The notes under the pieces: generated by a model
What the model was told of the DNA's origin: nothing
The model's database searches: none
Seen by the model: the letters and a program-made list of their open reading frames with translations, nothing else
Program-made: the position numbers and the translations under genes
Part shown: positions 1 to 57,327 of the stretch, piece after piece
Layout of the letters: every line of letters starts with the position of its first letter
Position numbering within the stretch: position 1 is the first letter of the stretch
Source: an uncultured Bacteroidia bacterium
GTDB lineage: Bacteria; Bacteroidota; Bacteroidia; Bacteroidales; UBA932
DNA: 57,327 bases
Direction of reading: 5' to 3'
NCBI GenBank assembly: GCA_902781705.1
Contig: CACZKE010000019.1
Span: 1-57,327 of the forward strand

Positions 1-51
1 ATAGCTATTATTTTTAAGGCCCTCAAGGGCGTATCTTCTCTCTTTATACAA

Positions 52-99
52 AAAAGAAGGTGACCAATCAGTCAACCGACTTTTTAGTCACCTTCTTTT
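52..99. terminator. Bidirectional intrinsic terminator-like hairpin
   Basis: Perfect 13-bp arms (AAAAGAAGGTGAC at 52-64, its complement at 87-99). A second small stem, AGTC/GACT at 70-73 and 78-81, sits in the loop around AACC. A-tracts on one side and T-tracts on the other fit termination in either direction. It lies downstream of the M16 protease gene when read on the minus strand. The 51 bases to its left hold no gene that I can recognise. Confidence 0.75.
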
Positions 100-101
100 A
101 T

Positions 102-261
102 GGAAGGGCATGGGGTGTCCGGGGGCTTGTCCACCCCCGGACAAGTATAGGGGGAGGGGCCCGACGGATACAAGTTCCGCGAAGCGGGACGCAGGAGACG
201 TTGGGAGGGGCCGGAGTGGAGCGAAGCGGAACGGAGTCCCCCGGGCACCCCATGCCCTTCC
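102..261. other. GC-rich structured element with two alternative folds
   Basis: A 160-nt non-coding block between the M16 stop codon and the terminator. Its outer ends (102-125 and 238-261) are complementary over 24 bp with a single G-U pair. The inner part of the left arm can instead form a perfect 10-bp stem, TGTCCGGGGG (116-125) with CCCCCGGACA (134-143). A 7-bp hairpin CTTGTCC/GGACAAG (126-132/139-145) and a GUUCCGC/GCGGGAC hairpin are also possible. On the minus strand it would be the 3' end of the protease transcript. It could be a structured RNA, a dispersed palindromic repeat or a 3'-UTR element; the sequence alone does not decide. Confidence 0.55.
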
Positions 262-277
262 CGTTGAATAAAGATAA

Positions 278-3127
278 TTATTCAGTCTCGGCAGTATTCG
301 CCGGCTTCATCACCAGCTCGATCAGGTTGTCCTGGGCGAGGATGCGCTGGAGGGTCTGGCGGACGGTTTCCTTGGTGAGGGCATTGATGGCGGCTTCCCG
401 GGCGGCGTCGCGGTCTTCACCGTAGCGCTCGTGGATCTCGATGGAGTTCCGCCAGTAGGCGTTGTTCACGCGGTTCTCGGGGATGTTCTTCCTGAGGTTC
501 TTGACCGCGTTGTCCATCTCTTCGTCGGTGGGTCCGTTCTCGGCCAGGTCGCGGATGCCCTCGATGGCGAGGCTGCGGAGTTTGTCGCAGACGGAAGGAC
601 GGCAGTCGAAAGTGACCTGGATCAGCGCCTGCTCCTTGGGACGGCGGTTGATCTGGGCGGCGGTGCTGGCGCCGTAGGTGCCGCCCTCGTCCTCGCGGAG
701 GGAGTTGGTATAACGGATGTCCAGGATGTAGGAGACGACGTCCAGGGCGGCGGCATCGAGTTCGGTGTAGGGCATGTCGGCCGTCCAGACCTGGAGGACC
801 GTGCTCTTCGGCGTCTGCATGTCCACGGCGAAGATGTTCTCCACCCTGCCCTTGACGATGTCCTCATGGGTATCGACCCACTTCGCGGCCTTCTTTCCCT
901 TCGGGAGGGAACCGATGTATTTCTCCACCAGCGGCTTGAGGGTCTCGAGGTCCACGTCGCCCACGATGGTCATCGTGGCGCCCGCGATGTCGCTGAACAG
1001 GCTCCGGTACACCTTCTCGAGCGTCTCCAGGTTCGCCTTCTCCAGCGTCTCGGCGGAGATCATCTGCCGGCGGGGATGGTCCCCGTAAAGGGTCTTGTAC
1101 ATCTCGGTCTGGAGTTTGTACGTGGGCTGGTTCTGAAGGTTCGGGAGGATGGCCTTGAGTTGCTGGATGCCGTTCTCATACTCCTTCGGGTCGAAGCGCG
1201 GATCCATCCAGTACAGGTACAGGAGTTGGAAGGCGGTCTCGAGGTCCTTCTGCGTGGAGGTGCCCCGGATGCCGGTTTCCAGTTGGCCGATGTACGGGGT
1301 CACACTCACGGACTTTCCGGTAAGCATCTTGGAAACCTGGGTGCCGGAGAAGCCGGCCACGCCGGTGTTGCTCTGGTACAGGGCGAAGATGTTCTGGTCC
1401 ATGGACGGCATGTCCTCGTTGGAGACAAGGCTCAGGCCGCCGTCCTTGTTCAGGTTCAGGAGGATCTGGTCCTTGGTGTAGTCGGTGGGAAGGACGATGA
1501 CCTTCACACCGTTCTTGAGGGTCCACTGCGTCGCGCCGTAGATGGCCTTCGCGGTCTTCTTGACCTTGGAACCCTTGAGCAGGGCGGGATCCAGGAACTC
1601 GGAGGCGATTTCCTCACCTTCGAGCGGCTTGATCTCGGAGGCCTTGACCTCGGCGATGACCTGGAGGAGTTGCTCAGCCGTCGGGGTGGCGATGCCCTCC
1701 TTCTCCGGGCCGGAGTAAAGGACGATGAGGTTCTCGTCCGTGATCATCTGGGCGGCGAGCATCGACAGGACCTGTGCGTTGATGCTGGCGAGGAGTTGCT
1801 TCCCGAGTTGGAGTTCGGTCTCCGGTTCCAGGATGGGCTGCTTGTCGAAGAAGTTGCTCAGGATGGGGCCGATGAACTGCGGATTCCTCCGGGTGGGGGC
1901 CTTGTTGACGGCGTTCTCGAAGGCGGTCAGGATGTCGGTCTTGGCCCGCTCGAGTTCGTCATCGGCAAAGCCGAAGCGCTTCATGCGCTCGACCTCGGTG
2001 TAGAAGGCCTTGAAGCCGGGGAGGATGTTGTCCTCCTTGAGGGCGACCTCGCCCATGACGGCGTCGATGTCCTCATAGATGAGGGAGGAAATGTCCACGA
2101 TGCCCTCGAGGTACGGGCTGTCCGGCTGGGAGACGATGTCGGCGAAACGCTCGGCCATGATCCGGCCGATGAGCATCTTCAGCAGATCCTGGGTCTGTCC
2201 GATGACGGTGGGGTTGAACTGCTCGGGCATGGCTTCGCTCTTCCAGATCATCTCGACGGTCGGGACGGTGGTCTCCGGGTCGGTGATGATGCCCACGATA
2301 GGTTCCTGGTTGTCAGGGACTTTCAGGTGTTCCTTGGCCTTGGGATTCTCACACTTCGGGATGACGGAGAAGATCTCCTTGATCTTCGCCTCGGTGCGGT
2401 CCACGTCCACGTCACCCACGACCACGACGGCCTGCATGTCCGGATGGTACCATGTGCGGTAGAAGTTCACGAGGCTCTCGGGCTTGAAGGTCTCCAGGCT
2501 TTCCTGCCGGCCGATGAGGGTACAGTTCTCCATCTTCGTCCCCTTGAAATAGTAGGGGAGGGAGCGCTCCATCGTACGCCACTGGGCGTTCCGGCGCTGG
2601 CGGCGCTCCTCGATGATGACCCCGCGCTCCTTGTCGATCTCCGCCGGGTCGTTATTGACGAAATGCGCGTAGTCGCACATGATCATCAGGCACGTGTCCA
2701 CGACGGTTTCCCGTTGGACGGGAATGTTGTTGAGCATGTACTGGGTTTCCTCGAATCCGGTGGAAGCGTTGATGTTCCGGCCGAATTCGGCGCCGATGGA
2801 ACGGAGGTAGTCCAGGATGCCTTTCTCCGGGAAATGCTCCGTGCCGTTGAAGCACATGTGCTCCAGGAAGTGCGCGAGACCGTCCTGGTCCGGTTCTTCC
2901 TGGATGGCGCCCACGTTCGTGGCGAGGTAGAATTCCGCCCGCTGGGCCGGGAGCTCATTGTGGCGGATGTAATAGGTAAGTCCGTTGTCCAGATGTCCGA
3001 TGCGGACGGCCGGATCGTTCGGAAGGGCGGCCATGGCCTGTTGCATGGCCTCTTCCTGGCTCTGCGCGGCGGCCGGGAATGCGGCCAGCAGCGGCAGAAA
3101 GGCGGAAATAATCAGAAATCTTTTCAT
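278..3127 (-). CDS. M16 (pitrilysin/insulinase-type) zinc metallopeptidase, periplasmic
   Basis: About 949 residues. The start at 3127 is chosen because it gives a clean signal peptide (MKRFLIISAFLPLLAA, then AAAQ); an in-frame ATG 24 bases upstream would overlap the -7 promoter box. The N-terminal M16 domain carries the inverted zinc motif HFLEH at about residues 86-90, followed some 75 residues later by the ERGVIIEE segment expected to give the third ligand. A non-catalytic M16 half follows, the usual layout of 930-960-aa Bacteroidetes M16 peptidases. It probably degrades peptides in the periplasm. It is transcribed alone, divergent from the LysR gene, and its 3' end runs into the folded element at 102-261. 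Confidence 0.93.
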   Translation of the reverse strand: MKRFLIISAFLPLLAAFPAAAQSQEEAMQQAMAALPNDPAVRIGHLDNGLTYYIRHNELPAQRAEFYLATNVGAIQEEPDQDGLAHFLEHMCFNGTEHFPEKGILDYLRSIGAEFGRNINASTGFEETQYMLNNIPVQRETVVDTCLMIMCDYAHFVNNDPAEIDKERGVIIEERRQRRNAQWRTMERSLPYYFKGTKMENCTLIGRQESLETFKPESLVNFYRTWYHPDMQAVVVVGDVDVDRTEAKIKEIFSVIPKCENPKAKEHLKVPDNQEPIVGIITDPETTVPTVEMIWKSEAMPEQFNPTVIGQTQDLLKMLIGRIMAERFADIVSQPDSPYLEGIVDISSLIYEDIDAVMGEVALKEDNILPGFKAFYTEVERMKRFGFADDELERAKTDILTAFENAVNKAPTRRNPQFIGPILSNFFDKQPILEPETELQLGKQLLASINAQVLSMLAAQMITDENLIVLYSGPEKEGIATPTAEQLLQVIAEVKASEIKPLEGEEIASEFLDPALLKGSKVKKTAKAIYGATQWTLKNGVKVIVLPTDYTKDQILLNLNKDGGLSLVSNEDMPSMDQNIFALYQSNTGVAGFSGTQVSKMLTGKSVSVTPYIGQLETGIRGTSTQKDLETAFQLLYLYWMDPRFDPKEYENGIQQLKAILPNLQNQPTYKLQTEMYKTLYGDHPRRQMISAETLEKANLETLEKVYRSLFSDIAGATMTIVGDVDLETLKPLVEKYIGSLPKGKKAAKWVDTHEDIVKGRVENIFAVDMQTPKSTVLQVWTADMPYTELDAAALDVVSYILDIRYTNSLREDEGGTYGASTAAQINRRPKEQALIQVTFDCRPSVCDKLRSLAIEGIRDLAENGPTDEEMDNAVKNLRKNIPENRVNNAYWRNSIEIHERYGEDRDAAREAAINALTKETVRQTLQRILAQDNLIELVMKPANTAETE

Positions 3128-3148
3128 AAGAAGGAATATATCTCTTTG

Positions 3149-3180
3149 CAAAGATAATCATGTTTTATTGAAAAACAATA
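3149..3180 (-). promoter_or_regulatory. Bacteroidetes-type promoter for the M16 gene
   Basis: On the minus strand a perfect -7 box TATCTTTG (3149-3156) is preceded, after 19 bases, by TATTG (3176-3180), which matches three of four bases of the -33 TTTG. It lies 21 bases upstream of the chosen ATG. Confidence 0.65.
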
Positions 3181-3199
3181 ATTATTGTAAAAAATTCAA

Positions 3200-3207
3200 T
3201 AAATTTG
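3200..3207 (+). promoter_or_regulatory. Candidate -7 box for the LysR gene
   Basis: TAAATTTG fits the TAnnTTTG consensus and lies 51 bases before the LysR start. No good TTTG is seen 19-21 bases upstream, so this is weaker than the divergent M16 promoter. Confidence 0.35.
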
Positions 3208-3258
3208 CTTTTATGCGTGAAAATGGCTTACTTTGCTTTAGGATAAGCGTTTCTTATC

Positions 3259-4059
3259 ATGTTGGACGATTTCAGGCTGCGGGTGTTCATGATGGTGGCT
3301 GCGGAGAGCAGTTTCACCCGGGCCGCCCAGCACCTCGGCGTCACCCAGCCGGCCGTGAGCCAGCATATCGCCGAACTGGAGAAACAGGTGGGCGTCCCGC
3401 TCTTTGTCCGGAAGCGGGGAGAAGTCTCCCTGACGGCCGAAGGATACGTGTTCAAGGACTATGCAGCCAAGATCCTGCATTGGTACGAGGCGACCGACGC
3501 CCTGTTCGGCAGTGCCGGAAAACTGACCGTGAACCGCCCTGTCCGTGTCGCCGCGACGGCTTATGTGGCGGCGCACCGATTGCCGGAACTGCTCCGGGAC
3601 CTCGTCGCCATCACGGCCTCCAGTTTCATTATCGAAACTTATCCGGAAGACGCCTTCCCGGAGTCCATGGATGCGGACCTTTATTTCTATACCGCCGCGC
3701 GCCGGGACACGCTGGACTTTGACGCCGGATCGGTCATCGGCGTCGTGGATGCCTCGCTCGTCACGGTGTCGCCCGAACTCCCGGATGAGCCCCGCTATGC
3801 TGTCTGGGCTCCGTACCGGCCTCTGGTCCAACCGGATATTTATGCCCGGACCGTCCTCGTCTCCGACAGCATCCCTGCGCTTACGGACCTTGTCCGGAAC
3901 AATCCCAACCTCATCGGCATCCTCCCTTCCGACGCGGCATCCGGCCTTACCCTCCATCCCGACCCGCTCCCGCACCTGCGTCAGGACCTCCACCTCCGCG
4001 TCGCCGAGTCCTTCTCCCGCAGCGGCGTCGCCCAGTGGCTCACCTCCCGGTTTGAATAA
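3259..4059 (+). CDS. LysR-family transcriptional regulator (short effector domain)
   Basis: 266 residues. The N terminus is a typical LysR winged helix-turn-helix (FMMVAAESSFTRAAQHLG, then TQPAVSQHIAELEKQVG), with a linker helix to about residue 85. The rest resembles a LysR substrate-binding domain but is about 30-40 residues shorter than usual and poorly conserved, so I cannot name an effector. It is divergent from the M16 peptidase gene, and LysR proteins often regulate the divergent neighbour; that link is inference. A bidirectional terminator follows directly and separates it from the PFOR gene on the other strand. Confidence 0.88.
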   Translation: MLDDFRLRVFMMVAAESSFTRAAQHLGVTQPAVSQHIAELEKQVGVPLFVRKRGEVSLTAEGYVFKDYAAKILHWYEATDALFGSAGKLTVNRPVRVAATAYVAAHRLPELLRDLVAITASSFIIETYPEDAFPESMDADLYFYTAARRDTLDFDAGSVIGVVDASLVTVSPELPDEPRYAVWAPYRPLVQPDIYARTVLVSDSIPALTDLVRNNPNLIGILPSDAASGLTLHPDPLPHLRQDLHLRVAESFSRSGVAQWLTSRFE

Positions 4060-4064
4060 ACGGA

Positions 4065-4090
4065 AAAAGCCGCCCTTGCAGGCGGCTTTT
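4065..4090. terminator. Bidirectional terminator between LysR and PFOR genes
   Basis: Perfect 10-bp stem AAAAGCCGCC / GGCGGCTTTT with loop CTTGCA. The A and T tracts serve both converging genes. Confidence 0.85.
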
Positions 4091-4107
4091 CTGGTAGCGG
4101 TCGGCGA

Positions 4108-7632
<3,525 letters not shown>

Positions 7633-7659
7633 AACAGTTAATTGGGTTTATGTGGTAAT

Positions 7660-8541
7660 TTATTCGGATAATCCTTCGGTGACGGCCTCCGGAGCGATGC
7701 GGCGCACGAGGCCCTGCAGCACGGTTCCGGGACCGATTTCCAGGAAATGGTCGGCACCGTCGGCCACCATGTTCTGCACGGTCTGGGTCCAGCGGACCGG
7801 GGAGGTAAGCTGTTTCAGGAGATTCTCCCTGATAACGGCGGGATCGGAGGAGGGGAGGGCGGTGACGTTCTGGTACACCGGGCACAGCGGCGCCTTGAAC
7901 GGGGTCTTGTCGATGGCCTCGGCCAGTTCCAGCCGGGCCGGTTCCATGAGCGGGGAGTGGAAAGCGCCGCTCACGGCGAGGGGCAGTGCGCGCTTGGCGC
8001 CGGCTTCCTTCATCCTGGCACAGGCCTCCGCGATGGCCTCGGCCTCGCCGGAGATGACCACCTGGCCCTCGCTGTTGTAATTGGCGGGGACCACGATGCC
8101 GGTGCAGGAAGCACAGATTTCCTCGATGGTTTCGGTAGGGAGCTTGATGATGGCGGCCATGGTGCCGGGGACTTTCTCGCAGCACTTCTGCATGGCGTTC
8201 GCACGGATGGCGACGAGCCTCAGGGCGTCCTCGAACTCCATCGCGCCCGCGGCGGCGAGGGCGGAAAACTCGCCCAGGGAGTGCCCGGCGACCATGGTCG
8301 GCGTCTCCAGGCCGCTGCACAGAGCCAGCACGACGCTGTGGATGAAGATGGCCGGCTGGGTGACGCGGGTGGCCTTCAGGGCCTCGGCGTCCTCGCCGAA
8401 CATGATGTCCGTGATGGAAAAGCCCAGAATATCATTGGCCTTGTCCATCAGTTCCCGGGCCCGTTCGCTGCGCTCATACAGCGCCTTCCCCATGCCGGGG
8501 AACTGCGAACCCTGTCCGGGAAAAATATAGGCTTTACTCAT
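7660..8541 (-). CDS. fabD: Malonyl-CoA:ACP transacylase
   Basis: 293 residues, the usual length. FabD transfers malonyl groups from CoA to acyl carrier protein for fatty-acid synthesis in the cytoplasm. The N terminus has the GQGSQFPGMGKALYE motif, the catalytic serine is in GHSLGE (about residue 88), and the histidine in GAFHSPLM (about residue 197). It is the first gene of a probable fabD-nifJ operon with a strong promoter at 8595-8625 and a 5'-UTR of about 50 bases that contains a CAAACGTTTG palindrome. Confidence 0.95.
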   Translation of the reverse strand: MSKAYIFPGQGSQFPGMGKALYERSERARELMDKANDILGFSITDIMFGEDAEALKATRVTQPAIFIHSVVLALCSGLETPTMVAGHSLGEFSALAAAGAMEFEDALRLVAIRANAMQKCCEKVPGTMAAIIKLPTETIEEICASCTGIVVPANYNSEGQVVISGEAEAIAEACARMKEAGAKRALPLAVSGAFHSPLMEPARLELAEAIDKTPFKAPLCPVYQNVTALPSSDPAVIRENLLKQLTSPVRWTQTVQNMVADGADHFLEIGPGTVLQGLVRRIAPEAVTEGLSE

Positions 8542-8553
8542 ACGGTTTCAGTA

Positions 8554-8563
8554 CAAACGTTTG
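8554..8563. promoter_or_regulatory. CAAACGTTTG palindrome in the fabD 5' leader
   Basis: Perfect 10-bp palindrome lying between the -7 box and the fabD start. The same 10-mer forms the core of the 16-bp palindrome in the kduD promoter (50213-50228). It has the AAACGTTT centre often seen in LacI/GalR operators, but here it could be chance. Confidence 0.3.
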
Positions 8564-8594
8564 CCTTGTCAAAGGCATCCATTAATTAATCGTA

Positions 8595-8625
8595 CAAAGA
8601 TAAGGAATAAAGACGTAAAAGCAAA
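8595..8625 (-). promoter_or_regulatory. Promoter of the fabD-PFOR operon
   Basis: Minus strand: -33 TTTG (8622-8625), exactly 19 bases, then -7 TATCTTTG (8595-8602). This is a full match to the Bacteroidetes consensus, placed just beyond the tRNA-Val terminator. Confidence 0.8.
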
Positions 8626-8630
8626 AGAAA

Positions 8631-8654
8631 AAAGGCACTGAGACCAGTGCCTTT
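8631..8654 (-). terminator. Terminator of tRNA-Val
   Basis: Perfect 10-bp stem (8631-8640 with 8645-8654) and loop. On the minus strand it is followed by six Ts. It starts 4 bases beyond the tRNA 3' end. Confidence 0.85.
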
Positions 8655-8658
8655 CGAG

Positions 8659-8733
8659 TAGGGACGATCGGATTCGAACCGATGACCTCTTCAATGTGAC
8701 TGAAGCGCTCTAAACCAGCTGAGCTACGCCCCT
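8659..8733 (-). tRNA. tRNA-Val (anticodon CAC)
   Basis: 75 nt on the minus strand. Acceptor arm AGGGGCG/CGTCCCT has one G-U pair; D-arm GCTC/GAGC; anticodon stem CTTCA/TGAAG with loop GTCACAT, giving U33 and anticodon CAC; T-arm ATCGG-TTCGAAT-CCGAT. The discriminator is A and the 3' CCA is not encoded. Confidence 0.93.
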
Positions 8734-8753
8734 GTCTGTTCGAAACAGGACTG

Positions 8754-8785
8754 CAAAGATGAGACTATTTCTTCAAATTTGCAAG
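8754..8785 (-). promoter_or_regulatory. Promoter of tRNA-Val
   Basis: Minus strand CATCTTTG (8754-8761), seven of eight to TAnnTTTG, with CTTG 20 bases upstream (8782-8785). It lies about 20 bases before the tRNA 5' end. Confidence 0.5.
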
Positions 8786-8803
8786 GATTCTGCCGAAAAA
8801 TTT

Positions 8804-9985
8804 CTATCGGGCCTCGATATAGGCCTTGTTGGCGGAGAGCGATGTGCCCCGGTAGAGACCGAAGACAGCGCGTTCCTTCGTAGTGGCGGGGGACAGCACG
8901 TAGTACTGTCCGGCCTGGCAACTGCCGGCCGTGGTCCTTCCTTTCAGGATGTTGCCGCTGACGGACATCGGGTCCATGACGCTGCTCTCGAAGGTGACGG
9001 AGGAGGCGTCGGAACGGACCAGGACGCCCGTGTTCGCCGGAATGATGCTTCCGGCGGGGATTACCTGCAGTTTCGCATAGCCGGCGACCAGTTCGGTCAC
9101 GGTGTAAACCTTTGCGCCGGCGGGCACTTTCGCATTGAAATCCAGGCACAGCGTCGCCCAGCCCTGGGAAGGAATGGTCAGTTGGAAAGACTGCTTGTAC
9201 ACGAGCGTGATGTCGTCGAGGTACATTCGGTCGCCGGTGCCGCCTTTGCCGGCCACGGCGTTGGTCGCAGCGGTGAAGAGGATATACTTGGGCTGCGCTC
9301 CGTTGTTCGTGTAGACGAACGGGATGGAAATCCTCTGCCACTTACCGTTCGTCTTCGCGATCCGCTGGTTGACCGCCTTTGCGACGACATGCTTGGAGTC
9401 GGAGGAATAAGACTCCTTCGCCCCGTCGATGTAGTCGAAATCGTCGTGGATGATGGCGGTGACCTTCGCATAGGGATTGGCCGTGTCGGTTCCGTCGGGC
9501 GCGAATTTCACCCAGGCGACCAGCGAGTCGGGCTTGCCGGTGAAAGGCATGGCGCAGGGATTCCGGAATCCGTTGCCGGTGTTGTAGCCGTCCCGGTCGG
9601 AGTAATTGTAATTATCCTTGCCGTCGGCGCTGGTGGAACCGGCGTGGACACGTCCGGTCGTAAGGTTTCCCTGGGCATTCGCCTTGGCGATCGTGATTCC
9701 GAGGACCTTGACCACCACCTGGCGGGACCAGATGCTGCAGGAGTATTGCCCGTTCGATCCAGGGCGCTTGTCCGTGGACCGCTGGACCTGGCGGTTGGAG
9801 GAATCGTATCCATAGTTGGAATAGGAGCCGTCGGCGGTCTGGAAGGAGTTGAAATAGTTGGGCAGGTTCGCCCCGTCGAAGGTCCAGGTCTCGAAGTCTC
9901 CGTTGGTGATCTGGGGGTGGTTCTGCGCCTGCGCGGCCCCGGCGAGGAGGACCGCCGCTGCAAGGAGTGCAAAGGTCTTTCTCAT
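8804..9985 (-). CDS. PCMD-type secreted protein with C-terminal beta domain
   Basis: 393 residues with a clear signal peptide (MRKTFALLAAAVLLAGAAQAQ). The body begins ITNGDFETWTFDG and continues through GNGFRNPCAMPFTGKPDSLVAWVKF and a TGDRMYLDDITLVY strand. This is the pattern of the Bacteroidetes PCMD family (putative carbohydrate metabolism domain, a jelly-roll-like fold). The last 110 residues form another beta-rich region. No catalytic residues can be named. It is the third gene of an operon, 5 bp after the fimbrillin-like lipoprotein, and is probably exported to the surface or periplasm. Confidence 0.72.
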   Translation of the reverse strand: MRKTFALLAAAVLLAGAAQAQNHPQITNGDFETWTFDGANLPNYFNSFQTADGSYSNYGYDSSNRQVQRSTDKRPGSNGQYSCSIWSRQVVVKVLGITIAKANAQGNLTTGRVHAGSTSADGKDNYNYSDRDGYNTGNGFRNPCAMPFTGKPDSLVAWVKFAPDGTDTANPYAKVTAIIHDDFDYIDGAKESYSSDSKHVVAKAVNQRIAKTNGKWQRISIPFVYTNNGAQPKYILFTAATNAVAGKGGTGDRMYLDDITLVYKQSFQLTIPSQGWATLCLDFNAKVPAGAKVYTVTELVAGYAKLQVIPAGSIIPANTGVLVRSDASSVTFESSVMDPMSVSGNILKGRTTAGSCQAGQYYVLSPATTKERAVFGLYRGTSLSANKAYIEAR

Positions 9986-9990
9986 AGGGC

Positions 9991-10833
9991 TCAGAGTTGC
10001 TGGTCGGTCGGATCGGCGACGAGCGCGGCGTCGTGGAACGTCAGCGAGGTGCCTGCCTGACCGAGGTTTTTGATCCGGCCGGCTTCGAAGCCGTTTCCGG
10101 AGGTGAATGTGGTATTGACGAAGGCAACCTTCCCGTCGGAGCGGGTCAGGGCCATCTGGAGTTTCTTGCTGGTGGAGGGCAGGACGCTGAGCAGGATCTC
10201 GCCTGAGAGGGCTGTCGTTCCGGCCACCTGCGCCCGTTTCTCCAGGTAGGAGGTGGGGGCGCCGGAGGTGATGCGGAGGTCGGCGCTCACGGTGAACGGA
10301 CCCGTCACCCGGTCGTCCCTGACCACTTCGACCTTGCGGATGTTCAGGCTGGCAGGGATCTGCATCCGGAGCACGGAGCAGACATTCTGGAAGGTGAAAC
10401 CGTCGGTTTCGTTGCCGGTTCCCACCATTACGGCGTCGGCGATCCGGCCGGACTGGCTTTGGGGAAGCGTCAGGCCGATGCCGGCAGCGCCGAGCGTGGC
10501 GTTTTCGTCATAGGGGAAGAACGCTGTCGTCAGGTGGGAATACTCGGGCTTCTGTCCGGAGAAGGCCGTGCTGGCGGAACCGCCGGTCTTGGCGGTGAAG
10601 GGTGGGCACAGGACCTTGTCGGCAGTGAATACTCCGATCTTGTCTCCCTGGGTCCAGGCGGGGAGATTCCCGCCGGCGGACAGCGTGACCCGGGTCTCCG
10701 GGACCGTCGCTTCGATGGTCACGGGAACGAGGTTGCCCATGACGGGTGCAGGGGAGGTCGTATCGGTTTCTTTCTGGCAGGAGATCGCGGTGAACACGGC
10801 CGCAAGACATCCGAGGGTATGCAGTTTGTTCAT
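9991..10833 (-). CDS. Fimbrillin-like (Mfa/FimB-type) lipoprotein
   Basis: 280 residues. Lipoprotein signal MNKLHTLGCLAAVFTAISC, lipobox AISC. The mature region has features of Bacteroidetes fimbrillin-like proteins: an early TVPETRVTLSAGG strand, then PAWTQGDKIGVFTADK, a FFPYDE strand and SVLRMQIPASLNIRKVEV. Such proteins are pilus subunits, tip/anchor proteins or stand-alone adhesins on the cell surface; which applies cannot be told. It begins 3 bp after a 44-codon gene and is followed 5 bp later by the PCMD-type gene. Confidence 0.72.
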   Translation of the reverse strand: MNKLHTLGCLAAVFTAISCQKETDTTSPAPVMGNLVPVTIEATVPETRVTLSAGGNLPAWTQGDKIGVFTADKVLCPPFTAKTGGSASTAFSGQKPEYSHLTTAFFPYDENATLGAAGIGLTLPQSQSGRIADAVMVGTGNETDGFTFQNVCSVLRMQIPASLNIRKVEVVRDDRVTGPFTVSADLRITSGAPTSYLEKRAQVAGTTALSGEILLSVLPSTSKKLQMALTRSDGKVAFVNTTFTSGNGFEAGRIKNLGQAGTSLTFHDAALVADPTDQQL

Positions 10834-10836
10834 CGG

Positions 10837-10971
10837 CTAAAAAACGTTTTCGTCATCCTCGCCGTAGCCGGACAGGCTGCCGCCCGTTCCGTCCACGTTG
10901 CTGAGGCAGAAGGTCGTCTCCAGGGAAAGGTCGACGGCCCGCATTTCAGGTTTCTTATATTCTTTTTTCAT
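10837..10971 (-). CDS. 44-aa peptide gene heading the fimbrillin-like operon
   Basis: A 44-codon reading frame, ATG at 10971 and TAG at 10837. It begins MKKEYKKPEMRAVDLSLET and ends in a glycine/acid-rich tail (GTGGSLSGYGEDDENVF). It has no signal peptide or membrane segment and one cysteine. It sits 24 bases after a perfect -7 box and 3 bases before the lipoprotein start. Short basic-start, acidic/glycine-tail peptides of this shape recur in front of surface-protein operons in Bacteroidetes as far as I recall, but their role is not known to me. It could act as a leader peptide or as a secreted or modified peptide. Confidence 0.65.
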   Translation of the reverse strand: MKKEYKKPEMRAVDLSLETTFCLSNVDGTGGSLSGYGEDDENVF

Positions 10972-10994
10972 CACAGCCTTGCAAAAAGGGGCTG

Positions 10995-11025
10995 CAAAGA
11001 TAAGCCAAAAACCTGAAAGACGAAA
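10995..11025 (-). promoter_or_regulatory. Promoter of the 44-aa peptide/fimbrillin-like/PCMD operon
   Basis: Minus strand TATCTTTG (10995-11002), with TTTC (three of four to TTTG) 19 bases upstream at 11022-11025. The peptide ATG is at 10971. Confidence 0.6.
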
Positions 11026-11035
11026 ACATCCGTCC

Positions 11036-11938
11036 CTACCGTACCACGATGGCGTTCGGGACGATCCGCTGGCCCACGTGGTCGAAACGGCGGTTGTCGC
11101 AGGGGTGGTTCAGTACCCCCGCCGGGAGTACCCAAAGGGTGGAGGATCCGCCGCCGTCCAGATTTAGGGCTTCCGTAAGTCCCAGACTGCGAGCAAGTTC
11201 CGTGAGTTCGTCGATGCTCATCCCTTCGGCCTCGCCGGGGAAGCGGCCGTCTACGACGACCATCCACACGCCGCCGTCGGCATCCTTGCCCATCAGCGAA
11301 CGCGGGTGCCGCTTCCCGAAGAAGGAGGCGTAGTCGTCACGCTCCTCGCCGTAAGTGAAAGTCTGCTCGCCGTCAAAGAGCATCGGCCCGGAGGTCATCA
11401 CCTCCCAATCCAAATCAAAGGTGTCGGTGGTGTCGCAGGCGGCGAAATCGACGCTCTCGGGGTTTAGGACCACGGCCCCGTTGGCCCGGGTAGGGTCGAT
11501 GGAGACGTTCCTTCCGACGATGAACCCGTCGTCCTTCACGAAGGTGACGGCCGTGAGCTCGCTCATGTTGAAGAAACTCCCGTTGATGCCGGCGAAGGCA
11601 TCGTACTTGAGGCACAGGGCGCTGGTGCTGTCGGCCTGCTCGCCCTCGGCCGAGACGACGGTAGTCTGGAACGCATGCGGATTGTAGCGGACGAAGGCGA
11701 TGGACTGCCCGTCCCGCTGCAGGGTCCCGTAGAATCCGTCGGCCTTCGCGGCTTTCCGCTCAGTCAGTTCCGCTCCGGTCCGGAGGTCATACACCGTGGC
11801 TCCTTCGGGCACGTGGGATACGGGTCGGGTGCAGGCGACGAGGCATAAAAGGGCACAGACGGCTGTTTTTGCCCGATTATCGGTCATTCTTCTGACTATT
11901 CGGGCAAAACAGCCCTTTTTTGCACGGATTTTTTTCAT
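11036..11938 (-). CDS. Phosphodiester glycosidase (NAGPA-like) lipoprotein
   Basis: About 300 residues. A start at 11938 is taken, but MTDNRAKTAVCALLCLVAC at 11887 would give a cleaner lipoprotein signal (lipobox LVAC) and may be the true one. Family motifs of the NAGPA/phosphodiester-glycosidase domain are present: GINGSFFN, then TSGPMLFDGE, RHPRSLMGKDADG and LNLDGGGSSTLWV near the C terminus. In this family the conserved Asn/Asp/Gly loops hold the active site that removes a sugar from a phosphodiester. Its substrate is unknown. It is divergent from the GH2 gene, with -7 boxes facing in opposite directions about 20 bp apart. Confidence 0.87.
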   Translation of the reverse strand: MKKIRAKKGCFARIVRRMTDNRAKTAVCALLCLVACTRPVSHVPEGATVYDLRTGAELTERKAAKADGFYGTLQRDGQSIAFVRYNPHAFQTTVVSAEGEQADSTSALCLKYDAFAGINGSFFNMSELTAVTFVKDDGFIVGRNVSIDPTRANGAVVLNPESVDFAACDTTDTFDLDWEVMTSGPMLFDGEQTFTYGEERDDYASFFGKRHPRSLMGKDADGGVWMVVVDGRFPGEAEGMSIDELTELARSLGLTEALNLDGGGSSTLWVLPAGVLNHPCDNRRFDHVGQRIVPNAIVVR

Positions 11939-11965
11939 GGTCCTTTGATCTTGCCGGTTCAAGGA

Positions 11966-12002
11966 CAAATATAGGCAATCTCACCGAAAAAACGTACATT
12001 TG
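11966..12002. promoter_or_regulatory. Divergent promoter pair
   Basis: TATATTTG on the minus strand (11966-11973) points to the phosphodiester glycosidase. TACATTTG on the plus strand (11995-12002) points to the GH2 gene and ends only 6 bases before its ATG, so the GH2 message would be leaderless or nearly so. Neither has a convincing -33 TTTG. Confidence 0.5.
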
Positions 12003-12008
12003 TATCCT

Positions 12009-14546
12009 ATGAAACGTTGGCTGACTGTTATTTGTGCAGGGGCGCTGGTTGCCTGCACGCCGGATGAGGACATTTCCGGCCGGTGGGGATTCTGTCTGGA
12101 TCCGGAAGGGACGCTGACGGCGGATTCGCTGCTGTCGCACCGGGTGGATTCCCTGTTTGCGGACCACATCGACCTGCCCGGGACGACGGACCTTGCCGGG
12201 AAGGGCCCGGCTCCGACCGATACGACCCTCACGACCCGACTTTCGCGAAGGCACGCCTATGTGGGCAAGGCCTGGTACCGGAAGAAGGTCGTCGCGCCCG
12301 CCGTCTGGAAGGACAAGGACCTGGTGCTTTTCCTGGAGAGGACCAAGCCCTCCAAACTGTATGTCGACGGGGTGCTCCGAGACTCCTGCAACGACGTTTC
12401 CACCCCGCAGGTATACCGCCTGGGCAAACTGCGTCCCGGCGTCCATACCCTGACGCTTTGTGTCGATAATGCTGGCGGCGTTCCGGAACAGGTTATCCGG
12501 AGTTCTCACCTGTACTCGGATGATACGCAGGGGAACTGGAACGGCGTGATCGGCCGGATCGAACTGCTTCCGGAAGAGGCGCTCTTAGCCCCAGCCGCGG
12601 CGGGACGGATGCCGCGCCTGGAAGTCGTGGACGGGCAGTTCATGGCGGGCGGACACCAGGTCTTCCTGCGCGGGAAGCATGACGCCTGCGTCTTTCCCCG
12701 GACGGGTCACACGCCCATGGACAAACCCTCGTGGATCAAGTATTTCCAGCGTTGTAAGAATTACGGATTCAACCATGTCCGGTTCCATTCCTGGTGCCCG
12801 CCGGAGGCCGCTTTCGCCGCGGCGGACGAGTTGGGGATCTACCTCCAGCCGGAACTCCCGTTCTGGGGAACGCTGGAAGGGGAGGAGCTGCTGGCTTTCC
12901 TCCGGAAAGAGGGCCTGAATATTCTGAAAACCTATGGACATCATCCATCCTTTGCGCTGTTCTCGCTGGGGAACGAGTTGTGGGGCGAGCAGGCGGTGAT
13001 GCGGGAAATGGTCGATGCCTTCCGGGCCGAGGCCCCGCATATCCTCTATACGAACGGCACCAACGCCTTCCTGGGCTATCAGGGACCGGTCGAGGGAATG
13101 GATTTCATGGCTACCTGCCGGACCGGCTGGGAACCCTATGGCGCTTATAACACGCATGTACGCAGTTCTTTCGCCTTCTGCGATGCGGAGGACGGCGGTA
13201 TCCTGAACCATTTCCATCCGGGAACGATGCGGAACTTTGCCGAGGCGCTCGACAGCGTCTACGTCCCGGTCATCAGCCACGAGACCGGGCAGTTCCAGAC
13301 CTATCCGGACTATGCGGAAATCGACAAATATAAGGGCACGCCTTTCATCCCGTACAACCTGATGGAATTCCGGCGCCGCCTCGTGGAAGCTGACCTTGAC
13401 GAGCAGGCCGAGGACTTTCACCGGGCCTCCGGAGCCTGGTCCGCCGCCCTGTACAAGGCCGATATCGAGATGTGCCTCCGCACTCCGGGTCTCGGTGGCT
13501 TCCAGCTGCTGGACCTGCAGGATTATCCCGGCCAGGGATCGGCCTATGTGGGCATCCTGGACGCTTTCATGGACGACAAGGGCATCGTGGATCCGGCCGA
13601 CTGGCAGGCATTCTGCGGCGACATTGTCCCGCTGGCCGAATTCGGGAAATACTGCTGGAGTTCCGACGAGGTTTTCCGGGCGAACTTGAAACTGGCGGAT
13701 TTCAGCCGGGAAAAGTCCGTCGCCGGCGTGGAATGGCGCATGGACCTGGATTCCGTTTCCCATTTCCTGACCGTCCCTTCCGGGGAAGGACTCCTGGAAC
13801 TCGACAGCATCCGGGTTGCCTGGCCGGCCATCCGGGAACCGGTGCGGACGGATCTTTCCGTCTCCATCCGGGTAGGGGAAACCGTCCGCCGGAACCATTG
13901 GCCCATCTGGATCTATCCCGCGGACAACCGTCCGGACAAGCACGGGATCACGGTCTCCCGGCAGCTGGACCGGGCTACGCTCAGGGCGCTGGATGCGGGA
14001 AAGAGCGTCCTGCTTATGCCCTCGGATACCCTCAATACCGTGGGCGGTCTTTTCCAGACCGATTACTGGAACTACCGGATGTTCAGGACGATCTGCGAAT
14101 CGAACGGGAAACCGGTCTCGCCCGGAACCCTGGGCATTTTGACGGACCCTTCGCATCCCGTTTTCCGGGAATTCCCGACTGAGGAACATACGGACTGGCA
14201 GTGGTTTCCGGTCCTGAAGGCCTCCCGGCCTATGATCCTGGATGCGCTGAGGGGCTATCGGCCCATCGTACAGGTGATCGACAATGTCGAACGGAACCAT
14301 CGGCTCGGACTCCTGTTCGAGTTCGCGGTGGGGAAGGGGAGACTGCTGGTGTGCTGCTCCGACCTGGAGAGTACGCTGGCGTATCCGGAAGGGCGGCAGT
14401 TCTACAAGGCCGTCCTGGATTATATGCGTTCCCCGGATTTCCGGCCCACCGTTGCGCTGGACGAGCAGCGGCTCCTGCGGCTTTTCCGTGAGAAGGCGGA
14501 TGAGCAGGCTATCGTAAAACTTCAGAACATTTCCTATGAAGAGTAA
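12009..14546 (+). CDS. GH2-family beta-glycosidase-like lipoprotein
   Basis: 845 residues. Lipoprotein signal MKRWLTVICAGALVACT, lipobox LVAC. A jelly-roll sugar-binding domain (about 25-185) includes YVGKAWYRKKV and the SNLYSDD-like SSHLYSDDTQGNWNG. A short sandwich strand leads to a TIM barrel with LRGKHD, GFNHVRFHSWCPPEAAFAAADELG and LGNELWGE (acid/base candidate about E323). The nucleophile candidate is in VISHETGQ (about E425). The last 300 residues are not recognised. The substrate cannot be named. It overlaps the next gene by 11 bp, so the two are translationally coupled. Confidence 0.85.
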   Translation: MKRWLTVICAGALVACTPDEDISGRWGFCLDPEGTLTADSLLSHRVDSLFADHIDLPGTTDLAGKGPAPTDTTLTTRLSRRHAYVGKAWYRKKVVAPAVWKDKDLVLFLERTKPSKLYVDGVLRDSCNDVSTPQVYRLGKLRPGVHTLTLCVDNAGGVPEQVIRSSHLYSDDTQGNWNGVIGRIELLPEEALLAPAAAGRMPRLEVVDGQFMAGGHQVFLRGKHDACVFPRTGHTPMDKPSWIKYFQRCKNYGFNHVRFHSWCPPEAAFAAADELGIYLQPELPFWGTLEGEELLAFLRKEGLNILKTYGHHPSFALFSLGNELWGEQAVMREMVDAFRAEAPHILYTNGTNAFLGYQGPVEGMDFMATCRTGWEPYGAYNTHVRSSFAFCDAEDGGILNHFHPGTMRNFAEALDSVYVPVISHETGQFQTYPDYAEIDKYKGTPFIPYNLMEFRRRLVEADLDEQAEDFHRASGAWSAALYKADIEMCLRTPGLGGFQLLDLQDYPGQGSAYVGILDAFMDDKGIVDPADWQAFCGDIVPLAEFGKYCWSSDEVFRANLKLADFSREKSVAGVEWRMDLDSVSHFLTVPSGEGLLELDSIRVAWPAIREPVRTDLSVSIRVGETVRRNHWPIWIYPADNRPDKHGITVSRQLDRATLRALDAGKSVLLMPSDTLNTVGGLFQTDYWNYRMFRTICESNGKPVSPGTLGILTDPSHPVFREFPTEEHTDWQWFPVLKASRPMILDALRGYRPIVQVIDNVERNHRLGLLFEFAVGKGRLLVCCSDLESTLAYPEGRQFYKAVLDYMRSPDFRPTVALDEQRLLRLFREKADEQAIVKLQNISYEE

Positions 14547-15438
14547 GTTATGGCTCCTGGGGCTGGCGCTGCTTGCCTCCTGCGCCCCGAAGGAGCAGGT
14601 TCCGGCCGCACCGGATTATGCTTCGGCTGCATCCTGGTATGTGACGGACCGGGGCGGGACCGTGGACCTTTTCTATGTAAGTTCTACGGAAACACTTGAT
14701 TATGAGGTGAACGGCGTGGTCATGCATCACGCCTCCGCGGCGGATTCCGCGGCTTGTCCGGGAATCCGGTCGGAGATGCAGGGGGTGGACCGGATCCTGG
14801 GCGGCGACCTGAATTTCTACTCGCCGTTCTACCGGCAGGTGACGATGGAAACCTATGCCGATCCCGCCCTGATCGCCCGGCGCTTCCCGCTGGCGATGGA
14901 GGATGCCCGGAAGGCCTTCCGGTATTATGTCGACCATCTCAGCGGAGGCCGCCCCTTCGTCCTCGCCGGCTTCTCCCAGGGCGGGGAAGTGCTGGTGGAA
15001 CTGCTGAAAGAGATGCCGGAGGAACTGCGCCCGCGCCTTGTCGCCGCCTATGTGCTGGGTTGGAAGATCACCGAGGCCGACCTCTCCGAGGCGCCGTGGA
15101 TCCGTCCCGCCCGGGGGGCCGACGACACCGGCGTCACCATCTGCTACAATTCCGTCGAGGACCCTTCTGCGGCGAATCCCTTGATCAGTGAAGGCAACTC
15201 CGTGGCAATCAATCCGGTGAACTGGGTGACGGACGCCACGCCGGCCGTGCTTTTCGACTCCTTGACCGTTACCCTGGACCCGGCTTCCAAACTGCTCGTG
15301 GTCGATGGGTATGAGGGGGATTCTTCTTGGCCGCCGTATTTCCGGGACGGCTGCTACCATACCTTCGAGATCCGCTGGTACGGAGACCATCTCCGGGAGA
15401 ATATCGCGCAGCGTTGCGCGGCGTATCTGGGACAGTAG
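14536..15438 (+). CDS. DUF3089-type lipoprotein, alpha/beta-hydrolase fold
   Basis: 300 residues. Lipoprotein signal MKSKLWLLGLALLASC, lipobox LASC. The mature start (ASWYVTDRG, then VDLFYVSSTET) fits DUF3089, a family with an alpha/beta-hydrolase fold. The nucleophile elbow is GFSQGG (about S147). A C-terminal DGCYHTFEIRWYGDHLREN gives histidine candidates. The family has no firmly assigned substrate; an esterase or peptidase role is inference. Its start lies inside the end of the GH2 gene. Confidence 0.8.
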   Translation: MKSKLWLLGLALLASCAPKEQVPAAPDYASAASWYVTDRGGTVDLFYVSSTETLDYEVNGVVMHHASAADSAACPGIRSEMQGVDRILGGDLNFYSPFYRQVTMETYADPALIARRFPLAMEDARKAFRYYVDHLSGGRPFVLAGFSQGGEVLVELLKEMPEELRPRLVAAYVLGWKITEADLSEAPWIRPARGADDTGVTICYNSVEDPSAANPLISEGNSVAINPVNWVTDATPAVLFDSLTVTLDPASKLLVVDGYEGDSSWPPYFRDGCYHTFEIRWYGDHLRENIAQRCAAYLGQ

Positions 15439-15488
15439 GACTATTCTGCCCAGGTTCTGAGCAGTTCCAGGGCGGCATCGACCTGTTA

Positions 15489-15519
15489 TTGCAAAATAGC
15501 AAAAGATTCCGTATCTTGT
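15489..15519 (+). promoter_or_regulatory. Candidate promoter for the 145-aa membrane-anchored protein
   Basis: TTG (15489-15491), then 20 bases, then TATCTTGT (15512-15519), which is close to TAnnTTTG. The ATG follows 15 bases later. Confidence 0.4.
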
Positions 15520-15534
15520 GCAAAACTGGTGATT

Positions 15535-15972
15535 ATGGAACAAACGTCTCTTCTCCTGCTGGGCATCCTCGTCCTGGTATTCTGTATCTGCGGCTTCGTC
15601 TTCCTGTCTTGGAAGAAAAAGGATTCCGCCCCTGCACCGGCAGAGGAACCTGTCCCTTCGCCGGCAGAAGAATCCGTTCCGGCACTGGGCGAACCCGATG
15701 ACCTGGTCGTCGTCGACCCTACCCGGCCTGACGACCCCAAGGGAGCCATTCTCCTGTACCGTCGGGAAGGCCTCTTCGTGTATGACGATGTTCGGATTCC
15801 GATCGCCGGCATCAAGGATGTTTCCTTTATCAACGCCTCCAACCCCTATCTCCCCGAGGCCTATCATCTCCTGCTGAGCATGCAGGACGGCCAGGTTCTC
15901 CACATCCCCGCCGGCAGCGACCGCACCCTGGCCGCCGAACTGGCCGGCCGGCTCCGCGAACTGGTCGGTTAG
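15535..15972 (+). CDS. Membrane-anchored protein of unknown function, 145 aa
   Basis: One N-terminal transmembrane helix (LLLLGILVLVFCICGFVFL), then a Pro/Glu-rich linker (about 30-60), then a small globular domain of about 85 residues (GAILLYRREGLFVYDDVRI to AELAGRLRELVG). I do not recognise the family. ATG at 15535 is preferred; an in-frame GTG lies 6 bases upstream. A short promoter-bearing gap separates it from the DUF3089 gene, so it is probably a separate transcript. The topology suggests a cytoplasmic or periplasmic domain tethered to the inner membrane. Confidence 0.65.
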   Translation: MEQTSLLLLGILVLVFCICGFVFLSWKKKDSAPAPAEEPVPSPAEESVPALGEPDDLVVVDPTRPDDPKGAILLYRREGLFVYDDVRIPIAGIKDVSFINASNPYLPEAYHLLLSMQDGQVLHIPAGSDRTLAAELAGRLRELVG

Positions 15973-16020
15973 ACTTCCCTTTCGGCTGAAACATAGGCCT
16001 GCGGGCGCAGTCTCCGTAAT

Positions 16021-16219
16021 TTACTGATTCTTAGTGTGCTGCTGGATGTTATCCCGCAGCCCCATCGGAAATCCAGGGGGCCTGCGGTTGTCCGGATCCT
16101 CACTCCATGTAAATCAAATTCTTCCCACTGGATGACCTGCAGGCCTGCCCCTCCGCCATCTTTTCGTTCGTCCGGACATTGTAGCAGATATCATCGGGCC
16201 CAATAATGATCGGATTTAA
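16021..16219 (-). pseudogene. Possible decayed gene remnant
   Basis: The roughly 315 bases between 15973 and the 35-aa gene hold no intact gene. On the minus strand two open segments join if one frameshift near 16100 is allowed. The first contains NEKMAEGQACRSSSGKNLIYME, the second EDPDNRRPPGF and GLRDNIQQHTKNQ before a stop at 16021. They read like protein but have no start codon and no family I know. The region is visibly richer in A+T than its surroundings. It could also be chance open sequence. Confidence 0.3.
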
Positions 16220-16237
16220 TTAAGGCTTAGATTTGGG

Positions 16238-16266
16238 TTTGGTAGGGTGTGATTTTTGTAAGTTTG
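16238..16266 (+). promoter_or_regulatory. Promoter of the 35-aa peptide-dgkA pair
   Basis: TTTG (16238-16241), 17 bases, TAAGTTTG (16259-16266). It lies 21 bases before the small gene. Confidence 0.5.
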
Positions 16267-16287
16267 AAAAGGTCATCATTCCATGAT

Positions 16288-16395
16288 ATGAATACCCGGC
16301 AGGTACTCCGAGATATCGTCAGCGTCCTGATCATTGCATTGGGTTTCTTCGTCATTGCCAATGGATTCATTTGGAATCTTTTAGCCAACTGTTGA
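16288..16395 (+). CDS. 35-aa single-helix membrane peptide upstream of dgkA
   Basis: ATG at 16288, TGA at 16393-16395. A charged start (MNTRQVLRD) is followed by one hydrophobic helix (IVSVLIIALGFFVIANGFIWNLL). It starts 21 bases after a TAAGTTTG box and ends 19 bases before dgkA, so it is probably the first gene of that transcript. Function unknown; it could be a small membrane subunit or a translated leader. Confidence 0.45.
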   Translation: MNTRQVLRDIVSVLIIALGFFVIANGFIWNLLANC

Positions 16396-16414
16396 GTTTG
16401 TTCATTAACCACAA

Positions 16415-16798
16415 ATGAAAAAACCGTTTTCCATAAAAGCCCGGCTCTCCAGTTTTGCAAATGCCTTTCGTGGCCTGATTATATATGTCCGGCAGGAACA
16501 CAACGCATGGATTCATTGTATGATTGCAATCTTGGTTGTCATAGCAGGAATCCTCTTCCGTATTACCCTGACGGAGTGGGTGGTTGTTATCTTTGCCATC
16601 GGATTGGTTTTGGCAGCCGAAGCCTTCAACTCTTCCATTGAACGGATTTCCGATGTCGTTCAACCCGAAAAAGACGAAAGAATCCGGGACGTGAAGGACA
16701 TTAGTGCCGGAGCGGTTCTTCTCTGTGCCATTACAACTGCGGTGATAGGCGTAATGGTCTTTTTGCCGAGAATCCTGGGGCTGTTCTCCTTGGTCTAA
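16415..16798 (+). CDS. dgkA: Diacylglycerol/undecaprenol kinase, DgkA family
   Basis: 127 residues, the normal size. The family signature EAFNSSIERISDVVQPEKDE is present in full, preceded by an amphipathic start and by QEHNAWIH. Three membrane helices follow the usual pattern (about 32-52, 57-75, 100-122). These integral inner-membrane kinases phosphorylate diacylglycerol or undecaprenol from ATP; which lipid cannot be told, though the Gram-positive-like EAFNSSIE form is often an undecaprenol kinase. The region around it is lower in G+C than the rest of the window. Confidence 0.92.
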   Translation: MKKPFSIKARLSSFANAFRGLIIYVRQEHNAWIHCMIAILVVIAGILFRITLTEWVVVIFAIGLVLAAEAFNSSIERISDVVQPEKDERIRDVKDISAGAVLLCAITTAVIGVMVFLPRILGLFSLV

Positions 16799-16965
16799 AA
16801 CAGGGTCTCAGCCATTTTCAATTACGATCTTCTCCTTTATCTCTTCTCTTGATGAAGAAGCATATTGCATAGACCAAAGGTATGCATACAAGGACATGGC
16901 CCAGGACCTTAAACCTGTTGTGAGTGTCCTTCCGGCATGTGGGACGACAAGATCAAGGAGGATGA

Positions 16966-17163
16966 CTACTTTTTACTCACTTTATGAAAATACCAAGCAA
17001 CCAGACCATAGGCAATAATCTGGACAGGAATGCTGATCCCAAGTACCAACTTGGTTGTAGAAGGATCCAAACCTGCAATCTTGAAATAATAGAATATGAT
17101 AAGATTGCTGATTACAAGAATAATCGCAAGACCAATCAGTAAGCTTTTGTATTTCTTCTCCAT
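16966..17163 (-). CDS. 65-aa two-helix membrane protein
   Basis: Start MEKKYKSLLIG at 17163 is preferred to one 33 bases upstream, because the extra residues are unlike a signal. Two hydrophobic helices (about 7-27 and 36-58) are separated by a short loop, and the protein ends HKVSKK. No family recognised. It is convergent with dgkA; the 167 bases between them contain no gene that I can see. Codon use and composition are AT-rich, like the dgkA patch. Confidence 0.55.
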   Translation of the reverse strand: MEKKYKSLLIGLAIILVISNLIIFYYFKIAGLDPSTTKLVLGISIPVQIIAYGLVAWYFHKVSKK

Positions 17164-17205
17164 ATGTTCAGATAACCGGTTCTGTACCCATCTCAAATCA
17201 AAACG

Positions 17206-17233
17206 AAAAGGCCCGCAATCGCTTGCGAGCCTT
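17206..17233 (-). terminator. Terminator of tRNA-Arg
   Basis: 11-bp stem (17208-17218 with 17223-17233) with one G-U pair and a 4-base loop. On the minus strand it is followed by TTTT, five bases beyond the tRNA 3' end. Confidence 0.8.
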
Positions 17234-17238
17234 CTTCG

Positions 17239-17310
17239 TACCCCCGCTCGGAATCGAACCGGGACCGTCAGAACCGGAATCTGAAATTCTATCCTTTAAA
17301 CTACAGGGGC
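17239..17310 (-). tRNA. tRNA-Arg (anticodon CCG)
   Basis: 72 nt on the minus strand. Acceptor GCCCCTG with CGGGGGT (G-U at 1-72 and 6-67); anticodon stem TCAGA/TCTGA, loop TTCCGGT, anticodon CCG; T-loop TTCGATT. One C-A mismatch in the T-stem (positions 50-64) and a weak D-stem are slightly unusual. CCA is not encoded. Confidence 0.88.
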
Positions 17311-17326
17311 ATCCGGTTAGGGATTG

Positions 17327-17357
17327 CAAATTTAGTAATTTTTGCGCACTTTGCAAG
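17327..17357 (-). promoter_or_regulatory. Promoter of tRNA-Arg
   Basis: Minus strand -7 TAAATTTG (17327-17334), with CTTG 19 bases upstream (17354-17357). It lies 16 bases before the tRNA. Confidence 0.6.
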
Positions 17358-17389
17358 CAATCTGGCCGAAAAGATGCCGACCGTCCGGA

Positions 17390-17671
17390 TTATCCGAGAT
17401 GGTTCAGGAAGCGGACCTTGAGTTTGTCCATCAGTTCGTCCATGGCATCCCGGCCCTTGGTTTCGGCTTCGTTGAAATCCTGTTCCATCTTCTCGTCGAT
17501 GGCTTTTTCCTCCTCCGGAGAGAGGGGAGCCTGCGCCTTGTCCACGGTTTCCTGGGCTTTGTCCAGGGTTTCCTGCGCCTTCCCGAAGGCTTCCTCGGCG
17601 GCATCGGAGACGGCCTTTCCGGCCTTCTCGAAGGATTGTTCTACGGATTGGAAAAGTTTGTCCAGCAGCAT
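17390..17671 (-). CDS. 93-aa helical protein with heptad repeats
   Basis: Start MLLDKLFQSVEQ at 17671 lies 20 bases after a full promoter; upstream in-frame codons would overlap the promoter. The protein is almost all charged helix, with near-exact 7-residue repeats KAQETLD, KAQETVD and KAQAPLS (about residues 31-51), then an acidic PEEEKAIDEKMEQDF stretch. It has no signal or membrane helix. It resembles apolipoprotein-like or stress-type amphipathic proteins in composition only; the family is unknown to me. Confidence 0.62.
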   Translation of the reverse strand: MLLDKLFQSVEQSFEKAGKAVSDAAEEAFGKAQETLDKAQETVDKAQAPLSPEEEKAIDEKMEQDFNEAETKGRDAMDELMDKLKVRFLNHLG

Positions 17672-17691
17672 GGTGATCGGTGTTTGCTTCG

Positions 17692-17723
17692 CAAAAGTAC
17701 ACATTTCCCGGCATCCTCCCAAA
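17692..17723 (-). promoter_or_regulatory. Promoter of the 93-aa protein
   Basis: Minus strand -33 TTTG (17720-17723), 20 bases, -7 TACTTTTG (17692-17699). A complete consensus match. Confidence 0.75.
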
Positions 17724-17802
17724 TGAAGACGGAACTTTCCGAAGGACGGAATAGTCCTGTTCCGGGCGCGGATACTCCTAGAATCGGGGCCGGGAAATCC
17801 CT

Positions 17803-17810
17803 ACCTTTGC
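17803..17810 (+). promoter_or_regulatory. -7 box for the DUF4491 gene
   Basis: TACCTTTG, 25 bases before the ATG. No clear -33 element. Confidence 0.45.
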
Positions 17811-17835
17811 CCCTCGAACTAACAAGTGGAATAAA

Positions 17836-18168
17836 ATGAATTTCAGTGGAATCATCGTCGGTGCGGCCGTTTTCATGAGCATCGGAATCTGTCATCCGGC
17901 CGTCATCAGGATGGAATACAAGTGGGGAAAGCAGTGCTGGTGGGTGTGGCTCATCGTGGGCCTTGCCTGCGTCGCCGCCTCCCTTTTCGTGAAGAACCAG
18001 ATCCTTTCCACCATCATCGGCGGTTTCGCCTTCTCCTGCCTCTGGGGCATCCACGAGATGTTCCTGCAGGAAAAAAGGGTTCTCCGGGGCTGGTTCCCGG
18101 AAAACCCTGAGCGTCACGACTATTACGAGCGCAAGCGCAAGGAGGGCGGCTACACGTCCAAACTGTAG
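17836..18168 (+). CDS. DUF4491 family membrane protein
   Basis: 110 residues with three hydrophobic helices (about 4-24, 36-52, 55-75). The pattern MNFSGIIVGAAVF, then GICHPAVIRMEYKWG, CWWVWLI and FAFSCLWGIHEMFLQEKRV, then GWFPENPER is that of DUF4491, a small Bacteroidetes inner-membrane family with no known function. Its last 19 bases overlap the 3' end of the convergent oxidoreductase gene. Confidence 0.82.
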   Translation: MNFSGIIVGAAVFMSIGICHPAVIRMEYKWGKQCWWVWLIVGLACVAASLFVKNQILSTIIGGFAFSCLWGIHEMFLQEKRVLRGWFPENPERHDYYERKRKEGGYTSKL

Positions 18169-19499
18169 CCGGGCCGGTAGTCGTAGTGGAGGAGCTTCGT
18201 CGCCTCCGGGTCGTGCATGAACTTCTGTACGATCGGGTTCCAGACGACGGGACGTCCGAGTTCCATCGCAATGTTCCCCAGATTGCACACCGTGCAGGAT
18301 GAGTGCCCGACTTCCACGGGGACGTTCGGGTCGATCCGGGATTTCACCGCTTCGATGAAGGCGCGGTGGTGTCCCACCTTCGTCTCGTAGGGGACGGAAT
18401 CGTCACCTGCGGCCGCCGCCATGTCAAACTTCTTGTCCGAGGCTTCGAACTTGCCGCGGGAAACCTTGATCCATCCCTCGTCACCGTAAATCTGTACGCC
18501 GGGCGTAGAACCGTCAAACGGCTCTTCGGAGACGATGACTCCGTTGTCATACCGATAGGTGAGATGGTCATAGAAACTGTATCCCGGAGGGATGACCTCG
18601 ACCGGGCCGGAGAGATCCTTGCCCAGGGCCCACTGGGCGACGTCGAACATGTGCGCGCCCCAGTCGGTCATGAGGCCGCCGCCGGAGACCTTGTACCAGC
18701 GCCAGGCGCCCCAGAGTTGCTCGTCTTGCGTCTCGGTGATGATGGGGTCGAAGTCCGAGTGGTAGTGGACGGAGGTCGGGAGCGGGCCCAGCCACTTGTC
18801 CCAGTTGAGGCCGGCGGGAACGTCCATCCTGGGAAGGTTGTTGGGCGCCGGGGCGGGGGAGTCCGGATTCACGTTGTTCCGGCCCACATAGACCTTGATC
18901 TTGCGGATCGTGCCCAGTTCGCCTTCGCGGGCGAGGTTCGCCGCGTGGATGAATTCCTCGCTGGAGCGCTGCTGGCTGCCCACCTGCAGGATCCGGTTAT
19001 ACTTGCGGACGGCCTTCACGAGTTGCTGGCCCTCGTAGATGGTGAGGGTGAGCGGTTTCTCCAGATATACGTCCTTGCCGGCTTTACAGGCGGCGATGGC
19101 GATGACGGCGTGCTGGTGGTCCGGGGTGGCGATCACCACGGCGTCGATGTCCGGGCGGGCCAGGAGGTCCTGATAGTCCTCGTACAGGTCCACCTTGACC
19201 TTCTTCTCGCCTTTCTTGCCATAGTAGTCCTTCACGCGGCGCTCGAAGCGGTTACGCTTGATGTCATAGACGTCACAGCCCGCGACCACGCGGACGTCAT
19301 CCATGGACATGAAGCCCTGGAGCAGGTACATGGCCTGCTGGCCGAGGCCGATGAATCCGAGGTGGATCTTGTCGGAAGCCGCCTTGCGGGCGGACTTGGC
19401 GGCGGGAGCGGCCGGGGTGGCGCCCCGGAGCATGCCGGCGGGGACCATGAGGCCCGCGGCGCCGATCGCGGATGCTTTCAGGAAATCTCTTCTTTCCAT
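18150..19499 (-). CDS. Tat-exported Gfo/Idh/MocA-family oxidoreductase
   Basis: 449 residues. The N terminus MERRDFLKASAIGAAGLMVPAG is a twin-arginine signal. The Rossmann domain follows (HLGFIGLGQQAMYLLQGF, GCDVYD, then VVIATPDHQHAVIAI), and the family motif YLEKPLTLT carries the conserved lysine. The second half is the Gfo/Idh C-terminal beta-sheet domain with the WGAHMFDVAQWALG helix. The enzyme would act on a sugar with tightly bound NAD(P) in the periplasm; GH109-type N-acetylgalactosaminidases share this layout, so that is an alternative. Transcribed alone; its 3' end overlaps DUF4491. Confidence 0.88.
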   Translation of the reverse strand: MERRDFLKASAIGAAGLMVPAGMLRGATPAAPAAKSARKAASDKIHLGFIGLGQQAMYLLQGFMSMDDVRVVAGCDVYDIKRNRFERRVKDYYGKKGEKKVKVDLYEDYQDLLARPDIDAVVIATPDHQHAVIAIAACKAGKDVYLEKPLTLTIYEGQQLVKAVRKYNRILQVGSQQRSSEEFIHAANLAREGELGTIRKIKVYVGRNNVNPDSPAPAPNNLPRMDVPAGLNWDKWLGPLPTSVHYHSDFDPIITETQDEQLWGAWRWYKVSGGGLMTDWGAHMFDVAQWALGKDLSGPVEVIPPGYSFYDHLTYRYDNGVIVSEEPFDGSTPGVQIYGDEGWIKVSRGKFEASDKKFDMAAAAGDDSVPYETKVGHHRAFIEAVKSRIDPNVPVEVGHSSCTVCNLGNIAMELGRPVVWNPIVQKFMHDPEATKLLHYDYRPGYSLDV

Positions 19500-19545
19500 G
19501 TTTCAGTGTTATGGGTTCGTTCTGCTAAGATAGCGAAAAAAACAG

Positions 19546-19553
19546 TATCTTTG
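19546..19553 (+). promoter_or_regulatory. -7 box for the cyclophilin-fusion/esterase operon
   Basis: TATCTTTG, ending 11 bases before the ATG. No clear -33 TTTG. Confidence 0.5.
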
Positions 19554-19564
19554 TCTCAAACCCG

Positions 19565-20833
19565 ATGAAAATGAAAAGATTCGCATCCCTTTTCCTTGCC
19601 GGTGCCCTGACCCTGGCCGCCTGCGCTCCCGAGCCTCAGGAGGAGGTCGTGATGGTCGTGGAGACGACCATGGGGACCGTGGAATTCAAACTGTACAACG
19701 AAACGCCCCTGCACCGGGACAACTTCCTCAAGCTGGCGGACGCGCATTACTTCGACAGCCTGCTCTTCCACCGGGTGATCGACAATTTCGTCATCCAGGG
19801 CGGCGACCCGAACTCCCGGTATGCGAAGCCCGGCGAGATGCTGGGCGACGGCGAACCCGACTGGCGGGTCCCGGCGGAGTTCCGCCTGGACAAGGGCATT
19901 TTCCACCGGAAATGGACCGTGAACGCCGCCCGGGAGGGGGACGACACCAATCCCGACCGGGAGTCCTGCGCCTCGCAGTTCTGCTTCATGATGGGTTCTC
20001 CCATGACGGACGAGCAGTTGGATCGTGCCCAGGCCCGCCTGGACGCCGCTACGGACGGACATGTGAAACTCACCCCGGAAATGCGCCAGGCCTACAAGGA
20101 AACGGGCGGCAGCCCGCATCTGGACGGCCAGTATACGGTTTTCGGGGAAGTGGTCTCCGGGAAGGACGTGCTGGAAGCCATCCAGAAGGTCCGGACCGAT
20201 GAATACGACCGTCCCATCGAGGATGTCCGGATGCTCCGGGTGTACCGGAAGACGGAGGCGGCTCCCGAAAAGCCGGTCTTCGAGAAGCTGGGGGACATCG
20301 GCACCGTCTCCACGCCTGCCGTCATGGACTATGACGAGGCGGCCGATACCTATACGATTTCCGCCGCCGGCCTGAACCTCTGGGCCGATACGGACGCCTG
20401 CGGCCTCCTCTGGATGAAGGTGGATGGCGATTTCGAGATCACCGGCGACATCGACTTCGTGGGTGAAGGGGTGAACCCGCACCGGAAAATCGGCTTCATG
20501 ATCCGAGAGGACCTCTCCCCGAACGGCCGGTATGCCGACATTGCCGTCCATGGCGACGGCCTCACCTCCCTGCAGTATCGTCCGGAACCCTTTGCCCAGA
20601 CCTTCGAGTCCGGCTCCGTCGAGGGAAAAGCCCCTACGAAAATCGCCCTGAAACGTCGCGGCGGCCTCATCATGACCCGTTCCGGGCAGGGTGAACTGCC
20701 CGGGCTCAACGATGCCTGCGTCGCCATTGACCTGCCCGAGACCTGTTATGTCGGCCTCTTTGTCTGCTCCCACGAGGAGGATGTCGTCGAGACCGGCCAT
20801 TTCCGGAATGTCAAGATCCAGAAGCTCTTATGA
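19565..20833 (+). CDS. Lipoprotein cyclophilin (peptidyl-prolyl isomerase) with C-terminal DUF1349-like lectin-fold domain
   Basis: 422 residues. Lipoprotein signal MKMKRFASLFLAGALTLAAC, lipobox LAAC. Residues about 28-225 are a cyclophilin: TTMGTVEFKLYNETPLHRDNF, then LLFHRVIDNFVIQGGDP and YTVFGEVVSGKDVLEAIQKV, with the catalytic arginine in FHRV. An insert around 115-180 is longer than in small bacterial cyclophilins but is common in Bacteroidetes ones. The remaining 190 residues look like a DUF1349/concanavalin-like sandwich (TDACGLLWMKVDGDFEITG, YVGLFVCSHEED). That pairing is uncommon and could target the isomerase to sugars or the reverse. An ATGA overlap couples it to the esterase gene. 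Confidence 0.85.
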   Translation: MKMKRFASLFLAGALTLAACAPEPQEEVVMVVETTMGTVEFKLYNETPLHRDNFLKLADAHYFDSLLFHRVIDNFVIQGGDPNSRYAKPGEMLGDGEPDWRVPAEFRLDKGIFHRKWTVNAAREGDDTNPDRESCASQFCFMMGSPMTDEQLDRAQARLDAATDGHVKLTPEMRQAYKETGGSPHLDGQYTVFGEVVSGKDVLEAIQKVRTDEYDRPIEDVRMLRVYRKTEAAPEKPVFEKLGDIGTVSTPAVMDYDEAADTYTISAAGLNLWADTDACGLLWMKVDGDFEITGDIDFVGEGVNPHRKIGFMIREDLSPNGRYADIAVHGDGLTSLQYRPEPFAQTFESGSVEGKAPTKIALKRRGGLIMTRSGQGELPGLNDACVAIDLPETCYVGLFVCSHEEDVVETGHFRNVKIQKLL

Positions 20834-22062
20834 AACAGACGCGGATTGCTCTCGCACTGACGGCCCTGGTATTTGCCGCCTGCGCCCCCAAGATTGAAAC
20901 GCCCTCGGGCCGCTGCAGCGAAGACTTGGGCTGGCTTTTTACCGGCAAGGCCCCTTATACGCTGGAGACCAGGGTGAAGGCCGCTCCCGGTCCCGCCTCC
21001 TTCCAACTGGTGACGGACCTTTCCTTGATGGCGGAGCAACCCGAAATCGTCCTTGCCCGGGAGGTCACCATCGCCCCGGACAGTACCGTGAAAATCAAAC
21101 TGGGCAAACTGGAGCCGGGTTTCTACCAGGTGCGCCTGCGGGATTCCGTCCGGTTCAACATCGGCGTGCGCCCGGATGCCGTCATTTCCGCACCGGATGC
21201 GCAGCCGGACTTCGACGCTTTCTGGGAAACAACTCTGTCGGAACTCGCTCAGGTGCCGCTGGAACCGGAAATGACTCTCGTCCCGGAATACTCCAATGAG
21301 GTCCGCACCTGCTATGAGGTCCGCTATCAGTCCTGGAACGGCGCCGTCTCCGGCGGCATTGTTTCCATCCCCGTGGCAGAGGGAAAATATCCGGTCCACG
21401 TCCAGTTCATGGGCTATGGGGCCGAGATCTTCCATTTCGACCCGGATGGGGCTCCCGACCGGATCGACTTCCTCGTGAGCGTCCGTGACCAGGGGATTTT
21501 CAAGAACGGGCAGGACCGCTGGATCGACCGGGGACTGGCTTCCAAGGAAGGTTTCTATTACCGGGGCGCTTTTGCCGACGCCCGTCGGGCCGTGGATTTC
21601 GCCGCCTCGCTGGAGAAGGCCGATCCGGAGCGTATCGTCGCTTACGGGGAAAGCCAGGGAGGCGCTCTGACGGTCGTGGCAGCGGCGCTGGACAGCCGCA
21701 TCAAGGCCATCGCTCCGGCCGTCCCGTTCCTCGGTGACTTCCGGGATTACGGGAAGATCGTCTGGTGGCCGGTGCATGAGGTGTTGGACGCGGCCGATGC
21801 GGAGGGCCTGACGGACCGCGATGCCCTGTACACGATGCTTTCCTACTTCGATGTCAAGAACTTCGCGCCCAAGGTGACCTGCCCGGCCTACATGTCCTTC
21901 GGCCTGCAGGATCCGACCTGCCCGCCGCACACGAACTTCTCCATTTACAATAACCTGGGGTCTTCGGACAGGCGCTGGTACTGCGTCCCCACCTGCGGCC
22001 ATGCCATGTGGCAGGAGCCGTCGTGGAGTGCGGAAAGGGACCGTTTTCTCTCATTGTATTGA
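20830..22062 (+). CDS. Acetyl xylan esterase-like lipoprotein (CE7/AXE1 type)
   Basis: 410 residues. Lipoprotein signal MKQTRIALALTALVFAAC. An N-terminal beta domain (about 25-120) precedes an AXE1-type alpha/beta-hydrolase: PDFDAFWETTLSEL, the VQFMGYGAEI strand, RGAFADARRAVDFAASLEKADPERI, and the nucleophile motif GESQGG (about S275). The triad is completed by GLQDPTCPP (about D361) and CGHAMW (about H391). Enzymes of this type remove acetyl groups from sugars. The substrate here is unknown. Its start overlaps the stop of the cyclophilin gene. A 9-bp inverted repeat (22049-22057/22062-22070) spans its stop codon, with a terminator just after. Confidence 0.88.
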   Translation: MKQTRIALALTALVFAACAPKIETPSGRCSEDLGWLFTGKAPYTLETRVKAAPGPASFQLVTDLSLMAEQPEIVLAREVTIAPDSTVKIKLGKLEPGFYQVRLRDSVRFNIGVRPDAVISAPDAQPDFDAFWETTLSELAQVPLEPEMTLVPEYSNEVRTCYEVRYQSWNGAVSGGIVSIPVAEGKYPVHVQFMGYGAEIFHFDPDGAPDRIDFLVSVRDQGIFKNGQDRWIDRGLASKEGFYYRGAFADARRAVDFAASLEKADPERIVAYGESQGGALTVVAAALDSRIKAIAPAVPFLGDFRDYGKIVWWPVHEVLDAADAEGLTDRDALYTMLSYFDVKNFAPKVTCPAYMSFGLQDPTCPPHTNFSIYNNLGSSDRRWYCVPTCGHAMWQEPSWSAERDRFLSLY

Positions 22063-22080
22063 CAATGAGATAGTTCGGTG

Positions 22081-22110
22081 AAGCCCGCCCGGAAACGGAC
22101 GGGCTTTTTT
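22081..22110 (+). terminator. Terminator after the acetyl esterase gene
   Basis: 11-base arms AAGCCCGCCCG and CGGACGGGCTT with one mismatch and a GAAA tetraloop, followed by TTTTTT. Confidence 0.85.
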
Positions 22111-22159
22111 GTGACGGAAAGTTACAAATTATCCTTTTTTTTGTTCGATAACATACCCC

Positions 22160-22187
22160 TTTGATCGGAAAAAACCTGCGACCTTTG
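22160..22187 (+). promoter_or_regulatory. Promoter candidate for the sigma factor/GH88/SusCD operon
   Basis: TTTG (22160-22163), 16 bases, then GACCTTTG (22180-22187), seven of eight to TAnnTTTG. The sigma factor ATG follows 24 bases later. Spacing is a little short. Confidence 0.4.
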
Positions 22188-22211
22188 CATTGGACCCATA
22201 AGGCAAACACG

Positions 22212-22736
22212 ATGACATCCGGCAGGATACATATTCGACAGGACGAACTGATAACCCATGCTTATGAGCAGTGGCGCGGTGCCGTCCTTGGCTATGTTCT
22301 CCGCAGGATCGGCCGGGAGCGTCAGGCTGATGCCGAAGACCTGGTCCAGGATACTTTCCTCCAGCTTCTTTCTTATGACACGGTCCTGATGGGGGAACAG
22401 ATCCGGAGTCTCATTTACAAGGTGGCGCGGAATCTGGTCATCGATTATCTCCGTCACCATGCCTGCACGGCTGCAGCGCAGGTTTATTTCCAAGGACACG
22501 CCAGCCGTGTTTCCCGGTGTACGGAGGAGGAGATCGCCGCGAACGAACTCGAACGTCTGGAATCCGAGGCAATCGCGCAGATGCCCGGAAAGAAAGCCCG
22601 GGTGTTCATCCTGTACGTGCACGAGGGCAAGTCGGTGAAGGAAATATCGGAATCGCTGCATATCAGTGCCCGGACGGTGGAGAACCATATTTTCCGGGCC
22701 CGGTGCGATATCCGTGAAACGATCAAAGCAAGTTAA
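22212..22736 (+). CDS. ECF-type RNA polymerase sigma factor
   Basis: 174 residues, starting MTSGRIHIRQDELITHAY. Region 2 spans about 10-80 (DAEDLVQDTFLQLL, then IRSLIYKVARNLVIDYLRHH); region 4 is the C-terminal helix-turn-helix (EGKSVKEISESLHISARTVENHIFRARCDIRE). Length and order are normal for an ECF sigma factor. These usually sit beside a FecR-like anti-sigma gene in SusC/D loci; none is present here. Instead it is the first gene of an apparent operon, ending 4 bases before GH88 and leading into SusC/SusD. It may directly drive its own locus. Confidence 0.9.
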   Translation: MTSGRIHIRQDELITHAYEQWRGAVLGYVLRRIGRERQADAEDLVQDTFLQLLSYDTVLMGEQIRSLIYKVARNLVIDYLRHHACTAAAQVYFQGHASRVSRCTEEEIAANELERLESEAIAQMPGKKARVFILYVHEGKSVKEISESLHISARTVENHIFRARCDIRETIKAS

Positions 22737-22740
22737 TGAT

Positions 22741-23937
22741 ATGAGAAATGGTTTAGCATTGGTTATTGGTTGGTTGGCCGTCATTGCACAGGGGTGTGGA
22801 TCCCCTGTGCAGGAGGCGGTCGGTTATTGTGCCAGCCAGGCTGCCCGGACGCTGGAAACCGTTCCGTCTCCAGACCGGATGCCCAACTGTGTCGAGGCGG
22901 GCTCTTCCGAATGGAAGTATGTGTCTCCAGGTGGTTGGACAAGCGGATTCTGGCCCGGAGAGTTGTGGTATCTGTATGAATCGACGGGAGATGCGAAGTG
23001 GAAGGATGCGGCCGGGAAGGCGACTGAGACCATGTTGCCGGTCGCTTATCAGACGCCCCATAGCCACGATGTCGGCTTCATGGTCATGCCCAGCATCGGC
23101 CATGCCTATCGGCTGACCGGGGAAGACCGTTACAGGGAAGCGCTGGTCAGCGCGGCGGATTCCCTGGCTACTCTGTATAATCCAAAAGTGGGAACCATCC
23201 TTTCCTGGCCGGGGATGGTGCAGAAGATGGACTGGCCGCATAATACGATTATCGACAATATGCTGAACCTGGAGCTGCTGTTCTGGGTGGCGGAGAACTG
23301 CAGCCGGCCCGATCTGTACGACATCGCCTTCCGTCATTCCGAGACGACGATGGAACATCAGTTCCGGGAAGACGGTTCCACCTGCCATGTGGTGGTGTAC
23401 GATCCGGAGACCGGTGAGGAACTGGCCAAGCATACTCACCAAGGATGGAAGGACGAGTCCATGTGGGCACGGGGTCAGGCCTGGGCTATCTATGGCTTCA
23501 CGATGGCCTACCGTTTTACCCGCGACGAGCGCTTCCTGAAAACGGCGGTCCGGGCGACGGACACCTATCTCAGCCGTCTTCCGGAAGACGGGATTCCGTT
23601 CTGGGATTTCGAGGCGGGGGAGCAGCTGGAGGACCAGCCGAAGGATGCTTCGGCCGCGGCGATCGTGGCATCGGCCCTGCTGGAACTGCAGGGGTATCTT
23701 CCTGTTGCTGAGGCGAAGAGGTATCGTTCGGAGGCGGAAAAGACCATCCGTATCCTTTCCGCCGCCCCTTACCGGGCGGGGGACCAGTGCTCCGCGTTCC
23801 TTCTTCATTCCACCGGTCACATGCCCAGGGGGAATGAGGTCGATGCTTCCATCAGCTATGCCGATTATTATTATCTCGAATCCCTGGTCCGCCTCCAGCG
23901 GCTGGAGAGGGGAGAAAAAGCAATACCAAACAACTAA
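22741..23937 (+). CDS. GH88 unsaturated glucuronyl hydrolase
   Basis: 398 residues, normal for GH88. After a short hydrophobic start (possible lipobox at Cys19), the (alpha/alpha)6 barrel shows GGWTSGFWPGELWYLYE, HSHDVGFMV with the catalytic-type Asp at about 110, HNTIIDNMLNLELLFW with Asp at about 172, and WARGQAWAIYGFTMAYRFT. GH88 hydrates the double bond of 4,5-unsaturated uronic acid at the non-reducing end of lyase products, freeing 5-keto-4-deoxyuronate. This fits the kduI and kduD genes further along. It lies between the sigma factor and SusC. Confidence 0.93.
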   Translation: MRNGLALVIGWLAVIAQGCGSPVQEAVGYCASQAARTLETVPSPDRMPNCVEAGSSEWKYVSPGGWTSGFWPGELWYLYESTGDAKWKDAAGKATETMLPVAYQTPHSHDVGFMVMPSIGHAYRLTGEDRYREALVSAADSLATLYNPKVGTILSWPGMVQKMDWPHNTIIDNMLNLELLFWVAENCSRPDLYDIAFRHSETTMEHQFREDGSTCHVVVYDPETGEELAKHTHQGWKDESMWARGQAWAIYGFTMAYRFTRDERFLKTAVRATDTYLSRLPEDGIPFWDFEAGEQLEDQPKDASAAAIVASALLELQGYLPVAEAKRYRSEAEKTIRILSAAPYRAGDQCSAFLLHSTGHMPRGNEVDASISYADYYYLESLVRLQRLERGEKAIPNN

Positions 23938-23967
23938 TCATTAATAACTAATTAAAACAACAACGGT

Positions 23968-26900
23968 ATGAAATCATTGTTCCGTAAAACCTTGCAGGCG
24001 GTCCTTGTTGGCGCCATGCTCCTTCTCGGCGTTGGGGCATATGCGCAGCAGGCGCTGACCGGCAGGGTGGTCGATACAGGCGGTCAGCCTGTCATCGGTG
24101 CTTCTGTCATCGTTGAAGGAACGACGAACGGTGTGATCACGGACGCCAACGGATCTTTCTCCATCAAGGCGGCCGCGGGCTCCCCGGTAGTCATTTCCTG
24201 CCTCGGGTATGTCGATGCCAGGGCGAATCTCCAGCCCGGGATCGTCATCACGCTTTCCGAGGATGCCGAACTTCTGGAAGAGGCCGTCGCTGTCGGTTAT
24301 GGTACCATCAAGAAGCGCGACTTGACCGGCTCCGTAGCATCTGTTTCTACCTCCGAGTTGATTCGGAGCGGCGTCACCAATGCTTCCGGCGCCCTTCAGG
24401 GCTCTCTCCCGGGTGTCCAGATCCAGCGCTCCAACAACAAGCCGGGCGGCGGTTACAACATCCTCATCCGCGGTCTGAATACCATCAGCGGCAGCACAGC
24501 TCCGCTCGTGGTCGTGGATGGTGTCCAGGGGGCCGCCCTTGAGAATATCAATCCGGATGACATCGAGCGCATCGACATCCTGAAAGATGCCTCTTCCACG
24601 GCCATCTACGGTTCCCGCGCAACGAACGGTGTCGTCCTCGTGACCACCCGCCGTGGACAGACCGGCAAGCCCCGCGTGGATTACAGCGGCTATGTGGGTG
24701 TCCGTTCCTACACGAACCTGCCCGAGATGATGACCGGCGAGGAGTATGTCCAACTCGCCCGGGAAGCGGCCCGTGCCGGCAACAATAACCAGTATAAGGA
24801 TGATGAGAAGGTCTTTACGGCCTCTGAACTGAAGGCGATCCAGGACGGAAACTATTTCAACTGGGTCGAGGCGACGACTCATCCGGCCATGATGACCAAT
24901 CACAGCCTCTCCGCCACCGGCGGTGACAAGATAACGACCTACGCCATTTCCGCCGGCTACTATTATGAAGATGGCCTGGTGGACCCGCAGGAGTACTCCC
25001 GGTACAATCTCCGGGCTTCCGTGGATGTCCGTCCCGTGGATTTCGTGAAGTTCGGCATCAATATGTACGGTACCCATTCCGACCGGGACACCGGTAACTC
25101 CGACGTGCTTCAGGATGCCATCCGCATGCGTCCGACCTATCATCCGACGAACCTGGTCACCGGTGCGGAAGAATGGGCTTACTCCAATGGCCAGTACAAT
25201 CCGCTGGTCGCCATCAAGAACGAGTGGAACCAGACCAAGCAGTACAACTTCCTGGGCAATGTCTACCTGGAACTGCTACCCTTGAAGGGACTCTCCCTCA
25301 AGACCACCTTCTCCCCGGACTACCGGATCAATGAGATCGGCCAGTACCGCGGTACCTACACCAAGGCCAACAAGGGTGCCAACAAGGCGACCAGCAACTA
25401 TGCCAAAAACAGCGTCATGAACTGGGTGTGGGATAACCAGGTTACCTATAACCGTGAATTCGGCCGCAACCGGATCGACCTCACGGGTGTCTTCTCCATG
25501 CTCGAGACCAAGGCGGAAAACCTGCGGGGTGTCGGCAACGGGCTTTCCTTCAATTCCCTGTGGTACAACCTCCAGGGCGGTGCGAACAGCAATACCTCCA
25601 CTTCCGGTTATACCCAGACGAACCTGATGTCCTGGCTGGCCCGTGCCAATTATTCCTTTGACGACCGCTACTACGCCACCGCCAGTATCCGTTTCGACGG
25701 TTCTTCCAAGCTCGCCGAGGGTCACAAGTGGGGCAGTTTCGCCTCCGCAGCCCTTGCCTGGCGCATCTCCGGCGAGTCCTTCATGCAGGACGTGGACTGG
25801 ATCAACAACCTCAAGCTCCGTCTGAGCTTCGGCCAGAGCGGCAATGACAACGTGAACGCCTACCAGACGATGGGTGCGATCAGCGGCGCCAAGCAATATA
25901 CCTTCGGCTCCAGCGAACTCATCGGCTATGTCCCGAACAACCTCCGCAACCTGGATCTCGGCTGGGAGCGGACCAACGAATACAACATCGGCCTCGACTT
26001 CGGTTTCTTCCAGGACCGCATCAGCGGCAGCGTCGAATACTATGACCGTATCACCAAGGACCTGATCATGAACAAGACCGTCCCGGTCACCTCTGGCTAT
26101 TCATCCGTGAAGGCCAATGTGGGCACGGTCCGCAACAACGGTGTCGAGGTCCTCTTGAACACGGTCAATGTCAAGACTTCCGACTTCTCCTGGCGCACAT
26201 CCCTGAACCTTGCCTATAACAAGAACCGGATCGTGGACCTGCAGTACAAGGAAGATCTTTCCTCCCGCGGGCCGGCGCTCGAAGGCATGTGGGGTGACTA
26301 CAGCAACCTCTGGATCATCGGCCAGCCGGTGGACATCAACTTCTCCCTCAAGACGATCGGTGTCTGGAAGACCGAAGAGGCCGAGGAGGCCGCCAAGTAC
26401 GGCAACAAGCCCGGCCAGTTCAAGCCTTGGGACCAGAACGGGGATGGGAAGATCACCGATGCCGACCGTTTCATCTATGGAAAACACACGCCGGACCTGA
26501 TCGGCGGTATGACGAACACCTTCACTTTCCGGAACTTCGACCTGGCCTTCCAACTTTCCTTCCAGCGTGGTGCCGTCCTGAAGAACCAGTATCTGGTTTC
26601 CTTCGGATATGAGGGCAATGCGATGAACTTCAACAACCTGAAGTACAATTACTGGACCCCGGAAAACCAGACCGACGAGCATCCGCAGCCCAGCAACTAC
26701 GGCTCTTACAGCAACTACCGCAGTTCCATCTGGAGCAACAATGAGTTGATTGCCACTTCTTCCCACCGTCTTGCCAAGTTGGACTACCTGAAACTGAATT
26801 ACGTCACCCTTGGTTACACCTTCCCGAAGCAAGTCCTTCAGAAACTCCGCATGCAGAATTTCCGTCTGTATGCGACCGTCCAGAATCCTTGGATCCTGTG

Positions 26901-27000
26901 CGACAAATACGTGTTCGATCCCGAGCAACTGACGGCTTCCATCGCCGGTACGGACTTCATGACCTGCAACGTGCTTTTCGGTATCAATGTCGGATTCTAA
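23968..27000 (+). CDS. SusC/RagA-family TonB-dependent outer-membrane transporter
   Basis: 1010 residues. Signal peptide MKSLFRKTLQAVLVGAMLLLGVGAYAQ. A CarboxypepD_reg-like domain (ALTGRVVDTGGQPVIGASV, about 28-105) and the TonB-plug start (EEAVAVGYGTIKKRDLTGSV) are followed by the plug core with LVVVDGVQGAALENINPDDIERIDILKDASSTAIYGSRATNGV, all hallmarks of SusC. The 22-strand barrel fills the rest, ending in a typical aromatic residue (VGF). It imports oligosaccharides across the outer membrane together with the SusD gene that follows 13 bp later. Confidence 0.97.
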   Translation: MKSLFRKTLQAVLVGAMLLLGVGAYAQQALTGRVVDTGGQPVIGASVIVEGTTNGVITDANGSFSIKAAAGSPVVISCLGYVDARANLQPGIVITLSEDAELLEEAVAVGYGTIKKRDLTGSVASVSTSELIRSGVTNASGALQGSLPGVQIQRSNNKPGGGYNILIRGLNTISGSTAPLVVVDGVQGAALENINPDDIERIDILKDASSTAIYGSRATNGVVLVTTRRGQTGKPRVDYSGYVGVRSYTNLPEMMTGEEYVQLAREAARAGNNNQYKDDEKVFTASELKAIQDGNYFNWVEATTHPAMMTNHSLSATGGDKITTYAISAGYYYEDGLVDPQEYSRYNLRASVDVRPVDFVKFGINMYGTHSDRDTGNSDVLQDAIRMRPTYHPTNLVTGAEEWAYSNGQYNPLVAIKNEWNQTKQYNFLGNVYLELLPLKGLSLKTTFSPDYRINEIGQYRGTYTKANKGANKATSNYAKNSVMNWVWDNQVTYNREFGRNRIDLTGVFSMLETKAENLRGVGNGLSFNSLWYNLQGGANSNTSTSGYTQTNLMSWLARANYSFDDRYYATASIRFDGSSKLAEGHKWGSFASAALAWRISGESFMQDVDWINNLKLRLSFGQSGNDNVNAYQTMGAISGAKQYTFGSSELIGYVPNNLRNLDLGWERTNEYNIGLDFGFFQDRISGSVEYYDRITKDLIMNKTVPVTSGYSSVKANVGTVRNNGVEVLLNTVNVKTSDFSWRTSLNLAYNKNRIVDLQYKEDLSSRGPALEGMWGDYSNLWIIGQPVDINFSLKTIGVWKTEEAEEAAKYGNKPGQFKPWDQNGDGKITDADRFIYGKHTPDLIGGMTNTFTFRNFDLAFQLSFQRGAVLKNQYLVSFGYEGNAMNFNNLKYNYWTPENQTDEHPQPSNYGSYSNYRSSIWSNNELIATSSHRLAKLDYLKLNYVTLGYTFPKQVLQKLRMQNFRLYATVQNPWILCDKYVFDPEQLTASIAGTDFMTCNVLFGINVGF

Positions 27001-27013
27001 TCAGCAGCCTGTT

Positions 27014-28849
27014 ATGAAAACAAGAAATATCATTGCCCAAGCGCTTCTCCTTTCCGTTTTCGCGGTGACCGGATGCTCCGGTTTCCTGGATGAGAAGAAC
27101 CTTGCCAGCCAGTCCGCTGAGGACTTCTATGCCACCAAGGACGGATACGAGTCCCTGATGTCGGGCGCTTACAACACCTTGAAGTCGGTTTACAACTCGA
27201 CCAACTATTACTCCCTGGCCCAACTGGGAACGGACCTGTCCACCCACAACAATGGGAACACGACCAACCAGTTGAACCAGTACACGCCGGATTACCTGAG
27301 TGACAACGGTACTGTCTTCAACCAATGGAAAACCCTGTATGAGGCCCTCAAGAACGTGAATGCCGTCATCGGCCGTGCCGACGCGGTCATTACCAAGGAG
27401 CAGGATCCCCGGGACGGCATGGACAAGGACCTCGTGGCCCAGCACGTGGCCGAGGCCAAATTCCTCCGTGCCCTGTACCTGTTCGAGATCGTCCGCAACT
27501 GGGGACAGGCTCCGCTCATCCTGGACGAGCCCACTTCCGCCTCCACGGAAGGAACGCTGGACAGCGGTGACGCCTTCTATACCCAGATCCTGGCCGACCT
27601 GAACGACGTGATTGCCTCCAGCCTGCCCTGGAAGCAGCCTGCGGCGAACTACGGCCGCGTTTCCAAGGCTGCCGCCAAGCATCTCCGCGCCCTGGTGTAC
27701 CTCACCCGTGCCTATCAGAGCTACGGCCAGTCCACCGACTTCTCCAACGCCCTGGCTGACGCCGAGGATGTCATCAAGAATTCCGGCCACAAGCTGCTGG
27801 ACGACTTCGCGATGGTCCACCGCCAGGCCAACGAGGAGAACGACGAGATTATCTTCCCGGTCAACTTCTCCGCCGGTTCCGGCTGGAACAACAACATCTG
27901 GAGCGAGTTCTATCTGTTCGTTTACCGCGAGGGCTGGAACGATATCGGTTTCTCCGGCCTGTACCGCAATGACTGGGCGACCGTGATGCCCACCAAGTAC
28001 GCGTACCTGCTCTTCGACTGGAAGAAGGACCATCGCGCCGAGGTGACCTTCATGTCCCCGTTCAACGGAGATCCTGCCACTTCCATCGAGGGTGAGGATA
28101 CCGGAAAGAACTGGCTTGAGAGCACCAAGGGCATCCAGGTCCCTGTGGGCGAACCGGTCATCTATTTCCCGCTCCCCGTCGAGGCGGATTACAAGCAGTA
28201 CACCGCTGCCGAGAAGGAGGCTTCCGCTTCCAACGGCCTGTTCTACTATAACTATCCGAAGGGATCCCTCGCCGAGAAATCCTACAAGGATGCCGGTACC
28301 GACGATTATTACATCACCGGTTATCAGAGCATGAACAGTTCTTCCCGCGCCTGGCTGCCTGTCTGGAAGTTCAAGGACCACAACACCATCTATCAGTCCT
28401 CCGGTACCGTGGGACAGGGCATGCGTGACATTTACCTGTTCCGTCTGGCCGAGACTTACCTGATCGCCGCTGAGGCCGCTGTGGGTGCCAAGGACAATGG
28501 CAAGGCCCTGACCTATATCAACGCAGTCCGTTCCCGTGCCGCCCATGGTGCCCAGGAATCCGGTCTGGAACTGTACTCCGGTACCGTGACGGTGGACGAT
28601 GTTCTGGACGAGCGCGCCCTGGAACTCTTCGGCGAGGCCCCGCGCTGGAACGACCTGACCCGTACCGGCAAGTTGGCCGAGCGCGTGCTTGAGTACAACT
28701 GGGATGTGAACAACATCACCGGAGGCCTCATCAAGACGCAGCTCAGCAGCTCCACCAACGCCAAGTACAGCCTCCGTCCGATTCCGAAGGCCTGGCTTGC
28801 CAGCCTGACCAACGGAGACGAACTGGGAAACAACCCGGGTTGGGAATAA
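27014..28849 (+). CDS. SusD/RagB-family surface glycan-binding lipoprotein
   Basis: 611 residues. The start at 27014 gives a lipoprotein signal (MKTRNIIAQALLLSVFAVTGC). SusD features include FLDEKNLASQSAEDFYATKDGYESLMSGAYN, tetratricopeptide-like helices with AEAKFLRALYLFEIVRNWG, and a C-terminal block with IYLFRLAETYLIAAEA, ALTYINAVRSRA, DERALELFGEAPRWNDLTRTGKL and LRPIPKAWL. It forms the lid of the SusC channel. A strong bidirectional terminator follows. Confidence 0.96.
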   Translation: MKTRNIIAQALLLSVFAVTGCSGFLDEKNLASQSAEDFYATKDGYESLMSGAYNTLKSVYNSTNYYSLAQLGTDLSTHNNGNTTNQLNQYTPDYLSDNGTVFNQWKTLYEALKNVNAVIGRADAVITKEQDPRDGMDKDLVAQHVAEAKFLRALYLFEIVRNWGQAPLILDEPTSASTEGTLDSGDAFYTQILADLNDVIASSLPWKQPAANYGRVSKAAAKHLRALVYLTRAYQSYGQSTDFSNALADAEDVIKNSGHKLLDDFAMVHRQANEENDEIIFPVNFSAGSGWNNNIWSEFYLFVYREGWNDIGFSGLYRNDWATVMPTKYAYLLFDWKKDHRAEVTFMSPFNGDPATSIEGEDTGKNWLESTKGIQVPVGEPVIYFPLPVEADYKQYTAAEKEASASNGLFYYNYPKGSLAEKSYKDAGTDDYYITGYQSMNSSSRAWLPVWKFKDHNTIYQSSGTVGQGMRDIYLFRLAETYLIAAEAAVGAKDNGKALTYINAVRSRAAHGAQESGLELYSGTVTVDDVLDERALELFGEAPRWNDLTRTGKLAERVLEYNWDVNNITGGLIKTQLSSSTNAKYSLRPIPKAWLASLTNGDELGNNPGWE

Positions 28850-28869
28850 GTTTTCGAACGGAATGATTC

Positions 28870-28906
28870 AAAAAAAAGGAGATGGCCTGGCCACCTCCTT
28901 TTTTTT
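28870..28906. terminator. Bidirectional terminator between SusD and the hydrolase operon
   Basis: Eight A's plus GGAG pair with CTCC plus eight T's (12 bp), then a 4-bp inner stem TGGC/GCCA after one mismatch. It serves both converging operons. Confidence 0.9.
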
Positions 28907-28910
28907 GATG

Positions 28911-30515
28911 TCATTCAGTGATATAGAACGTTTGCCTTACGGGATCGGCAGTCCGGACGGGCGTATCCCCCTTGCGGCCGTATTGCCAGGCGACGACGGT
29001 AACTTTTACAGGGAACTTGCTCTTCGGAGGCATCTGCTCGAAAATGAGACGGTTGCCTTCGACCCTGACCGGTCCGCACTCCGCATAGAATCCGACAGGA
29101 AGTCCGCTGTCGGAAATTGCGTGCAGGATCAAGGACCGGGTATTCCTGCTGACGTTCCGCAGGGGGCTGAATTGGATATGCTGCCCTTTCCCTTCTGTCA
29201 GACGGATTGGGAGGGTGATCCGGGCCTGCTGGACGGCGGGGCGGTATACTGCGTCGCCGGAATGCTTGATGCAGAAGTCGATGAACACTTCCTTTTCCTC
29301 CCAGGTCGCCATCCGGTTCCATTCCAGCGTCAGGGTCGTGTCGCTGGAGACGCGGGCCGGTGCGGCAATGACCTCCAGATAGGGGAGACCAGCGGAATGG
29401 CCGATGGAACTTCCGGGTTCCTGATGGCTCCAGGCCCTGTGCCGGGGGCTTCCGCCTGAAACCGTGTCATAGAAGAAAGGCTTGAGCGGGAGGGTGACGC
29501 CGTCCTCCTCCGTCATGAATTCCGGATGCAGCTGCATGTGGGTATTGCGTTGGGGAACGGGTTTCCCATCCTGCAGGACGCCGACCAGCTGCCGCTCCTT
29601 TCCCCGGAAACGGGCCTGGTAGGCAAGGGTGGCCTGTACCATTTCTTCATCAAAGAACCAGAAGGCATCGGCCGGATCCCCGGTGTAGGAGCCGACCGGG
29701 GCAGGCTCACAGGAAGGACCGGAGTCTTCGTGCCAACGCTCCAGCAGCCATCCTTCCCGGGTCGGATCCACATGCCCGTATTGTAACGCTTTTCGGATAT
29801 ACAGGGCTATATATGCCGCTTTTTCAGGGGAGGAGGCAAAATGTCCTTCCCCCGGACAGGCGAGCATGCTGAGCGGGGTGAGAGGATGGTCGGCCCGTTC
29901 CTTCAGTCCCTTGAGCGCCCAGTTTTCGGCCGCTTCGTATTCGCCCATGGTCTCCAGGCAAGGGATGTAATCCACCGTCCGGTCTCCCCAGACGTCCGGA
30001 CAGAAGTTGCCGTCTCGGAAATACGGCCACTGGCCGCTGGTGGAGATGCAGGCGAGCACCCGTCCCGGGCGGGAGGCCGCCATATAGTACGGATTGCTCG
30101 CCGCGGCGGAATGGCCGAGTCCGATCAGGGGCGTACGGCTCAGTTCTCCGTAGCCGGAATCGGTGGCCAGTCGCTCCAGGACGGCGTCCAGGCCTTCCCA
30201 GGCCCCGTCCGTGAAGTCGAAGGGCAGGTTGAACCGGGGGCAGATCCACAGCTCGGCCACGCCCAGTTCCGCCATTCTCTCCCGGAATCCATCGTCTTCC
30301 AGGATGGAGATCTCTTCCATGTTGTGCTGGGCAACGATGAGGGCATTCACTTCCCGGCAGGTGGGAGGGATCCACAGATAGGCCTGCGGATGGGCATATT
30401 TCGGGTGGGCGGAAGTGTTCGGAACCACCGCCGACCATTGCCACACGGCGGTCTGAGCGGACGATGACAAGGCCACCATCCCGAAGAGGAGGGCGGCCAG
30501 CGTTTTCCGGATCAT
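28911..30515 (-). CDS. Secreted alpha/beta-hydrolase-fold protein, putative PUL esterase
   Basis: 534 residues with a signal peptide (MIRKTLAALLFGMVALSSSAQ). The first 270 residues look like an alpha/beta-hydrolase: YLWIPPTCREVNALIVAQHNM, then TPLIGLGHSAAASNPYYMA (nucleophile candidate S136), CISTSGQWPYF and LSMLACPGEGHFASSPEKAAY with a histidine candidate. The last 230 residues form a beta-rich region of unknown type. I cannot name a family. It is the last gene of the minus-strand operon, overlapping the GH97 stop by an ATGA, and probably removes an ester group from the target glycan. Confidence 0.65.
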   Translation of the reverse strand: MIRKTLAALLFGMVALSSSAQTAVWQWSAVVPNTSAHPKYAHPQAYLWIPPTCREVNALIVAQHNMEEISILEDDGFRERMAELGVAELWICPRFNLPFDFTDGAWEGLDAVLERLATDSGYGELSRTPLIGLGHSAAASNPYYMAASRPGRVLACISTSGQWPYFRDGNFCPDVWGDRTVDYIPCLETMGEYEAAENWALKGLKERADHPLTPLSMLACPGEGHFASSPEKAAYIALYIRKALQYGHVDPTREGWLLERWHEDSGPSCEPAPVGSYTGDPADAFWFFDEEMVQATLAYQARFRGKERQLVGVLQDGKPVPQRNTHMQLHPEFMTEEDGVTLPLKPFFYDTVSGGSPRHRAWSHQEPGSSIGHSAGLPYLEVIAAPARVSSDTTLTLEWNRMATWEEKEVFIDFCIKHSGDAVYRPAVQQARITLPIRLTEGKGQHIQFSPLRNVSRNTRSLILHAISDSGLPVGFYAECGPVRVEGNRLIFEQMPPKSKFPVKVTVVAWQYGRKGDTPVRTADPVRQTFYITE

Positions 30516-32452
30516 AATACGTTCTTTTTCCTGTAATCCTTGACAGACTTTTCCCTGACCGGTTCCGGCACGAGCCGGACCGCGGCGCCGCCGGCCTGCC
30601 GGAGGTTGAAGCGCAGGATCGTTTCCGCGTTCACGCGGAACTTCGAGAGGCGGACCTTGGTCCGGGTGGGGATGGACGCGTCGCCGTCGGTGTAGATTTC
30701 GGCCGTGTAGTTGCCTGCAGGGAGGAAATCAAGAGGAATGGCCGCCTCACGGGCTGCGTTGGTGATGGTGCCGACGAACCACTCTTCTCCGTGCCGGCGG
30801 GCGGTGGTGATGTATTCACCCGGTTCCCCTTCGAGGACTTTCGAGTCGTCCCAGACCGTGGGAACGTCATCGAAGAACTTGAGTTCCGGCTCGTCCTGGC
30901 TGTCGGAAGGTTTGTCATACCAGTACAGGACTTGCAGCGGGCTGTAATAGACGGCGGCCAGGGCCAGCTGGTGGGCAGGCGTGGTCTGGATACTCTTGGA
31001 GCGGGGAACGCCATGGGCGTCTTCCTGTCTTTCCAACCGGCCGAAATCCTGCCGGTAATAGCAGATGGTGTAATCGGCCGGGCCGGCCACGTAACGGGTG
31101 AAGGGGAGCATCGTGTTGTTGAAGGCATCCGGGAACTCTTCGTTGCCCCGTACGCCCTCCTGGGTCATCAGGTTGGGATAGGTCCGGCTGAAACCGGTCG
31201 GACGGTATTCGTCGTGGATGTCCACCATCAGGTGGTGCTCCGCACATTTGCGGACCGCCTCGTGCATCCATTTTGTCCAGACCTGGGAACCTACCTGGAC
31301 GAAGCCGAATTTCACGCCGGCGATACCCCATTGCTCATACAGGGGAAGGATGTCGTCCAATTGCTGCGCCAGGGCGCGCATATTGACATACAGGAAGATG
31401 CCGATGCCCTTGGAACGGGCGTAGGCGATGACGGCGTGGAGATCCAGCGCATCCGGGTTGGGATTGCGCCGCGGGTCCAGGGTGGCGGTCCTGGCGTCGG
31501 AAGCCTTGTCGTACTCGAAGCCGTACCAGCCGGCGTCGAAGAGTACATAGCGCAGGTTGTGCCTGGCGGCGAAATCCACGACGGCCATGCCTCCTTTCGT
31601 GGTCAGAGTCACCTCCCGCATCATCTTCCCGGGCTGGATCCAGGACGGGTCTTCGATGGCACAAGGCGGGTTGAGGTTGTAAAACAGGTAATTGTGCTCC
31701 AGGATCTCTCCCGCCTGGTTCCCGCACATGACCATCCGCCAGGGCGTTGCATAGGGGGCGATTTCATCGACGGGACCGTACATGGCTGCTGTCACGGTAT
31801 TAGGCTTGTCGGCAAGGCGGAACTTGGTCCGGACATAGTCCACGACCTGTGCCTCCGCCAGGCAGGCGAAACCGCCTTCCGGGAGCCTGAGCAGAAGAGG
31901 ACGGTCGGATCCCCCGTCGCCCGGCCAGTCTTTCAGGGGAAGGAGCGAGTAAGGCGTCTGGGCGCGAGGAGTGAAATAGGCGAGCGTTCCCTCAGGGAGC
32001 GTGTACTCGGTGAATTCATCCGTGATGTGGATATAGGAACCTGCTGTCACCAGATACCGGAAAGCGATTCCCTCATTGTAGGCACGGATTTCCAGCCCGA
32101 GGACGGGCCGTCCTTCCGGGGAAAGGAGGCTGACCTCCCACGCCTTGAAATGGTCCGGGATGACCGCCCGTTCTCCATAGACAGGCTTCCAGGTCGTGTC
32201 GGTTTCCCCGAGGTCCCGGATTTCTCCGATCCGGAGCCCGTCCCGCATCGGCCTTCCGGCTTCGATTCCCAGGACAGAAGGGAGAATGACGGTTTTTCCG
32301 TCCCATTGCAGGGAGTAGGCCACTTGTCCGCTCCCATCATCCAGGGTCAGGACATACCGGGTATCCGGAGAGGTGAACACGGTCTCCTTGGCCTGCAGGG
32401 AAAGGGCCAGGAGGGCGGCGAGGCCGCACAGGAGGTTTCGTACGGTTTTCAT
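30512..32452 (-). CDS. GH97 family glycoside hydrolase (first copy)
   Basis: 646 residues. Signal peptide (MKTVRNLLCGLAALLALSLQA). An N-terminal super-sandwich (TSPDTRYVLTL, IEIRAYNEGIAFRYLV equivalent) precedes the TIM barrel with VDFAARHNLRYVLFDAGWYG, the AGVKFGFVQVGSQ strand, and DIHDEYRPTGFSRTYPNLMTQEGVRGNEE. A C-terminal sandwich follows. GH97 contains alpha-glucosidases (inverting, SusB type) and alpha-galactosidases (retaining). The strand reads KFGF rather than the K-x-D expected for the retaining nucleophile, suggesting the Glu-based SusB-like arrangement, but that is inference. It lies between GH92 and the hydrolase, 6 bp from GH92. Confidence 0.93.
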   Translation of the reverse strand: MKTVRNLLCGLAALLALSLQAKETVFTSPDTRYVLTLDDGSGQVAYSLQWDGKTVILPSVLGIEAGRPMRDGLRIGEIRDLGETDTTWKPVYGERAVIPDHFKAWEVSLLSPEGRPVLGLEIRAYNEGIAFRYLVTAGSYIHITDEFTEYTLPEGTLAYFTPRAQTPYSLLPLKDWPGDGGSDRPLLLRLPEGGFACLAEAQVVDYVRTKFRLADKPNTVTAAMYGPVDEIAPYATPWRMVMCGNQAGEILEHNYLFYNLNPPCAIEDPSWIQPGKMMREVTLTTKGGMAVVDFAARHNLRYVLFDAGWYGFEYDKASDARTATLDPRRNPNPDALDLHAVIAYARSKGIGIFLYVNMRALAQQLDDILPLYEQWGIAGVKFGFVQVGSQVWTKWMHEAVRKCAEHHLMVDIHDEYRPTGFSRTYPNLMTQEGVRGNEEFPDAFNNTMLPFTRYVAGPADYTICYYRQDFGRLERQEDAHGVPRSKSIQTTPAHQLALAAVYYSPLQVLYWYDKPSDSQDEPELKFFDDVPTVWDDSKVLEGEPGEYITTARRHGEEWFVGTITNAAREAAIPLDFLPAGNYTAEIYTDGDASIPTRTKVRLSKFRVNAETILRFNLRQAGGAAVRLVPEPVREKSVKDYRKKNVL

Positions 32453-32458
32453 CGTTCT

Positions 32459-34789
32459 TTATCGGTCAAAAGTGGTGGCGCCCCATTTCTTGTTCGGACG
32501 GGCGCCCATGTCCAGTTCGAGTTTTCCGCCCCGGATGAAATCGGCATGCGGAATTACGCAGTCGTTCCAGGGCTTCCCGTTCAGCACAGCCTTGCGGATA
32601 TACATATTCTTATCGGAATTATTCCGGGTAAGGATCTCGAATCGGCCGCCGGGATAGTAGTCCGGGTTCAGCCTGATTGTAATCCGGTCGAAGAGGGGAG
32701 AGGTAATCTCATACCGGGATTCCGTGCTGCAGCCGCCGTCCACTTCGAACAGGCCGATTGCCATCAGGACGCCCAGGGCTCCCATCTGTCCCTGGTCTTC
32801 GTCGTCCCGATAACCGCCATAGGGCGTAATGTTGCCATAGGCCGCCTTGACCTTGCGGACCCATTTCTGGGTGAGCCAGGGAGCGCCGGCGTGGCTGAAA
32901 AGATGGGCCATCCCGGTTCCGGGCTGGTTGCCGTAATCCGTCCAGTTGAAGGCTTTGAGCGCTGGGTCGGAACTCCGGAAGAAGCCGTTCGGCTCGCTGA
33001 GGCGGAACTGCTCGTCCAGGCGGCGGACATATTCCTTCCTTCCTCCGAAAAGGTCGATAAGACCGGGCATGTCGTGCGGGACGAAATGACTGTAAATGGC
33101 GGCGTTACTTTCGCAGAAACCGTCTTTTTCGGAGATCTCCAGCGGGTCGAACGCCTTGAGGAAGGTCCCGTCCTCCATCCGCGCGTTCATGAAGCCGACG
33201 GCGGGGTCCCAGACATTCCGGTAGTTCCGGGAACGCTTCATGAAAAAGGCGTAGTCTTCCTGTTTGTCCAGGGCGAGAGCCAGCTGCGCGAGGCACCAGT
33301 CCTGGTAAGCGTATTCCAGCGTCATGGCCGCTCCGGTCGTGTGCATGCCGGTGAGGCCGGCCCGGCCGTCCGGTACGTATCCCAGCGTTTCGTAAAACCT
33401 CATCCCTCCGGAAGATGCATCCCGGGCATGTTCATATCCCGCATGATCCCGGATACCGCCCCGGAAAGCGTTCTTCCGGAGCCCCTCATAGGCGAGTTCG
33501 GCATCGTACCCCCGGATACCTTTGTTGTAAGCCGCGGCAAAGAAACTCACGGCCGGATCTCCGATCATGACATAGGTGTAGTTGCCGCCGGACGGTCCGC
33601 GGGGAATCAGGCCGCCGTTCCGGTAGTAATCCAGCATCGTGTTGCAGAAATCGTCCACGATTTCCGGATAGGCCATCGTCCACAGGATGTCCAGCGACCA
33701 GTGGCTGCCCCACCAGGCGTCGAAGTTGTGGTGGTTGTAGCGGGGCTTGCCCGATGCGTCCAGGGGAATCTGCCGGATGACGGGAGCCGGCCCCGTCATG
33801 TCCATGTAATGGCCGTCGGCATCGCTCACGATATGCCTGCCGAGCAGGGCGTGCCAGAGGTCGGTATACAGCTTGACCTGCTGCTCATGCGTCCCGCCTT
33901 CCACGTCGATCCGTCCCAGTTTTTCGTCCCAGGCGGCAAAGGCCGCATCCCGGGTCCCGTCGAAATCCCAGCCGGGAAGTTCCGCTTCCAGGTTTTTCCG
34001 GGCAATTTCCACGCTCGTATAGGAAATGGCTATCTTCAGGAGGACCTGCTCACCCTCCCGCGTCGCAAAACGGACCGCCAGCCCGGCATCTTTCCCGGAT
34101 ACACGGGCAGGACGGACGGGTTTCAGAACCTGTCCTTCCCGCCAGCAGACGGTTTCCGCCACCGGCTTGGACAGTTCGGCCCAGAAATAGACGGGTGTGT
34201 CTTTGGGGCGGCGTCCGGTCGCGCCCATGATCTCCCAGCCGGCGACGGTGTGGTCGTCCACCATCCAGACTTCCGAATAGGTCGTGGGCCCATGGGCCAG
34301 GAAAGCGCCGGCATCGAACAGGATGTAACTCTCGTCGCTGCGGGGGTAGGTGTATCGGTGGAATCCGACGCGCGTGGTCGCGGTCAGTTCAGCCGTGATA
34401 TCGTAATCGTCCAGGTGAATCCGATGATAGCCCGGCTTGGCGATTTCGTCTTCATGGGTAAAGGCGGACCGGTATGCGTCCATGCCCCGGTGCCCCTTGA
34501 ACGGGCCGGTCGTGGGCATGACGGCTACGCCGGACATCTGCCAGTTGTGGATATGGCTGAAGCAGCGGACATGCAGGGAGTCATACAGGTAGCCGGAACC
34601 CCAGGAATGCGCCGTACCGGTGTCAGGACTCAGGCTGACCATGCCAAAGGGAAGGCTTGCCGAGTCAAAATAGAACCAGCGGGAACGATGCGAATCCACG
34701 AAGGGATTGACTTTATCCACATAAGAATCCTGGGCGGATGCCCGGATGCATCCGGCGAGGGCAAGGAGGATGAAGAACAACCGTTTCAT
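32459..34789 (-). CDS. GH92-family glycosidase, divergent
   Basis: 776 residues. Signal peptide MKRLFFILLALAGCIRASAQ. GH92 landmarks: VDKVNPFVDSHRSRWFYF, then PFGMVSLSPDTGTAHSWGSGY, CFSHIHNWQMSG, and the C-terminal GGYRDDEDQGQMGALGVLMAIG, corresponding to the family D-E-D-x-G-Q-M segment. Many GH92 enzymes are calcium-dependent exo-alpha-mannosidases. Here NPFVGT is replaced by NPFVDS, and the Trp-Tyr-Val after GQM is lost, so the specificity may differ. Only 1 bp separates it from the toroid-GH3 gene upstream. Confidence 0.88.
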   Translation of the reverse strand: MKRLFFILLALAGCIRASAQDSYVDKVNPFVDSHRSRWFYFDSASLPFGMVSLSPDTGTAHSWGSGYLYDSLHVRCFSHIHNWQMSGVAVMPTTGPFKGHRGMDAYRSAFTHEDEIAKPGYHRIHLDDYDITAELTATTRVGFHRYTYPRSDESYILFDAGAFLAHGPTTYSEVWMVDDHTVAGWEIMGATGRRPKDTPVYFWAELSKPVAETVCWREGQVLKPVRPARVSGKDAGLAVRFATREGEQVLLKIAISYTSVEIARKNLEAELPGWDFDGTRDAAFAAWDEKLGRIDVEGGTHEQQVKLYTDLWHALLGRHIVSDADGHYMDMTGPAPVIRQIPLDASGKPRYNHHNFDAWWGSHWSLDILWTMAYPEIVDDFCNTMLDYYRNGGLIPRGPSGGNYTYVMIGDPAVSFFAAAYNKGIRGYDAELAYEGLRKNAFRGGIRDHAGYEHARDASSGGMRFYETLGYVPDGRAGLTGMHTTGAAMTLEYAYQDWCLAQLALALDKQEDYAFFMKRSRNYRNVWDPAVGFMNARMEDGTFLKAFDPLEISEKDGFCESNAAIYSHFVPHDMPGLIDLFGGRKEYVRRLDEQFRLSEPNGFFRSSDPALKAFNWTDYGNQPGTGMAHLFSHAGAPWLTQKWVRKVKAAYGNITPYGGYRDDEDQGQMGALGVLMAIGLFEVDGGCSTESRYEITSPLFDRITIRLNPDYYPGGRFEILTRNNSDKNMYIRKAVLNGKPWNDCVIPHADFIRGGKLELDMGARPNKKWGATTFDR

Positions 34790-34790
34790 G

Positions 34791-37700
34791 TCATTGGATC
34801 TGGAATGAACCTTTCAGGCGGATGTCGGCGGAGGAGGCGCCCACCATCACCTCGAACAAACCGGGCTCTACGGTAAAATGCATGTCTGCGTCCCAGATTC
34901 CCAGGTCCTGGGGTGTGAGGGTGAAGGAGACCGTCCGGCTTTCGCCGGGTTCAAGATGGATGCGTTCAAAGCCGCGGAGCACTTTCGTGTAGGTCGTGAC
35001 ACTGCTCACCACATCGTTGATGTAGAGTTGGACCACCTCGTCGCCGCTTCGCTCTCCCGTATTTGTGACCTGGCAGGAAACGGTGACGCTGCCATCCACC
35101 GATTGCGTGTCAGGTGTCACGGACAGGCCGTCATAGGCAAAAGATGTATAACTCAGGCCGTGACCGAAAGGATACAGGGCTCCCCAGACGGAGGTCTGGC
35201 TGGATTCGTCGGAACCGGGCTTGAAGGGGAAGGCGAAAGGAATCTGTCCGACACTCTTGGGGAAGGTGACGGCCAGCCGTCCGCCCGGGTTGTTGTCCCC
35301 GAACAGGGTCTCGGCGACGGCCTGGCCGCAGAATTCGCCCGGGAACCAGCCGTGCAGGATGGCCGGGATGTGGGCGTCGGCCCAGTTGATGGACGAAGCC
35401 CTTCCGTCCAGAAGCACCAGGACGACCGGTTTTCCTGTCGCGGCGACGGCCTCCATCAGTTCCTGCTGCCGGCCGGGAAGGTCCAGGCTGGTGCGGGACC
35501 GGTCTTCGCGGACGGTCTTCTCGTTGCCGCCCAGCACCAGGATGACGACGTCTGCCGCCTTGGCCGTCCGGACGGCCTCTTTCAGGAGCTGCGCTTCTTC
35601 CGGCGTCTTTTCAAAGTACATCAGTTCGCTTTCCGGAAAGTGCGGGTCGATGATTTCGCAGCCCTTGGCATAAGTGACTTTCGCTTCGGGAAGGAGCTCC
35701 CGGATGCCCTCGTACACGGTTTTCAAAGGTGCGTTTGCGGGTCCGTAACGGCAGATCAGCTGCTCCCTTTCATGGGCGTTGGGGCCAATGACGGCCACCT
35801 TTTTGACTTTTTTGGACAAGGGTAGGAGGCCTTCGTTCTTCAGCAAAACCATGGACTCACGGGCCGCCCGGATGGAAAGGGCCTGATGCTCAGGACTGTG
35901 CACCTTCTCAAGTGCCAGGTCGCCGTCTCCCCGGTAGGGGTTGTCGAACAGCCCCAGCCAGAACTTGACACGCAGGATGTCGGAAACGCGGGCGTCGATG
36001 GTCTCCATGGACACTTTCCCATGGGCGATGGCGCCCCGGAGGGGAAGGACGAACGACTCTGGCGTCCGGAACGTGGTCCGGATATTCAGGCCGGCATTCA
36101 CGCACTGTGCCACGCCGTCCTCGTAGGTCTCTGCGACCTTGTGTTTGTCGGACAGGAACTCGACGGCTTCGCTGTCGGAGACTACGTATCCCTTGAATCC
36201 CCATTCCTTCCGGAGCAGGTCGGTCAGGAACCAGCGGCTTCCGCTTACGGGGACACCGTCGTAATCATTGTAGGAACTCATGGTTCCCAAAGCCCCCGCT
36301 TCGGAGAAGGCGACGCGGAAAGGCTCCAGATAAAGTGTGCGCATTTCGCGGGGGGCCACTTTCGGGTCGGTGCGGGTCTTCCCGTCCCGGCCGCCTACCG
36401 GGATGCTGTACACGGCGAAGTGCTTGGGCGTGGACACCAGCCGTCCTTTTTGGAGCGAAAGGACCATCTGCTTGCCCAGTTGTCCGACCAGGTAGGGGTC
36501 TTCCCCGTAACTCTCCACGCAACGGCCCCAGCGCGGATCCTGGGCGATGTCCAGGATGGGAGAGTAGATGTTCGTATAGCCCAGCAGGAAGGCTTCTTCG
36601 GCTTCCGCCTCGCCGATCCGGGCAATCAGATCCTTGTCCCAAGTCGCTCCCTGGCCGCATTGGGCCGGGAAATATGTCGCACCCACGCTGCACAGGCCCC
36701 GGATTCCCTCATTGGTGAAATCGACGGGAATGCCCAGCCGCGTCTGTTCCACGAACCAGCGCTGGATGGTGTGGAGGGCGTCCACATGCTGGCGGAAGTC
36801 GGCGGCATAGGGCGAGTCGAACCGCGGATACCCGTTGTGCTCCTCGTCGATGTTGCCGACGCCGTCCTTCCAGACCTCGTCTTTCCAGGCCGGTGTGGGC
36901 AGGTCGTCCTTCAGGACCCGGCCGGAGCCGTACAGGGTAACCATCTGGCAGGTTTTCTCTTCCAGGGTCATCTGCGAGAGGAGGTCCCTGATCCGCTCGT
37001 CGACCGGGGCGGACGGATCTTCATAGACGTCTTTCCGGCCGTTCTTGTTGAAGTCGGTCCATCCTTCATGGTAGATTTCCTCACTTTGCCAGAACAGCAG
37101 GGACCCGAACCCCGGGTGGTCGCAGGTCCAGCCTTTCCCTTCGGGACGGATCCGCTGCAGGACTTCGGCCGTCCACGGCATTTCCAGGTGCCTCCGGCCG
37201 ACGTAATGGGCATAGGCGATTTCGAAGACGGAGCGGAACTGCCCGCGGGCCTGGGCGCTCATCTCCGTCCAGCGGCAGTATTTCCCGGTCTTGTCCGTCC
37301 ACGTAAAAAACGGCAGGTCGTCATGGCCCAGGTTGTATTTCGCCAGGTATTCGTAGGCGGTCAGCAAACGGTTGCCCAGGGCGCAGTACAGGTCCTCGCC
37401 CTGTTTCCAGGCCACTTCGCAGATCTCCGCCATACACCCCAGCCCGAGCATGCAGTGGGCCTGGTCCCGGCCACTCTCCTGGAGCTGCCCGGAAGGATGG
37501 GTGTAGTTGGGGAGGGAGCCGTTGTCATAGCCGGCATCCAGATACCGGTCCAGGGCTTCCCGGTACAGGGCACGGTCGTCCAGGAACACCCCCATGCCCA
37601 CCATCCCCTTGAGGACGGAAAGTCCCCAGTTTCCGTTCGTATAGGCGGGCGTAGCGTGGAATTTCGTGAAAACGGGGATGAACGCCTCCCGGAACATTTC

Positions 37701-38222
37701 GGTGGCGAGACGGGTATCCTCGTCGTTCCAGCCGCCGGAGAATGAGGATGCCGGGTAGGTATATCGCATGATTTCCGCGGCATTGACGATGATGAAACCC
37801 TGAAGGCCGGCGCACAGGGGATCGTCCCGCGGGGTGATTTTCCGGAGGACGGCGCTGTAGGCCCGGATGATTTCCATTGCCTTGGATGCGTGGCGTTCAT
37901 TACCGGTGACCGTCCACATGAGTGCGTTGTAGTAGGCTGCGTTGAAATCGTCCTCGCAAGGCGCTTTGGTGTAGGCGTATTCATCCGCCCGGGAAATGAT
38001 GGGGAAAGGCCCCTGGATCCGGTAATCCGGAGAGGATTTGGGGTCGGAAGAGAGTTTCTCCCAGGAGCCGATGGCCGGCTGGGTGCGGTTGTCCACCAGG
38101 GACTTGATGCGGGCGAGGTCCTCCCGGTCGTGGAGGATGCCGGGATGGACGAAATCCTGTCCTTTTGCCGGAATCAACCCCAGCATGCAGGTCAGGACCA
38201 GACAGATTCTTTTGATTCTCAT
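34791..38222 (-). CDS. Fusion of alginate-lyase-type toroid domain and GH3 beta-glycosidase
   Basis: 1143 residues from the start at 38222 (signal peptide MRIKRICLVLTCMLGLIPAKG); longer readings run antisense through the GH43 gene. About 25-385 resembles Pfam Alginate_lyase: VHPGILHDREDLARIKSLVD, then TPAYTNGNWGLSVLKG and QLQESGRDQAHCMLGLG (249 on) and EYLAKYNLG. From about 390 a complete GH3 enzyme begins (EGWTDFNKNGRKDVYEDPS, MTLEEKTCQM) with nucleophile candidate VVSDSEAVEF (about D683), the C-terminal GH3 domain (VAVIGPNA) and an Fn3-like tail. No frameshift separates the halves. Each half alone would be a normal PUL enzyme. First gene of the four-gene operon. Confidence 0.85.
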   Translation of the reverse strand: MRIKRICLVLTCMLGLIPAKGQDFVHPGILHDREDLARIKSLVDNRTQPAIGSWEKLSSDPKSSPDYRIQGPFPIISRADEYAYTKAPCEDDFNAAYYNALMWTVTGNERHASKAMEIIRAYSAVLRKITPRDDPLCAGLQGFIIVNAAEIMRYTYPASSFSGGWNDEDTRLATEMFREAFIPVFTKFHATPAYTNGNWGLSVLKGMVGMGVFLDDRALYREALDRYLDAGYDNGSLPNYTHPSGQLQESGRDQAHCMLGLGCMAEICEVAWKQGEDLYCALGNRLLTAYEYLAKYNLGHDDLPFFTWTDKTGKYCRWTEMSAQARGQFRSVFEIAYAHYVGRRHLEMPWTAEVLQRIRPEGKGWTCDHPGFGSLLFWQSEEIYHEGWTDFNKNGRKDVYEDPSAPVDERIRDLLSQMTLEEKTCQMVTLYGSGRVLKDDLPTPAWKDEVWKDGVGNIDEEHNGYPRFDSPYAADFRQHVDALHTIQRWFVEQTRLGIPVDFTNEGIRGLCSVGATYFPAQCGQGATWDKDLIARIGEAEAEEAFLLGYTNIYSPILDIAQDPRWGRCVESYGEDPYLVGQLGKQMVLSLQKGRLVSTPKHFAVYSIPVGGRDGKTRTDPKVAPREMRTLYLEPFRVAFSEAGALGTMSSYNDYDGVPVSGSRWFLTDLLRKEWGFKGYVVSDSEAVEFLSDKHKVAETYEDGVAQCVNAGLNIRTTFRTPESFVLPLRGAIAHGKVSMETIDARVSDILRVKFWLGLFDNPYRGDGDLALEKVHSPEHQALSIRAARESMVLLKNEGLLPLSKKVKKVAVIGPNAHEREQLICRYGPANAPLKTVYEGIRELLPEAKVTYAKGCEIIDPHFPESELMYFEKTPEEAQLLKEAVRTAKAADVVILVLGGNEKTVREDRSRTSLDLPGRQQELMEAVAATGKPVVLVLLDGRASSINWADAHIPAILHGWFPGEFCGQAVAETLFGDNNPGGRLAVTFPKSVGQIPFAFPFKPGSDESSQTSVWGALYPFGHGLSYTSFAYDGLSVTPDTQSVDGSVTVSCQVTNTGERSGDEVVQLYINDVVSSVTTYTKVLRGFERIHLEPGESRTVSFTLTPQDLGIWDADMHFTVEPGLFEVMVGASSADIRLKGSFQIQ

Positions 38223-38264
38223 GTCAATCAATACGGATGGGCGGGCGGATTTACTCATAACATT

Positions 38265-38284
38265 CAAAATAATCCCTATCTTTG
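38265..38284. promoter_or_regulatory. Divergent -7 boxes between toroid-GH3 and GH43 genes
   Basis: TATCTTTG on the plus strand (38277-38284), 47 bases before the GH43 ATG. TTATTTTG on the minus strand (38265-38272), seven of eight to consensus, faces the toroid-GH3 gene. The HTCS regulator next door is the likely controller, but no binding site can be read off. Confidence 0.45.
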
Positions 38285-38331
38285 AGTATTCAGGCCGGTA
38301 TGTCCGTAAATATAGAAAAAAAGCGATAGAT

Positions 38332-39455
38332 ATGAAACGAATCCTGATCCTCCTCTCCCTGCTGCTGCCGCTCTTCCTGCCCAGGCCCAGCGCAAATCCT
38401 TCCGTCCCGGTGAAATCTGGCCTGACGATAAAGGTGTGCATATCAATGCCCATGGCGGCGGTATCCTGCTGCACAGGGGAACCTATTATTGGTTCGGTGA
38501 GCACAAGACGGAGGGACGGGGAGGAAACCAGGCCCATGTGGGTGTCCACTGTTATTCTTCCAAGGATCTGTACAACTGGAAGGACGAGGGCATCGCGCTG
38601 AAGGTGAGTGATGATCCGGAGTCGATGATCGCCGACGGCTGCATCCTGGAACGGCCTAAGGTCATCTATAATCCTAAAACACGGAAATTCGTCATGTGGT
38701 TCCACCTGGAGCCCAAAGGAAAAGGATATTCCGGGGCGATGGTGGGAATCGCCCAGGCCAGTAAGGTGACTGGCCCTTTCACTTTTATCCGTGCTACACG
38801 TGCGACGCCGCAGATGTGGCCGGTGGACGTGAAACCTTTCCACAAAATACCCAAGGAAGGAGAAATCTGGAAGGACCGGGCGAATCTCTCGGCCGGCGAG
38901 CATCCGGATTCCGTGAATACCCTGGGACGCGATTTCCTGCCGGGACAGCATTCCCGGGACATGACCCTTTTCGTCGATGACGACGGCAAGGCCTATCACA
39001 TCTGCTCGTCCGAATCCAACAGCGTGATCCATATCGCTGAACTCACCGACGATTTCCTGGATTTCTCCGGGAAATATGTCCGGGCCTTCGTCGGGGACCG
39101 GATGGAAGCTCCCGCGGTCTTCAAGAAGGACGGCCTGTACTACTTCATGGGGTCCGAGTGTACGGGCTGGCGTCCCAATCCCGCCCATGCCGCCGTCGCC
39201 CCTTCCATCTGGGGCCCCTGGACGCAGACGGGAAATCCCTGCGTAGATGCCGACAGTGAAACGACCTATCATTCCCAGAGCACATTCTTCCTTCCAGTTG
39301 CCGGGAAGGAAGGCGCCTTTATCTACATGGGTGACCGCTGGCGCCCCGAGAATGCCATTGACGGACGGTATATCTGGCTTCCTGTGGAGTTTGAGGAGGG
39401 AAGACTCATCCTTCGCTGGCGGGACGAATGGGACCTGTCCGTTTTCGACAAGTAA
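38332..39455 (+). CDS. GH43-family glycosidase, disrupted by a one-base frameshift in the signal peptide
   Basis: The ATG at 38332 opens a clear signal peptide (MKRILILLSLLLPLFLP), but that frame ends at 38601. The enzyme itself continues in the -1 frame: QRKSFRPGEIWPDDKGVHI, then NAHGGGILLHRGTYYWFGE and so on to 39455. Adding one C to the CCC at 38380-38382 would join them as LPLFLPQAQRKSF, a normal signal cleavage site. The catalytic domain is intact and GH43-like (five-blade propeller; galactanase/xylosidase-type subgroup, not resolved). Either a sequencing/assembly error or a real inactivation or phase-variable run. If not corrected, translation could only restart internally without export. 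Confidence 0.8.
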
Positions 39456-39466
39456 AGGATTTTCCC

Positions 39467-39474
39467 TATCTTTG
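39467..39474 (+). promoter_or_regulatory. -7 box of the HTCS gene
   Basis: TATCTTTG, 7 bases before the ATG, so the transcript would be nearly leaderless. It lies 12 bases after the GH43 stop codon. Confidence 0.5.
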
Positions 39475-39481
39475 GCCCTGG

Positions 39482-42400
39482 ATGAAACGGGTAGTCTCCA
39501 TATTGGTCCTCCTGATGCTCGGCACGCTTCTTCGTGCGCAGCCTCACTATGAGTTCCGGATGCTGGACGCCTCGTGCGGCCTGCCGGAAAACAATGTCCG
39601 CGAGGTCCTGATGCTCCCGGACGGGCTTATGTGCATCCAGACATCCTCTTACCTTTGCCTCTATGACGGGGCCTCCTGCCGGAACTACCGCTGGGATCCC
39701 GTCGAGGTCCCTTATGCCGAGTACAGCGGTCAGGACCAATTGTCCTACGATGCGGAGTCGGAGCGGATTCTTCTCCGATCGAGGGACCACTATTGGGCGT
39801 TCGACCGGCGGGAGCACGTATTCCTGTATAACCTTCCGCTCCCTTCTTCCGAAAACGGGAAACCGGCGGACAACCTGTTCCCGACCGCCGTCTCCAGCCG
39901 GTCGGAAACGGCCGTCACCTCAGACGGTCAGCGCTGGTTCATGTCCGACAAACGCATTGTACATTACGATCCGAAAACGGGGCAGCTGTCGGAGACGGAA
40001 GTGATTCCGGCGGGGAACGACGACCTTTTCACCTCCATTGCCGTGGACGGGGAAGACAATCTCTGGGTGGGTACCGCCCGCTCCGGCGTCCGGATCGTGT
40101 ATCAGGACGGGACTTCCTACCGGTTCCCGAGACTGGACCGTATTGACGGAAAACCGGTCTATCCGCATTCCGATATCTCCAAGATCTACGCGGACCCCCA
40201 GGGGGGCGTATGGATTGCCACCCAGCAGGAGGGCCTTCTTTACTGGCACAAGGACATTATCCGCATCCGGACGGTCAATGCGGCATCGCTCCGGGAAGGG
40301 TCGATGCCGGACGAAAGCGTCAAGTGCCTGGCCGAAGGACCGGACGGCAAGGTGCTGGTCGGGACGGTTCACGGCCTGCTCCGGTATGATCCGCATCAGC
40401 AGAGTATGGACATCCCGTACCGCGAATTGGCGGATGAACTCATCATCAGCCTCTATGTGGATTCCCGTTCCCGGATCTGGGCGGGGACTTTCTATAACGG
40501 GCTTTATTGCGTGGACCAGGGGAAGGTCCGCCATTTCTCCTACCCGCAGCAATCCAATGTGGACGTCTCCTATCAGCACGGAACCCCCAACCTGAACTGC
40601 GTCCGCGCCCTGAAGGAGGACCTGGACGGGAATTACTGGATTTCGGTCTATGGCGGCGTAGGCCGGTTCGACCCCGAAACGGGCGAGATCCGTCTTTTGC
40701 GGGATTCCCATCCGGAACTGAACCGATACATGCTTGTACGCGATCTGTACCTGAAAGCGGACGGTTCATTCGTGGCGGCCGGCGACAACGGCCGGTTCCG
40801 CTACGACCCGGCCACGGACCGGGTGGACCGGATGGATACGGTGGACGCTTATTCCCTGACGAACCAGATCCTGGAGGATGCCGCCGGTCGTATATGGCTG
40901 GCCGAGTCGGGCGGGCTGAGCCTTCGGGACCCGATGCAGGGAGACCGTGCCGTGACTGAATCCGGGGTGGTAATGGCGTTGGCTGAGGATGGCATGGGCG
41001 GGTTGTGGGCATCGTCCACGAGCGGCATTTCCCGGATCGTGCTTTCGCCGGACGGGGCGTTCTTCCGGACGGACTACGGTCAGTCGGACGGGGTGGACTG
41101 CGGCGCCTTCTTCCAGCATTCCGTGCTCCGGCACTCGGACGGACAACTGTATTTCGGAGGGTCTTCCGGGTTCTGTATCGTGGATCCCACGGCCATGGCC
41201 CCTTCCGATTACGGCATTCCGCCGATGTTGACCTCTTTCCGGGTGGGCGGAGAGGAACGTCCTGCCAAGGATGTGACCCTCGCGTATAATGAAACGTCCC
41301 TGGAATTCGCTTTCTCGAACCTGAACTATGCCAACCCCACGCATACGACTTACCGCTATATGCTGGACGGCTTTGACAGGCAGTGGCATACCGTCACGTC
41401 GGTTCCCTTCGGGACGGCCGGTTACACCTATCTGGAACCCGGGAAATATGTTTTCCGCGTGCAGGCGACGAACAACGGAACCGACTGGAGCCCGGAGACG
41501 ACGGTCCCCATCGAGATCAAGCCTCCTTTCTGGAGGACCCGCTGGGCCTATGCCTTTTACCTTCTCTTGCTGCTGGGCCTGATCACGGGTATCGTCCTCT
41601 TCTTCTATCGGAAAGAACGCAGGCACATGTCCGAGCGGGCGGCCGAGGAAAGAAGGAAGCAGGAAGAAGAACTGAACCAGATGAAGTTCCGCTTCTTCAC
41701 CAATATTTCCCATGAACTCCGGACGCCGCTTTCCCTGATCATCCTTCCGCTGGAGAGCCTGATGAAGGAGAAGGAAGGAACGTCGGAATATGCCAAATTG
41801 GACACGATGCACCGGAGCGCGAAATCGCTGCTGGACCTGGTGAACCACCTGCTGGACTTCCGGAAAGTGGAAACGGGCGGGGAAAGGCTGAATCTCCGGA
41901 AAGGCAATTTCTCGGACTTCGTCGTCGCCTTGGTCGAATCGTTCCGGGACACGGCCGAGAGGAAGGATATCCGCCTTACCCTGGCGGACTCATCGTCCAA
42001 TCCGATGATGGCCTTTGACAGCACGATGATGCAGAAGGTGGTCAACAACCTCCTCTCCAATGCCCTGAAGTTCACTCCGGCGGGCGGGTCGGTGGAAGTT
42101 CGCCTCTCCGATACGGACGGGCGGCAGATGCAACTGGAGGTCGCGGATACCGGCATCGGCATCCCGCCATCGGACCTGCACCAGGTTTTCGACCGGTTTT
42201 ACCGGAGCGGGAACACGGGGGATGCTGTCGGTTCCGGCATCGGACTGAGCCTGGTCCGGCAGTATGTGGAAATGCACCGGGGACGTGTCTTCGTCGTCTC
42301 GGATGTCGGGAACGGGTCCACTTTTACGGTACAGTTGCCCATGGACCTGGAAGAGACGGCCTCTGTCCAGCCATTGACCGACGACAGCCCTTTGGAACAG

Positions 42401-43180
42401 GAAGAGAACGAGCATCCGGTCGGAACTGACCATAAGCGGATCATGGTCGTGGACGACAATGCCGATTTCCGGCTGTACCTGTGCGACGAATTGTCCCAGG
42501 ATTACCTGGTCTCCGATGCGGCGGATGGGGAAGAGTGCCTGGACAAGCTTCCGTCCATACGTCCGGATATCGTCGTGACCGACGTGATGATGCCCAAGAT
42601 GAACGGATTCGAGCTGACGCGCCGGATCAAGGAGAATGTGGAGACTTCCCACATCGCCGTCATCCTCCTTTCCGCCCGCATGTCCGAGGATATACGGACG
42701 GAAGGTTATGAGTGCGGTGCCGATTCCTACCTGACCAAGCCGTTCAAGATGGACATGCTCCAGATCCGGATCAAGAACCTGCTGGAAGAACGGGAGAAAC
42801 GGATCCGGTCTTTCTCCGGTTCGGCGGAAGTCTCCCCGATGCACGTAACGGTGACGACCGTGGACCAGAAACTGATGACCCGGATCATGGAGAAGCTGGA
42901 GGCGAACATGGACAATACCGAGTATTCCGTGGAGGAACTGGCCGCCGACGTGGGTATGCACCGGATGAACCTCTACCGCAAGATCCAGTCGCTGTATGGG
43001 ATGACTCCCTCCGAGTTCATCCGGACCATGCGCCTGAAAAGGGCGGCCCAGCTGCTGGGAGACGATCCCAACCTGACGGTTTCCGAAGTAGCGGACCGGG
43101 TGGGCTTCAATACACCCAAGTACTTCACCCGCTACTTCAAGGAAATGTTCGGCGTGCTCCCTTCCCATTACAGGAAGTAG
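39482..43180 (+). CDS. Hybrid two-component system (HTCS) sensor-regulator
   Basis: 1232 residues, one-protein sensor typical of Bacteroidetes PULs. Signal/anchor MKRVVSILVLLMLGTLLRAQ; two seven-bladed Reg_prop propellers and a Y_Y_Y domain (periplasmic, to about 685); transmembrane helix about 690-711; HisKA with FFTNISHELRTPLSL (H744); HATPase with VVNNLLSNALKFTP and GSGIGLSLVRQYVE; receiver domain about 985-1100 with phospho-acceptor D1034 (VVTDVMMPKMNG) and TKPFK; AraC-type DNA-binding domain to the end. It senses an oligosaccharide in the periplasm and activates the nearby PUL operons. Its stop codon is 1 bp from that of the convergent gene. Confidence 0.96.
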   Translation: MKRVVSILVLLMLGTLLRAQPHYEFRMLDASCGLPENNVREVLMLPDGLMCIQTSSYLCLYDGASCRNYRWDPVEVPYAEYSGQDQLSYDAESERILLRSRDHYWAFDRREHVFLYNLPLPSSENGKPADNLFPTAVSSRSETAVTSDGQRWFMSDKRIVHYDPKTGQLSETEVIPAGNDDLFTSIAVDGEDNLWVGTARSGVRIVYQDGTSYRFPRLDRIDGKPVYPHSDISKIYADPQGGVWIATQQEGLLYWHKDIIRIRTVNAASLREGSMPDESVKCLAEGPDGKVLVGTVHGLLRYDPHQQSMDIPYRELADELIISLYVDSRSRIWAGTFYNGLYCVDQGKVRHFSYPQQSNVDVSYQHGTPNLNCVRALKEDLDGNYWISVYGGVGRFDPETGEIRLLRDSHPELNRYMLVRDLYLKADGSFVAAGDNGRFRYDPATDRVDRMDTVDAYSLTNQILEDAAGRIWLAESGGLSLRDPMQGDRAVTESGVVMALAEDGMGGLWASSTSGISRIVLSPDGAFFRTDYGQSDGVDCGAFFQHSVLRHSDGQLYFGGSSGFCIVDPTAMAPSDYGIPPMLTSFRVGGEERPAKDVTLAYNETSLEFAFSNLNYANPTHTTYRYMLDGFDRQWHTVTSVPFGTAGYTYLEPGKYVFRVQATNNGTDWSPETTVPIEIKPPFWRTRWAYAFYLLLLLGLITGIVLFFYRKERRHMSERAAEERRKQEEELNQMKFRFFTNISHELRTPLSLIILPLESLMKEKEGTSEYAKLDTMHRSAKSLLDLVNHLLDFRKVETGGERLNLRKGNFSDFVVALVESFRDTAERKDIRLTLADSSSNPMMAFDSTMMQKVVNNLLSNALKFTPAGGSVEVRLSDTDGRQMQLEVADTGIGIPPSDLHQVFDRFYRSGNTGDAVGSGIGLSLVRQYVEMHRGRVFVVSDVGNGSTFTVQLPMDLEETASVQPLTDDSPLEQEENEHPVGTDHKRIMVVDDNADFRLYLCDELSQDYLVSDAADGEECLDKLPSIRPDIVVTDVMMPKMNGFELTRRIKENVETSHIAVILLSARMSEDIRTEGYECGADSYLTKPFKMDMLQIRIKNLLEEREKRIRSFSGSAEVSPMHVTVTTVDQKLMTRIMEKLEANMDNTEYSVEELAADVGMHRMNLYRKIQSLYGMTPSEFIRTMRLKRAAQLLGDDPNLTVSEVADRVGFNTPKYFTRYFKEMFGVLPSHYRK

Positions 43181-43181
43181 C

Positions 43182-46112
43182 TCAGGCTTTCATGAACGCC
43201 CGGCCGCTCCGGCCGTCGATGCAGATCTTCAGGGGCTCGTCCAGATGGATGAGCCTCAGGTATTTGGACTCGTACTCGGCGGGAAGCCCGTTCAGGACGC
43301 TGTCGTCGAATTCGTCCTCTCGGCGGGCGAACGGGTCCACATGGACGAAGCCTACGTTGAAGGACGTCAGGTTCTGGAAGAAATGCGTTCCCTGGCTCGG
43401 GTCGATCCGGAAGTCCGGCAGGACGCACTCCACGAGGGCCTTCACCTCCGAGATGTCGCTCCATTTGACCGGGATGCCCAGCGAGGGAATGCTGGTGCCC
43501 CAGCGGCCGTAGCCGATGAGCACGTATCCGCGGCCTTCTTCCCGCATCCGGTTGTTCAGGGCAGCGATCTCGGAAGCCATCGCCTCGGTCTCCATCTTGT
43601 CGAACCGATCCTTGGGAATGTACACGAGGTCTTTCACATCCTGCACCCAGCCGGTGCCCAGGGCGCTGCCGGAACGGAGGAAGGAACCGCTGTCATCGAT
43701 GTCCGACCAGTCCACCTCGGTGTGGAGGCTGTCGGAGGAGATGGGCCGGATCTGGAGGACATGGAAGGTCTTCGCCGTGTCGGCGGGCTTGTCCAGGTTG
43801 GCGGCGAACTCGATCTCCACACAGCACTTCATCTCCTTCTGGCCGATCTCCAGGAGCTCCTTGAGGATGTCTGCGAGCGGGAAGGTCCCGTAGCGGAGGA
43901 TATGGGCGAAGGTAACGAACTTGGGCCCCCGGGGGAAGGGGGAGTCCACCATCCGCTGATTCTCGAAATCGAAGGTGGAAACGACCTTCTGCAGGTTCCG
44001 GAAGCCGGTGCACTCGGAGATGCGGAGGCGCTCCAGGTTCACGGCGTCATCGACCGAGGTCTTGAATTTCTCCGGCTTCAGGTTCAGGGCGTACATGTAC
44101 TGCTGGGTCTCCCGCATGGTCAGTTCCGGCGTGGAGGTCTGGACCACATGGCCGGGGTAGGCCGGGGAGAAGCGGAGCGTCTGTTCGCCGTCCACGACGG
44201 CCTTCCCCAGGCCGAAGGCGAGCCGGACGATGCCTTCCTCGGCCGTCTCGTGGCCCACCGGGTAGAAGTTCAGCGACCGGGCGACGCCGGACAGGGTGGG
44301 GAACCACAGCCCGCCGTCCTCGCTGCCGCACACTTCCTGCAGGACGATGGCCATCTTTTCCTCGGAAATGACGTTTCCCGTCGCCGTGATGTAACTACGG
44401 GACGAGGCGAAATAGACCGAGGCATAAACGCTCTTGATAGCCTTGGAAATGAGGCGCAACTGCTGGTCCTCGTTCTCGGTAGCCGGCACCATGTAAGTGG
44501 AATAGACGCCGGCAAAAGGCTGATAGTAAGAGTCTTCCAATTTGGAGGAAGAACGGACGGCCAGCGGCTTCCGGACGTGGCGGATGAAGACCCTCAGGGC
44601 GTCCGTCAAGTCCCGCGGCAGGGTGGAGGCGGCAAATTCGGAGAGGATCTCCTCGTCCGAAAGGTCCGCGTTGATAACATACTGGAGGCCGTTCTCGAGG
44701 ATGAACCGGTCGAAGAAGTCCGTGGTGATGACAAGGGTTCTCGGGACCAGGACGCGGACGCCTTCCCAATGGTCATAGAGGTCGTACCGCTGGAGAATCT
44801 GGTTCAGGAAGGCCAGGCCGCGGGCCTTGCCGCCCAGGGAACCGTCCCCGAGGCGGGCGAAGCGGATGGCGTCGTTGTAGCGCTCGGGCTCGAAGCGGGC
44901 CACGACGCCGAGTCCCTGGGCCATCCGGTAGTCGCGGATGGACCGGATGGTGGTCGCCCGGCGCTCCGACTGGTCGTCGAAACTGCTCTTCTTGATGCGG
45001 TTGCCGATTTCGAAGAGGCCGCGGGCGAGGAGCCAGCGGGAGATATAGTTCTTGGATGCCAGGCGGGCGAGGTCGGCATCCGAAAGGGTGGCGATGATGC
45101 GCTCGGCGCCGTACAGGTCGCTGGCACGGGCGATCTCCTCCCCGGTCTTGGGATTCGTGACCACGAAATCGCCGAACCCGAATTCCCGGCCGATGAATTC
45201 CGCCAAGTCATGCGTGAGGGTCTTGGAGCGCTTCACGAGGAAGCCGGCCTTGAGGGATGAGGCGACGGCCCGCATGCTCTCCTGGGAGGACTGCATGAGG
45301 ATGGGCATCTTGGGATCGTCCTTGCGGATCATCCGGCACAGGTCGATGCCGGCGTCCAGCTTCTCCTCCGACGGCTTGTCGCCGGGGTGCAGGACGAAAC
45401 CGATGTCGGAGATGACACCCAGCATGTTGGACTTGTATTTCTCGTACAGGGCCACGGCGTCATCATAGTTCGTGGCCATGAGGATTTTGGGCCGGGAGCG
45501 CTTCCGGAGACTCTGCTGGCTCTCGTTGAGGGCGTCGCGGATGGCCTCGCTGTTCTGGAGGAGGATCAGGCGGTACAACTCCGGCAGGTAGGTGGAGTAG
45601 TACCGGACGGAATCCTCCACGAGGAGGATGCACTGCACGCCGTTCTCCAGGATGTCCACCGGTGCGTTCCGGCTGTCTTCCAGGAGTTTGATGATGGCGA
45701 TGATGAGGTCCGTGGAGTTGTTCCAGCAGAAAATGCCGTCGAAGTGGCTCGTGTCCCGGTTCTCCATCTGCCGGTAGATCTCCTTGGCGAAGGCCGTGAG
45801 GAGGACGACCGAGGTTTCCGGGTCGATTTCCTTCACCCGGCGGGAGAACTCGAACACATCGACTTCACCCACATTGTACATCGTGATGACAAGGTCGAAC
45901 TGGGCACCGGCCTCCATCATGGCGAGAGCCTCTACGGTGGATTCGGCCCGCAGGAGTTCCGGCGGGTTCGAAAGGTTCAGTTCCGAATATTCGACGGCGA
46001 TCCGGGGTTCGATCCGGCCGTCCTCTTCCAGGGCGAACTTGTCATAGTTGTTGCACACGAGGAGGATCCGGCGGATCCGCCGTGCCATCAGGGGAGTCGC
46101 ATTTTCTGTCAT
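43182..46112 (-). CDS. Double-receiver protein fused to PEP-synthase/PPDK N-terminal (ATP-grasp) domain
   Basis: 976 residues, cytoplasmic. About 12-150 is a receiver-like domain whose phospho-acceptor position reads Met (DLVITMYN). About 160-310 is a second receiver with acidic patch (LLVEDSV), Asp236 (VISDIGF) and the conserved Lys (FLVKRSK). From about 410 a PPDK_N ATP-binding domain follows: GDGSLGGKARGLAFLNQIL, PLAVRSSSKLEDSYYQPFAGVYSTY and HVLQIRPI (about 775). The phospho-histidine swivel and PEP-binding barrel of true PEP synthases are absent, so it cannot run the normal reaction alone. It is 7 bp after two DUF4230 genes, suggesting a joint role. Known as a Bacteroidetes family, function not established as far as I know. 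Confidence 0.82.
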   Translation of the reverse strand: MTENATPLMARRIRRILLVCNNYDKFALEEDGRIEPRIAVEYSELNLSNPPELLRAESTVEALAMMEAGAQFDLVITMYNVGEVDVFEFSRRVKEIDPETSVVLLTAFAKEIYRQMENRDTSHFDGIFCWNNSTDLIIAIIKLLEDSRNAPVDILENGVQCILLVEDSVRYYSTYLPELYRLILLQNSEAIRDALNESQQSLRKRSRPKILMATNYDDAVALYEKYKSNMLGVISDIGFVLHPGDKPSEEKLDAGIDLCRMIRKDDPKMPILMQSSQESMRAVASSLKAGFLVKRSKTLTHDLAEFIGREFGFGDFVVTNPKTGEEIARASDLYGAERIIATLSDADLARLASKNYISRWLLARGLFEIGNRIKKSSFDDQSERRATTIRSIRDYRMAQGLGVVARFEPERYNDAIRFARLGDGSLGGKARGLAFLNQILQRYDLYDHWEGVRVLVPRTLVITTDFFDRFILENGLQYVINADLSDEEILSEFAASTLPRDLTDALRVFIRHVRKPLAVRSSSKLEDSYYQPFAGVYSTYMVPATENEDQQLRLISKAIKSVYASVYFASSRSYITATGNVISEEKMAIVLQEVCGSEDGGLWFPTLSGVARSLNFYPVGHETAEEGIVRLAFGLGKAVVDGEQTLRFSPAYPGHVVQTSTPELTMRETQQYMYALNLKPEKFKTSVDDAVNLERLRISECTGFRNLQKVVSTFDFENQRMVDSPFPRGPKFVTFAHILRYGTFPLADILKELLEIGQKEMKCCVEIEFAANLDKPADTAKTFHVLQIRPISSDSLHTEVDWSDIDDSGSFLRSGSALGTGWVQDVKDLVYIPKDRFDKMETEAMASEIAALNNRMREEGRGYVLIGYGRWGTSIPSLGIPVKWSDISEVKALVECVLPDFRIDPSQGTHFFQNLTSFNVGFVHVDPFARREDEFDDSVLNGLPAEYESKYLRLIHLDEPLKICIDGRSGRAFMKA

Positions 46113-46119
46113 CGTTCGT

Positions 46120-46794
46120 TCAGTCCCCCAGCGGGGGAAGCTTGATATAGGAGGGAATATGGTCGTATCGTATGTAGGTGTAGCCGGAGGCGACGAGCAG
46201 GTCCGTCACGGCATCCATCGCGCCTTCGTAGGCCTTCCGCTTGAGTCCGGCGTGGTCCGCTTCCATGATGAGGCGCTGCCGGGCCGTATCCTGAAGTTTC
46301 GTCACCTCTTCATGGGCCCATTTGCCGCTTTCGGCAAAGACCTCGAAATCGGAAGGATTGACGATGATGTCCAGGTATTGGGGCGCCGGCAGGCGGACAT
46401 ATACGGTGTCGCCGGAGAAGCGGATGTCCTCCGGCCCCATCTCCAGCAGGTCCACACCGGCCCGGACAGTCCCTTTTGCGATGAGCACCAGGTGGTCGTC
46501 CACGTCCTTCCCGAAACCGTCCCGGGCCAGGGAACCGAGGGGCGTGGAGGCCAGGGCGCCGGGTTTGGACCGGGTGAGGACCATTTCGTCGTAATAGCAG
46601 GCCGTCGTCAGTTCGCCGAGGGCCTGGATCTTCGTGACGATCAGAACGGTATCGTCGATCGTGAGAGCATGCTTTTCCCGCCTGGCCAGCCGGCCGGCCA
46701 GGAAGAGGCCTGCAACTACGAGGACCGCCAGCAGAACGATCAGCGGCGAAACGGAAATGACGATTTTGCGGGGCTTCTTTTCCATGGCGGTCAT
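46120..46794 (-). CDS. DUF4230 membrane-anchored protein (second copy)
   Basis: 224 residues. A basic N terminus and one transmembrane helix (about 15-35, VSPLIVLLAVLVVAGLFLAG) lead into a periplasmic DUF4230 domain (IVTKIQALGELTTACYYDEMV, then DDHLVLIAKGTVRAGVDLLEM, and VYVRLPAPQYLDIIVNPSDFEVF). No known function. It overlaps the previous gene by ATGA and precedes the receiver-PPDK gene, so it is the middle of a three-gene operon. An alternative ATG lies 9 bases downstream. Confidence 0.85.
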   Translation of the reverse strand: MTAMEKKPRKIVISVSPLIVLLAVLVVAGLFLAGRLARREKHALTIDDTVLIVTKIQALGELTTACYYDEMVLTRSKPGALASTPLGSLARDGFGKDVDDHLVLIAKGTVRAGVDLLEMGPEDIRFSGDTVYVRLPAPQYLDIIVNPSDFEVFAESGKWAHEEVTKLQDTARQRLIMEADHAGLKRKAYEGAMDAVTDLLVASGYTYIRYDHIPSYIKLPPLGD

Positions 46795-47369
46795 TCGAAC
46801 ACGACTTCCACCGAAGTGAAGCCCATTTTGGTAAACACGGATTCAAAGAAGCGGCGGGCGTTTTCCTCCGCCTTCTCCAGGATGCCCAGCGAAGGGACGC
46901 TGCTGCGGATCTGCTTTTCGCCCTGCCGGAGCAGCGCATTCCGTTCCTCCGCGGAGAAAGAATGCCGGAGCATGGTCACATGGTCATACTCTTCCCGGAT
47001 CTCGGAAGCGGGCATGTCCAGGGACAGGAGTTTGGCATGGGGGACCGTGACGGTGACGCTGCCGTCCAGGCGGTTGATATCGACATTCTCCGCCGAGAAA
47101 CCGCTCAGGTCGATGCCGGCCTTCAGGTAGGCCGTGCAACTGAGGAGGATCTTCCGGTCGCCGATCTTGTACCACTCGCCTTCGTCATTGGCCTTCACGA
47201 TCTTGCGGACGCGGTATTCCACGAGGCTGAGTTCCCGCATCTGGGAAATCGCCTCGATCTCCCGCTGCGTCGTGTCTTCCGTGGCACGTTCAGAGCATCC
47301 CGGCAGCATGAGGGCGGTCAGGAGGAGGACGAAAAATGTCCCGGCAGTATGAAGGAAACATTTCATCAT
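46791..47369 (-). CDS. DUF4230-like lipoprotein (first copy)
   Basis: 192 residues. Lipoprotein signal with lipobox LPGC (FFVLLLTALMLPGC). The mature part parallels the next protein: SLVEYRVRKIVKANDEGEWYKIGDRKILLSCTAYLKAGIDLSGF, then VTVTVPHAKLLSLDM. This is the same order of elements as the DUF4230 domain, so the two are probably diverged paralogues, one lipid-anchored and one helix-anchored. First gene of the operon, with a TATCTTTG box just upstream. Confidence 0.8.
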   Translation of the reverse strand: MMKCFLHTAGTFFVLLLTALMLPGCSERATEDTTQREIEAISQMRELSLVEYRVRKIVKANDEGEWYKIGDRKILLSCTAYLKAGIDLSGFSAENVDINRLDGSVTVTVPHAKLLSLDMPASEIREEYDHVTMLRHSFSAEERNALLRQGEKQIRSSVPSLGILEKAEENARRFFESVFTKMGFTSVEVVFE

Positions 47370-47376
47370 GCCGGGA

Positions 47377-47407
47377 CAAAGATACTAAAAATCGGTGCTA
47401 TTCCAAT
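47377..47407 (-). promoter_or_regulatory. Promoter of the DUF4230/receiver-PPDK operon
   Basis: Minus strand TATCTTTG (47377-47384), with ATTG (three of four to TTTG) 19 bases upstream (47404-47407). It overlaps the last codons of the DUF4861 gene upstream. Confidence 0.6.
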
Positions 47408-48261
47408 GCGGACACCAGGTTGAACCATTCTTCGGCCGTCTTGACATCGCCTTTGGACCAGCAGGAACCGAAACGGTAGCGGAGCGGCTGTCCGGAGACG
47501 ATGCGCTTGCAGGCGACGAGGTGGGTGCCGTCTTCGGTGGTGAAGGTGGCGTCGGCCCCGGGCATGACGACGGCGACGCCGAGCATGCCGTCCTCCGGTT
47601 CGAAGGTCTGATCGGATGCGTGCTCCCAGATGGCGACGGCCGTGTCGGTGGTGCATTGTTTTTCAACGGTTTCCAGCGCTGCGTGCGTATTGATACCGGC
47701 GGCGATGGCGAGTGTGTCGATGCCTTCGAAGGCATAGACATCCTCCACGTCGAAGAAGTAAGTGTCGGGAACCACGGTGATGGTCTTGTCCAGGGCGACT
47801 TTCACGCCATCGGCCGCTTCCCACTCGGGATAATGGAGGGTGAAGACCACCTTTTCCGGCGTGTCTTCCACGACTTCCCAGGAACGGAAGTTCGTGGCCG
47901 GGAAACGGAGTTTTCCGTCGATGAGGGGCGTGGAAGCGCCTCCGCCCAGGGAGACGGCGACCTTGTAGCAGTCCTTGCCGCCATGGTCGTGGTGGTAGTA
48001 CTCGTCACTTTGGGTCTCATATCCCTTGTACCACTCGTCGGCGACGAGTTTGCCGGGGAGTTTCACCCAGATGTCGACGCCGGGGGAGGTGGGGTTCCCT
48101 TCCAGCGCCTTGCCGTAAATGCGGCCGGCGACGAGGTTGTTCTCGAAGACGAAGTCGTCGGAACGCTCCGGGACGAAGCGGGCCATGACTTTCTTCTCGG
48201 GCGCCTGCGTGCAGGCGGCGAGGGCCATGAGGCCAAGCATTGCATAGAAAAGCTTCTTCAT
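47398..48261 (-). CDS. DUF4861 lipoprotein
   Basis: 287 residues. Lipoprotein signal MKKLFYAMLGLMALAAC, lipobox LAAC. The body begins ARFVPERSDDFVFENNLVAGRIYG and has VDIWVKLPGKLVADEWYKGY and YYHHDHGGKDCYKVAVSLGGG, matching DUF4861, a beta-sandwich family often found next to kduI/kduD and uronate-degrading enzymes in Bacteroidetes. Role unknown; a sugar-binding or epimerase/isomerase-like function has been my reading of the fold, which is inference. It follows kduI after a short gap filled by a repeat. Confidence 0.83.
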   Translation of the reverse strand: MKKLFYAMLGLMALAACTQAPEKKVMARFVPERSDDFVFENNLVAGRIYGKALEGNPTSPGVDIWVKLPGKLVADEWYKGYETQSDEYYHHDHGGKDCYKVAVSLGGGASTPLIDGKLRFPATNFRSWEVVEDTPEKVVFTLHYPEWEAADGVKVALDKTITVVPDTYFFDVEDVYAFEGIDTLAIAAGINTHAALETVEKQCTTDTAVAIWEHASDQTFEPEDGMLGVAVVMPGADATFTTEDGTHLVACKRIVSGQPLRYRFGSCWSKGDVKTAEEWFNLVSALE

Positions 48262-48269
48262 GATGTCAA

Positions 48270-48312
48270 TGTCATTCTGAGCGCAGCGAAGAATCTAGCA
48301 GCGAAGAATCTA
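48270..48312. repeat. Dispersed-type repeat with 15-bp tandem duplication, supplying the kduI stop codon
   Basis: The short gap between kduI and DUF4861 is filled by TGTCATTCTGAGCGCAGCGA, then AGAATCTA. The unit GCAGCGAAGAATCTA occurs twice in direct succession (48283-48297 and 48298-48312). The last three bases of the second copy (CTA) are, on the minus strand, the TAG stop of kduI. This matches the GTCATTCTGAGC...GAAGAATCT repeats I know as widespread short interspersed repeats in bacterial genomes. Confidence 0.75.
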
Positions 48313-49173
48313 CTTCAGGTCCTTGGTGGCGCACCAGTCCATGTCGTTGTAGTCGTCGTTCTCGCCGCACATGCCCCAGATGAAGGTGTAGTTGCGGGTG
48401 GCGCAGGCGGAGTGGATGCTCCACTGCGAGTGGATGCTCCACTGCGGGGAGATGACGGCCTCCTCGTTGTGCATCCAGATGTGGCGCGTCTCCTGGGGCT
48501 CGCCCATGAAGTGGCACACGGCGGCGTCCTCGGGAACTTCGAAGTAGAAATAAACCTCCATGCGGCGGTCGTGGGTATGGGCCGGCATGGTGTTCCAGGT
48601 GCTGCCCGGAGCGAGTTCGGTCATGCCCATCTGGAGCTGGCAGCAAGGGACTACCTCCTTCACGAGCAGGCGGTTGATGGTGCGCTCGTTGCTCTCCTCC
48701 AGGGACCCGAGGTGCATCACGACGGCGTCCTTCTTGGACACTTTCTTCACGCCGGTCTCGCGGTGTGCGGTGGCGGAGCAGAAATAGAAATGGGCCGGTT
48801 TTTCCGGGTCGATGCTGCGGAAAGAGACGTGGCGGTTGCCGCGGCCGATGTAGATGGCCTCCTTGTAGGGAATCTCATATTCCTCCTCGCCGACTTTCAC
48901 GATACCGGTGCCGCCCACGTTGATGACGCCGATCTCGCGGCGCTGGGTGAAATATTCGGCCCGGAGGATCTCCGGGGCCTCGAGGACGAGTTCCTCACCG
49001 GTCGGCACGGCGCCGCCGGCGATGATGCGGTCGAACATGGAATACACCATGTTGATCTCGCCGGGGACCATGATGTTCTGTACGAGGTACTCCTTACGGA
49101 TACGTTCGGTATCGTAATGCCTCGCGTCCACGTTGCTGGACGCCTGACGGACGGTGCAATTCACTTTTGCCAT
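48310..49173 (-). CDS. kduI: 5-keto-4-deoxyuronate isomerase
   Basis: 287 residues from MAKVNCTVRQ at 49173 (an ATG 6 bases upstream is possible). KduI is a metal-dependent cupin that turns 5-keto-4-deoxyuronate into 2,5-diketo-3-deoxygluconate in the cytoplasm. Metal ligands are visible as H199 and H201 (PAHTHDRRME), E206, and H248 in QWSIHS, in line with H196, H198, E203 and H245 of the E. coli enzyme. The QWSIHS segment is duplicated (244-249 and 250-255) by an 18-bp tandem repeat, placing a second histidine next to the ligand. The enzyme is 9 residues longer than E. coli KduI: 3 at the start plus these 6. Activity is therefore uncertain. Confidence 0.94.
   Translation of the reverse strand: MAKVNCTVRQASSNVDARHYDTERIRKEYLVQNIMVPGEINMVYSMFDRIIAGGAVPTGEELVLEAPEILRAEYFTQRREIGVINVGGTGIVKVGEEEYEIPYKEAIYIGRGNRHVSFRSIDPEKPAHFYFCSATAHRETGVKKVSKKDAVVMHLGSLEESNERTINRLLVKEVVPCCQLQMGMTELAPGSTWNTMPAHTHDRRMEVYFYFEVPEDAAVCHFMGEPQETRHIWMHNEEAVISPQWSIHSQWSIHSACATRNYTFIWGMCGENDDYNDMDWCATKDLK
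48410..48445. repeat. 18-bp tandem duplication inside kduI
   Basis: GAGTGGATGCTCCACTGC occurs twice without a mismatch (48410-48427, 48428-48445). Each copy contains the inverted repeat AGTGGA/TCCACT, so slippage at a hairpin is a likely origin. It doubles residues QWSIHS. Confidence 0.95.
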
Positions 49174-49188
49174 ATTCATTCTTTTTTC

Positions 49189-49362
49189 AGATTTCTCGAC
49201 TTCGCTCGAAATGACAAGACGATAATTGTTGTCATTTCGACCAAGGCCGGAGGCCGCAATGACAAGACAATTGTTGTCATTTCGACCAAGGCCGGAGGCC
49301 GCAATGACAAGACGATAATGGTTGTCATTTCGACCAAGGCCGGAGGCCGCGTGGAGAAATCT
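49189..49362. repeat. Array of palindromic repeats between kduD and kduI
   Basis: Three copies of a 45-48-base unit (starting 49228, 49273 and 49321) share GTTGTCATTTCGACCAAGGC, then CGGAGGCCGC, and the linking part AATGACAAGAC. The whole block is bounded by AGATTTCTCGAC (49189-49200) and GTGGAGAAATCT (49351-49362), which are inverted repeats with one mismatch. The right boundary is 1 bp from the kduD stop codon. Spacer-like parts are nearly identical, so it is not a CRISPR. It resembles the interspersed palindromic repeats seen near genes in many Bacteroidetes genomes. Confidence 0.9.
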
Positions 49363-49363
49363 A

Positions 49364-50167
49364 TTATTGAGGTTGTTTTCCGATGTAGGCGAGGATACCG
49401 CCATCGACATAGAGGATATGGCCGTTCACGGCGTCGGAGGCGTGGGAGGCGAGGAAGACGGCGGGACCGCCGAGTTCACTGGGCTCGAGCCAGCGGCCGG
49501 CCGGGGTCTTCGCGCAGATGAAGCTGTCGAAGGGATGGCGGCTGCCGTCGGGCTGGCGCTCGCGGAGCGGTGCGGTCTGGGGCGTGGCGATGTAGCCCGG
49601 GCCGATGCCGTTGCACTGGATGTTGTACCCGCCGTACTCGGAGCAGATGTTCCGGGTGAGCATCTTCAGGCCGCCCTTCGCGGCGGCGTAGGCGCTCACG
49701 GTCTCGCGGCCGAGCTCGGACATCATGGAGCAGATGTTGATGATCTTGCCTTCGCGGCGCTCCATCATCTCGGGGAGCACGGCGGAAGCGACGATGAACG
49801 GGGCGACGAGGTCCACGTCGATCACCTGCTGGAACTCCTTGCGCTGCATCTCGTGCATGGGAATGCGCTTGATGATGCCGGCGTTGTTCACGAGGATGTC
49901 GATCTGGCCCACCTCGGCGTGGATCTTCTCCACGAGGGCCTTGACGGCCACCTCGTCGGTGACGTCGCACACATAGCCGTGCACGTTCTCGATGCCGGCC
50001 TCCTTGTAGTTGTTCAGGCCACGCTCGAGGGCGGCCTCGTTGATGTCATTGAAGATGATGTTCTTGATGCCGGCGGCGACAAAGGCCTTGGCAATGTTGA
50101 ACCCGATGCCGTAGGAGGCGCCGGTAATCCAGGCGTTCTTGCCTTCGAGGGAGAAAGGATTGGCCAT
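49364..50167 (-). CDS. kduD: 2-keto-3-deoxygluconate 5-dehydrogenase / gluconate 5-dehydrogenase
   Basis: 267 residues starting MANPFSLEGKNAWITG. Short-chain dehydrogenase with the NAD motif GASYGIG (about 18-24), NNAG (about 97-100), the serine in ICSMMSELG and the YAAAK Tyr/Lys pair. KduD interconverts 2,5-diketo-3-deoxygluconate and 2-keto-3-deoxygluconate, the step after KduI. It heads a leftward cluster kduD-kduI-DUF4861 and is preceded by a full promoter with a 16-bp palindrome. No kdgK or kdgA is present in the window. Confidence 0.92.
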   Translation of the reverse strand: MANPFSLEGKNAWITGASYGIGFNIAKAFVAAGIKNIIFNDINEAALERGLNNYKEAGIENVHGYVCDVTDEVAVKALVEKIHAEVGQIDILVNNAGIIKRIPMHEMQRKEFQQVIDVDLVAPFIVASAVLPEMMERREGKIINICSMMSELGRETVSAYAAAKGGLKMLTRNICSEYGGYNIQCNGIGPGYIATPQTAPLRERQPDGSRHPFDSFICAKTPAGRWLEPSELGGPAVFLASHASDAVNGHILYVDGGILAYIGKQPQ

Positions 50168-50207
50168 ACTGCTATGTGTTTTAAAGTTGTTTCCTGTTTG
50201 CCGGATG

Positions 50208-50238
50208 CAAAGATACAAACGTTTGTATTTATTTCAAA
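50208..50238 (-). promoter_or_regulatory. kduD promoter with a perfect 16-bp operator palindrome
   Basis: Minus strand -33 TTTG (50235-50238), 19 bases, -7 TATCTTTG (50208-50215): a full consensus. Between them, touching the -7 box, lies ATACAAACGTTTGTAT (50213-50228), a perfect palindrome with the CG-centred AAACGTTT core typical of LacI/GalR-family operators. Its position predicts repression. No LacI-type gene is in the window, so the regulator would be encoded elsewhere. Confidence 0.75.
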
Positions 50239-50300
50239 ATCTTTCTGGAAAGTCTGTGTGGATTGTTACGTAACGACCTTATCCTGTTACGGAATGACCC

Positions 50301-50330
50301 TTTGACCGTGCAGAAAAGAATGTATCTTTG
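50301..50330 (+). promoter_or_regulatory. Promoter of the rightward uronate cluster
   Basis: TTTG (50301-50304), 18 bases, TATCTTTG (50323-50330); the lipoprotein ATG follows at 50358. It is divergent from the kduD promoter, about 65 bases away, so the palindrome could influence both. Confidence 0.75.
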
Positions 50331-50357
50331 CAAAAAGCGCAGATACGTACGTTTTCG

Positions 50358-51737
50358 ATGGAAAAAATGACTCGGAATAAACGAATGCTGGTTTTCAGCA
50401 TGTTGCTCCTGCTTGGGGTACCTTCCTGTGCGCAAGACGCCCCCCACGGAGAAAATGGGACGAAACCGGAGCCCCCTTCGGAGAAACCGGTCGTGGAACA
50501 GGTCGAGGTCGTGTTCGATCATCCCTGTGCCTATGTCAATGCTGAGGACCTGGACCGGGTATGCCGGAGAATCTCCGGGAAGGATGAATCTGATCCGGTA
50601 TATGCCTCCTGGCTGGAATTCAGCCAGAATGAATGGGCGCAGGAAACCATCCGTCCGTCGGCCTTGGAAACGGTCGTGCGTGGTGATCCGAAAGGGACGG
50701 GTACGACGGAGAATTACATCCTTTGTGCCCGGCAGGCTGCGGCCGCGTTCCAGCTGGCCCTGCGCTGGAAACTGTCCGGAGATGAAAAGTACGCGGAATC
50801 GGCCCGGGCGATCCTGAACGAATGGGCCCAAGTCAACAAGCGGATCACTGCCAATGACAGCAACCAGTATCTGCTGGCAGGCTTTCAGGGATATACGTTT
50901 GCCAATGCGGCCGAGTTGCTTCGGGACTATGGCAAGTGGACCTCTACCGAGCAAGGACGTTTCAAGACATGGCTGAAAGAGGTCTGGTATGCGAAGAATC
51001 ACTGGTTCCTGGAAAACCATGGCGGCCCCCATGTCTGTGACTTGCATTACTGGTCCAATTGGGAACTGGCCAATCTGGCCTCCGTCCTGGCCATCGGAAT
51101 CTATCTGGAAGACCAGGTAATGGTGAACGAGGTGAACACTCAGTTCCTTTCCGGAAAGGGAAGCGGAGCCCTGTCGAACCTGGTCCCGTTTGACCCCGTC
51201 CCCGACCCGGACGGAAGTGGCGGCATGATTGCACAGTGCATGGAATCAGGTCGGGATCAGGGACATGCTACACTTTGTGTATCGCTGGTCGCGGAACTGT
51301 GCAGGATGGCACAGAACATCGGCCTGGATTTTTGGGGAGCCGACGGAAACCGCGTGCTCGCCATGGCCGAGTATGTGGCAAAATACAATGTCAGGCCGGA
51401 CGGTGCCTTCCTTCCCGGGACCATGCCTTTCACCGAATACCGGTATTGTATGGGATGTTCCTGCGGAAACCAGACGCACGGTGCTGTCCATTCGACAGTG
51501 TCTGCCAATGCCCGTGGCAAGGAACGGCCGGGTTGGGAACTGATCCGTACCCATTATGTCAGGGAAAAGGAATTGCCGGAATCGGCTTGCCACTATTCGG
51601 CGTTATTCGCAGCCCAGCTCCGTTATCGGGACGGCGTCCTGACCGGTGACGGCGGAGCCGGTGACCTCCGGTATGGAACGGCCAGCGGGGCCTTCGATCA
51701 ATTAGGATGGGGAACGTTATTGTTTTATGATGAATAG
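50358..51737 (+). CDS. Alginate-lyase-family toroid lipoprotein
   Basis: 459 residues. Lipoprotein signal with lipobox VPSC. The (alpha/alpha) toroid region shows ALRWKLSGDEKYAESARAILNEWA, YTFANAAELLRDYGKW, then HVCDLHYWSNWELANLASVLAIGIYL and QCMESGRDQGHATLC (295 on), and EYVAKYNV. This matches Bacteroidetes proteins of Pfam Alginate_lyase as I know them. Alginate need not be the substrate; related enzymes act on other uronate polymers. First gene of a three-gene operon with GH97 and the toroid/beta-helix fusion. Confidence 0.82.
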   Translation: MEKMTRNKRMLVFSMLLLLGVPSCAQDAPHGENGTKPEPPSEKPVVEQVEVVFDHPCAYVNAEDLDRVCRRISGKDESDPVYASWLEFSQNEWAQETIRPSALETVVRGDPKGTGTTENYILCARQAAAAFQLALRWKLSGDEKYAESARAILNEWAQVNKRITANDSNQYLLAGFQGYTFANAAELLRDYGKWTSTEQGRFKTWLKEVWYAKNHWFLENHGGPHVCDLHYWSNWELANLASVLAIGIYLEDQVMVNEVNTQFLSGKGSGALSNLVPFDPVPDPDGSGGMIAQCMESGRDQGHATLCVSLVAELCRMAQNIGLDFWGADGNRVLAMAEYVAKYNVRPDGAFLPGTMPFTEYRYCMGCSCGNQTHGAVHSTVSANARGKERPGWELIRTHYVREKELPESACHYSALFAAQLRYRDGVLTGDGGAGDLRYGTASGAFDQLGWGTLLFYDE

Positions 51738-51740
51738 GTG

Positions 51741-53669
51741 ATGAGAGCTTTGACATGGTTGGGGATGATCTCCCTTTTATTTCCTGCCGCAATTCTTTCG
51801 GCACAGTCTTTCGACGTCGTTTCTCCGGACGGACGGCAATCCGCACGGATCGAGGTGCGGTCGGAAGGAGGATGTACGCGGATTACCTACGCTACCGCCC
51901 TGGATGGACGTCCTGTCATCTTGCCTTCGTCCATGGACATGACGGTGGACAACCATGTCTGGGAGATGGCGACGGGCAAGCGTTCCGTACCCCGCCTGGA
52001 CCGCTGGTTCGACAACCTGGCCCTTTCTGGCACGGACGTGACTTCCCGGGACACCGTATGGCACAATCCTTTCGGGGAACGGAGCTCGGTCCGGGATGCT
52101 TACCGGGGCGTCGTCCTGCATTTTACGAAGGACGATTCTTCCTTGTGCGGACTGGATATCGAGTTCCGGGCCTATGATGAGGGGATCGCCTTCCGGTATC
52201 TCCTGCCCATGCATCCGGATGCCCTGTATCACCGGATCGTTGCGGACAACACCGAGTTCGCATTCCCGGCTGGCACAGAGGCCTGGTACCACCTGTGGGC
52301 GCAGGCCTTCTACGAAAAGCGCCCGCTGGAAGGATGGACGGACGAATGTGAGCGTCCGCTTACGCTGCAGCTTGCGGATGACCTGTATGCGGCTGTCGGG
52401 GAAGCCGGCGTCGTCGATTTCCCACGGGGAAAACTCCGGCTTGCCCGCCCGAATGTGCTGGCCGTCGCCCTGAACGACACGGGCACGGACCTGGTGACGC
52501 CTTATGCCATGCCTTGGCGCGTGGTGATGGCTTCCGACCGGCTGGGCGGACTGCTGGAACAGAACGATATCTTCCTGAACCTGAACGAAGCCTGCCGGAT
52601 CGCTGATACGGACTGGATCAAGCCAGGCAAGATCCTCCGCGAAACCCGCCTGACCACCGAAAACTCCAAGGCCTGCATCGACTTTGCCGCCCGGCACGGG
52701 ATCGATTACATCCTGTACGACTGGAAATGGTATGGCCGGGGGGACGATTTCGCATCAGATGCGACGAAGGTCGTCGTCCCCATCGACCTGCCGGAGGTGA
52801 TCCGCTATGGCGCTTCGAAAGGGGTAGGCCTGTGGGTCTATGTGAATCAGCATGCGCTCCAGAAACAGGGGGCTTCCTTGTTCAGAACCTACGAGGATTG
52901 GGGCGTGAAGGGTGTCAAGTTCGGTTTCGTCCAATTCACGAATCAGCATTGGGCCGGCTGGGTGCATGGATTGGTCCGGGATGCCGCCGACAGCCATATC
53001 ATGGTGAACATCCATGACGAGTACAGGCCCACGGGTTACTCCAGAACTTATCCGAACCTGCTTACGCAGGAAGGGATCTGCGGAAATGAGGAATGGCCTT
53101 CCGCCACGCATAATACGGTCCTTCCGTTCACGCGGATGCTCTGCGGGGCTGCGGATTATACGGTTTGCTACTTCGATCCGCGCCTGAAGAATACCCATGC
53201 ACACCAGCTGGCCCTGCCGGTGATGTATTTCTCACCGCTCCAGACACTGTATTGGTATGATACACCGGACCGGATCGTGGAAACGCCTGAACTCGCTTTC
53301 TTTGACGAGGTCCCCGTCGTTTGGGATGAAACGCGGGTGGTTGACGACCGCATCGGTGTCACGGCGGCCATCGCCCGACGGAGCGGTGAAGACTGGTATC
53401 TCGGACTGATCGGCAACGACGAACCGCAGACCGTGACGGTCCCGACAGATTTCCTCGTATCGGGACAGCCTTACCTAATGACGGTCTATACGGATGATCC
53501 GACCGTGGATACGGTAACACACGTGGCCGTTCGGAAATTCATCGTCCGGGGCGGTAATCCGCTGCCGTTTGCCCTTCTTGCCCGCGGCGGTGCTGCCGCA
53601 TCTTTCCGGCCTGCTGCCCAAAAGGATTTGAAATCCTGTCGGAAATTAGGGAAAAGGATTGTCTTATGA
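51741..53669 (+). CDS. GH97 family glycoside hydrolase (second copy)
   Basis: About 642 residues. Signal peptide MRALTWLGMISLLFPAAILSAQ; a GTG 3 bases earlier is an alternative start. Same layout as the GH97 at 30.5 kb: sandwich, barrel with IDFAARHGIDYILYDWKWYG, KGVKFGFVQFTNQHW, NIHDEYRPTGYSRTYPNLLTQEGICGNEE, and C-terminal sandwich. The KFGF strand again lacks an Asp. The two copies are recognisably homologous but far from identical, so not a recent duplication. It starts 3 bp after the lipoprotein gene and overlaps the next by ATGA. Confidence 0.92.
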   Translation: MRALTWLGMISLLFPAAILSAQSFDVVSPDGRQSARIEVRSEGGCTRITYATALDGRPVILPSSMDMTVDNHVWEMATGKRSVPRLDRWFDNLALSGTDVTSRDTVWHNPFGERSSVRDAYRGVVLHFTKDDSSLCGLDIEFRAYDEGIAFRYLLPMHPDALYHRIVADNTEFAFPAGTEAWYHLWAQAFYEKRPLEGWTDECERPLTLQLADDLYAAVGEAGVVDFPRGKLRLARPNVLAVALNDTGTDLVTPYAMPWRVVMASDRLGGLLEQNDIFLNLNEACRIADTDWIKPGKILRETRLTTENSKACIDFAARHGIDYILYDWKWYGRGDDFASDATKVVVPIDLPEVIRYGASKGVGLWVYVNQHALQKQGASLFRTYEDWGVKGVKFGFVQFTNQHWAGWVHGLVRDAADSHIMVNIHDEYRPTGYSRTYPNLLTQEGICGNEEWPSATHNTVLPFTRMLCGAADYTVCYFDPRLKNTHAHQLALPVMYFSPLQTLYWYDTPDRIVETPELAFFDEVPVVWDETRVVDDRIGVTAAIARRSGEDWYLGLIGNDEPQTVTVPTDFLVSGQPYLMTVYTDDPTVDTVTHVAVRKFIVRGGNPLPFALLARGGAAASFRPAAQKDLKSCRKLGKRIVL

Positions 53670-56035
53670 ATCAGATACGCACGATCGTTCTTTCTCTGGT
53701 GATCGGAGTCTTTCCTTTCGTCCATGGAATCGGAGGATTCGCCCAGGATAGCAGTTACCGGATGGCCGGACCCTTTGAGGTCGTAGCCCGTGACGGCCAG
53801 TACGCCCAGACCAAGGGCGGCAGCGAAAGGGACATGTGGCAGGCCTGGCAGTGCGCCAAGGCCGGCGAGGACGCCAAGGCGTTGGAAATCATCAACGCCT
53901 ATGCAGGTACCCTGCAGCGCTTCGAAGGCCATGATGCCCCGCTGTGTCTGATCCAGGCCTACTGGATGCTCCGTGGCATGATTATCCTGAAAGACCGGCA
54001 GACGCCGGCCTGGGAGGAGATGGTACGCCGCGCCATCCTGCCCGTCATCGACCGGTTCGAGGCCTACAGTCCCTACGCAAATGGCAACTGGGGGCATATC
54101 GTGAACCGCTGCCGGATGGCCTGCGGCATCTTCCTGGAAGACCAGGAGTTGTACCGGCACGCGGTCGATGTCTACCTCCACGCGCGGGATGACGGGTCGT
54201 TGCCGGGCTATGTCGGCGAGACCGGCCAGTGTCAGGAGACGGGCCGCGACCAGGGCCACGCGCAGTTGGGCCTGGGGGCGATGTGCGAGATCTGCGAGAT
54301 GGCCTGGGAGCAGGGCGACGACCTGTGGGGCGCCCTGGACAACCGCCTGATGAAGGGCATCGAGTATACTGCCCAGTACAACCTGGGCTATGACGTCCCC
54401 TTCGAGACCTGGACCGACTGGACCGGTTTGTACAATGACTGGACGGAGCCGGGTGAGATGGGCCGTGGCCGCATCCGCTGCATCTACGACCTCCCTTACG
54501 CCCATTATGTGGGTCGGAAGGGCCTGAAGATGCCCTACACCAAGAAAGTCCTGGCCCTGCAGGCCAAGGCGGAAAAGAACGGAGAGATGACGCGCAATCC
54601 TGAGGCCGACCAGTTCTCGGTGAAGGGCGTGAAGGAAGGGGCCAAGCTCCATTCGATCTATACCTATCCGGCCCCGGAGGGCGCTCCCTTGAAGCACGAT
54701 TACGAGGTGTACCTCCAGCCGCGCGGGCAGAAGGAATGGACCCGGATCGACACCTATATGGCCAAGGTCAATGCGCCGGTGGGGGACAACAAGCACAAGG
54801 TCAGCGAGATTTCCTACTGTTTCTTCGATTTCACCGGGGACGTGAACGTGCGCGTGGTGACGATGAACAAGAAGTTCACCACCGCCCGTGTCCGCCCGGA
54901 CTACCGCGGCTGCATCGCCCAGGTGAAGAACGACTCCACCGTGCAGTTCCTCCTGTTCCAGCCGGAAAACGTGAGCGTCGAGTTTGACGGCGATATCACC
55001 GACAACCTGCTGGTGTTCACCTCCAAACCGCCCGTGAGCCTGGAGGATGCGCGCCGGGAGGCCGAAGCGGAAGGGCGCGGATTCCGTGTCTGTGGGCCCG
55101 GACTCTATGCGGAAGAAACCATCTCCGTCCCCTCAAATACGACCCTGTACCTGGAAGGCGGCAGCTATTTTACGGGGACCTTCTCCATCGAGGACGCGGA
55201 AAATGTCCAAATCCTGGGTCGCGGCGTCGCCCGACCGGCGAACGGCTATGAGGGCTGCCACATCTATCGTTCGAAGAATGTCCTGGTCGACGGCCTCATC
55301 GTCAATACCTGCCCGATCGGGGAGTCGTCGAACGTGACCGTCCACGATGTCCGGAGCATCTCCCACCCGTCGTGGGGCGACGGCCTGAACGTGTTCGGCG
55401 GCTGCTCCGACATCCTCTTCGACCGCGTGTTCTGCCGCAATTCCGACGACTGCACCACGGTCTATGCCACCCGGAAAGGCTTCAGCGGCAGTGTCCGGAA
55501 CGTCCGGATGACCAATTCCACGCTTTGGGCCGATGTCGCCCATTCCATCATGATCGGCATCCACGGCAATCCCGAAGTGGGGGACGTCATCGAAGGCCTC
55601 CGATACGACAACCTGGACATTCTGGGCCAGTTCGAGCCGCAGGTGGAATACCAGGGCTGCCTGGCCATCAACTGCGGGGACGGCAACCTTGTCCGTGACG
55701 TCGTCTTCGACAACATCCGCATCGAGCAGATCGGCACCGGATCCCTCTTCCAGGTGCGCGTGGGCTGGAACAGCAAGTACTGCACGGCCCCTGGCGGGGG
55801 CATTGAGAACGTACTGTTCAGGACTATCCGCTATTACGGAAACGGCACTGGCATGTCGGTCATCAGCGGGTATGATGCGGATCATCAGGTCCGGAATGTC
55901 ACTTTCGAGGATCTGAGGCTGAACGGCCGCAAAATCTATGACGGGATGCCGGGAAAGCCGGGCTGGTATGCCACCGGCGATTATGTTCCCCTGTTCATGG
56001 GCTCTCATGTTGAAGAGGTTCGCTTCCTTCCTTGA
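53666..56035 (+). CDS. Fusion of alginate-lyase-type toroid, beta-sandwich and right-handed beta-helix
   Basis: 789 residues with a signal peptide ending GIGGFAQ. About 45-300 is a toroid close to that of the GH3 fusion (SPYANGNWGHIVNRC, QCQETGRDQGHAQLGLG at 189 on, PYAHYVGRKGLKMPYTKKVL) but lacking the first 65 or so residues. About 310-470 is a beta domain (HDYEVYLQPRGQKEWTRIDTY). From 475 a beta-helix resembles GH28/GH49-type enzymes: NTTLYLEGGSYF, NVLVDGLIVNTCP, GDGLNVFGG, FCRNSDDCTTVYATRKGF. Two adjacent Asp at about 594-595 may be catalytic; the GH28 GHG motif is not seen. Both halves could be enzymes, or the shortened toroid a binding module. Confidence 0.82.
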   Translation: MNQIRTIVLSLVIGVFPFVHGIGGFAQDSSYRMAGPFEVVARDGQYAQTKGGSERDMWQAWQCAKAGEDAKALEIINAYAGTLQRFEGHDAPLCLIQAYWMLRGMIILKDRQTPAWEEMVRRAILPVIDRFEAYSPYANGNWGHIVNRCRMACGIFLEDQELYRHAVDVYLHARDDGSLPGYVGETGQCQETGRDQGHAQLGLGAMCEICEMAWEQGDDLWGALDNRLMKGIEYTAQYNLGYDVPFETWTDWTGLYNDWTEPGEMGRGRIRCIYDLPYAHYVGRKGLKMPYTKKVLALQAKAEKNGEMTRNPEADQFSVKGVKEGAKLHSIYTYPAPEGAPLKHDYEVYLQPRGQKEWTRIDTYMAKVNAPVGDNKHKVSEISYCFFDFTGDVNVRVVTMNKKFTTARVRPDYRGCIAQVKNDSTVQFLLFQPENVSVEFDGDITDNLLVFTSKPPVSLEDARREAEAEGRGFRVCGPGLYAEETISVPSNTTLYLEGGSYFTGTFSIEDAENVQILGRGVARPANGYEGCHIYRSKNVLVDGLIVNTCPIGESSNVTVHDVRSISHPSWGDGLNVFGGCSDILFDRVFCRNSDDCTTVYATRKGFSGSVRNVRMTNSTLWADVAHSIMIGIHGNPEVGDVIEGLRYDNLDILGQFEPQVEYQGCLAINCGDGNLVRDVVFDNIRIEQIGTGSLFQVRVGWNSKYCTAPGGGIENVLFRTIRYYGNGTGMSVISGYDADHQVRNVTFEDLRLNGRKIYDGMPGKPGWYATGDYVPLFMGSHVEEVRFLP

Positions 56036-56045
56036 CTTTTTTTTG

Positions 56046-56053
56046 TATCTTTG
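56046..56053 (+). promoter_or_regulatory. -7 box of the TlpA-like gene
   Basis: TATCTTTG, 15 bases before the ATG. A T-run precedes it and no clear -33 element is seen. Confidence 0.5.
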
Positions 56054-56068
56054 CCAAAATCTTTGAAC

Positions 56069-57166
56069 ATGAAAAAGTTAGTGTTTCTTGCTTCCGCCAT
56101 CCTCGCAGTGATGGCGGCCTCCTGCTCCCAGGAAGGAGTGAAGTATGTCGTGAAGGGCACCGGTCCCGAGGACGGCGTCGTGGTACGTCTCATCGACAAA
56201 CTCAGTGACGAGCCCATCGACAGTGCCGTCGTCAAGGGCGGCGTGTTCCAGATGAAAGGCCGGGCGGCGGAGAATGCCTTCCTCGGCATCAATGCCGACG
56301 GTTCCGGCTGGAGTTCCCTCATGATCAATGACGGGGTGCCCGTGCAGGTGAGTCTCGCCGACAGCACGCTGACGGGTTCCGACAACAATACCCGCCTGAC
56401 GGAGTATGACCTGAATACCAACAAAGCCTTCAACGCCCTCAATGCGGTGATCGAGAAAATCTCCGAACTCCCCGAAGAGGAGCAGACGGCCCGGATGCCC
56501 GAGTATTTCAAGGCGATGGAAACCCTGAATTCGAGTTACCTGTCCATCTTCGACGAGAATAAGGACAACTATATCCCCGTCGCTTTCCTGGACATGATCC
56601 CCAATCTTTTCGGCCCGGAGAAACTGAACGAACTGATGGAGTCCGGCGCCGAATTTGCCAACCACCCTTACGCGCAGGAACTCAAGCGCAAGCAGGATGA
56701 GGCCGCCGCTAAGCGGAAGGCCGCCGAGGAGAAGAAGCAGGCCATCATCGGACAGAAGTTCCTGGACCTCGAGGAGGCCGATACCGACGGCAACATGCAC
56801 AAACTGAGCGAGTATGTGGGCCAGGGCAAGTGGGTCCTCGTGGACTTCTGGGCCTCCTGGTGCGGTCCCTGCAAGGCCGAGATGCCCAACGTCGTCGCCG
56901 CCTACAAGAAGTATCATAAGAAGGGATTCGACATTGTCGGCCTCTCCTTCGACCGGGAGAAAGAGCCGTGGGTGAAGGCCATTTCCGAGTGGGAGATGCC
57001 TTGGATCCACCTCTCCGACCTGAAGTACTGGAAGAGCGTCGCCTCCGACGTCTATTCCGTCAATTCCATCCCGGACAATCTCCTCATCGACCCGGAAGGC
57101 ACCGTCGTGGCCCGCGGTCTCCGCGGTGCCGCCATCGAGGCCAAACTCGCCGAGGTGATCAAATAG
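56069..57166 (+). CDS. TlpA-like thioredoxin-fold lipoprotein
   Basis: 365 residues. Lipoprotein signal MKKLVFLASAILAVMAASC. About 25-120 is a DUF4369-like beta domain (VKYVVKGTGPEDGVVVRLIDK). A charged helix (ELKRKQDEAAAKRKAAEEKK, about 210-230) links to a C-terminal AhpC/TSA-Redoxin thioredoxin domain (DFWASWCGPCKAEMPNV, active cysteines about 265 and 268, and cis-proline region VNSIPDNLLIDPEG). These outer-facing or periplasmic thiol-disulfide proteins are common in Bacteroidetes. Its own promoter suggests a transcript separate from the glycan cluster. Confidence 0.92.
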   Translation: MKKLVFLASAILAVMAASCSQEGVKYVVKGTGPEDGVVVRLIDKLSDEPIDSAVVKGGVFQMKGRAAENAFLGINADGSGWSSLMINDGVPVQVSLADSTLTGSDNNTRLTEYDLNTNKAFNALNAVIEKISELPEEEQTARMPEYFKAMETLNSSYLSIFDENKDNYIPVAFLDMIPNLFGPEKLNELMESGAEFANHPYAQELKRKQDEAAAKRKAAEEKKQAIIGQKFLDLEEADTDGNMHKLSEYVGQGKWVLVDFWASWCGPCKAEMPNVVAAYKKYHKKGFDIVGLSFDREKEPWVKAISEWEMPWIHLSDLKYWKSVASDVYSVNSIPDNLLIDPEGTVVARGLRGAAIEAKLAEVIK

Positions 57167-57272
57167 GAAGCGTCGAATGTAAGTAATTGTATATCAATAC
57201 GTAAACTAAAAGTACCCGGTTATTTTTAGAGGCCACTGAAAAACCCATCTGAATAGCCTCCAGGGCACATAT

Positions 57273-57321
57273 AAAAGATAGCAGAAGACCAAGTTTTATT
57301 TGGTAGTCTGCTATCTTTTTT
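57273..57321 (+). terminator. Intrinsic terminator near the window end
   Basis: 13-bp stem AAAAGATAGCAGA (57273-57285) with its complement (57307-57319), extended by a 5-bp inner stem after a 2x2 internal loop, then T's. The 106 bases between the TlpA stop and this hairpin are AT-rich and contain GAGGCCACTGAAAAACCC, which resembles insertion-sequence ends, but no gene is visible. Confidence 0.75.
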
Positions 57322-57327
57322 GTAACT

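Follow-up and report, generated by a model that had tools for sequence, protein, structure and literature searches.

A toroid domain of the Alginate_lyase Pfam family fused to a complete GH3 enzyme in a Bacteroidales polysaccharide-utilisation locus

We analysed a stretch of DNA of 57,327 nucleotides (the window), in which a minus-strand gene at 34791..38222 encodes a 1143-aa protein that joins a toroid domain to a GH3 enzyme. The gene belongs to a Bacteroidales polysaccharide-utilisation locus. A single base separates it from a GH92 gene (32459..34789), followed on the same strand by a GH97 gene (30512..32452) and by a gene (28911..30515) whose product has no Pfam or NCBIfam match and might, at a guess, be an esterase. 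The plus strand carries genes for GH88 (22666..23937), a SusC/SusD pair (23968..28849), GH43 (38332..39455), whose leader is in a different frame from the enzyme body, and a hybrid two-component regulator (39428..43180). Further along, the minus strand encodes a DUF4861 protein, KduI and a short-chain dehydrogenase (47398..50218), the last called KduD-like as a label only, and the plus strand a second toroid, a second GH97 and a third toroid that continues into a beta-helix-like domain (50328..56035).

The fusion gene runs from ATG to stop without an internal stop. On the minus strand, residues 1-21 (38160..38222) resemble a signal peptide, as read by eye from the sequence; residues 22-381 (37080..38159) form the toroid, supported by an AF2 model and by a Pfam Alginate_lyase match (PF05426) at residues 86-298 (E 2.3e-13, 50.7 bits, above the curated cut-off of 22.2); and residues 382-1143 (34794..37079) comprise GH3 with an Fn3-like tail, matching Pfam GH3 N at 477-752 (E 9.8e-56, 189.9 bits, cut-off 27), GH3 C at 791-1025 (E 1.6e-53, 182.1 bits, cut-off 31) and Fn3-like at 1062-1131 (E 4.5e-27). 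The reading frame and the Pfam matches agree with the first-pass annotation, which had proposed an unbroken frame from a secreted-type toroid into a full GH3 with an Fn3 tail. At the junction (residues 371-388; 37059..37112, minus strand), there is almost no linker: GFGSLLF (371-377) closes the toroid and EEIYHEGW (381-388) opens the GH3 part, and the nearest GH3 relatives, among the matches listed, align from residue 375-382 onward. The junction is clean: it lies close to where free toroids stop and where free GH3 orthologues, once past their leader, start. As had been claimed for GH3 proteins of this type, the free orthologues of Phocaeicola vulgatus (788 aa, aligning from residue 26) and G100 (795 aa, aligning from residue 24) have a leader just before it. 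A model of the full-length protein (mean pLDDT 73.2, pTM 0.58, pLDDT <50 at 380-397) is too poor to describe domain packing. Repeats were considered as the origin of the fusion and set aside; those inside the gene are merely imperfect pairs of 20-24 nt.

Another species of this genus, G516, encodes the same toroid-GH3 fusion (1145 aa, 73% identical, with 3 extra residues at the junction), and there too the gene after the fusion is GH92 (75% identical). The joining of two genes by a sequencing error, which the first-pass annotation had itself raised against its reading, is ruled out by this second fusion. What might still suggest an error of sequencing or assembly is that the pair is rare, being seen twice among 400 congeners (G000 and G516; all other toroid frames in that search were 1054 aa or shorter, and partner counts rest on the part of the long toroid frames that was opened) and in 0/80 of the named toroid loci described below, and that the frame change in the GH43 gene, ~110-175 bases upstream of the fusion start, makes small errors nearby possible. 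However, the toroid stop and the GH3 leader are both gone, which a single indel cannot achieve, and GC and GC3 are alike in the two halves (0.609/0.795 and 0.611/0.775); because G516 encodes the same fusion, we reject the artefact, to which we accord a negligible chance. The toroid and the complete GH3 enzyme in one polypeptide are a real, inherited fusion. A literature search of open-licence papers found no published enzyme combining a toroid with GH3, nor does the pair occur in the available portions of PMC6298971, PMC3413522 and PMC12098361. We regard the fusion as an apparently new pairing of already known kinds of domain.

The GH3 half reached no function-specific NCBIfam cut-off. It is homologous across its whole length to the GH3 beta-xylosidase 7zb3 and related beta-glucosidases, which differ in having no toroid, and its D683 (VVSDSEAVE) and E906 (VREDRSR) align with the catalytic Asp and Glu of 7zb3. 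We take D683 to be the nucleophile and E906 the acid/base.

The AF2 model of residues 1-381 is confident and helical (pLDDT 90.2, pTM 0.89). All 50 PDB matches listed in a structure search with the toroid model were polysaccharide lyases, with loose agreement (TM 0.45-0.66 when normalised by query length, rmsd 4.1-9.2 Å, 7-16% identity), and structures of PL5, PL17, PL38 and PL39 place it, again loosely, in the alpha/alpha toroid fold (TM by query length 0.48-0.66). Searched alone against solved lyases, the toroid gave no sequence match up to E 10; the best profile matches had E 4e-7 with a 15-sequence profile and E 0.004 with a 53-sequence profile. PL17 oligoalginate lyases (7bm6, 8bdd, Alg17c) are among the best fold matches, but these carry a C-terminal beta-sheet domain, according to the available part of PMC12088678, whereas here GH3 comes after the toroid.

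The motif ESGRDQAH, which had been placed near residue 249, was located at residues 249-256 (37455..37478, minus strand), and NGNWG at 196-200 (37623..37637, minus strand); E249, R252, D253, H256, N198 and W199 are invariant in 53/53 and 15/15 aligned toroids. The toroid resembles PL5 and PL38 enzymes (A1-III, BoPL38) in its Alginate_lyase Pfam family, its fold and an Asn where those enzymes have their neutraliser: N198 aligns with the residue just before the catalytic His, the Asn that serves as neutraliser in A1-III. It differs from them in its fusion to GH3, in its low identity (11-14% in structural alignments) and in its catalytic positions, since W199 falls on the catalytic His in both profile alignments, which are remote, and the catalytic Tyr is replaced by D253 in the A1-III alignment and by H256 in the 3nfv alignment, likewise remote. 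As judged by these remote alignments, the toroid lacks the His/Tyr pair of PL5 and PL38, which is H192/Y246 in A1-III (taken from PDB titles) and H243/Y298 in BoPL38 (accessible part of PMC13169297). Membership of PL5 or PL38 is not claimed, and the comparison is kept at "works like".

We compared the loci of the best 80 of 292 toroid relatives, among which partners may be hidden in incomplete frames (truncated 3' in L052 and L102, 5' in L056 and L107) and in the broken L125. The partner of the toroid changes from locus to locus. P. vulgatus ATCC 8482 has an orthologous locus (SusC 68%, SusD 72%, GH97 68%, GH92 72%, GH3 75%, the protein without Pfam match 58% and GH88 55% identical) in which the toroid sits on GH92 and GH3 is a separate gene with its own leader (NC_009614.1, 194185-196551); its SusC/SusD pair lies at 202-207 kb. 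A heparinase II/III-like protein adjoins that locus and could feed GH88 there; no paper on the locus emerged when guessed locus tags were searched. Elsewhere, toroids are fused to GH97 (L063, a 57% relative of the GH97 at 30512..32452), GH43 (L064, 80% identical to the window's GH43), a beta-helix domain (L057, L070, L104) and relatives of the GH88 at 22666..23937 (L061, L062), and in L058 and L107 the toroid is preceded by the C-terminal part of the 28911..30515 protein. The GH88 fusions carry a toroid of the same family (49%), and L061 adjoins relatives of SusC, SusD and GH97; their partner differs from GH3 in that GH88 would act directly on a lyase product. In L144 the partner is GH38. Counted over the fetched flanks, with fused cases included and no background control, GH97 was present in 35/80 loci, the 28911..30515-type protein in 17/80, GH88 in 15/80 and GH43 in 11/80; GH3 was rare (3/80, two of them at 29-32% identity), and relatives of KduI and DUF4861 were found in 0/80 toroid flanks. 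A single clade of the toroids from GH3 and GH92 fusions, a grouping chosen with the first tree already in view, was rejected (p-AU 9.9e-60). The first tree omitted L052, L102 and L125 and the p-AU tree the long branches L025, L108 and L116; in the test, toroids with 640-residue extensions (L071, L073, L082, L089), or with DUF1349-like or 150-residue tails were treated as not fused.

These data bear on what the toroid does. The first-pass annotation had held that loss of active-site residues, with no lyase activity, would reduce it to a binding module; the PL5/PL38 His/Tyr pair is indeed absent, but another polar set is invariant, and the toroid is therefore not simply a decayed binding module. 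In total, 16 positions, polar or aromatic, show no variation in 53/53 aligned toroids, with those near 95-103 and 308-315 (including Y315) biased by the search patterns W[TKL]D[VKR]TGKY and A[AI][YH][LYQ]N[AS][LVI]MW, which favour kept residues there, and those from N198 to Y292 unbiased. A non-catalytic module that binds the substrate for whatever enzyme it is attached to would match both the constancy of the toroid among changing partners and the missing canonical pair, but the invariant positions, some at the N-terminal ends of model helices 197-213 and 254-273, and the 41/80 loci with a complete frame of 368-420 aa holding the toroid alone, unusual for a mere binding module, make it quite improbable. 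The invariant carboxylates would suit a hydrolase as well, and a toroid cleaving glycosides through E249, D253 and E291, which would turn the fusion into a double hydrolase, could also account for the absence of the lyase pair. Such a hydrolase is unlikely in view of the uniformly lyase-type PDB matches listed, the neutraliser position retained by N198, and the GH88 enzymes fused to, or found near, the toroids, as GH88, an unsaturated glucuronyl hydrolase, needs a lyase product (available part of PMC6298971). On sequence and modelled structure, the toroid is likely to be a lyase, given that the 50 listed structure matches are all polysaccharide lyases and that fusion to GH88 fits a lyase.

As to the substrate, a polymer of GlcA and mannose fits best. 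Alginate is not favoured, because GH92, GH97, GH88, GH43 and GH38 (L144) do not match a polymer built from uronates only. Glucuronomannan PULs have been proposed in marine flavobacteria, as a hypothesis of the authors; they share GH92, GH3, GH88 and SusCD with the locus described here, but are sulfatase-rich, and the available part of PMC6298971 names no toroid in them. A literature search for gum ghatti together with PULs found no paper.

The explanation that we favour, with a probability of roughly 0.6 for the whole, is an inherited fusion in which the toroid performs a lyase step and GH3 then trims. The secreted toroid would cleave an acidic polysaccharide by beta-elimination at a 4-linked uronosyl bond. 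N198 and R252 would hold the carboxylate and neutralise it, while H256, aided by D253 or E249, may replace the usual His/Tyr pair. The attached GH3, its family established and its substrate presumed, would take off a beta-linked sugar near the cut, and GH88, KduI and the dehydrogenase would, from what their families do, process the unsaturated uronate. The toroid would then be a shared key step; in related loci it has been attached, each time separately, to GH92, GH97, GH88, GH43 or a beta-helix domain, with the GH3 fusion as one of several couplings of this step to a trimming enzyme. The physical coupling may bring a benefit. More tentatively, and at less than even odds, the toroids may form an unassigned lyase family with His/Asp-based elimination, acting as the hub of a widespread Bacteroidota system for GlcA-mannose polymers and separately joined to GH3, GH92, GH97, GH88, GH43 and beta-helix enzymes.

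Genes that are fused here and separate elsewhere provide evidence that their products act together. The series of fusions round one toroid, which includes the locus of P. vulgatus, a common human gut species, ties GH3, GH92, GH97, GH88, GH43 and a beta-helix enzyme together in one pathway and suggests that these enzymes act stepwise on one polysaccharide; it also marks the toroid as the first thing to test. Should the toroid prove to be a lyase despite lacking the usual catalytic pair, the Alginate_lyase Pfam family would gain a new mechanism, and if the toroid is a hub, its fusions would offer a natural series for gauging the value of physically coupling consecutive steps.

The minus-strand frame at 34791–38222 runs from ATG to stop without internal stops and encodes 1143 residues, in which Pfam recognized, all above cut-off, an Alginate_lyase-type toroid (residues 86–298), the N- and C-terminal domains of a GH3 enzyme (477–752 and 791–1025) and an Fn3-like tail (1062–1131). 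Read directly, residues 1–21 look like a signal peptide, and the motif ESGRDQAH, which the first-pass annotation had placed at about 249, occupies positions 249–256. A GH92 gene comes next, separated from the fusion by a single base.

The annotation had described one protein joining the toroid to a full GH3 enzyme, with a sequencing error merging two genes as the alternative. The single protein was borne out: the frame is continuous, and the same fusion is encoded in the congener genome G516, where the gene is complete (1145 residues) and 73% identical to that of the window (839 of 1144 columns; 78% in GH3, 68% in the toroid); three of the alignment's five gap columns fall at the junction. In G516, the fusion is likewise followed by GH92, 75% identical to the window's. 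Free GH3 proteins normally carry their own signal peptide at the fusion point, as had been anticipated: the two relatives checked have a leader of 23–25 residues there, and the closest GH3 relatives, among the matches listed, align only from residue 375–382 of the fusion onward. Several free toroids terminate at an AFGTLLF-like motif, which reads GFGSLLF in the toroid of the window's fusion. The toroid part of the fusion has no stop and the GH3 part no leader of its own, two changes that a single sequencing error cannot explain; together with the recurrence in G516, this shows that the fusion is real. GC3 is equal on both sides of the junction. Caution comes from the adjoining GH43 gene (38332–39455, plus strand), which has a good signal-peptide-like leader and an enzyme body in another frame, so some breaks or errors do occur in the window; this frame change, about 110–175 bases from the fusion start, could be either a real break or a sequence error.

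A toroid match was found in 26 of 400 genomes of the genus, at least two of which hold toroid-GH3 fusions, the window's own and that of G516; the other toroid frames are 1054 aa or shorter. Among the matches listed, a junction-spanning query had both sides in one frame only in its own genome (395 genomes of the phylum), and the full-length fusion was matched only by its own genome (101 relatives). The toroid-GH3 pair is rare yet inherited.

An AF2 model of the toroid built from 15 sequences (pLDDT 90.2, pTM 0.89) loosely matched polysaccharide lyases in all 50 of the PDB matches listed, out of 409, including alginate lyases, PL38, PL40, PL33 and chondroitin lyases; sequence similarity to solved lyases was weaker than the structural match. 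Profile alignments placed N198 on the Asn preceding the catalytic His and W199 on the His itself, and disagreed at the Tyr position, which is D253 in the alignment to A1-III and H256 in that to BACOVA_01668 (3nfv), where R252 falls on an Arg. One report gives Y298 and H243 as the bases of BoPL38 and describes a His-based apparatus in PL42 (PMC13169297); the PL35 paper has the His conserved in PL5, PL15, PL17, PL38 and PL39 alginate lyases and an Asn at its position in GAGases except GAGase III (PMC12088678), so there are lyases that lack this His. R78, D92, N198, W199, Y240, Q248, E249, R252, D253, Q254, H256, Q274, E291, Y292, N297 and Y315 were invariant in 53 of 53 toroids, the last with bias, since its stretch was used to find the sequences; N198, W199, Q246, E249, R252, D253, H256, D277, E291 and Y292 were also invariant in all 15 rows of a more divergent set, which shares three rows with the larger one. 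From these sequences, we take the toroid to have an active but differently equipped site, which would act by beta-elimination.

The best solved match of the GH3 half is the beta-xylosidase 7zb3 (E 5e-152), with whose Asp and Glu D683 and E906 align. The GH3 reached none of the NCBIfam cut-offs, and we therefore call it only a likely beta-glycosidase. The originally proposed function, lyase then GH3, is plausible, and its lyase half is putative.

GH88, SusC and SusD (22666–28849, plus strand) are followed on the minus strand by a protein without Pfam or NCBIfam match, GH97, GH92 and the fusion, in that order, and beyond the fusion, on the plus strand, by GH43 and a hybrid two-component regulator. 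DUF4861, KduI and a short-chain dehydrogenase lie farther along the window, as do two more toroid genes, the second and the third, and another GH97. Unsaturated uronates are the substrates of GH88 and Kdu enzymes, whose presence is consistent with a lyase in the set. The conserved unmatched protein (28911–30515, minus strand) is perhaps an unrecognised esterase family. Three copies of a 45–48 nt repeat (49207–49369) separate kduI from the dehydrogenase gene; the mechanically called KduI ORF extends into them, so its true start is probably farther downstream. The third toroid (53666–56035, plus strand) lacks the N-terminal helices and is joined to a beta-helix-like domain, making a second toroid fusion in the window. 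Its C-terminal part weakly resembles rhamnogalacturonidase BT4146 (24.5 bits against a cut-off of 500), and a copy 93% identical lies beside GH88 in the congener genome G788.

An orthologous locus is present in P. vulgatus ATCC 8482 (NC_009614.1, about 192–209 kb), with identities to the window of 75% for GH3, 72% for GH92 and SusD, 68% for GH97 and SusC, 58% for the unmatched protein and 55% for GH88. There, in contrast to the window, GH3 is free-standing and the toroid forms the N-terminus of the GH92 protein (1141 residues, Alginate_lyase and both GH92 domains). A heparinase II/III-like protein of 912 aa (L139:7621-10359) adjoins this locus and is possibly another candidate lyase.

As to substrate, GH92 and GH38, the latter found in the B. 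caecigallinarum toroid locus (L144), point to alpha-mannose; uronate is suggested by GH88, KduI and the toroid, xylose or arabinose by GH3 and GH43, and alpha-galactose or glucose by GH97. A polymer with a GlcA-mannose core would be the best fit, and a doubtful one. Degradation of glucuronomannan has been proposed for sulfatase-rich PULs of marine flavobacteria that contain GH92, GH3 and GH88, by authors who request functional proof (PMC6298971, PMC9723552).

In the 80 named toroid loci (the best 80 of 292 relatives), the toroid stands alone in 41, and no toroid-GH3 fusion was seen; the partner varies. GH97 precedes the toroid in L063 (Dysgonamonadaceae MAG; 57% to the window's GH97), with SusC, SusD and GH88 relatives adjoining; GH88 (48%) follows it in L061 and L062, the former with SusC, SusD and GH97 relatives alongside; GH43, 80% identical to the window's, precedes it in L064 (Odoribacteraceae MAG), with GH97 and GH88 relatives alongside. 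L057, L070 and L104 join the toroid to a beta-helix (GH28) domain that has a relative in the window's third toroid protein. The toroid of L058 and L107 comes after the C-terminal part of the unmatched protein; the remainder of that protein was not found in L058, and the L107 record ends at a contig end within the gene. Paraprevotella records (L060, L066, L068) have two tandem toroids with a DUF1349-like tail. The nearest toroids outside the genus (L049–L056, 56–62%; Bacteroides, Alistipes and Mediterranea records) have an extra C-terminal part of about 150 residues, without a Pfam match in L049. Raw counts over the flanks fetched for these 80 loci, with fused cases counted in and no background control, were GH97 35, SusC 20, the unmatched protein 17, GH88 15, helix 13, GH43 11, SusD 8, GH92 3 and GH3 3 (two at 29–32%), with KduI, DUF4861 and AXE1 in 0 of 80.

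In a tree of 83 toroids, that of the window fusion and that of G516 make up a single clade (SH-aLRT 98), within a 12-row group that includes the third toroid of the window and toroids with a 150-residue tail. The P. vulgatus toroid falls in a different starred group. With three long rows left out, fusion to an enzyme of this set (14 of the remaining 80 rows) required at least 10 changes, and a single group of GH3-fused and GH92-fused toroids, a grouping defined once the first tree had been inspected, was rejected (p-AU 9.9e-60). The main gain is a series of fusions built around one toroid.
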